Assembly: GCA_947454395.1 (NCBI GenBank)
Contig: CANGLG010000004.1
Span: forward strand, 1-33,038
Length of the DNA: 33,038 nucleotides
Source: Flavobacteriales bacterium
Lineage (GTDB): Bacteria > Bacteroidota > Bacteroidia > Flavobacteriales_D > Crocinitomicaceae
Direction: 5' to 3'
In this document: one piece after another, positions 1 to 33,038 of the stretch
How the letters are laid out: every line of letters begins with the position of its first letter
How positions within the stretch are numbered: the first letter of the stretch is position 1
The notes under the pieces: generated by a model
What the model saw: the letters and a program-made list of their open reading frames with translations, nothing else
Told to the model about the DNA's origin: nothing
The model's database searches: none
Program-made: the position numbers and the translations under genes

Positions 1-108
1 GCGAGTTTCAGAAATTTTAGCAACGAGGACAATGTGGGTAGTCAAATCTTTCCAGCGCTAGACCTTTTTGTAACTTTTTGGGGCGATGCCAAAAAGTTTG
101 AAAGTCAT
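1..108 (-). pseudogene. 5' part of a small ORF (MTFKLFGIAPKSYKKV*RWKDLTTHIVLVAKISETR...) with an in-frame TAG, truncated by the window edge
   Basis: The ATG at 108..106 overlaps the stop of the upstream 79-aa ORF (ATGA). The frame stays open to the window edge except for TAG at 60..58. Confidence 0.5.
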
Positions 109-344
109 TCTCCTTCTTCAACTGTCGCTTGACTGATTGCAGTAAGCACCGAACCACCTACGATGAGGTAACCCCCAATCGTTGTAATCAGTGCCGGTAA
201 AGCCACCGGTGCCATCACAATGGATGTTCCAATAGCCGCTACCACTAAACCAATCGCACGCAGTTTTTTGAAGAAAGGCGGTGTTTCTTGTTGGATGCGT
301 TCTCCCATTGAAGAAAGTTCATTCCATCGTTTTTTCAGTCCCAT
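105..344 (-). CDS. small membrane protein with two hydrophobic helices (holin-like size and topology, function unknown)
   Basis: 79-aa ORF with hydrophobic stretches IGLVVAAIGTSIVMAPVALPALI and IGGYLIVGGSVLTAI. It sits in a tight same-strand cluster. Confidence 0.6.
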   Translation of the reverse strand: MGLKKRWNELSSMGERIQQETPPFFKKLRAIGLVVAAIGTSIVMAPVALPALITTIGGYLIVGGSVLTAISQATVEEGE

Positions 345-356
345 AGTCTAAAATGA

Positions 357-1106
357 TTACGCTACATCCACGATGGAAAGGGCGTTGTATGATCCGTTAT
401 TCATCGAATACTGAACACCATTCACTTCTTGGAAAAATTCCACCATCAAGAGAAACACATCGGTTCCCGTTCCTGTTGGTGCAGTACCTGCCGCCAACAA
501 CAAGTCCGTTTGCGTTGCATCGATCACTAGGTTTTCCGTGTTCGTCAATTCCACGCTGTACATGTCCGTTGCAAAATCAACTTTTGCTCAGGCACCCGAG
601 AAAGCCATGTGCGTTGCTCCCGAAGGATACGCCACATGCAAATTCGGAACAAGCCCTTGAATTGAGATTTCACCCGCACCTGTGTTCACAGAAAACGGTC
701 GGTACAACACAGCTCCTAGAATTGCTCGGTTGTTAAAGTTGAACCCCTTCAACAAATCCTTTGCAGCAGGATCCACAATTGCAACCGCCACGTTACGCTC
801 ACCACGAGCACTCGTAGTGTCCAATGCGCGAATGTCAGACATCAGCTTCGTCAAACGAGCCGTCACCCTTCCATCCGAAGAACGCATCATCAACGTTCGA
901 AACGCATCACGAACCAGTTTCCCGGATTTCGCAGCACTTCCGAACTCAGCTCCGTTTTCACGAGTTCGTTCAAACGCAGGATCGTTTTTGATACGCTCCG
1001 CATCCACGCCACCTTTTTCACGAGCCAAGTGACCGTCTTTGGTTTTGTAGAAAGACAAATCCCCGATGGTGCCTTTCAACTTAATAATGCCAATTTGCTT
1101 TGCCAT
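357..1106 (-). pseudogene. Bacteroidetes-type 'KLKGTIGDLSFYKTKDGHLAREKGG' protein interrupted by an in-frame TGA
   Basis: ORFs 588..1106 and 357..563 are in the same frame (1106-563 = 543 = 181x3) and separated by a single TGA at 590..588. The second piece reads as the natural C-terminus (FFQEVNGVQYSMNNGSYNALSIVDVA*). Confidence 0.65.
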
Positions 1107-1193
1107 TTTTAAAGTGTATTTTGGTTAATAATTCACAGCTGAGACCCTCTCAACCGACATCCTTTTTTCCTCGCGAGTTGAAATCAGATGAAC

Positions 1194-1222
1194 CAAAAGT
1201 ACAGCCCAATAACAGCATCCAA
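1194..1222 (-). promoter_or_regulatory. putative Bacteroidetes promoter (-33 TTG / -7 TACTTTTG) for the minus-strand cluster
   Basis: The minus strand reads TTG (1222..1220), an 18-bp spacer, then TACTTTTG (1201..1194), matching TAnnTTTG. It lies about 90 bp upstream of the ORF starting at 1106. Confidence 0.45.
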
Positions 1223-1498
1223 ACAATCCAAGCACCGCTCACGACTCATTCTTCCTCTTCTTGCCGAACAAAACCAAATTATTAATTTTCGCACCAAAAT
1301 AGACGAACCTTAAAAAGAATTGAATTTCACTTTTTAGCAATTAATATCACTCAACAGGTTTAATATTTACATTAACCGAAAAACGAGGTTAAGAAACCTA
1401 TTAAATTTGTTCAGCTACAGCAAGTCTATCTTAAATCAATAGTATAGATAAAGCATAGATAGAGTATTAGCAATTACAAAACACATTAAAATTCACGA

Positions 1499-1687
1499 AT
1501 GCAAAGAATCGTCATTTATCCAAAAGACATCATGATAATTACAGGCAGAAGTGAGCGATATTCCCGCAACCTATTAAACCAAATAAAATCCTCATATTCC
1601 AAACTCAAACACCAACCCCTTACCATCGATGAATTCTGTCAATATATGGGGTTCGATACATTAAAAATCAAAAAACTCCTCAAATAG
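1499..1687 (+). CDS. small putative DNA-binding/helical protein, function unknown
   Basis: 62-aa ORF MQRIVIYPKDIMIITGRSERYSRNLLNQIK...LTIDEFCQYMGFDTLKIKKLLK with HTH-like helical segments. It is divergent from the minus-strand cluster. Confidence 0.55.
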   Translation: MQRIVIYPKDIMIITGRSERYSRNLLNQIKSSYSKLKHQPLTIDEFCQYMGFDTLKIKKLLK

Positions 1688-1886
1688 AAAATAAAATTCA
1701 ATGCGTTTTACCACTATACAAATTATCCTTTTATCTTTGTTGTAGCAATAAAGCGTTATTGAATTTTAGTAATTATAGTTTAATATTATTACAACATTTA
1801 GTGAACAGGTTTTTTTTTGGTTGCAAAATCATTATAGAATCGGGGAAAGGCGCCTTTAAATATTAGCCCTAGTGGGTCAACATTCA

Positions 1887-1928
1887 AACCCTTTAACTAA
1901 TTGTTAATCAATTGTTGAGGGGTTTTTT
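1887..1928 (+). terminator. Rho-independent terminator
   Basis: AACCCTTTAACTAATTG - TTAAT - CAATTGTTGAGGGGTT followed by a T-run. It lies upstream of thiL. Confidence 0.65.
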
Positions 1929-1976
1929 GTTTTTGTATTATTTCATTTTTGTTGTAACGGTATTAATCAAAAAATT

Positions 1977-3011
1977 ATGGAAAACAAGAAGCTTCGGGAT
2001 TTGGCTGAGGTTGGAGAATTTGGTCTAATCGATATTTTAACTCAGGATTTTCAGCTAAAAAACAACAATTCAATTCTTGGAGTTGGTGATGATGCAGCCG
2101 AAATAAGACTAAATGAAACTGAATCACTTTTAGTTAGTACTGATTGTTTAGTTGAAGGTATACATTTTAACCTAATGTACATGCCTTTGAAATTCTTGGG
2201 TTACAAAGCGGTCTCTGTGAATGTTTCTGATATTTGTGCTATGAACGGTAGGGCTGAACAAATAACAGTTTCTTTGGCCGTTTCAAGCCGTTTTCCCATT
2301 GAGGCGTTAGAAGAATTGTATGAGGGAATCCATATGGCTTGTGAGCACTTTAAAGTTGATTTAGTTGGGGGAGATACAACTTCTTCGTTGTCAGGTTTAA
2401 TGATTACAATAACTGTGGTTGGTCGTGCCGATAAAAATAAAATTACTTACCGAGCTGGTGCTAAAGAAAATGATTTGATTGTTGTCAGTGGTGATTTAGG
2501 TGCTTCTTATTTAGGATTACAAGTACTTGAAAGGGAAAAGGAAGTTTTTAAAGCAAATCCTGAAATTCAGCCACAACTTGATGGTTTTGACTATCTTGTT
2601 GGTAAACAGCTAAAGCCGGAAGCGCGAGTCGATATTGTAAGTTATCTTGAAAAATTAGGGGTTATTCCTACATCAATGATCGATATTTCAGACGGTTTAG
2701 CTTCAGAACTAATGCATATTTGCAAGGCAAGTGATTGTTCCGTAAGTATTTATTCGGAAAAACTACCATTGGATGATCTTACTTCAACCACAGCACTTGA
2801 TTTTAACTTGGACCCAATAACTTGCGCTTTGAATGGTGGGGAGGATTATGAACTTCTTTTTACGGTAAATCAATCCGACTTTGATAAGGTAGTAAGCAAT
2901 CCGAATCTAACAATAATAGGACATGTTACTTCTAAGGATTCTGGCAACTTTATTATTGATAAAAATGGCTCAGCTGTTTCTTTAAAGGCTCAGGGCTGGA
3001 GGCATTTCTAA
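1977..3011 (+). CDS. thiL: thiamine-monophosphate kinase
   Basis: 344 aa with ThiL/AIR-synthase motifs: GVGDDAAEI, STDCLVEGIHF, GGDTTSS, MIDISDGLASEL, NGGEDYELLFT. Confidence 0.95.
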   Translation: MENKKLRDLAEVGEFGLIDILTQDFQLKNNNSILGVGDDAAEIRLNETESLLVSTDCLVEGIHFNLMYMPLKFLGYKAVSVNVSDICAMNGRAEQITVSLAVSSRFPIEALEELYEGIHMACEHFKVDLVGGDTTSSLSGLMITITVVGRADKNKITYRAGAKENDLIVVSGDLGASYLGLQVLEREKEVFKANPEIQPQLDGFDYLVGKQLKPEARVDIVSYLEKLGVIPTSMIDISDGLASELMHICKASDCSVSIYSEKLPLDDLTSTTALDFNLDPITCALNGGEDYELLFTVNQSDFDKVVSNPNLTIIGHVTSKDSGNFIIDKNGSAVSLKAQGWRHF

Positions 3012-3012
3012 T

Positions 3013-3381
3013 TCAGTCAATTCTGGGGATATTTATAATTTCTCGATGAACAATATTGAGAGAAAATTCACCTTGGATTTTTTCAGCGAATTTTTGCGCT
3101 TCTATTTCGGTTCTGAAATCGCCAACTTTTAAATTAAAATAAGGAGCGTCAAAAGACATATAGGTGTCAATTTTCGGGTTTGTACTGATAAATCTATTTC
3201 TTATCGATTCAATAGCTGATTTATCAGCGTCAAAACCAATTTGTACACGAAAACCAATTACTTCTTTGTTTTGTTTTTGAGGAAAAGCTCTATCAATGCG
3301 GCTGTCTTGATGAATTTCTATTTGACTGAATAACTGTCTAGAAAAAAAAATCACAAGGATCATAAAAAAGATTCTATTCAT
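3013..3381 (-). CDS. SPOR-domain secreted protein
   Basis: 122 aa with an N-terminal signal peptide. The GFRVQIGF...YFNLKVGDFRTEIEAQKFAEKI pattern is typical of SPOR domains. Confidence 0.75.
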   Translation of the reverse strand: MNRIFFMILVIFFSRQLFSQIEIHQDSRIDRAFPQKQNKEVIGFRVQIGFDADKSAIESIRNRFISTNPKIDTYMSFDAPYFNLKVGDFRTEIEAQKFAEKIQGEFSLNIVHREIINIPRID

Positions 3382-3516
3382 TTTAAGTATTTATTTTCAA
3401 AGGTAAAATCTTTGTTTATCAGTTGGTTTTATTACAGTCTTATTTAGAATCATTTTAAATTAAGTCAAAATCAGTGAATTTTGTCATAAAAGTGTCATAC
3501 AATAAAGTGAATCTTC

Positions 3517-3524
3517 TAATTTTG
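3517..3524 (+). promoter_or_regulatory. putative -7 box TAATTTTG for the act-cox operon
   Basis: Exact match to the Bacteroidetes TAnnTTTG -7 consensus, 59 bp upstream of the actA start. Confidence 0.5.
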
Positions 3525-3582
3525 TTCTCGTTAAAATGCGTTAAAATCGCAAAAAATTAATTAGAATTTAGTAATTATTTTC

Positions 3583-4929
3583 ATGAAAATATCTAATATT
3601 CAATCGCTTAAACGTTTCGGAAAGGTATCTTTTTTCATACTTTCTGTTACTTTTTCTGTGATTTCGTTCAAAGCATCTGCGCAAGGAGAAGCTCTTTTTA
3701 AATCGAAATGTGCAACTTGTCATCAGCCTTTAAAGAATAGCACTGGCCCAAAACTATTTCAAGTTAGAGATAAGTGGGCAGCAGGTGGTGCTAAAGAAGG
3801 TTCTATTTACCAATGGGTAAATAATTGGCAGTCGGCAGCTGCTTCTGATCCTTATGCAGCTGGGGTTTCAAAATGGTCTCAAACAGCAATGTCTGCTTTC
3901 CCTGATTTAAAGAAAGAAGAAATTAATGCAATTTTTGACTGGGTTGATTCTCAAAAGGAAGCAACTGAACAAAAAGACGGTGGAGTTACTCCTTTAGAAC
4001 CAGGAAGTCCTGATGAATCAGATGAAGAAGGTTCACTTGGTTGGATTTGGATAGTAATGGGAGTCATTTTTGTAGTGATTATTCTTGCAGTTGGAGGAGT
4101 TCGTCGCCAGTTGAATGTTGTTACTTCTGATAATCCAGACAGTCAGGAAAAAATGACCTATGGTGAGGAATTTAGAACTTGGGCTTGGAAAAATAGACTT
4201 TATGTTGGTTTAGCATCATTAGTTCTAGTAATATCAGTAATAGTTTCTCTTTTTCAGGGACTTTACAGAATTAATGTTGTTGAAGGTTATCAACCATCTC
4301 AACCAATTGCCTTTCCTCATGATCGTCACGCAGGGGTAAATGGAATAGATTGTAAGTACTGTCACAACTCAGTTACTAAATCAAAATCAGCAGGTATACC
4401 ATCAGTTAATGTTTGTATGAATTGTCATAAACAAATTAATGGTGAAGGAAAACCTTTTGCTGGTGAGGTTAAGAAAATTTATGAAGCAGCTGGATGGGAT
4501 GTTTCTTCTGGTGCAGGTAAATACACGGGTAAAACTAAGCCAATTGTTTGGAATAAAGTTCATGTTTTACCAGACCACGTTTATTTTAATCACTCTCAAC
4601 ACGTTGTTGTTGGAGGTGTTGATTGTAAGCAATGTCATGGTGATATGACTAAAATGAATGGTACAGCAATGGTTCAGCCGGTTGAAGAATTAAATAAAAT
4701 CGAAGGAAACATCAAATTAACAAAACCAACTTTAACAATGGGTTGGTGTATCGAATGTCATGGCGCAAAAGATGTTGCTTTAGGTAACGGAAAAAATGCT
4801 TACTACGACGAAATACACAGAAGATTGATGAATAACGATAAAACGTTATATAAAAAATATTTGAATGGAGACGGTAAAGTTACCGTTAGTGAGTTAGGTG
4901 GTTGGGAGTGTGCAAAATGTCACTATTAA
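3583..4929 (+). CDS. actA: Alternative Complex III subunit ActA, multiheme cytochrome c with N-terminal monoheme domain
   Basis: 448 aa with six CxxCH motifs (CATCH, CKYCH, CMNCH, CKQCH, CIECH, CAKCH) and a TM helix. First gene of a canonical ACIII operon. Confidence 0.92.
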   Translation: MKISNIQSLKRFGKVSFFILSVTFSVISFKASAQGEALFKSKCATCHQPLKNSTGPKLFQVRDKWAAGGAKEGSIYQWVNNWQSAAASDPYAAGVSKWSQTAMSAFPDLKKEEINAIFDWVDSQKEATEQKDGGVTPLEPGSPDESDEEGSLGWIWIVMGVIFVVIILAVGGVRRQLNVVTSDNPDSQEKMTYGEEFRTWAWKNRLYVGLASLVLVISVIVSLFQGLYRINVVEGYQPSQPIAFPHDRHAGVNGIDCKYCHNSVTKSKSAGIPSVNVCMNCHKQINGEGKPFAGEVKKIYEAAGWDVSSGAGKYTGKTKPIVWNKVHVLPDHVYFNHSQHVVVGGVDCKQCHGDMTKMNGTAMVQPVEELNKIEGNIKLTKPTLTMGWCIECHGAKDVALGNGKNAYYDEIHRRLMNNDKTLYKKYLNGDGKVTVSELGGWECAKCHY

Positions 4930-4961
4930 TTTATTAATGTTCTTGTCGAATTAAAGAGACT

Positions 4962-7900
4962 ATGGGAATAACTAGAAAATATTGGAAAGGAATTGAAGAG
5001 TTAAAACAAACTCCTGAATTCATTAAGCATAAGGAGCAAGAATTTCCAAATCAACAAACAATTGAAGAGTTTTTGTCTGATGATAAGTTGGCTGAAACTT
5101 CTACAGCTAGAAGGGATTTCTTAAAATTTCTTGGATTTTCAGTTGCAGCAGCAACGTTAGCTGCATGTGAAGCTCCAGTTACAAAAGCAGTTCCGTATGT
5201 AGTTAAACCAGAGAATGTTACGCCAGGTATGCCAACTTGGTATGCTTCAACATACTATGATGGTTATTCATACGCAAGTATCTTGGTGAAAACGAGAGAA
5301 GGTAGACCGATTTTCATTAAAGGAAATAAAGAATACGGATTCACAAAAGGCGGTGTTAACCCACAAGTTATAGCTTCTGTATTAGGTTTATATGATAGTG
5401 AACGACTCTCTGGTCCTTTAGCAAATAAAAAATCAACTTCTTGGTCTAATGTAGATAAGGAAATCACTTCTGCTATTAAATCAGCAAAGAAAGTTACTCT
5501 GTTAAGCAATACTTTGATTAGTCCTTCATTGAATCGCGTAATATCAGAAATGGCAACGGCACTAAATGGCGAATCGGGTTCAAAATTTGAACACATTCAA
5601 TATGATGCAGTGTCTTACAGTGCAATTCGTGAAGCTAATTTAAAATCTTTTGGTGCGTCAATCATACCTGGATATGATTTCTCTAAAGCCAAAACAGTTG
5701 TTAGTATAGATGCAGACTTTTTAAATTCATGGTTATTACCAACGGAATTTGCAGTTCAATATGGTCTTACAAGAAATCCAGACTCTAAATGGATGTCAAA
5801 ACATTTTCAGTTTGAATCTATATTGTCTGTTTCGGGTTCAAATGCCGATTATAGAGGGATGGTTAAACCTTCTGAATTAGCTGGTGTATTATCCTATTTG
5901 ATTAAAGGTTTAGGCGGTAGCACTTCAGTATCTGCTACTATTCCCGCTTCTGCAAAACTAGCTGCAGACGAGGCTATTAAATCACTTAAGAAGTCTGGTA
6001 AAGAATCATTAATCGTATGTGGTTCAAATAATGTTGGCCTTCAAATTTTGACAAATAAATTAAATAATTTGTTAAATGCTTACGGAACAACCTTGGATTT
6101 AACGAATACAATTGAGTTGTTTAAAGGAGATGACCACCAAGTTCAAAAATTTGTTAAGGACGTTGTATCTGGAAAAGGACCTGAAGTATTATTGATGCTT
6201 GGAGTAAATCCGGTCTATTCCTTACCAAATGGAGATGCCTTTGGAAAAGCATTATCTAATATTAAAACAACTGTTTCTTTTGCTTCACATGAAGATGAAA
6301 CAGCTTCATTAGTTAAATACATTTGTCCTGATCATCACGCGCTTGAGGGATGGAATGATTATAAGCCGAAAGCCAATCATTTTGCAATAGCTCAACCAAC
6401 AATTAGACCTTTACATAATACGGCTTCTGCTTTAGAATCTTTATTAGTATGGAATGGAAAAGCACAAAGAGGAGGAAAGGATTCCGCAGTTGCTTATGAT
6501 TATATGGCAGCAACATTTGCAACACAAGTACCGGGGGCGGATTTTGCTTTTACAACGCACAATAGCTGTACTGAATTAGCTACTACTTCAACCGCATTAG
6601 TTTATAAAGATGCTTCGGTTTCTAATTTGCCAAAATCAAATGATAAAGAGGTTGTTCTTTACCAAAAGGCTGGTATAGGTATCGGTTTACAAGCAAACAA
6701 TCCTTGGTTACAAGAATTACCAGATCCAATTTCTAAAGTTACATGGGATAATTACATTACCATGAATCCAGTAACTATGGAAAATGATGGTTATGCTACA
6801 ACGTATGACCAAGAGCATGGATTGAATTTGGCAACGGTTACTGTTAATGGAAAATCAGTAACACTGCCGGTTTATCCTTTACCAGGACAAGCTATTGGAA
6901 CTATCGGTATTGCTTTAGGTTATGGAAGAGGGGCAAATGGCGAAAAAATTGGTAAAGCTGCTTTTCAAACAAAAGAATACGGTGGTTATGAAACTGAAAA
7001 CGGAAAACCAAAAGCAATTGGGGCAAATGTTTATGGTTTTGTTTCAACAGTAAATGGCAACATTGAGTATTACAATTCAGCAAAAATTGAAAAAGCCTCA
7101 GGAGAATATTCAATTGCTGCAACTCAAATACACCATACTGTAATGGGACGTCACTCTATAGTTAGAGAGACTACATTAGGTATTTATACATCAAAAGACA
7201 AGGAAGCTTATAATCCTGCTCATAAACTGGAAAAATTAAATAAGGAAGGTGAGCACGAAAAAAGACCAATGAAAGAATTTGATTTATGGGATGCACATCC
7301 TGTAGAGAAAATAGGTCACAGATGGGGAATGACAGTAGATTTATCTTCATGTATCGGATGTGGTTCATGTTTGATTGCTTGTCAATCTGAAAACAATGTT
7401 CCAGTAGTTGGTAAAGACGAAGTTAGAAGAGGTCGTGAAATGCATTGGTTAAGAATCGATCGTTATTTCTCTTCTGATGAAGAAGCTGCAGTTGGCACAA
7501 GAAAAGATAAAGAAACTTTCTCATACGATAAAGCGGAGGACGCTGCTGAAAACCCGAAAGTAGTGCATATGCCTATGATGTGTCATCACTGTAACCACGC
7601 TCCTTGTGAAACAGTATGTCCAGTAGCCGCAACTACTCATAGTAATGAAGGTTTAAATCAAATGGCTTACAACCGTTGTATTGGAACAAGATATTGTGCA
7701 AATAACTGTCCTTATAAAGTGCGTCGTTTTAACTGGTTTAATTACCCATCTTACAAGAAATTTACAGAGATTAATCCTGCACAGGATGATTTAGGAAGAA
7801 TGGTTCTTAATCCGGATGTTACAGTTAGAACACGTGGAGTAATGGAGAAATGTTCATTCTGTGTTCAAAGAATACAAGCGACTAAATTATCTGCTAAGAA

Positions 7901-8168
7901 AGAAGCAAGAGTTGTAGGTGATGGAGAGTTCGCAACAGCATGTTCTGATTCTTGTCCTACAAATGCAATCATAGTTGGAGATTGGAATGATGTTAATTCC
8001 ATAATTCGTAAAAGTTCAGATGACAACAGAGCATATCAGGCTCTTGAGGAAGTGGGAGTGAAACCAAACGTATGGTATAAAGTAAAAGTTAGAAACGAAG
8101 AGAATAGTTTATTAAATAAACTACAAGTTGTTGAGGAAGTAGCAGAAAATAAAAAAGCAGGTCATTAA
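4962..8168 (+). CDS. actB: Alternative Complex III subunit ActB (molybdopterin oxidoreductase-like plus iron-sulfur domains)
   Basis: 1068 aa with a Tat-like TARRDFLKFLGFSVAAATLAAC segment and C-terminal ferredoxin-type Cys clusters (CIGCGSCLIAC, CHHCNHAPCETVCP, CIGTRYCANNCP, CSFCVQR, CSDSCP). Confidence 0.93.
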   Translation: MGITRKYWKGIEELKQTPEFIKHKEQEFPNQQTIEEFLSDDKLAETSTARRDFLKFLGFSVAAATLAACEAPVTKAVPYVVKPENVTPGMPTWYASTYYDGYSYASILVKTREGRPIFIKGNKEYGFTKGGVNPQVIASVLGLYDSERLSGPLANKKSTSWSNVDKEITSAIKSAKKVTLLSNTLISPSLNRVISEMATALNGESGSKFEHIQYDAVSYSAIREANLKSFGASIIPGYDFSKAKTVVSIDADFLNSWLLPTEFAVQYGLTRNPDSKWMSKHFQFESILSVSGSNADYRGMVKPSELAGVLSYLIKGLGGSTSVSATIPASAKLAADEAIKSLKKSGKESLIVCGSNNVGLQILTNKLNNLLNAYGTTLDLTNTIELFKGDDHQVQKFVKDVVSGKGPEVLLMLGVNPVYSLPNGDAFGKALSNIKTTVSFASHEDETASLVKYICPDHHALEGWNDYKPKANHFAIAQPTIRPLHNTASALESLLVWNGKAQRGGKDSAVAYDYMAATFATQVPGADFAFTTHNSCTELATTSTALVYKDASVSNLPKSNDKEVVLYQKAGIGIGLQANNPWLQELPDPISKVTWDNYITMNPVTMENDGYATTYDQEHGLNLATVTVNGKSVTLPVYPLPGQAIGTIGIALGYGRGANGEKIGKAAFQTKEYGGYETENGKPKAIGANVYGFVSTVNGNIEYYNSAKIEKASGEYSIAATQIHHTVMGRHSIVRETTLGIYTSKDKEAYNPAHKLEKLNKEGEHEKRPMKEFDLWDAHPVEKIGHRWGMTVDLSSCIGCGSCLIACQSENNVPVVGKDEVRRGREMHWLRIDRYFSSDEEAAVGTRKDKETFSYDKAEDAAENPKVVHMPMMCHHCNHAPCETVCPVAATTHSNEGLNQMAYNRCIGTRYCANNCPYKVRRFNWFNYPSYKKFTEINPAQDDLGRMVLNPDVTVRTRGVMEKCSFCVQRIQATKLSAKKEARVVGDGEFATACSDSCPTNAIIVGDWNDVNSIIRKSSDDNRAYQALEEVGVKPNVWYKVKVRNEENSLLNKLQVVEEVAENKKAGH

Positions 8169-8188
8169 TCGAAAAATAAAAATTTGTA

Positions 8189-9577
8189 ATGCAAAAGGAA
8201 GCAGTAATTAGAGAACCCCTCATTTTAGGTCATAAGACTTATCATGACATTACGGAAGATGTTTGTCGTCCTATAGAAGACAAAGCTCCTAAAATGTGGT
8301 ATATTCTATTTGGAATAGCCCTTATTATTGGACTTTATGGTGTTGGAAGTATTTGTTATCTATTAGGAACAGGTATCGGTGTTTGGGGATTGAATAAAAC
8401 AATAGGTTGGGCTTGGGATATTACCAATTTCGTATGGTGGGTAGGTATCGGTCACGCTGGAACATTAATTTCTGCAGTTTTGTTGTTGTTCCGTCAAAAA
8501 TGGAGAATGGCAATTAACCGTTCCGCGGAGGCGATGACTATTTTTGCTGTATTCATGGCTGGTTTATTTCCATTAATTCACATGGGACGTTTATGGGTGG
8601 GTTATTGGGTTCTTCCAATTCCAAACCAATTTGGGTCATTGTGGGTGAATTTTAACTCACCATTGTTGTGGGACGTATTTGCAATTTCAACTTATTTATC
8701 GGTATCATTAGTATTCTGGTACATTGGTTTGATTCCAGATTTTGCTACAATTCGTGATAGAGCAAAAAAACCTTTATCGAAAAAAATGTATTCTATTTTA
8801 GCATTCGGTTGGTCTGGAAGAGCAAAACATTGGAATCGTTTTGAATTAGTTTCATTGGTATTAGCTGGTTTGGCGACACCTCTTGTATTCTCAGTTCACT
8901 CCATTGTATCTTTTGACTTTGCTACCTCTGTAATTCCTGGATGGCACACAACAATTTTTCCTCCTTATTTTGTTGCTGGAGCGGTATTTTCAGGTTTTGC
9001 GATGGTACAAACGCTTTTATTGATTATGCGTAAAGCAATGGGTCTTGAGGCTTATATTCATACTAAGCACGTTGAATATATGAATATTGTAATCATGGTT
9101 ACTGGCTCTATAGTTGGTACAGCCTATATTACAGAGTTATTTATTTCTTGGTATTCTGGAGTAGAATATGAAGCGTATGCTTTCATTAATAGAGCTACTG
9201 GTCCATACTGGTGGGCATATTGGTCAATGATGACATGTAACGTAATTTCTCCGCAATTAATGTGGTTCAAACCTTTAAGAAGAAGTTTACTATTTACGTT
9301 TTTCATTTCTATTGTTGTAAATATCGGGATGTGGTTTGAGCGTTATGTTATTATCGTAACATCAATACACAGAGATTACTTACCAGCAGCATGGAGTATG
9401 CACTATCCAAGTCATATTGATATTGCAGTTTATGTGGGTACTATTGGGCTGTTCTTTGTATTTTTCTTATTGTTTGCTCGTTTCTTCCCAGTATTGGCTT
9501 TGAATGAAGTAAAAACAATTTTGAAAGGTTCAGGACAATCTTACAAAGAATCACCAGACTATCACGAACATCATTAA
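8189..9577 (+). CDS. actC: Alternative Complex III subunit ActC (NrfD/PsrC-like quinol-interacting membrane subunit)
   Basis: 462 aa, multi-TM NrfD-like protein (WVGIGHAGTLISAVLLLFRQKWR...); operon position. Confidence 0.93.
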   Translation: MQKEAVIREPLILGHKTYHDITEDVCRPIEDKAPKMWYILFGIALIIGLYGVGSICYLLGTGIGVWGLNKTIGWAWDITNFVWWVGIGHAGTLISAVLLLFRQKWRMAINRSAEAMTIFAVFMAGLFPLIHMGRLWVGYWVLPIPNQFGSLWVNFNSPLLWDVFAISTYLSVSLVFWYIGLIPDFATIRDRAKKPLSKKMYSILAFGWSGRAKHWNRFELVSLVLAGLATPLVFSVHSIVSFDFATSVIPGWHTTIFPPYFVAGAVFSGFAMVQTLLLIMRKAMGLEAYIHTKHVEYMNIVIMVTGSIVGTAYITELFISWYSGVEYEAYAFINRATGPYWWAYWSMMTCNVISPQLMWFKPLRRSLLFTFFISIVVNIGMWFERYVIIVTSIHRDYLPAAWSMHYPSHIDIAVYVGTIGLFFVFFLLFARFFPVLALNEVKTILKGSGQSYKESPDYHEHH

Positions 9578-9582
9578 TATAA

Positions 9583-10125
9583 ATGAATATGTCAGATAAA
9601 GTAATTTATGTAATGTACGACGATGACGGAGCGCTTAAAGATGGTGCTAAGAAACTCGTTGCAAAAGGAGTAAAAATTAATGAGGTTTTTTCTCCATTTC
9701 CAATTCATGGAATCGATCCAATTATTGGTGTAAAAAATACGCGATTAGGAATAATGTCATTTTTATATGGTTTGACAGGTTTGACATTGGCAACAATTGG
9801 AATGAGATATTTCATGGTTGTGGACTGGCCTATGAACATTGGTGGCAAACCTAATTTCACTTATTTAGATAATATTTTAGCATTTATTCCAATAAGTTTC
9901 GAGTTTACAGTTTTGTGTGCGGCTCATGGTATGGCAATAACATATTTATTGAGAAATAAGACTCTACCTGGAATGCCTGCTCAAAATCCTGATCCAAGAA
10001 CAACCGATGATAAATTTGTTATGGAGATTAGATTGAGTGAAAATCATTCTATTTCTGAAGATGAAATTGATAGTCTTCTGAAAGAAACTGGCTATTTAGA
10101 ATTGGATAAGAAAGAAGTAAAATAA
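9583..10125 (+). CDS. actD: Alternative Complex III subunit ActD (DUF3341)
   Basis: 180 aa with two TM segments and the ActD-like pattern VFSPFPIHGID; operon position. Confidence 0.9.
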   Translation: MNMSDKVIYVMYDDDGALKDGAKKLVAKGVKINEVFSPFPIHGIDPIIGVKNTRLGIMSFLYGLTGLTLATIGMRYFMVVDWPMNIGGKPNFTYLDNILAFIPISFEFTVLCAAHGMAITYLLRNKTLPGMPAQNPDPRTTDDKFVMEIRLSENHSISEDEIDSLLKETGYLELDKKEVK

Positions 10126-10133
10126 GATTTCAA

Positions 10134-10883
10134 ATGAAAAAACATTTATACTCGATACTCGGATTTTCTTCAGTTGCATTTTCAATGTTACTGTTGGGGT
10201 CTTGTAAATCAGATGCAGATAGTTCTGGATTTGAATATATGCCAGACATGTATCGTTCGCCGGCAATTGAAGCTTATGTTGATTATGGTGAGGTTCGTGG
10301 AAAACAAAATAAGGATTTGAAATTGGCTCTTTCTGCCATGACTCCACCAAAGAATACAATTCCTTACATGGCAGGAAAAGATTCTGCAGAAGTTAAATTC
10401 ATGCTTCCTCATTTTAGAAAACCGAATGTGGCTTTTAGAGAAACACACGGTTTGTATGGTTTTGATGTTTCAACTGCCGATGAATATCTTCTAGCTGCAA
10501 ATGATAAAAATCCTTTGACACTTAATGCAAAAAATGCTGAAGAAGTATTAAAAAAGGGAAAAGAATTATTTACTGCGATGTGTCAGCATTGTCACGGTGA
10601 AAAGGGTGACGGAAACGGTCCAATGGTTGCAAGTGGTGCATACGTAGGAGTACCTAATTATGCTACTCTAACAAACCTGTCTGATGGGCAAATTTTCTAT
10701 TCAATTTACTATGGTAAAGGTATGATGGGTTCTCATGGTTCAATTTTGAATAAAAAAGAAATTTGGACTTTGGTTCATTACGTTCGTCAGTTCCAGAATA
10801 AGGATTATGGCAAATTTGATCCAACTGGAAAACCAATGGCCTTAGTATCAGCACCTGTTGATTCAACAAAAATGAAACCTTAA
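10134..10883 (+). CDS. actE: Alternative Complex III subunit ActE, monoheme cytochrome c lipoprotein
   Basis: 249 aa with lipobox LLLGSC and one heme motif CQHCH; operon position. Confidence 0.9.
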   Translation: MKKHLYSILGFSSVAFSMLLLGSCKSDADSSGFEYMPDMYRSPAIEAYVDYGEVRGKQNKDLKLALSAMTPPKNTIPYMAGKDSAEVKFMLPHFRKPNVAFRETHGLYGFDVSTADEYLLAANDKNPLTLNAKNAEEVLKKGKELFTAMCQHCHGEKGDGNGPMVASGAYVGVPNYATLTNLSDGQIFYSIYYGKGMMGSHGSILNKKEIWTLVHYVRQFQNKDYGKFDPTGKPMALVSAPVDSTKMKP

Positions 10884-10892
10884 TAAAATAGT

Positions 10893-12083
10893 GTGATGGA
10901 ATTTCAGATAAATAAGAAAGCAAAAAATGTAGTTTTTACTCTTATTGGGGTTGGTTTACTACTTACTATAGTTGGAATCGCAACAGGAATGGGCGATCAT
11001 CACTTTAAAACAAGATTGTTAACGAATGGATTAATCAATGGATTTTTCTTTTTCGCACTTGGTTTAGGTGCTTTGTTCTTTTTAGCATTACAATACGCAA
11101 CCGAGACGGGGTGGTATGCATCAGTAAAAAGAGTAATTGAGGCTGTCGCAGGATTTTTACCATATGGAATGGCCTTTTTTGGACTAGTTTTATTGGTAAT
11201 TACAATCATGGACGGTGCACACATTTATTTATGGATGGATGCAGATATCGTTAAGGAAGATGAAATAATTCGAGGTAAATCAGGATTTTTAAATCCGGCA
11301 TTTTTCTGGATAAGAACCTTAGTTTATTTTGCAACATATTTTTTATTCTTACGTGGATTTAAGAAGCGTTCATTATTAGAGGATAAAGTAGGAGGTACAG
11401 ATCTACATTTTACAAATTATAAAAGAGGTGCTTTATTTTTAGTTTTCTTCGCAGTTTTTAGTTCTACTTCGGCATGGGATTGGTTAATGTCAATTGATGT
11501 ACATTGGTTTTCAACTTTATTTGGATGGTATACTTTTGCTGGAATGTGGTGTTCAACTATGGTTGTTCTTGTATTAACAACACTATATTTGAAAAAATTA
11601 GGTTATTTGGAAAAAGTAAATGAGTCACACATACATGATTTAGGTAAATGGACATTTGCTACATCTTTTCTTTGGTCCTATTTATGGTTTTCTCAATTTA
11701 TGTTGATATGGTATGCTAATATCGGTGAAGAGGTTACTTACTATCAAATGAGAATAGAAAACTTTAAGGTTTTATACTTTGCTATGTTTGTTATCAATTT
11801 TGCTTTCCCAATGTTGCTCTTAATGTCTAGAGATGCAAAAAGACATGCAGGTATTTTGACGATAGTAGGGTTAATTATACTTACTGGTCATTGGGTTGAT
11901 GTATATATTATGGTATCAGCTGGCTCTCTTGGAGCAAATGCTAAAATTGGCTTCTTGGAGGTTGGTATGGCTTTATTAATAGCAGGTTCGTTTATTTTTG
12001 TAGTATTACGAAACTTGACAAAGGCGCCATTAACACCAGTTAATCACCCATTCCTGGATGAAAGTATTCACCACGAAATTTAA
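10893..12083 (+). CDS. actF: Alternative Complex III subunit ActF (quinol:cytochrome c oxidoreductase membrane subunit)
   Basis: 396 aa, polytopic ActF/ActC-like protein; operon position. Confidence 0.9.
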   Translation: MMEFQINKKAKNVVFTLIGVGLLLTIVGIATGMGDHHFKTRLLTNGLINGFFFFALGLGALFFLALQYATETGWYASVKRVIEAVAGFLPYGMAFFGLVLLVITIMDGAHIYLWMDADIVKEDEIIRGKSGFLNPAFFWIRTLVYFATYFLFLRGFKKRSLLEDKVGGTDLHFTNYKRGALFLVFFAVFSSTSAWDWLMSIDVHWFSTLFGWYTFAGMWCSTMVVLVLTTLYLKKLGYLEKVNESHIHDLGKWTFATSFLWSYLWFSQFMLIWYANIGEEVTYYQMRIENFKVLYFAMFVINFAFPMLLLMSRDAKRHAGILTIVGLIILTGHWVDVYIMVSAGSLGANAKIGFLEVGMALLIAGSFIFVVLRNLTKAPLTPVNHPFLDESIHHEI

Positions 12084-12106
12084 TAACGATATATTCAATA
12101 ATTGAG

Positions 12107-13345
12107 ATGGAAAATAAATTAATTATTCTTTTAGTAATCATATTAGGAGCTATTGCAATAGCTCAATTGGTGAGAGTTTATGAGCTTTCGTCAAAAATGA
12201 GAAAAACTGGAGAGCATGAGGTAAGCAGTCGAGACAATAATTTGAATGCTAAATTGTTACTTGGTTTTGTGATTTCTCTTTTTGCAAGCTTTGTTTACCT
12301 TATGGTTGAATATGGTTGGACTGGTCGTGGTGTTGCTGCATCAACTCAAGGTCAAGAGATAGACTGGTTATTAAATTTAAATTTAGTTATCGTAATAGCA
12401 GTATTCTTTTTGACTAACTTCTTGTTGTTCTTTTTTGCATACAAATATGTTAAAAGACCTGGTGTACCTGCTTTTTATTATCCTCACAACAACAAATTAG
12501 AAATGCTTTGGACGGTTGTTCCAGCATGTGTTCTTGCTGTTATAATTATTCTAGGATTAAAGAGTTGGAATAATTTAACTGGGGAGTCACCAGAAGATGC
12601 TATTAGAGTAGAATTGTTTTCAAAACAATTTGATTGGACAGCACGTTACGCTGGAAAAGATAATATCCTAGGAAAATACGATTATAAGTTGACAACGGAT
12701 AATAATGAACTTGCATTAATGACAACAAACACAATCGATTCATCTATTCGGTTAATGATTGAAGGGCCAAATGGTATAAAGAATATTCAGAAAGTATTGA
12801 ACAAAAGAGATACCGTATTGTCTGATTCAGTAACAGGAGTACTTAAAACAGATTTATCTAGAAAAGAAAGACTTTTGCGTTTGTTAGTACAAATGAAGAA
12901 TAATCATTCAAAAGGAGTTGATAATTATGCTTGGGATGATATTATTCAAAAAGACACCTTAGTATTATGTAAAGGTAAAGACTATGAATTTAATTTTAGA
13001 TCAAAGGATGTAATTCACTCAGCTTATTTCATGCATTTTAGAGCACAGATTAACACGGTTCCAGGTATGACGACAAGAACGAAGTTCAAGCCAATTTACA
13101 CAACAGAAGAAATGCGCGAAAAGATGAATGATTCTAAATTTAACTACATTTTAATGTGTAACAAAATTTGTGGAGGTGCGCATTACAAAATGAAAATGAT
13201 AGTTGTGGTTAAAAATGAAGTAGATTATAAGTCTTGGATGGCTTCAAAAGCAAAAGAAACTTTCAAAGATAAGTATTTTCCAGCAGTTGCTCCTATGGCT
13301 GCAGCAGCACCAATGGCTGATACAACGAAAACAATAAGTAAATAA
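12107..13345 (+). CDS. coxB: cytochrome c oxidase subunit II
   Basis: 412 aa with two TM segments and the CuA motif CNKICGGAHYKM (Cx3Cx3Hx2M). Confidence 0.95.
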   Translation: MENKLIILLVIILGAIAIAQLVRVYELSSKMRKTGEHEVSSRDNNLNAKLLLGFVISLFASFVYLMVEYGWTGRGVAASTQGQEIDWLLNLNLVIVIAVFFLTNFLLFFFAYKYVKRPGVPAFYYPHNNKLEMLWTVVPACVLAVIIILGLKSWNNLTGESPEDAIRVELFSKQFDWTARYAGKDNILGKYDYKLTTDNNELALMTTNTIDSSIRLMIEGPNGIKNIQKVLNKRDTVLSDSVTGVLKTDLSRKERLLRLLVQMKNNHSKGVDNYAWDDIIQKDTLVLCKGKDYEFNFRSKDVIHSAYFMHFRAQINTVPGMTTRTKFKPIYTTEEMREKMNDSKFNYILMCNKICGGAHYKMKMIVVVKNEVDYKSWMASKAKETFKDKYFPAVAPMAAAAPMADTTKTISK

Positions 13346-13366
13346 TAGAAATAAAAAATATATAAA

Positions 13367-15175
13367 ATGGCTTCAGTAGCACACGAAGGACACGCACACG
13401 AGCATCATGGTGACCACCACCACGAAGAAACGTTTGTATCAAAGTATATTTTCAGTCAAGACCATAAAATGATTGGAAAACAGTTTTTAATAACTGCTGT
13501 ATTTATGGGTATTGTAGCTATGATATTGTCAATTCTATTTAGAATTCAATTGGCATATCCTGGAGAGAGTTCTGATTTCTTAAGTTTCTTTTTAGGTGAG
13601 AAATGGGCTCCGAATGGTGTGCTAAGAGAAGATATGTATCTTGGTCTAGTTACGATTCATGGTACTATCATGGTATTTTTTCTTTTGACAGGTGGTTTGT
13701 CAGGGACTTTCTCTAATTTGCTAATTCCATTACAAATTGGTGCTAGAGATATGGCATCAGGTTTTCTAAACATGTTATCGTATTGGTTCTTTTTCCTTTC
13801 ATCTGTTTTAATGCTTGTTTCTCTTTTCGTAGAGAATGGTCCAGCGATGGCAGGATGGACAATTTATCCTCCTCTATCAGCACTACCTCAGGCAGTCCCA
13901 GGATCTGGATTAGGAATGACGCTTTGGTTGTTTTCAATGGCTATTTTTATTGCGGGTTCATTAATTGGTTCATTGAACTATATAGTTACAGTTTTGAACC
14001 TAAGAACGACTGGAATGACCATGACAAGAATGCCTCTAACTGTTTGGGCTTTCTTCGTTACTGCAATCTTGGGTGTGTTATCATTCCCTGTTTTACTTTC
14101 TGCTGCCTTATTGTTAATCATGGATAGATTAGCTGGTACAAGTTTTTATTTATCTGACATTATCGTTGGAGGAGAAATGCTTGCTAACCATGGTGGTTCA
14201 CCAATTTTATTCCAGCATTTATTTTGGTTTCTTGGTCACCCGGAGGTATACATTGTATTATTACCGGCATTAGGACTATCATCTGAAATTATAGCAACGA
14301 ATGCAAGAAAACCAATCTTTGGTTATAAAGCGATGATAGGCTCAATTTTGGCAATTGGATTTTTATCCTTTATAGTTTGGGGTCACCATATGTTTGTAAC
14401 AGGGATGAATCCTTTCTTAGGCAGTGTTTTCGTATTTACTACATTACTTATTGCAATTCCTTCAGCAGTGAAAGTGTTTAATTATTTAACAACATTGTGG
14501 AAAGGTTCACTTATTTTCACTCCAGCAATGTTATTTGCTGTAGGTTTAGTTTCTACATTCATTACGGGTGGTGTTACAGGTATTATTTTGGCTGACTCAG
14601 CATTAGATATTTCAATTCATGATACTTATTTTGTTGTTGCTCACTTTCACATAGTAATGGGTATGTCGGCTGTTTTTGGAATGTTTGGTGGTGTTTATCA
14701 TTGGTTTCCAAAAATGTATGGAAGAATGATGAATACACGTCTTGGTTATGCTCATTTTTGGATAACTCTAGTTGGCGCTTATGGTGTATTTTTCCCGATG
14801 CATTTTGTTGGATTAGCAGGAGCACCAAGAAGATATTATGATTATTCTGTTTATAATGAATTTAATTCAGGTTCACTTGAACAAATTATGAATTTAAATG
14901 AGATAATAACCATTTTCGCAATTATTGCTGCTTTGGGTCAAATTCTATTCTTGTTTAATTTCTTCTATAGTATTTATCGTGGTCCTAAAGCACCTCAAAA
15001 TCCTTGGAATTCGAATTCATTAGAATGGACAACTCCAGTTGAACATGTTCATGGAAACTGGCCTGGTGAATTACCAACGGTTCATAGATGGCCTTATGAC
15101 TATTCTAAGCCAGGGTCGGATACAGATTTTATTCCTCAAAATGTTCCTCTAAAAGATGGAGAAGAAGAACACTAA
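13367..15175 (+). CDS. coxA: cytochrome c oxidase subunit I (A-family heme-copper oxidase)
   Basis: 602 aa with GHPEVY, IWGHHMF-like and HDTYFVVAHFHIVMGM motifs and a K-channel-like SAVKVFNYLTTLWKG. Confidence 0.97.
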   Translation: MASVAHEGHAHEHHGDHHHEETFVSKYIFSQDHKMIGKQFLITAVFMGIVAMILSILFRIQLAYPGESSDFLSFFLGEKWAPNGVLREDMYLGLVTIHGTIMVFFLLTGGLSGTFSNLLIPLQIGARDMASGFLNMLSYWFFFLSSVLMLVSLFVENGPAMAGWTIYPPLSALPQAVPGSGLGMTLWLFSMAIFIAGSLIGSLNYIVTVLNLRTTGMTMTRMPLTVWAFFVTAILGVLSFPVLLSAALLLIMDRLAGTSFYLSDIIVGGEMLANHGGSPILFQHLFWFLGHPEVYIVLLPALGLSSEIIATNARKPIFGYKAMIGSILAIGFLSFIVWGHHMFVTGMNPFLGSVFVFTTLLIAIPSAVKVFNYLTTLWKGSLIFTPAMLFAVGLVSTFITGGVTGIILADSALDISIHDTYFVVAHFHIVMGMSAVFGMFGGVYHWFPKMYGRMMNTRLGYAHFWITLVGAYGVFFPMHFVGLAGAPRRYYDYSVYNEFNSGSLEQIMNLNEIITIFAIIAALGQILFLFNFFYSIYRGPKAPQNPWNSNSLEWTTPVEHVHGNWPGELPTVHRWPYDYSKPGSDTDFIPQNVPLKDGEEEH

Positions 15176-15190
15176 AAATACAATGTTAAG

Positions 15191-15222
15191 AAAGCTTGGA
15201 AATTATTTCCAAGCTTTTTTTT
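15191..15222 (+). terminator. Rho-independent terminator closing the act-cox operon
   Basis: AAAGCTTGGAAA - TTA - TTTCCAAGCTTTTTTTT, a perfect stem plus T-tract just after the coxA stop. Confidence 0.9.
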
Positions 15223-15579
15223 CAGTGCGTTAAACAAGCGAAATCCATGGCTACACATTAAGTTGAAGCAATTTGGTGGTCATTTTGGCATCGCTGATAA
15301 AATGAAATAGTGTTACAGACCTGAAAAAGGTATTAGTTAACGATTTTTTAATTTAAATTATTCATACAACTTAACATTTGATAAATCCATCCGTTTAGCA
15401 ACTGAAAAAAACATTTTCACATTTGGAATCTCTTTCCTGCTGGTTCGAGTGGGAGATTATAATTAGTATCAAATAATTTCTTGGTTTTAATCTTGTTTTC
15501 GAATTCATAGAAAATCAATTTTGATAATTATGAATTTGATTCTCATATGTTATTAAATTATTAAGAAAAGAGTATAATA

Positions 15580-15623
15580 CTTAATACAACCTTAACTTTT
15601 CATTAATTCGAGGATTACTTTTC
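15580..15623 (+). promoter_or_regulatory. four tandem 11-bp repeats (NTTAAY-core), Pho-box-like operator
   Basis: CTTAATACAAC / CTTAACTTTTC / ATTAATTCGAG / GATTACTTTTC in contiguous 11-bp register, upstream of the TonB-dependent receptor gene. Confidence 0.5.
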
Positions 15624-15658
15624 AATCGTTTCTTTGCAGCATATTTAAAGCAAAACAA

Positions 15659-18508
15659 ATGATTAAAAAAACTTCATTTTTATCCCTTATTTTTCTTCTT
15701 ATTACACTTTCTTTTTATAGTCAATCGGGGAGAATAACCGGTGTTGTAAAAGACAAAAGCTCAAATGAATTAATTTTTGGAGCAAAAATAGTAGTTAAGG
15801 GTCAAACAGGAATTGGTGCTGTTACAGATCCGGACGGAAAGTTTATTATTGAAAATGTTAAATCAGGGTCAATAATTCTTGAAATAAAATACGAATCATA
15901 CAAAACGCTGACTTTAGAAGCGTTTGAATTGAAAGCATCAGAAAATAAAGAAATTAGTATTGAAATTGAGAAATTAATCAAGGATTTTAAAAACGTTACA
16001 GTAACAAAAAAAGTAAATAAAGAGTCAACAACAGAGTTGATTCGAATGCAAAAGAATAGCGCCACTGTAGTTGATGGTATTAATGCGGAAACATTCAAAA
16101 AAACCCCAGATTCAAAAGCTTCAGACGTATTAAAAAGAATTTCTGGAGCAAGCGTACAGGATAACAAATTCGTTGTAATTCGTGGATTAAGTGATCGTTA
16201 CAACTTTGCTTTGTTAAATGGAGCGTCTTTACCAAGTTCTGAAAGTGATCGCAAAGCATTTTCATTTGATATCTTCCCTTCAAACATGCTTGATAACTTA
16301 TTTATTACCAAAACCGCTACTCCTGAATTGCCAGGTGAATTTGCAGGAGGGGTTATTGACATTAATACAACTGAACCAAAAGAAAAGAATTTTCAAAATA
16401 TTCAAATAGGTGGCGCGTATAATGCGATTTCAACCTTTAGAAATTTTAAAACCTATGTTGGTGGTAGCACAGACTTCTTAGGCATAGGTGCCTCTGCAAG
16501 AGCTTTACCGGATGGACTTCCAACAACTGAGGTTTTTAATACAATTTCAAACACCGAAAAAGCTGACTACGCTAAAATGATAAAATCAGACTGGTCAACA
16601 TCAAATCGCATGGCGCTTCCCAATTTAAGTTTACAATACTCCATTGGAAGAATGATTAAGTTAAAAGAGAAAAGACAGTTTGGATATGTTTTCGCATACA
16701 GCTATCAAAACAATTTTTCATTCAGTCAAGTAACGAGGAGAGAATTTGAAGAGCAAGCAGCTGGAATTGTCACTAAAAATGAATTGAAAGATTCCGCTTA
16801 CACGCAATCTATTCTGAATAGTGCCATGTTTAATTTGTCATATAGTTTCAATGAAAAAAATAAAATTCAATTCAAAAATCTATATTCCATTTCAAGTGAT
16901 GACAAAGTGAATATTAGAAACGGAAAACGTGACATGGACATAGAGTCAATGTATTCAGAAAAGTCTACCAATATCTGGTACACGCAAAATAACTTATATA
17001 CAACTCAGCTACTTGGTAATCACGAATTAAAAAACAAATTAAAATTCAAATGGGTTGGTTCTTTTAGCGATGTTAAAAGAGAAATTCCTTTTCTTAGAAG
17101 AACCGTTTATCAACAAACTGATACGGCTTATCCTTTTGCAGCAGTTATCCAAAATAATGACATAAGTACACTTGGTGCAGGAAATATGTTCTGGTCTACA
17201 ATGAATGAGAAAATTTATAATGCAAAATATGATTTCTCTTATCCTTTTGAGTTTAGTAAATTAAAAAATGAAATAAAACTTGGAGGATTTCATCAATATA
17301 GAACGAGAACGTTTGCTGCTAGAAACCTAGGTTTTTCAAAGTATAACCCCGCTGGAAGTGCAAACTTCAATGGGTCTTTGTTAACATTGCCTGATGATCA
17401 GATTTTTGCCCCTGAAAACATGGGGTTGATGTCTGATGGTCAAGGAGGCTTTAAATTAGAAGAAGGTACAAACGTAGATGATAGTTACCAAGCAAGTTCA
17501 TTTCTAAATGCTGGATTTCTTCAGTTGGACAGCAAAATTGCTGATAAAGTTAGATTGGTTGGAGGGGCACGCCTAGAAGCTTACAATCAATTATTCAAAT
17601 ACATTGAATTCGGTTCGAATTTACCTCAGCGTATTGATACAACTGTTGTCGATTTATTGCCGTCAATCAATTTGATTTATTCGCCAATCGTTAAAATGAA
17701 CATAAGAGCAAGTTACTCTAAAACAGTTTCTCGCCCAGAATTTAGAGAATTGGCTCCTTTCTCATTTTATAACTTTTTGAATGACAACCTTACTTCTGGA
17801 GACCCACATTTACAAAGAGCAAAAATCAACAACTATGATTTGAGATTTGAATTTTTCCCTGGTTCAGGGCAAATTATTAGTTTATCTGGTTTTTACAAAC
17901 AATTTTACAATCCAATCGAATTAATTTTAAGAACAGGAACTTCAGGAACGCCTGAATTGTATTTTGATAACGTAGGAAATGTAGTGAACTATGGTGCTGA
18001 ATTCGAATATAGAATGAATTTAGGCTTCCTTAATTCTAAAGACAGCGCTTCATTCTTAAAAGATATCACGCTATATTTTAATGGAGCATTGATTCGTTCA
18101 AAAATGGACTTGAGTGCATTAGCAGGTCAAGCGGAGTATCCAAATGCCTCTAGACCACTACAAGGTCAGTCACCTTACCTCATAAATGCTGGAATTTTCT
18201 ATGCAGCTCCAAATGACTTAAATTTTAATTTATCATACAATTTAGTTGGACAAAGAATTGCAATTGCAGGTAGTGTTCAAGAACCTAGCGTATGGGAAAA
18301 TGGAAGAAATGTAATTGATTTTCAAATCTCAAAAATTATTAAAAAGAAATTTGAAATCAAATTGAATGTAAAAGACATTATCGCTCAGGATTTGGTGTTC
18401 TTTCAGGACATAAACAAAAACAAAAAATACGACAAGGGAATTGACAGTGCATGGCAAGAAATTACATTTGGACAAACTGTTTCTTTATCCTTGAAATACA
18501 ATTTCTGA
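15659..18508 (+). CDS. TonB-dependent receptor with N-terminal carboxypeptidase-regulatory-like domain
   Basis: 949 aa with signal peptide, GRITGVVKDKSSNELIFGAKIVVKGQTGIGAVTDPDGKF domain, plug (IRGLSDRYNFALLNGASLPSSE) and a C-terminal beta-strand ending in F. Confidence 0.93.
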   Translation: MIKKTSFLSLIFLLITLSFYSQSGRITGVVKDKSSNELIFGAKIVVKGQTGIGAVTDPDGKFIIENVKSGSIILEIKYESYKTLTLEAFELKASENKEISIEIEKLIKDFKNVTVTKKVNKESTTELIRMQKNSATVVDGINAETFKKTPDSKASDVLKRISGASVQDNKFVVIRGLSDRYNFALLNGASLPSSESDRKAFSFDIFPSNMLDNLFITKTATPELPGEFAGGVIDINTTEPKEKNFQNIQIGGAYNAISTFRNFKTYVGGSTDFLGIGASARALPDGLPTTEVFNTISNTEKADYAKMIKSDWSTSNRMALPNLSLQYSIGRMIKLKEKRQFGYVFAYSYQNNFSFSQVTRREFEEQAAGIVTKNELKDSAYTQSILNSAMFNLSYSFNEKNKIQFKNLYSISSDDKVNIRNGKRDMDIESMYSEKSTNIWYTQNNLYTTQLLGNHELKNKLKFKWVGSFSDVKREIPFLRRTVYQQTDTAYPFAAVIQNNDISTLGAGNMFWSTMNEKIYNAKYDFSYPFEFSKLKNEIKLGGFHQYRTRTFAARNLGFSKYNPAGSANFNGSLLTLPDDQIFAPENMGLMSDGQGGFKLEEGTNVDDSYQASSFLNAGFLQLDSKIADKVRLVGGARLEAYNQLFKYIEFGSNLPQRIDTTVVDLLPSINLIYSPIVKMNIRASYSKTVSRPEFRELAPFSFYNFLNDNLTSGDPHLQRAKINNYDLRFEFFPGSGQIISLSGFYKQFYNPIELILRTGTSGTPELYFDNVGNVVNYGAEFEYRMNLGFLNSKDSASFLKDITLYFNGALIRSKMDLSALAGQAEYPNASRPLQGQSPYLINAGIFYAAPNDLNFNLSYNLVGQRIAIAGSVQEPSVWENGRNVIDFQISKIIKKKFEIKLNVKDIIAQDLVFFQDINKNKKYDKGIDSAWQEITFGQTVSLSLKYNF

Positions 18509-18536
18509 TTCCTATATTAATTAAATGTTTACTTCT

Positions 18537-18580
18537 GTTAATAAACATTTAACGAAGACTTAAGGTCTCTGTAACGCAAC
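18537..18580 (+). promoter_or_regulatory. four tandem 11-bp repeats (NTTAA-core), Pho-box-like operator
   Basis: GTTAATAAACA / TTTAACGAAGA / CTTAAGGTCTC / TGTAACGCAAC in contiguous 11-bp register, upstream of the T9SS protein gene. Confidence 0.5.
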
Positions 18581-18629
18581 CAGCAGAATTCTGATTGAAA
18601 TTTGCATCGTAAAATAAAAAATAATAAAA

Positions 18630-21200
18630 ATGAAGAAAATTTACACCTTAGTTGCTTCTATATGTTTAGGAATGAGCCTAAACGCACAAGATGCATTTTG
18701 GACGCCTGTTAATTATAAAGGAGCTTTTCCTGTAACGGACAACACAACAGCGACAGACTGGTCATCAGGATGGTCAAATTTTGACGCTGAAAACACAGTT
18801 TATCCTGCCACCACAACAACCGTCTCTACAGATATTACAAGCAATGTTACATGGAGTGGAGTGATTTTATTGCAAAATAAAATTTATGTAAAAAATAATG
18901 CAACCTTAACTATAGCACCTGGGACTATAATTCGTGGCGATAAAGCAACACAAGGATCATTAATTGTAACTAGAGGAGCAAAGTTAAATGCAATTGGAAC
19001 TGTCAATCAACCTATTATTTTTACTTCCAATGAAGCTGTAGGAAATAGAAATGAAGGTGACTGGGGAGGAGTTGTTTTATTAGGTTTAGCAAGAAATAAC
19101 CAACCAGGTGGAGTTGCAAATATTGAAGGAATTGTGGCAACAACAGACACACAATACGGAGGTAATTTTGACAATGATAATTCTGGAACAATCAAATATA
19201 CTCGCATTGAGTTTGCAGGAATTGCTTTGGAGCCTAATAAAGAAATTAATGGACTTACTTTTGGTTCGGTAGGTTCAGGAACAACTATTGATTATGTTCA
19301 AGTTTCTCACTCAGGTGATGACTCATTTGAATGGTTTGGTGGAGCAGTAAATTGCAAACATATTATTGCATATCGTGGATTAGATGATGATTTTGATACG
19401 GACTTCGGTTTCAGAGGTAAAGTTCAATTTGCTTTAGCAATTAGAGATAAGGATGTTTCTGATGCGATTGGAGATTCAAATAGTTTCGAATCAGATAATG
19501 ATGCTGCTGGATCAACAGGACAACCAAAAACAGCAGCAATCTTTTCCAATGTAACCCTTGTAGGTCCAAAAGGAAATGGTTCAATTTCTCTTCCGACTGG
19601 TGAAAAATTTGAAAAAGCATTTCGTTTAAGAAGAAATACAGCTGTATCTTGCTTTAATTCTTTGGTAACAGGTTGGGAAAAAGGTCTGTCAATTGAAGGG
19701 ACGGCTGTAGTAAATAACGTCACTGGTGATACGCTTGTATTTTCAAATAACATGTTAACAAATTTCGCAACTCCTTCATGGGCTACAACCAATACAAATA
19801 CTGTTTATAATGCAGGAACAAGTGGTGGTGCAGCCTCTGATGCTGCTTTTTATGCCTCTTTTTGGAGTGCGGATGGCAACGACTCTACATCTACATTGGC
19901 TCAAGTAAATTGGGTAAATATTTTTGCTCCACTAGGAACTACTCCAGATGCAAGGCTTGCTTCAGGTTCAGTTGTTGGAACTGGAGCATCGTTTACAAAT
20001 CCTAAATTCTTTAGTGTACTTGCTCCAAGTGTTTCTACAAATACATTTACATATTGTCAATATGCAACAGCAGCTGCATTGTCTGCTACAGCTTCTACTG
20101 GTAATACACTTTCTTGGTATGACGTAGCTACAGGTGGAACTGCATTATCTGGTGCTCCAACGCCAAGTACATCTTCACCTGGTTCCTATTCTTATTATGT
20201 AAGTCAAAAAAATTCAAATGGTGATGAGAGCCCAAGGGTAGCAATTACAGTTACTGTTAACGCGTTGCCATCAACACCAGTTATTTCTGCAAACGGTCCT
20301 ACTTCATTCTGTACAGGTAGTAACGTGGTATTATCTTCATCTTCAACAACAGGAAATACTTGGTCAACAAGTGCAACTACGCAAGATATTACAGTAACGT
20401 CTAATGGTACTTATTCGGTTGTCGTTACAGATAATAATTCTTGTTCATCTACTTCGAATAGCATAACAGTCAACGTAAGTAATGCGCCTGTCCCAACTGT
20501 TAGCGCAACTGCAACACAAGCTTGTTCAGGTGACTCAGTAATTCTTACTTCTTCTATTGCAGATTCTTACTTATGGTCAAATGGTGATACAACACAAACA
20601 ATTACTGTTTCAGCTAACGGAAATTATACTGTAACAACAACGAATACTGACGCTTGTAACGGAGTTGGTACATCTTCTCCTGTCGCAGTTTCTTTCACAA
20701 CTTCTCCTATTGCAAATGGTGCTTTCACAACGAATGGAAACATAGTTAATTTTACAAACAGTTCATCAAATGCAACAAGTTATTCTTGGGACTTTGGAGA
20801 TTTCACAAATTCTTCGGCCAATGCTCCAACACATGCGTATGCAGCTAATGGAAACTATAATGTAGTTTTAACTGCAATCAATGGAAATTGTACGGATACG
20901 GCTTCTTTTACAATAGCAATTACAGTTAGCCTAGAAGAATTAATGGGTCTTTCTGAATTAAACATTTTCCCGGTTCCTGCAAGCGAGTACATTAAAGTAG
21001 CTTTTAACGCGAGCAACAATGAATTAATTCAAGTAGAAATGCTTGATGAATTGGGAAGAATTCTTTCAAGTGAATCATTCAATAACCAAGGAAATAATTC
21101 AACAGTAATTAATTTGAATAATATATCAAATGGAATTTATTTCATTCGATTGAATTCAAATGATAAAACAGTTTCCAAAAAAGTTATTGTAAACAAATAA
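18630..21200 (+). CDS. T9SS type A-sorted secreted protein (beta-helix-like N-terminus, Ig-like/PKD repeats)
   Basis: 856 aa with signal peptide, TLTIAPGTIIRGDKATQGSLIVTRGAKLNAIGT..., PKD-like FTNSSSNATSYSWDFGD, and C-terminal LNIFPVPASEYIKVAF...GIYFIRL...KKVIVNK sorting domain. Confidence 0.9.
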   Translation: MKKIYTLVASICLGMSLNAQDAFWTPVNYKGAFPVTDNTTATDWSSGWSNFDAENTVYPATTTTVSTDITSNVTWSGVILLQNKIYVKNNATLTIAPGTIIRGDKATQGSLIVTRGAKLNAIGTVNQPIIFTSNEAVGNRNEGDWGGVVLLGLARNNQPGGVANIEGIVATTDTQYGGNFDNDNSGTIKYTRIEFAGIALEPNKEINGLTFGSVGSGTTIDYVQVSHSGDDSFEWFGGAVNCKHIIAYRGLDDDFDTDFGFRGKVQFALAIRDKDVSDAIGDSNSFESDNDAAGSTGQPKTAAIFSNVTLVGPKGNGSISLPTGEKFEKAFRLRRNTAVSCFNSLVTGWEKGLSIEGTAVVNNVTGDTLVFSNNMLTNFATPSWATTNTNTVYNAGTSGGAASDAAFYASFWSADGNDSTSTLAQVNWVNIFAPLGTTPDARLASGSVVGTGASFTNPKFFSVLAPSVSTNTFTYCQYATAAALSATASTGNTLSWYDVATGGTALSGAPTPSTSSPGSYSYYVSQKNSNGDESPRVAITVTVNALPSTPVISANGPTSFCTGSNVVLSSSSTTGNTWSTSATTQDITVTSNGTYSVVVTDNNSCSSTSNSITVNVSNAPVPTVSATATQACSGDSVILTSSIADSYLWSNGDTTQTITVSANGNYTVTTTNTDACNGVGTSSPVAVSFTTSPIANGAFTTNGNIVNFTNSSSNATSYSWDFGDFTNSSANAPTHAYAANGNYNVVLTAINGNCTDTASFTIAITVSLEELMGLSELNIFPVPASEYIKVAFNASNNELIQVEMLDELGRILSSESFNNQGNNSTVINLNNISNGIYFIRLNSNDKTVSKKVIVNK

Positions 21201-21216
21201 TTATTAAAACAATAAG

Positions 21217-21247
21217 AGGCTGTCAGGCATAATGTCTGACAGCCTTT
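21217..21247 (+). terminator. Rho-independent terminator after the T9SS gene
   Basis: AGGCTGTCAG(GCA TAA TGT)CTGACAGCCTTTTT. Perfect 10-bp stem extended by further pairs, then a T-tract. Confidence 0.85.
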
Positions 21248-21261
21248 TTAATAAATCTAAC

Positions 21262-21951
21262 ATGCAAAACTTAAAAGGACATACCATACTTCTAGTCGAT
21301 GATGAACCGGATATCCTAGAGTTTTTGTCGTACAACATTAGAAAAGAAGGGTATAAAGTTTTTACGGCTTCTAATGGTGAAGAAGCGGTCCGATTAACGC
21401 AACAAATAAATCCTTCTTTGATCCTTCTGGATGTAATGATGCCAAAAATGGATGGTATCGAAACATGTCAAATTATTAGAAAAGATTTGAATTTAACTCA
21501 ACCAATTATTGCTTTCTTAACATCGAGAGCGGAAGATTATGCACAAATTGCGGGTTTTGAAGCAGGTGCAGATGACTACATCACAAAGCCAATTAGACCC
21601 CGTTTGTTACTCAGTAAAATAGAATCACTTTTGAGAAGATTGGAAAAGTCAACCGTTATTCAAACCTCAAGTGGTGAGAAATTAATAAAAATTGACAGGG
21701 AAACATACACAGTAAAGATTGAAAATACTCAATTACTGTTGCCTAAAAAAGAATTTGAGTTACTTGAATTGCTAGCAAGTCGCCCTGGAAAAGTTTTTAA
21801 CCGTGAACAAATTTTAGCAATCGTCTGGGGAAATGAAACCATAGTTGGTGAGAGAACAATAGATGTTCACATTAGAAAATTGCGTGAAAAACTAGGAGAT
21901 GATTATATTCGTACTATAAAAGGAGTCGGATATACCTTCAACGAAAAGTGA
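21262..21951 (+). CDS. phoB: PhoB/OmpR-family response regulator (start corrected from 21232)
   Basis: Receiver domain (LLVDDEPDILEFL, LLDVMMPKMDGIE, FLTSR, KPIRP) plus winged-helix output domain (GERTIDVHIRKLREKLGDDYIRTIKGVGYTF). ATG21232 lies inside the terminator hairpin, so Met at 21262 is the likelier start. Confidence 0.85.
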   Translation: MQNLKGHTILLVDDEPDILEFLSYNIRKEGYKVFTASNGEEAVRLTQQINPSLILLDVMMPKMDGIETCQIIRKDLNLTQPIIAFLTSRAEDYAQIAGFEAGADDYITKPIRPRLLLSKIESLLRRLEKSTVIQTSSGEKLIKIDRETYTVKIENTQLLLPKKEFELLELLASRPGKVFNREQILAIVWGNETIVGERTIDVHIRKLREKLGDDYIRTIKGVGYTFNEK

Positions 21952-23021
21952 GAAACAGCAGACCTAGCATTTTAATTCTTTACGGAAGTCTGGCATTTTC
22001 AGTCATTAGTTTGCTCTTTGCAATTATTGTCAGTCAATTTTTTGTACCCTTAAAGCCTTATTTACTAATTGCAATTCCTTTAATTTCAGGTGCATCTGCT
22101 TATGCAATCTTTTATTTTTTACTAAAAAACTTTATCTATAATAGACTTTATTTAATCTACCGTTCGATTCAAACGAATCAGGAAAATCAAACTCAACAGA
22201 ATAAATCAATTGACGCCATGATAGAAAGTGCAGAAAGCGATGTAAAAATCTGGAAAGAAGACAGAAATACGGAAATAGAAAAACTCAAAGAGCAAGAACA
22301 ATTCAGACGTGAATTCTTAGGAAATTTAGCACACGAATTAAAAACACCAGTTTTTTCTATTCAAGGATATATTCTTACACTTCTAGAAGGCGGTCTAGAA
22401 GATGAAAATGTCAATCGTGCATTTTTAGAGCGAGCGAACAAGGCAACTGACAGAATGGTAAACATTTTGGAAGATTTGGACCAAATAACAAAACTTGAAG
22501 TTGATGAGTTTAAACTTGAAATGCGTTCTTTTGATATTGTCGATTTAATTAGAGAAACGTTTGATGCACTTGAATTTTCTGCCAACAATAAACAAATTAA
22601 ACTTCGTCTTAAAAAGGATTACAACCCGATATATGTAAATGCAGACCGTCCAAAAATCGGTCAGGTTCTCACTAATCTGATAAACAATTCGATAGCGTAT
22701 GGAAATGAAGCGGGCAAGTCAGAAGTAAGTATTCTTGTGTTTGAAAATTTGGTTACGATCGAAATAACGGACAATGGTCCAGGTATTGAATCTAAACATA
22801 TTCCTCGTCTTTTTGAACGGTTTTACCGAGTTGAAAAAAGTAGAAATCGAAATGAAGGAGGGTCTGGACTTGGATTGTCAATTGTGAAACATATTTTAGA
22901 ATCTCACGGCCAGGCAATTAATGTTAGAAGTACATTCGGAAAGGGAAGTACATTTAGTTTTAGTCTTGAAAAAAGCGCCATTTCAGGACCAGTAAGTTCA
23001 AGAGGTATTCCGCTGAAGTAA
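21948..23021 (+). CDS. phoR: sensor histidine kinase, PhoR-like
   Basis: GTG start overlapping the phoB stop. Two TM helices with almost no periplasmic loop, H-box FLGNLAHELKTPVFSIQGY, N-box NLINNSIAYG, G-boxes DNGPGI and GGSGLGLSIVKHI. Confidence 0.85.
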   Translation: MRNSRPSILILYGSLAFSVISLLFAIIVSQFFVPLKPYLLIAIPLISGASAYAIFYFLLKNFIYNRLYLIYRSIQTNQENQTQQNKSIDAMIESAESDVKIWKEDRNTEIEKLKEQEQFRREFLGNLAHELKTPVFSIQGYILTLLEGGLEDENVNRAFLERANKATDRMVNILEDLDQITKLEVDEFKLEMRSFDIVDLIRETFDALEFSANNKQIKLRLKKDYNPIYVNADRPKIGQVLTNLINNSIAYGNEAGKSEVSILVFENLVTIEITDNGPGIESKHIPRLFERFYRVEKSRNRNEGGSGLGLSIVKHILESHGQAINVRSTFGKGSTFSFSLEKSAISGPVSSRGIPLK

Positions 23022-23029
23022 ATAAGAAT

Positions 23030-23101
23030 TTAGAATTGTGAGCTTAGAATGACTAATTAAGAACAATTAGTTCGCAACTCGTAATTAAACCGTTCGCAAC
23101 T
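23030..23101. repeat. degenerate heptamer-like simple repeat tract
   Basis: TTAGAAT at 23030 and 23044 and TTCGCAACT at 23071 and 23093. Much of the tract parses as 7-mers (TTAGAAT TGTGAGC TTAGAAT GACTAAT TAAGAAC AATTAGT TCGCAAC TCGTAAT...). Confidence 0.4.
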
Positions 23102-23173
23102 ACTAAAGTTGTAAAATTTAATTTCTTTTTTATATATTTAGTTTCCCAAAATTAAACCATACAATAATTATCT

Positions 23174-25801
23174 ATGAAAGTACTAAAAATTCAAGCGCTT
23201 CGTGGTCCAAATATCTGGAGCATTACAAGAAAAAAATTAATTCAAATGCGACTTGACCTCGAAGATCTAGAAGAAAAACCTACAAATAAAATTCAAGGAT
23301 TTCGTGAACGAATAGAAAAACTTCTTCCTTCACTTATTGAACACAGATGCTCAGAAGGCTGCCGCGGTGGTTTTTTTCAACGAGTAGAGCGTGGAACTTG
23401 GATGGGGCATGTAATCGAGCACATTGCACTTGAAATCCAAACACTTGCTGGAATGGATGTTGGTTTTGGTCGTACAAGAGAAACTAAAACACCTGGTGTT
23501 TACAATGTGGTTTTCAACTACATTGAAGAAAAAGTTGGTCTATATGCCGCAGAAGCCGCAGTAAGAATTGCAGAAGCTTTAATTTCTGGGCAAGACTATG
23601 ACATGCAACACGACATTCAAAAAATGAAAGAAATTCGTGAGGATGTTCGCCTTGGACCAAGTACCGGAAGTATCGTTGACGACGCAGTTGCAAGAGACAT
23701 TCCTTGGATTCGACTTGGAACCAATTCCCTAATTCAATTAGGCTACGGTGTTAATCAAATGCGTTTTCAAGCAACGATAACTTGTAAAACGAGTAACATT
23801 GCCGTAGACATCGCATGTAACAAGGAGCAAACTAAAAAAATGCTAGATGCCGCCTCAATTCCCGTGGCGAAAGGCTCTATTTGTGTAGACGAAGAAGATC
23901 TTGAAAACACAATAAAATCGATTGGTTATCCAATTGTTATTAAACCGTTGGATGGAAATCATGGAAAAGGTGCGTCTATTAACGTAACCAATTGGGAAGA
24001 TGCGGTTGCAGGTCTTGAATATGCAAAAAAATATTCTCGAAGAGTTATCGTTGAAAAATTTATCACCGGCTTCGACTTCCGAGTTTTGGTTATTGACAAT
24101 AAGGTAATTGCAGCAGCTCAGCGTGTTCCTGCCCATGTTGTTGGAAATAATAAAGATTCGATTCAAACGCTAATAGACGAAACAAATAAGGATCCGAGAC
24201 GCGGTTACGGTCACGAAAACGTATTGACTGAAATTACAGTTGATCGCGATACAATGGAACTGTTGGAAAAGATAAATTATACGCTTGAAACTGTTCCATC
24301 TCATGGAGAAATTGTTTATCTAAAGTCGACAGCAAACCTCAGTACTGGTGGAACTTCAATCGATGTTACCGACTTAATGCACCCAGAGAATGTGTTCATG
24401 GCTGAGCGAATTTCACGCGTAATTGGATTGGACATTTGTGGAATTGACATCATGGCTGCAAATCTTACAGAATCGTTGAAAGAAAATGGAGGCGTAATTT
24501 TGGAAGTAAATGCTGCACCTGGATTCAGAATGCACTTGGCTCCTTCAGAAGGTTTACCGCGTAACGTTGCTGCTCCAGTGATTGACATGCTTTATCCTCC
24601 AGGGAAACAATCACGCATTCCGATTATTGCTGTTACAGGAACAAATGGAAAAACAACAACAACCCGTTTAATTTCACATATCGTTAAAAATAACGGTTAC
24701 CGAGTTGGATTCACAACTTCAGATGGAATCTATATTCAAAATCACATGATGGAAAAAGGTGACACTACCGGTCCAATGAGTGCTGAATACATTTTGAAAG
24801 ATCCAAATGTGGAATTTGCGGTTTTAGAAACAGCTCGAGGTGGAATTTTGCGTTCCGGTCTAGGTTTCAGTCGTTGTGATATTGGTGTAATTACCAATAT
24901 TCAAGAGGATCACCTTGGTATTAGCGACATTCATGACCTAAAAGATCTTTCTCGCGTGAAATCTGTAGTGGTTGAAAGTATTAAAAAGGATGGATGGGCA
25001 GTTTTGAATGGTGAAGATGAAAATTGCTTGGAAATAGCAGAAAATCTCCGTTGTAATGTAGCGTTATTTAGTATGGATGAAAATTGTCCTGCGATTGTAG
25101 AGCATTGTAAAAACGGAGGAATTGCTGCAATCTATGAAAACGGATTCATCACCATCAAGAAAGGTGACTGGAAGTTTAGAGTTGAGCGCGCTACGCATAT
25201 TCCGCTTACGATGAACGGAAAAGCAAAGTTCATGATATACAATGTTCTAGCGGCAACTCTTGCTTCTTACTTGTATGGATTTAAAACGGAAGACATCAAA
25301 CTTTCATTGGCGACTTTCCTTCCGGGAGCAGCACAGACACCTGGAAGAATGAACATTTTTGAATTTTCGAAATTCAAGGTGATGATCGACTTTGCGCATA
25401 ACCCGAATGGATACCGTGGAATTGAAGATTTCTTGAAATCCGTTGAGGCAACTAGAAAGATTGGAATCATTTCCGGGGTTGGAGATCGCAGAGACGAAGA
25501 CATCAAAGAATGTGCTCGTATTGCAGCCCGAATGTTTGATCATATTGTAATAAGACAAGAAAAACACCTCAGAGGCAGAACCGAACAGGAGATTATTGAT
25601 TTGATTTTGGAAGGAATCAACGAGTCGAATACGAATGTAACCTATGAAGTTGTTACACTCGAGACAGAGGCTATCAAGCACGCTATTTCGATTGCTGAGG
25701 AAGGAACGTTTATTACCGCATTAAGCGATGTAATTGATAATGCGATTGATATTGTGCAAGATTATTTGGATGCAGAGATTGAACAGGGAGCAATATCTTA
25801 A
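23174..25801 (+). CDS. cphA: cyanophycin synthetase
   Basis: 875 aa with ATP-grasp domain followed by a Mur-ligase-like domain with P-loop GTNGKTTTTRL; CphA-typical N-terminal segment. Confidence 0.93.
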   Translation: MKVLKIQALRGPNIWSITRKKLIQMRLDLEDLEEKPTNKIQGFRERIEKLLPSLIEHRCSEGCRGGFFQRVERGTWMGHVIEHIALEIQTLAGMDVGFGRTRETKTPGVYNVVFNYIEEKVGLYAAEAAVRIAEALISGQDYDMQHDIQKMKEIREDVRLGPSTGSIVDDAVARDIPWIRLGTNSLIQLGYGVNQMRFQATITCKTSNIAVDIACNKEQTKKMLDAASIPVAKGSICVDEEDLENTIKSIGYPIVIKPLDGNHGKGASINVTNWEDAVAGLEYAKKYSRRVIVEKFITGFDFRVLVIDNKVIAAAQRVPAHVVGNNKDSIQTLIDETNKDPRRGYGHENVLTEITVDRDTMELLEKINYTLETVPSHGEIVYLKSTANLSTGGTSIDVTDLMHPENVFMAERISRVIGLDICGIDIMAANLTESLKENGGVILEVNAAPGFRMHLAPSEGLPRNVAAPVIDMLYPPGKQSRIPIIAVTGTNGKTTTTRLISHIVKNNGYRVGFTTSDGIYIQNHMMEKGDTTGPMSAEYILKDPNVEFAVLETARGGILRSGLGFSRCDIGVITNIQEDHLGISDIHDLKDLSRVKSVVVESIKKDGWAVLNGEDENCLEIAENLRCNVALFSMDENCPAIVEHCKNGGIAAIYENGFITIKKGDWKFRVERATHIPLTMNGKAKFMIYNVLAATLASYLYGFKTEDIKLSLATFLPGAAQTPGRMNIFEFSKFKVMIDFAHNPNGYRGIEDFLKSVEATRKIGIISGVGDRRDEDIKECARIAARMFDHIVIRQEKHLRGRTEQEIIDLILEGINESNTNVTYEVVTLETEAIKHAISIAEEGTFITALSDVIDNAIDIVQDYLDAEIEQGAIS

Positions 25802-27193
25802 ATGAGTGAAAAACAAATTTTCACTTTACAACAAGTAGCGAGTTCTATTCGGAAAACGATTGAAAAAAGGTATTCACAGACCTATTGGGTGAAATCAGAA
25901 ATGCACAAGCTCAATCGTTTTCCAAGGGGACATGCGTTTCCCGAATTGGTGCAAAAGGAAGGAGATAAAATCATTACCCAGTTGAGCGGAACCATTTGGA
26001 AACAACAATTAGAACGTATAAATCAGCGTTTTATTTCTGTTGTAAAAGAACCAATTAATGACGGCATGTCACTGTTGCTTTTGGTGAAAATTAATTTCAG
26101 CGAAACCTATGGATTGAGTCTTCAGATTTTGGATATTGATCCTTCTTTTTCGCTTGGTGAATTGCATAAACAACGCGATGAAACCCTCAAAAAATTGTCG
26201 GATTTAGGGATTTTGAACCAAAATCAATTGTGTGATTTTCCGTTGATTCCAAAACGAATTGCGGTTATTTCCGCTGACTCAAGCAAAGGTCTTTCCGACT
26301 TCATGGAAGTTCTAGAAACCAACGAACAAGGCTACAAATTTTTCACCCACCTTTTTCCGGCCTATTTGCAAGGTGATGCCGCTGTAGATTCAATTATTCA
26401 AACACTTCATAAAATTGAGCGTGTAAAACATCATTTTGACATTGTCGTAATTGTGCGAGGTGGTGGCGCTGAAGTAAGTATGACCTGCTATAATCATTTC
26501 GAGCTTTGTAAAGCAATTGCTGAATTCCCCTTGCCTGTTTTAACGGGAATAGGACATTCTACGAATTTAACCGTGGCAGAAATGATTAGCTTCAGAAATG
26601 CAATTACGCCAACAAAACTGGCCGAATTTCTGATTCAAACCTATAGAGAATTTGACCAACAAATAAAAGATTTACAAACTCAGCTTTTTAGTATTTCAAA
26701 GAACAATCTACAAATTGCTTCAAATGAATTTGAGTCTATTATACGGCTTTTTAAATCGGTCGCTAATTCTTTCTTGGAGCATGCAAACATTCAATTGGAA
26801 AATAAAACCAATCGAATCCGAAGAGCAACACTTCAAAACGTTGAGAAAAAACAGATTCATTTGAATCAAATTCAGGTTTCATTTGGATATGTCGCAAAAA
26901 ACAACCTTAACAAACAAGAATCGTTACTCAATGAACAACTGTTTCAGTTAAAGCAACAAATAGAACGCAAAACGGAGCGTACTTACAAGAATATTCAGTA
27001 TCTCGAAAACACGGTAAAAATGTTAGATCCAATGCAAGTATTAAAGCGTGGGTTCAGCATGACGACTCACAAAGGGCGAACAATTAGTGAAACAAATTTT
27101 CCTAAAATTGGATCCACAATCGAGACAATAACTGCGATTGGAACTATTGAATCACTTGTAGAAAAAAGTGTATTAAAAAATGAAAATCAGTGA
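25802..27193 (+). CDS. xseA: exodeoxyribonuclease VII large subunit
   Basis: 463 aa with XseA core motifs RIAVISADSSKGLSDF, DIVVIVRGGGA, VLTGIGHSTNLTVAEM, TPTKLAEFLI and C-terminal DPMQVLKRGFSMT. Confidence 0.92.
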   Translation: MSEKQIFTLQQVASSIRKTIEKRYSQTYWVKSEMHKLNRFPRGHAFPELVQKEGDKIITQLSGTIWKQQLERINQRFISVVKEPINDGMSLLLLVKINFSETYGLSLQILDIDPSFSLGELHKQRDETLKKLSDLGILNQNQLCDFPLIPKRIAVISADSSKGLSDFMEVLETNEQGYKFFTHLFPAYLQGDAAVDSIIQTLHKIERVKHHFDIVVIVRGGGAEVSMTCYNHFELCKAIAEFPLPVLTGIGHSTNLTVAEMISFRNAITPTKLAEFLIQTYREFDQQIKDLQTQLFSISKNNLQIASNEFESIIRLFKSVANSFLEHANIQLENKTNRIRRATLQNVEKKQIHLNQIQVSFGYVAKNNLNKQESLLNEQLFQLKQQIERKTERTYKNIQYLENTVKMLDPMQVLKRGFSMTTHKGRTISETNFPKIGSTIETITAIGTIESLVEKSVLKNENQ

Positions 27194-28056
27194 GTTTTAG
27201 TCATTGTTTCAGGTACGCAAATAATAAAGTCTGCTCTTTTCAGATGCTCTTTTTCTAATTTTCGAATGTCCTTTTGAGATACAGTAGAAATGGTCATAAT
27301 TTGTTTTGAAGGGATTGCATTTTGTTTGTCGTTTTCTAAATACCAAACGATTCCCTGATGAAAATCACTGTGAAAAGCCCCATTAAAATGAATAACTCTT
27401 GTGTTAGAATTGAGATTTACTAGAATAAACTTGGCCATGGTTGCATCTTTAAATGCTTGCGATTCCACCATATTTAGCCCCATGGCATGACCGCCCATTT
27501 GTTTAATCTCTTGATATTGAGAAAGACTTGTGTCCACAATGAAATTCAGATCTGCCATTTGCGTTTTTATTGCATTTGACAAAGTATCCAAAGACCTTCT
27601 TCCTTTTTTGTATAACAAGGAAGCGTATTTTCGTTGAACGTTCGATGCAATGCAATTGAGTTCTTTTTCTTTAGCATAATCAATTAACGGTTTGTAATCG
27701 GTTTCATAATTGGGCCATAGCCGACAGGAATCTCCGAATTGTTTTTCTGTCAATTTATTTTTTGTGTAACGATTTAACAATTCTTGCTGATCTTGTTCAA
27801 ACATTTCAAATCCTAACACTAAATTTTTATTATGTCTTTCATATAGTTTCGTTGTCAATTCATACTCAAGCCAATGTGAAATAGGGTTATCGTGGTATTC
27901 ACCAAAAAAAACCACCTTATGATTTTCTGCATCCTTTACGAGCGCTTTGAAAGTTGTTTGTTTTCCCTTTGAATTGTAAATAATAAATGCATGCTCCTTT
28001 TGAGCAAATGAACGCGATAATAAAGCTAAAAAAGCGATTGAAATTATTTTTTTCAT
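27187..28056 (-). CDS. ChaN family (TraB/TIKI-like) protein
   Basis: 289 aa with signal peptide, VVFFGEYHDNPISHWLEYEL, LGFEMFEQDQQELLNRY, HFNGAFHSDFHQGIVWYL. Its 3' end overlaps xseA by 7 bp, convergently. Confidence 0.85.
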   Translation of the reverse strand: MKKIISIAFLALLSRSFAQKEHAFIIYNSKGKQTTFKALVKDAENHKVVFFGEYHDNPISHWLEYELTTKLYERHNKNLVLGFEMFEQDQQELLNRYTKNKLTEKQFGDSCRLWPNYETDYKPLIDYAKEKELNCIASNVQRKYASLLYKKGRRSLDTLSNAIKTQMADLNFIVDTSLSQYQEIKQMGGHAMGLNMVESQAFKDATMAKFILVNLNSNTRVIHFNGAFHSDFHQGIVWYLENDKQNAIPSKQIMTISTVSQKDIRKLEKEHLKRADFIICVPETMTKTH

Positions 28057-28286
28057 GTTCTAAATTACTAAAAAAGACATTCATTTGGTCTGACTTTACC
28101 ATAAGTGATAGTTGAAATAATTAATATAGATGTCTAAGTTCCCTTGTTAGAAAAAATCCAGAGTAGCATTCATTGAGAGCTTATCTATTCAATTGATTGC
28201 AACAGGACAGTTCTTAACTTGTTGTGTAAATCTTGGTTTGTAGATTTAAACAATTCTTTATATTTTTATTTTCAAATATTTACAAC

Positions 28287-28909
28287 ATGAGATTAAATAT
28301 AGCGCTTGTATGCCTCCTATTTGCATATTATTGAATTGCACAGCAATCCAATTCAATAAAAATAGGAAGTCAAATATGGATGACTGAAAATCTAGATGTA
28401 TTTACTTTTGTCAATGGAGACTCAATAAAAGAATCTAAAAATAGTCAACAATGGTTTTTAGCCTCAGAAAATCATCAGCCAGCATGGTGCATTATAATTT
28501 TAACAAAAAGGATGGAGAAAAGTATGGTAACTATATAATTGGTATGCTGTAAATGATTCAAGAGGAATTTCTCCTGAAGGATGGCGCATACCTAGTTCAA
28601 ATGATTGGGAGGTGTTGATAACTTTTTTAGGGGGGAAGGATGTTGCTGGTAAAAAACTAAAAGCTTCTACGGGATGGTTAAAAGAAGGAAATGGAACAAA
28701 TGAAAGTCAATTCAATATGCGATCAGGTACTTCTTGTACTGGTAACGGTGGGTTTACTAAACCTAATAAATATTCGGAATTTTGGACATCCACACAGTTT
28801 TCAACTAATAATTCGTTCTATGTGGCTACTGAATATAAAAAATGATAAAATTACAGTAATTGATTGTGACAAATCTTGGGGATACTCAATTCGTTGTATT
28901 AAAAATTAA
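28287..28909 (+). pseudogene. FISUMP (Fibrobacter succinogenes major paralogous)-like domain protein, degraded
   Basis: Joining frames gives MRLNIALVCLLFAYY*IAQQSNSIKIGSQIWMTENLDV...NWYAVNDSRGISPEGWRIPSSNDWEVLITFLGG...FWTSTQ...SWGYSIRCIKN. In-frame TGA at 28332, and frameshifts near 28490, 28537 and 28840. Confidence 0.8.
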
Positions 28910-29021
28910 TTACTTTTTCTGAGAAACCACCATCTTTCAGTTCATTAATGAAAGAATGTTGGCGCTCAAAACCGTCATACAAAGGACTGAACAGAAAATT
29001 TCTTGAAGGTACTGTTATCTG
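28899..29021 (-). pseudogene. C-terminal remnant of an unknown protein (...FLFSPLYDGFERQHSFINELKDGGFSEKVINF*)
   Basis: Start-less open frame on the minus strand with protein-like composition, between the SDR gene and the FISUMP pseudogene. Confidence 0.3.
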
Positions 29022-29039
29022 TTACGCTTATATTTTATC

Positions 29040-29672
29040 CTATTTTTCAGAGATACCAATGTACTTTTTTAATTCAGTTTGTTTTTCTGCTTGTTTTATT
29101 AAAAAGTCTGCTACGTCAGCTCGATTAATTCCACCAATATTTATTCCTTTATATAGTTTGTTTTCAATACGGTATTTTTCTGTCAATCCCTTGTCTAATA
29201 GCCTTCCTGGCCTCACAACTGTCCAATTCAGATCTGAATTAGTGATGATTTCTTCCATTTTGGTTTTGTCAGCATAAACGTCTTTTAAAAGGTATTTTAA
29301 AAACATCTTTACAAGCCAAGAAACATAATTTTTGCTCTCTCCAGCGCCAAATCCGGTAACAAAAATAACTGGGATATCTATTTTGTTTTCTTTATGTATT
29401 TCCACGATTAATTTTGCAAAATCAGAAAAAAGGGTCGTAGTTTTCATATTCTTACTTGTCCCCAATGTTATTATTAAAGCCTCTGCGTTTTGGATTGAAT
29501 TTAGGAGATCAGCTTTATTAGTTGCATCACCAATTATCATGTTTAACGATTTTTTCTCTTCTAGTTTAATTTCAGATCGAGAAAGGGTTGTAATCGAATG
29601 ATTTCTATGTAATCCTCTTTTTACTGTTTCTAATCCTAATCCAGCCGAGGCTCCTATGATAGTTATATTCAT
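29040..29672 (-). CDS. NAD(P)-binding (atypical SDR/NmrA-like) oxidoreductase
   Basis: 210 aa with N-terminal Rossmann motif MNITIIGASAGLGLETVKRGL and NWTVVRPGRL motif. Confidence 0.8.
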   Translation of the reverse strand: MNITIIGASAGLGLETVKRGLHRNHSITTLSRSEIKLEEKKSLNMIIGDATNKADLLNSIQNAEALIITLGTSKNMKTTTLFSDFAKLIVEIHKENKIDIPVIFVTGFGAGESKNYVSWLVKMFLKYLLKDVYADKTKMEEIITNSDLNWTVVRPGRLLDKGLTEKYRIENKLYKGINIGGINRADVADFLIKQAEKQTELKKYIGISEK

Positions 29673-29923
29673 TATGCTTTTTTATTGATTTGGGTTTTGA
29701 GCTGACCGCTAACTTGTATCTAAATGCCATAACTCAATATGTGTCAAAATTACAACTTATACTGCTCCCAATCAATTATTAAGAAATTAATCCATCAAAA
29801 TGGACTAATCGAAGTTAAAAATCAATCTTAATTATCACGTGATTTAAATACCAAACGTGGTTTTGGGGAATCGTAAAACGAAAAAAGTCAGTCAACTTGG
29901 ATCCTAATGACGCTTTAGAAATT

Positions 29924-30295
29924 TTAATTGATCGATTTATCTTGAAGATGATTTTTATAAATCAAATAAAGTGAATAAGCGTGTAAAATGCTTATTGCTA
30001 AGTTCGACCATGGAACAGGATTTAATATATCTGAAACAGCAATAAGTGATAAGATTTTATAGACGATTTGCATTGGGAATAAAACAACAGCTATATTAAT
30101 GGTTTTGTTCTTAGAAATCAATGCTACGCTACTCAAACTGGCGATGGATAAATACACGCAAGAAAGAATTTGTCGAGCTGGAGTTGGAGGTCCAAAAACT
30201 TCTATAATCTCACTATTCGAGTTAAAAAATAGGAGCGTACCCATCATTCCAGCAACAAGTACATTTAGGATGTGAGATAGGTATACAAATTTCAT
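29924..30295 (-). CDS. small polytopic membrane protein, unknown function
   Basis: 123-aa ORF with about four hydrophobic helices. Confidence 0.5.
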   Translation of the reverse strand: MKFVYLSHILNVLVAGMMGTLLFFNSNSEIIEVFGPPTPARQILSCVYLSIASLSSVALISKNKTINIAVVLFPMQIVYKILSLIAVSDILNPVPWSNLAISILHAYSLYLIYKNHLQDKSIN

Positions 30296-30405
30296 CTTTA
30301 CATTTATTAACCTATTACAACAACTTTTTTGTGATAATGTTTTTTCTTGATTTTAATCCGATTTTAGAAGTAGCGATGATGGAACATCAAGTAATTCTAT
30401 GGGAC

Positions 30406-30445
30406 AAAAAAAAGACTCACCAATTAATTTAACTGATGAGTCTTC
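30406..30445 (-). terminator. Rho-independent terminator downstream of tRNA-Met
   Basis: The minus strand reads AAGACTCATCAGTTAA-ATTAA-TTGGTGAGTCTTTTTTTT. Confidence 0.8.
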
Positions 30446-30450
30446 TCTAG

Positions 30451-30523
30451 TAGCGGGGACACGACTCGAACGTGCGACCTTCGGGTTATGAGCCCGACGA
30501 GCTGCCAACTGCTCCACCCCGCA
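30451..30523 (-). tRNA. tRNA-Met (CAT), initiator type
   Basis: The minus strand folds as a cloverleaf with anticodon loop CTCATAA, three G:C pairs (GGG/CCC) in the anticodon stem, A11:T24, and a T1/T72 mismatch. No encoded CCA. Confidence 0.92.
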
Positions 30524-30628
30524 ATATATCTTTATTTAATTTTTAATTTTGACCTTCTCCGCTGAGAACTATAATACAAATATATATCAAATAACCCGTT
30601 CTTGCAAGTCATTTAACAAATCTTTAAA

Positions 30629-30961
30629 TTATCGAACCATCGGTCCCGCTTCAAATGCTTTCTCGGGAGACAAGAAACTCAGTTCACCTGACTCATTTTC
30701 AGCCATTAAGATCATTCCTTGAGATTCAATTCCTCTAATTTTTCGTGGTAGTAAATTTAAAAGTACTAGCACTGTTTTTCCGATAATTTCCTCCGGCTTA
30801 TAATGTTCTGCTATTCCCGAAACAATTGTACGCTCATCAATTCCTGTTTTTACACTTAATTTCAAAAGTTTATCGGCTTTTTCAACTTTTTCAGCATGCA
30901 TAATTGTTCCCAAACGCATATCTAGTTTAGTGAACTCGTCAAAATTTACTGCTTCTTTCAT
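30629..30961 (-). CDS. tRNA-binding (Trbp111/MetRS C-terminal OB-fold) domain protein
   Basis: 110 aa: FDEFTKLDMRLGTIMHAEKVEKADKLLKLSVKTG..RTIVSGIAEHYKPEEIIGKTVLVLLNLLPRKIRGIESQGMIL. It follows metG with an ATGA overlap. Confidence 0.9.
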   Translation of the reverse strand: MKEAVNFDEFTKLDMRLGTIMHAEKVEKADKLLKLSVKTGIDERTIVSGIAEHYKPEEIIGKTVLVLLNLLPRKIRGIESQGMILMAENESGELSFLSPEKAFEAGPMVR

Positions 30962-32694
30962 TGGGGGAAATTAGATTTAACATCATCATTATTCTTTAAT
31001 CTTTCTAATTCAGAATTAACCAAAGAGTCTTCAATTTTTGGAAATAGAATCATTGGTTCACCTATTAAATGACCAGGAGATAACAATTCATCATTTAAAA
31101 AGTCACTCCAATCACCCAATTTTTTGTTCAAAATATTCTGAAGTTTAATCGAAGTATCCGGTAAAAAAGGTGATGAAGCCAAGGTCAATTTTGCTGTAAT
31201 CTGAAGTGCGATATACATGATGGTTTGAACACGTTCCGGATTTGTTTTAATTAATTTCCAAGGCTCTTGGTCAGCTAAGTATTTGTTTCCTATTCTTGCA
31301 ATTTGCATCATTTCCGCTTGTGCATCTCTTAATTTATAAGCATAAATCAGTTTTGAAATGCGGTTTGGAATTTCTTTTAATTCCTCCAATACCTGTAAAT
31401 CAACTTCCTCAAAATTCAAAGGTTTTGGAACAATCCCTTCATAATATTTTTGTGTAAGAACCAATGTTCGATTAACAAAATTTCCATATATGTCTGCTAA
31501 TTCACTGTTAACACGGGTTTGGTATTCTTTCCATGTAAATTCTGAATCTTTACTTTCAGGGGCAATTGCAGATAAAACATACTTTAATTCATCTACTTTT
31601 TCAGGGTAGGATGCAAGGTATTCATGCAGCCAAACCGCCCAATTTCGTGAAGTTGAAAATTTATCTCCTTCCAAATTTAAAAACTCATACGCTGGAACAT
31701 TATCCGGAAGAATAAAATCACCATGATCTTTCAGTAGAATCGGGAAAATTATCGCATGGAATACAATATTATCCTTCCCAATAAAATGAACTAATTTTCG
31801 ATCTCCAGCTTGGTCTTTACACCAGTAATCTTTCCAATCTTTTCCATTGTCTAACGCCCACTGTTTTGTTGCAGAAATATACCCGATTGGAGCATCCAAC
31901 CAAACATACAAAACTTTTCCTTCTGCATTTGGCAATGGTACTTTGACTCCCCAATCCAAATCGCGCGTCATGGCTCTTGGCTTTAATCCACCATTAATCC
32001 ATGACATACACTGACCGATTACTTGATTTCGCCAAGTTTTTGGGTCATGTTGCTGAACGCCATCAAGCACTCCATTTTGTATCCATTCTTTTAACCAAAC
32101 TTCATGTTGATCCATAGGTAAATACCAATGTGAAGTTGATTTCAAAACGGGCGATTTTCCACTTAAGGTTGATTTTGGATTTTTCAAGTCCGTTGGACTC
32201 AAGTCACTTCCACACTTTTCACATTGATCGCCATAAGCATTCGGATTGGCACATTTGGGACATTCCCCCGCTATGTATCGATCCGCTAAAAACTGCTGAA
32301 ATTCTTCATCATAATATTGATCCGAAGTTTGCTTAGTAAATTTTCCTTGATCATGTAATTTTTTGAAAAAATCAGCGGAGGTTTCATGATGTAATTGGTC
32401 AGATGTTCGGTGGAAAATATCAAAAGAAATATTGAACTGCTCGAAGGCGTTTTTAATTAAGTGATTGTATTTGTCCACGATTTCTTGCGGAGAAACTCCT
32501 TCCTTTTTCGCTCTCAATGTAATTGCAGCACCGTGTTCATCACTACCACAAATGAAGGCTACATCGTGTGCATTCATTCTTAAAAAGCGAACAAAAATAT
32601 CAGCTGGCAAATAAACTCCTGCTACATGTCCAAGATGAAGTGGTCCGTTGGCATAAGGTAAGGCTGCTGTGACCGTATATGTTGCTTTTTTCAT
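30958..32694 (-). CDS. metG: methionyl-tRNA synthetase, catalytic part
   Basis: 578 aa with TAALPYANGPLHLGHVAG (HIGH-type), zinc-knuckle CPKCANPNAYGDQCEKCG, LNLEGDKFSTSRNWAVW (KMSKS-type). Confidence 0.95.
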   Translation of the reverse strand: MKKATYTVTAALPYANGPLHLGHVAGVYLPADIFVRFLRMNAHDVAFICGSDEHGAAITLRAKKEGVSPQEIVDKYNHLIKNAFEQFNISFDIFHRTSDQLHHETSADFFKKLHDQGKFTKQTSDQYYDEEFQQFLADRYIAGECPKCANPNAYGDQCEKCGSDLSPTDLKNPKSTLSGKSPVLKSTSHWYLPMDQHEVWLKEWIQNGVLDGVQQHDPKTWRNQVIGQCMSWINGGLKPRAMTRDLDWGVKVPLPNAEGKVLYVWLDAPIGYISATKQWALDNGKDWKDYWCKDQAGDRKLVHFIGKDNIVFHAIIFPILLKDHGDFILPDNVPAYEFLNLEGDKFSTSRNWAVWLHEYLASYPEKVDELKYVLSAIAPESKDSEFTWKEYQTRVNSELADIYGNFVNRTLVLTQKYYEGIVPKPLNFEEVDLQVLEELKEIPNRISKLIYAYKLRDAQAEMMQIARIGNKYLADQEPWKLIKTNPERVQTIMYIALQITAKLTLASSPFLPDTSIKLQNILNKKLGDWSDFLNDELLSPGHLIGEPMILFPKIEDSLVNSELERLKNNDDVKSNFPQ

Positions 32695-32768
32695 TAGAAT
32701 GTAAAGATAATAAAAGGTTAATGAATTTTAGAGGAATAGAAAAAGCCGTTGGATTAACAAGACAAAAA

Positions 32769-32797
32769 AAAGGGTCAACTAAAGTTGACCCTTTTCT
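32769..32797 (-). terminator. Rho-independent (possibly bidirectional) terminator
   Basis: AAAGGGTCAACT-AA-AGTTGACCCTTTT. On the minus strand it is followed by a run of Ts (an A-tract on the plus strand). Confidence 0.85.
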
Positions 32798-32813
32798 CTA
32801 ATCTTAAAAAGAA

Positions 32814-33038
32814 TTATTTTTTAACTACATTGAATTGAGAAGTTTTACCATCCTCAAGAACTATGTTAAACACATAGATTCCAGCATCTAAAGTAGAGAT
32901 ATTAACATCTGCTTTTCCATTTACAAGGTTCAAATCATTTAAGAATGTAATTTTCCCTGAGATATCAGAAACTGTTAGTTTAGCCAATCCTTCTGCATCA
33001 ATAGAAACAGTTACTTTATCATTTGCAGGGTTAGGATA
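32814..33038 (-). CDS. C-terminal part of a T9SS type A-sorted protein (5' end outside window)
   Basis: The minus strand translates to YPNPANDKVTVSIDAEGLAKLTVSDISGKITFLNDLNLVNGKADVNISTLDAGIYVFNIVLEDGKTSQFNVVKK*. It is absent from the ORF track because it is truncated. Confidence 0.85.
   Translation of the reverse strand, partial: YPNPANDKVTVSIDAEGLAKLTVSDISGKITFLNDLNLVNGKADVNISTLDAGIYVFNIVLEDGKTSQFNVVKK

Follow-up and report, generated by a model that had tools for sequence, protein, structure and literature searches.

Phased TTAAY repeats before a TonB receptor, beta-helix protein, phoB and phoR operon of a Crocinitomicaceae bacterium: a probable Pho box

Results

The operon and the repeats in front of it

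The window studied here is a stretch of 33,038 nucleotides from the metagenome-assembled genome (MAG) of a Flavobacteriales bacterium of the Crocinitomicaceae (assembly GCA_947454395.1, contig CANGLG010000004.1), and it holds an operon that runs, in order, from a TonB-dependent receptor through a surface beta-helix protein to phoB and phoR (Table 1). The regulator and the kinase both score below the curated cut-offs of their best models, the former with 203.2 bits against 296.2 and 205.1 against 270 (TIGR02154 / NF053854), and the latter with 246.3 against 400 (PnpS) and 229.4 against 334.2 (PhoR). The structure model of the beta-helix protein has a mean pLDDT of 73, and its fold resembles those of pectate lyases and tailspikes only weakly (E ~0.01). 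As read from translations, a long respiratory gene cluster (3583-15175), with cytochrome c and iron-sulfur proteins, membrane subunits and cytochrome oxidase subunits, lies directly upstream of the operon, and a cyanophycin synthetase-like gene (23174-25801) follows phoR.

Table 1. Features of the operon and of its two putative control regions, in window coordinates
Feature	Position	Strand	Basis or remark
Outlying half-site TTAAG	15561..15565	+	position -72, ~2 helical turns upstream of box; weak in window
Direct repeat 1, CTTAATACAAC	15580..15590	+	TTAAY at -52 from TTTG
Direct repeat 2, CTTAACTTTTC	15591..15601	+	TTAAY at -41 from TTTG
Direct repeat 3, ATTAATTCGAG	15602..15612	+	TTAAY at -30 from TTTG
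Direct repeat 4, GATTACTTTTC	15613..15623	+	position -19; degenerate in window and close relatives
Promoter -7 element, TTTCTTTG	15629..15636	+	5/6 conserved bases of TAHHTTTG
TonB-dependent receptor, 949 aa, first operon gene	15659..18508	+	Pfam PF00593, PF07715, PF13715
Second, weaker putative Pho box, 11-bp period	18538..18575	+	TTAAT 18538, TTAAC 18549, TTAAG 18560, GTAAC 18571
Candidate -7 element of second promoter, GAAATTTG	18597..18604	+	TTTG at 18601, 52 bp from repeat at 18549, as in main box
T9SS-exported surface protein, N-terminal beta-helix domain, termed ElpS/FII-like	18630..21200	+	sorting domain, structure model
phoB-like response regulator (type A), proposed activator	21232..21951	+	best NCBIfam models: Bacteroides PhoB, general PhoB equivalogs
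phoR-like histidine kinase, proposed sensor	21948..23021	+	best NCBIfam models: PnpS, PhoR

An earlier note on this DNA, made from the letters alone, had described four contiguous 11-mers from 15580 onward as a candidate Bacteroidetes Pho box. The four repeats are there with exactly those letters and positions (15580-15623); a weaker half-site, TTAAG (15561), lies upstream of them. The TTAAY core is complete in the first three repeats, and the fourth (ATTAC) is weak, as it is in relatives. The half-site of this box reads NTTAAY and is not the CTGTCAT of Escherichia coli. The TTTGCA that the note placed 53 bp after the first repeat was found at 15633-15638, 53 bp from 15580; its assignment to the -7 region fits the published Bacteroidetes consensus, the element proper being TTTCTTTG. 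The window has a single copy of the arrangement TTAAY-N6-TTAAY-N6-TTAAY in which a TTTG (15633) follows 30 bp past the third core. It holds one TTAAY triplet at 11-bp period, where simulation of 300 first-order Markov windows predicts 0.013; no simulated window contained a triplet followed by TTTG at this spacing.

A second box occupies the gap between the receptor gene and the beta-helix gene, in register with its own TTTG. It is the second-best match of the window to the weight matrix described below (17.6 bits) and is also found by the pattern with two mismatches; since a reversed control is equally frequent at two mismatches, only its position and its matrix score speak for it.

Conservation in orthologous promoters

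We gathered orthologues of the downstream receptor by protein similarity and measured their promoters from the TTTG, which is present in 41/41, 19-30 bp ahead of the ATG. The TTAAY core stands at -52, -41 and -30 in 34, 33 and 33 of the 41, respectively. The pattern itself had served to retrieve some of these promoters; among the 27 chosen by protein alone, with the window excluded, the counts are 20, 19 and 19. The 11-bp direct-repeat period is found in the letters of the window and in the orthologous promoters alike, and the register is conserved, as the earlier note had demanded of its reading. A looser additional TTAAY occurs at -72 to -74 in 21/41, with only scattered single sites elsewhere. 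Four loci, titled Chitinophaga pinensis, Chryseobacterium gleum and Sphingomonadales (L007, L009, L012, L015), encode receptors 61-72% identical to that of the window; these MAG labels look wrong, as the receptors are too close to a Crocinitomicaceae-like one.

The weight matrix was built from the 27 protein-selected promoters, without this genome. In the reduced matrix used below for gene sets, the base after TTAA stays a pyrimidine and the repeats keep their orientation, and the base following TTAAY is not conserved; among the orthologous promoters, the spacer letters vary and TTAAY stays constant. Scanned over the 33-kb window, the matrix gave 35.0 bits for the main box, 17.6 for the second site and 1.8 for the next best, while the best site per random window did not exceed 10 bits (20 random windows). 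As there are only two matches in the window, and each precedes a gene of this operon, we count this result in favor of a Pho box.

Distribution across genomes and target genes

The exact pattern TTAAY-N6-TTAAY-N6-TTAAY-N25-TTTG was counted against the same pattern read backwards, yielding 17 versus 0 in 60 genomes of the family, 85 versus 5 in 399 genomes of the order and 46 versus 2 in 393 genomes of the phylum. Many of the order matches trace to a single genus and a single orthologous gene, which would suit an AT-rich spacer arising by chance and kept merely through the close kinship of the orthologues. We regard this explanation as having almost no chance of being right, given that the same geometry precedes unrelated genes and appears in distant genomes, that the window has a second box and that spacer letters change around a constant TTAAY; the reversed-control counts largely refute it. 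Phased TTAA tracts might also represent intrinsically bent DNA or an UP-like element with no specific regulator, for which one could cite their helical phasing, their AT-richness and the AT-rich motifs at -18 and -28 of Flavobacterium johnsoniae promoters (PMC6847099). We hold this to be very improbable, too, given the conserved pyrimidine and orientation, the near-absence of the reversed pattern and the concentration of matches on one gene class rather than on strong promoters generally. Both ideas were rejected on the reversed-pattern controls and on target specificity.

The 85 distinct box contexts at loci of the family and order lie mostly before a receptor like that of the window (56) or before phoB (11); two precede a beta-helix gene, one the pstS of a pstSCAB-phoU operon and one a choice-of-anchor I protein, 12 precede other genes (two of them Porin_O_P, the phosphate-selective porin family) and two have no clear gene. 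The pstSCAB-phoU box belongs to one family genome. Outside the order, 14 of 44 boxes stand before TonB receptors (30-36% identity, a match that goes no further than the superfamily), four before a beta-helix gene, three before OprP-like porins and one, in a distant genome, before pstS; two precede metallophosphoesterases, one of them LpxH-like. In such distant genomes, the fourth repeat is often full (TTAAC/GTAAC), and the -7 element is often TAnnTTTG. Many matches outside the order precede genes without a clear phosphate link (sulfate-permease-like, outer-membrane-efflux-like and NeuB-like, from translations), and these may reflect chance or unknown targets. Boxes at four loci (L255, L257, L264, L272) precede a family of ~340-aa proteins, one of which has a weak match to CDP-glycerol glycerophosphotransferase, a possible sign of cell-surface or lipid remodelling under low phosphate. 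In one phylum match (L278), the order is receptor, box and lipoprotein.

For tests on gene sets, the matrix was reduced to the half-sites and TTTG, and the threshold was a 99% null. Promoters above it made up 32/39 for the beta-helix gene, 27/48 for phoB of type A (about six or seven of them fetched by the pattern), 2/5 for pstS, 4/24 for phoB of type B, 1/45 for phoR and 0/30 for PitA. On pst promoters, a simple mismatch count missed diverged boxes, and the matrix performed better. The pstS promoter of one genome (G037) has TTAAC repeats in a different arrangement that does not fit the box, and the pst promoters of three more (G015, G035, G043) showed nothing convincing. Across the genomes, the box lies upstream of phosphate-regulon genes (pst, phoB, porin, phosphatase), with pstS in part of them, and the enrichment upstream of phosphate genes anticipated by the earlier note is borne out at phoB, pstSCAB-phoU, porins O/P, metallophosphoesterases and the receptor/beta-helix pair. 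At the Bacteroidales loci tested, on Phocaeicola and Parabacteroides plasmids that carry a beta-helix gene of this kind, the box is absent, which makes a claim for the whole phylum too wide.

The test on the bacterium's own genome, which the note had also proposed, is thin. The pattern gave one exact match, one with one mismatch and five with two mismatches, two of the five being the second box. The MAG is incomplete (86%) and yielded no pst genes, so the boxes of the genome come down to the operon itself and a candidate at PitA and a porin. This candidate (L211, G000:C11:13000-19000, minus strand, ~4108-4170) consists of four 11-bp repeats, TTAAC/TTAAT/TTAAT/GTAAC, between divergent DUF47-PitA and OprP-like porin genes, with TATTTTTG at a distance ~3 bp shorter than that of the main box and a matrix score of 10.0 against a 99% null of 7.9.

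Which regulator reads the box

The genome encodes a second PhoB-like regulator, type B (contig C119), and the box might be real and yet read mainly by it, or by both regulators, with another main job for the PhoB/PhoR of the window. Type B is 53% identical to type A, its relatives are equally PhoB-like by NCBIfam and it adjoins the receptor in several family genomes. Further, the two could not be told apart by their recognition helix: the motif RTIDVHIRKL is the same, up to conservative changes, in 41/41 copies of type A and 14/14 of type B. Against a leading role for type B, which we consider rather unlikely, the receptor is linked to type A in this operon, and boxes precede type A in 27/48 cases and type B in 4/24, as autoregulation by type A predicts. 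Because boxes precede type A genes, autoregulation favors type A, and the putative box is most likely read by the PhoB of its own operon, possibly shared with the second regulator.

A third PhoB type occurs in the pst clusters of two genomes (G013 and G050; L195 12410-13132 and L196 1977-2687), with the helix motifs RTIDVHITRL/RTVDVHVTRL, and the promoters beside it carry in-phase half-sites of the form GTAAY. That the altered helix goes with GTAAY half-sites is a mere hint from these two genomes.

Discussion

The exact repeats, their fixed geometry, their conservation and the genes that they precede lead us to read the repeats as very probably the Pho box, or phosphate-starvation operator, of this bacterium, and as the local example of one found across much of the Bacteroidota; the candidate put forward in the earlier note is supported by the conserved register and by the enrichment before phosphate genes.

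The box lies just upstream of its promoter, in the fixed register of -52/-41/-30 from TTTG. Bacteroidetes promoters have the element TAHHTTTG, followed by 4-5 nt to the start, and a -33 element that is poor or absent (PMC6847099, PMC7366714); this spacing would put the transcription start at ~15640-15641, so that the repeats lie at about -60, -49, -38 and -27 and cover the -33 region. A conserved TTTG at -33 is absent from the promoters on which the matrix was trained. As the TTTG-type -7 element is kept and the -33 TTTG is not conserved, PhoB most likely substitutes for the -33 contacts. We infer phosphate as the signal and the following course of events. Upon phosphate limitation, PhoR would phosphorylate PhoB, and PhoB~P would line up head-to-tail along one side of the double helix, bound to the 11-bp direct repeats. 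The final repeats overlie -33/-28 of a promoter whose TTTG-type -7 element is retained. PhoB would then recruit RNA polymerase, as in E. coli Pho promoters, and turn on the receptor and, through its own second box, the surface beta-helix protein; phoB/phoR would also be switched on, in a positive feedback.

Among known operators, the nearest appears to be the Pho box of the cyanobacterial regulator SphR, with the half-site CTTAACCT, repeats of 8 bp plus 3 bp and at least three copies (PMC1906773). The two share 11-bp direct repeats in at least three copies, a nearly identical core (TTAAY), a place upstream of pst and phosphatase genes and a regulator of the PhoB family, a proposed one for the box here. 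They differ in phylum, in the fixed distance here to the TTTG-type -7 element of the Bacteroidota sigma factor and in targets, which here comprise the TonB receptor/beta-helix pair and phosphate porins. The base after TTAAY is not conserved in the box of the window and its relatives. The E. coli Pho box consists of two or more 11-bp repeats of CTGTCAT (PMC4415409), 10 bp above the -10 hexamer (PMC1906773). It resembles ours in its head-to-tail 11-bp repeats just above the promoter, in its targets (phoB, pst, phosphatase, porin) and presumably in most recognition-helix residues of its regulator, whereas here TTAAY replaces TGTCA, and the repeats stand 30/41/52 bp above TTTG. Given the resemblance to the cyanobacterial box, this kind of operator was already known; what is new, judging by the open-access papers searched, is its sequence, its geometry and its occurrence in this phylum. 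Expression studies have charted phosphate regulons in Bacteroidota (F. johnsoniae, PMC8115612), and Bacteroides fragilis PhoB binds a pst promoter fragment (PMC3547664), but we found no operator sequence for them in those papers.

The nearest data from the Bacteroidota themselves, and in agreement with the half-site, are those on Riemerella anatipestifer PhoP, whose DAP-seq motif is TTTAACA (PMC9603813). This regulator is likewise of the PhoB/PhoP type, recognizes a TTAAC core and binds a TonB receptor promoter; it was published as a virulence and redox regulator, and the passages of that source considered here do not describe a register of direct repeats, a promoter geometry or a set of phosphate genes under its control. 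Since the source likens TTTAACA to the ArcA motif and ties it to aerotolerance genes, and since the operon of the window adjoins respiratory-chain genes, the repeats could instead be the site of a non-phosphate regulator of the OmpR family, for example a redox or aerobic one with an ArcA-like TTAAY motif. This seems improbable to us, because what the box precedes across families is phoB, pstS, phosphate porins and phosphoesterases, because the receptor/beta-helix pair has low-phosphate-induced relatives and because the matrix scan gave no box near the respiratory genes of the window.

Such relatives occur in F. johnsoniae, where phosphate depletion strongly induces the phoBR cluster, PUS IV (Fjoh_0541-0549), raising its TonB receptor by ~8 and its pectin-lyase-like lipoprotein by ~10 log2 units (PMC8115612). 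Like the operon of the window, this cluster joins phoB/phoR with a TonB receptor and a pectin-lyase-like protein; unlike the T9SS substrate here, that protein is a lipoprotein. The main text of the study makes no mention of a Pho box (PMC8115612). In Caulobacter, ElpS, an extracellular low-phosphate-induced lipoprotein, is encoded beside the TonB receptor Cc0171; in contrast to the protein of the window, it is secreted by type II secretion, and the receptor there was reported as constitutive (PMC2996285). Our beta-helix protein may be akin to ElpS and to F. johnsoniae FI-FIII; it has a modelled beta-helix with weak fold matches, and its pairing with a receptor is found again in named genomes.

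Preferring, as we do, the Pho box reading, we see its meaning in several aspects. First, it offers a concrete sequence for a phosphate-starvation control site in Bacteroidota, and its fixed geometry would make phosphate regulons predictable from genomes and metagenomes of a phylum that is major in soil, lake and sea. Second, it draws attention to the TonB receptor/beta-helix pair as phosphate-scavenging proteins that are still uncharacterised. Third, it would provide a clean system for activator action with a sigma factor that reads TTTG/TAnnTTTG promoters. More tentatively, and as a conjecture that we think somewhat more apt to fail than to hold, much of the Bacteroidota may possess a rigid Pho operator of three to four TTAAY at 52/41/30/19 bp above TTTG. 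There, PhoB would take the place of the -33 contacts made by an unusual sigma factor, and whether a half-site begins with T or G would depend on two residues in the recognition helix of the PhoB paralogue (R-K with TTAAY, T-R with GTAAY).

Plasmids of named Hymenobacter, Aureibacter, Parabacteroides and Pseudoalteromonas also carry the receptor/beta-helix pair. On that of Hymenobacter sp. YIM 151858-1 (L321), box-like repeats of the GTAAY form lie before the TonB receptor, and box-like repeats also lie before a DNA/RNA endonuclease gene that adjoins the beta-helix gene; this gene group is plausibly a set for scavenging phosphate from nucleic acids.
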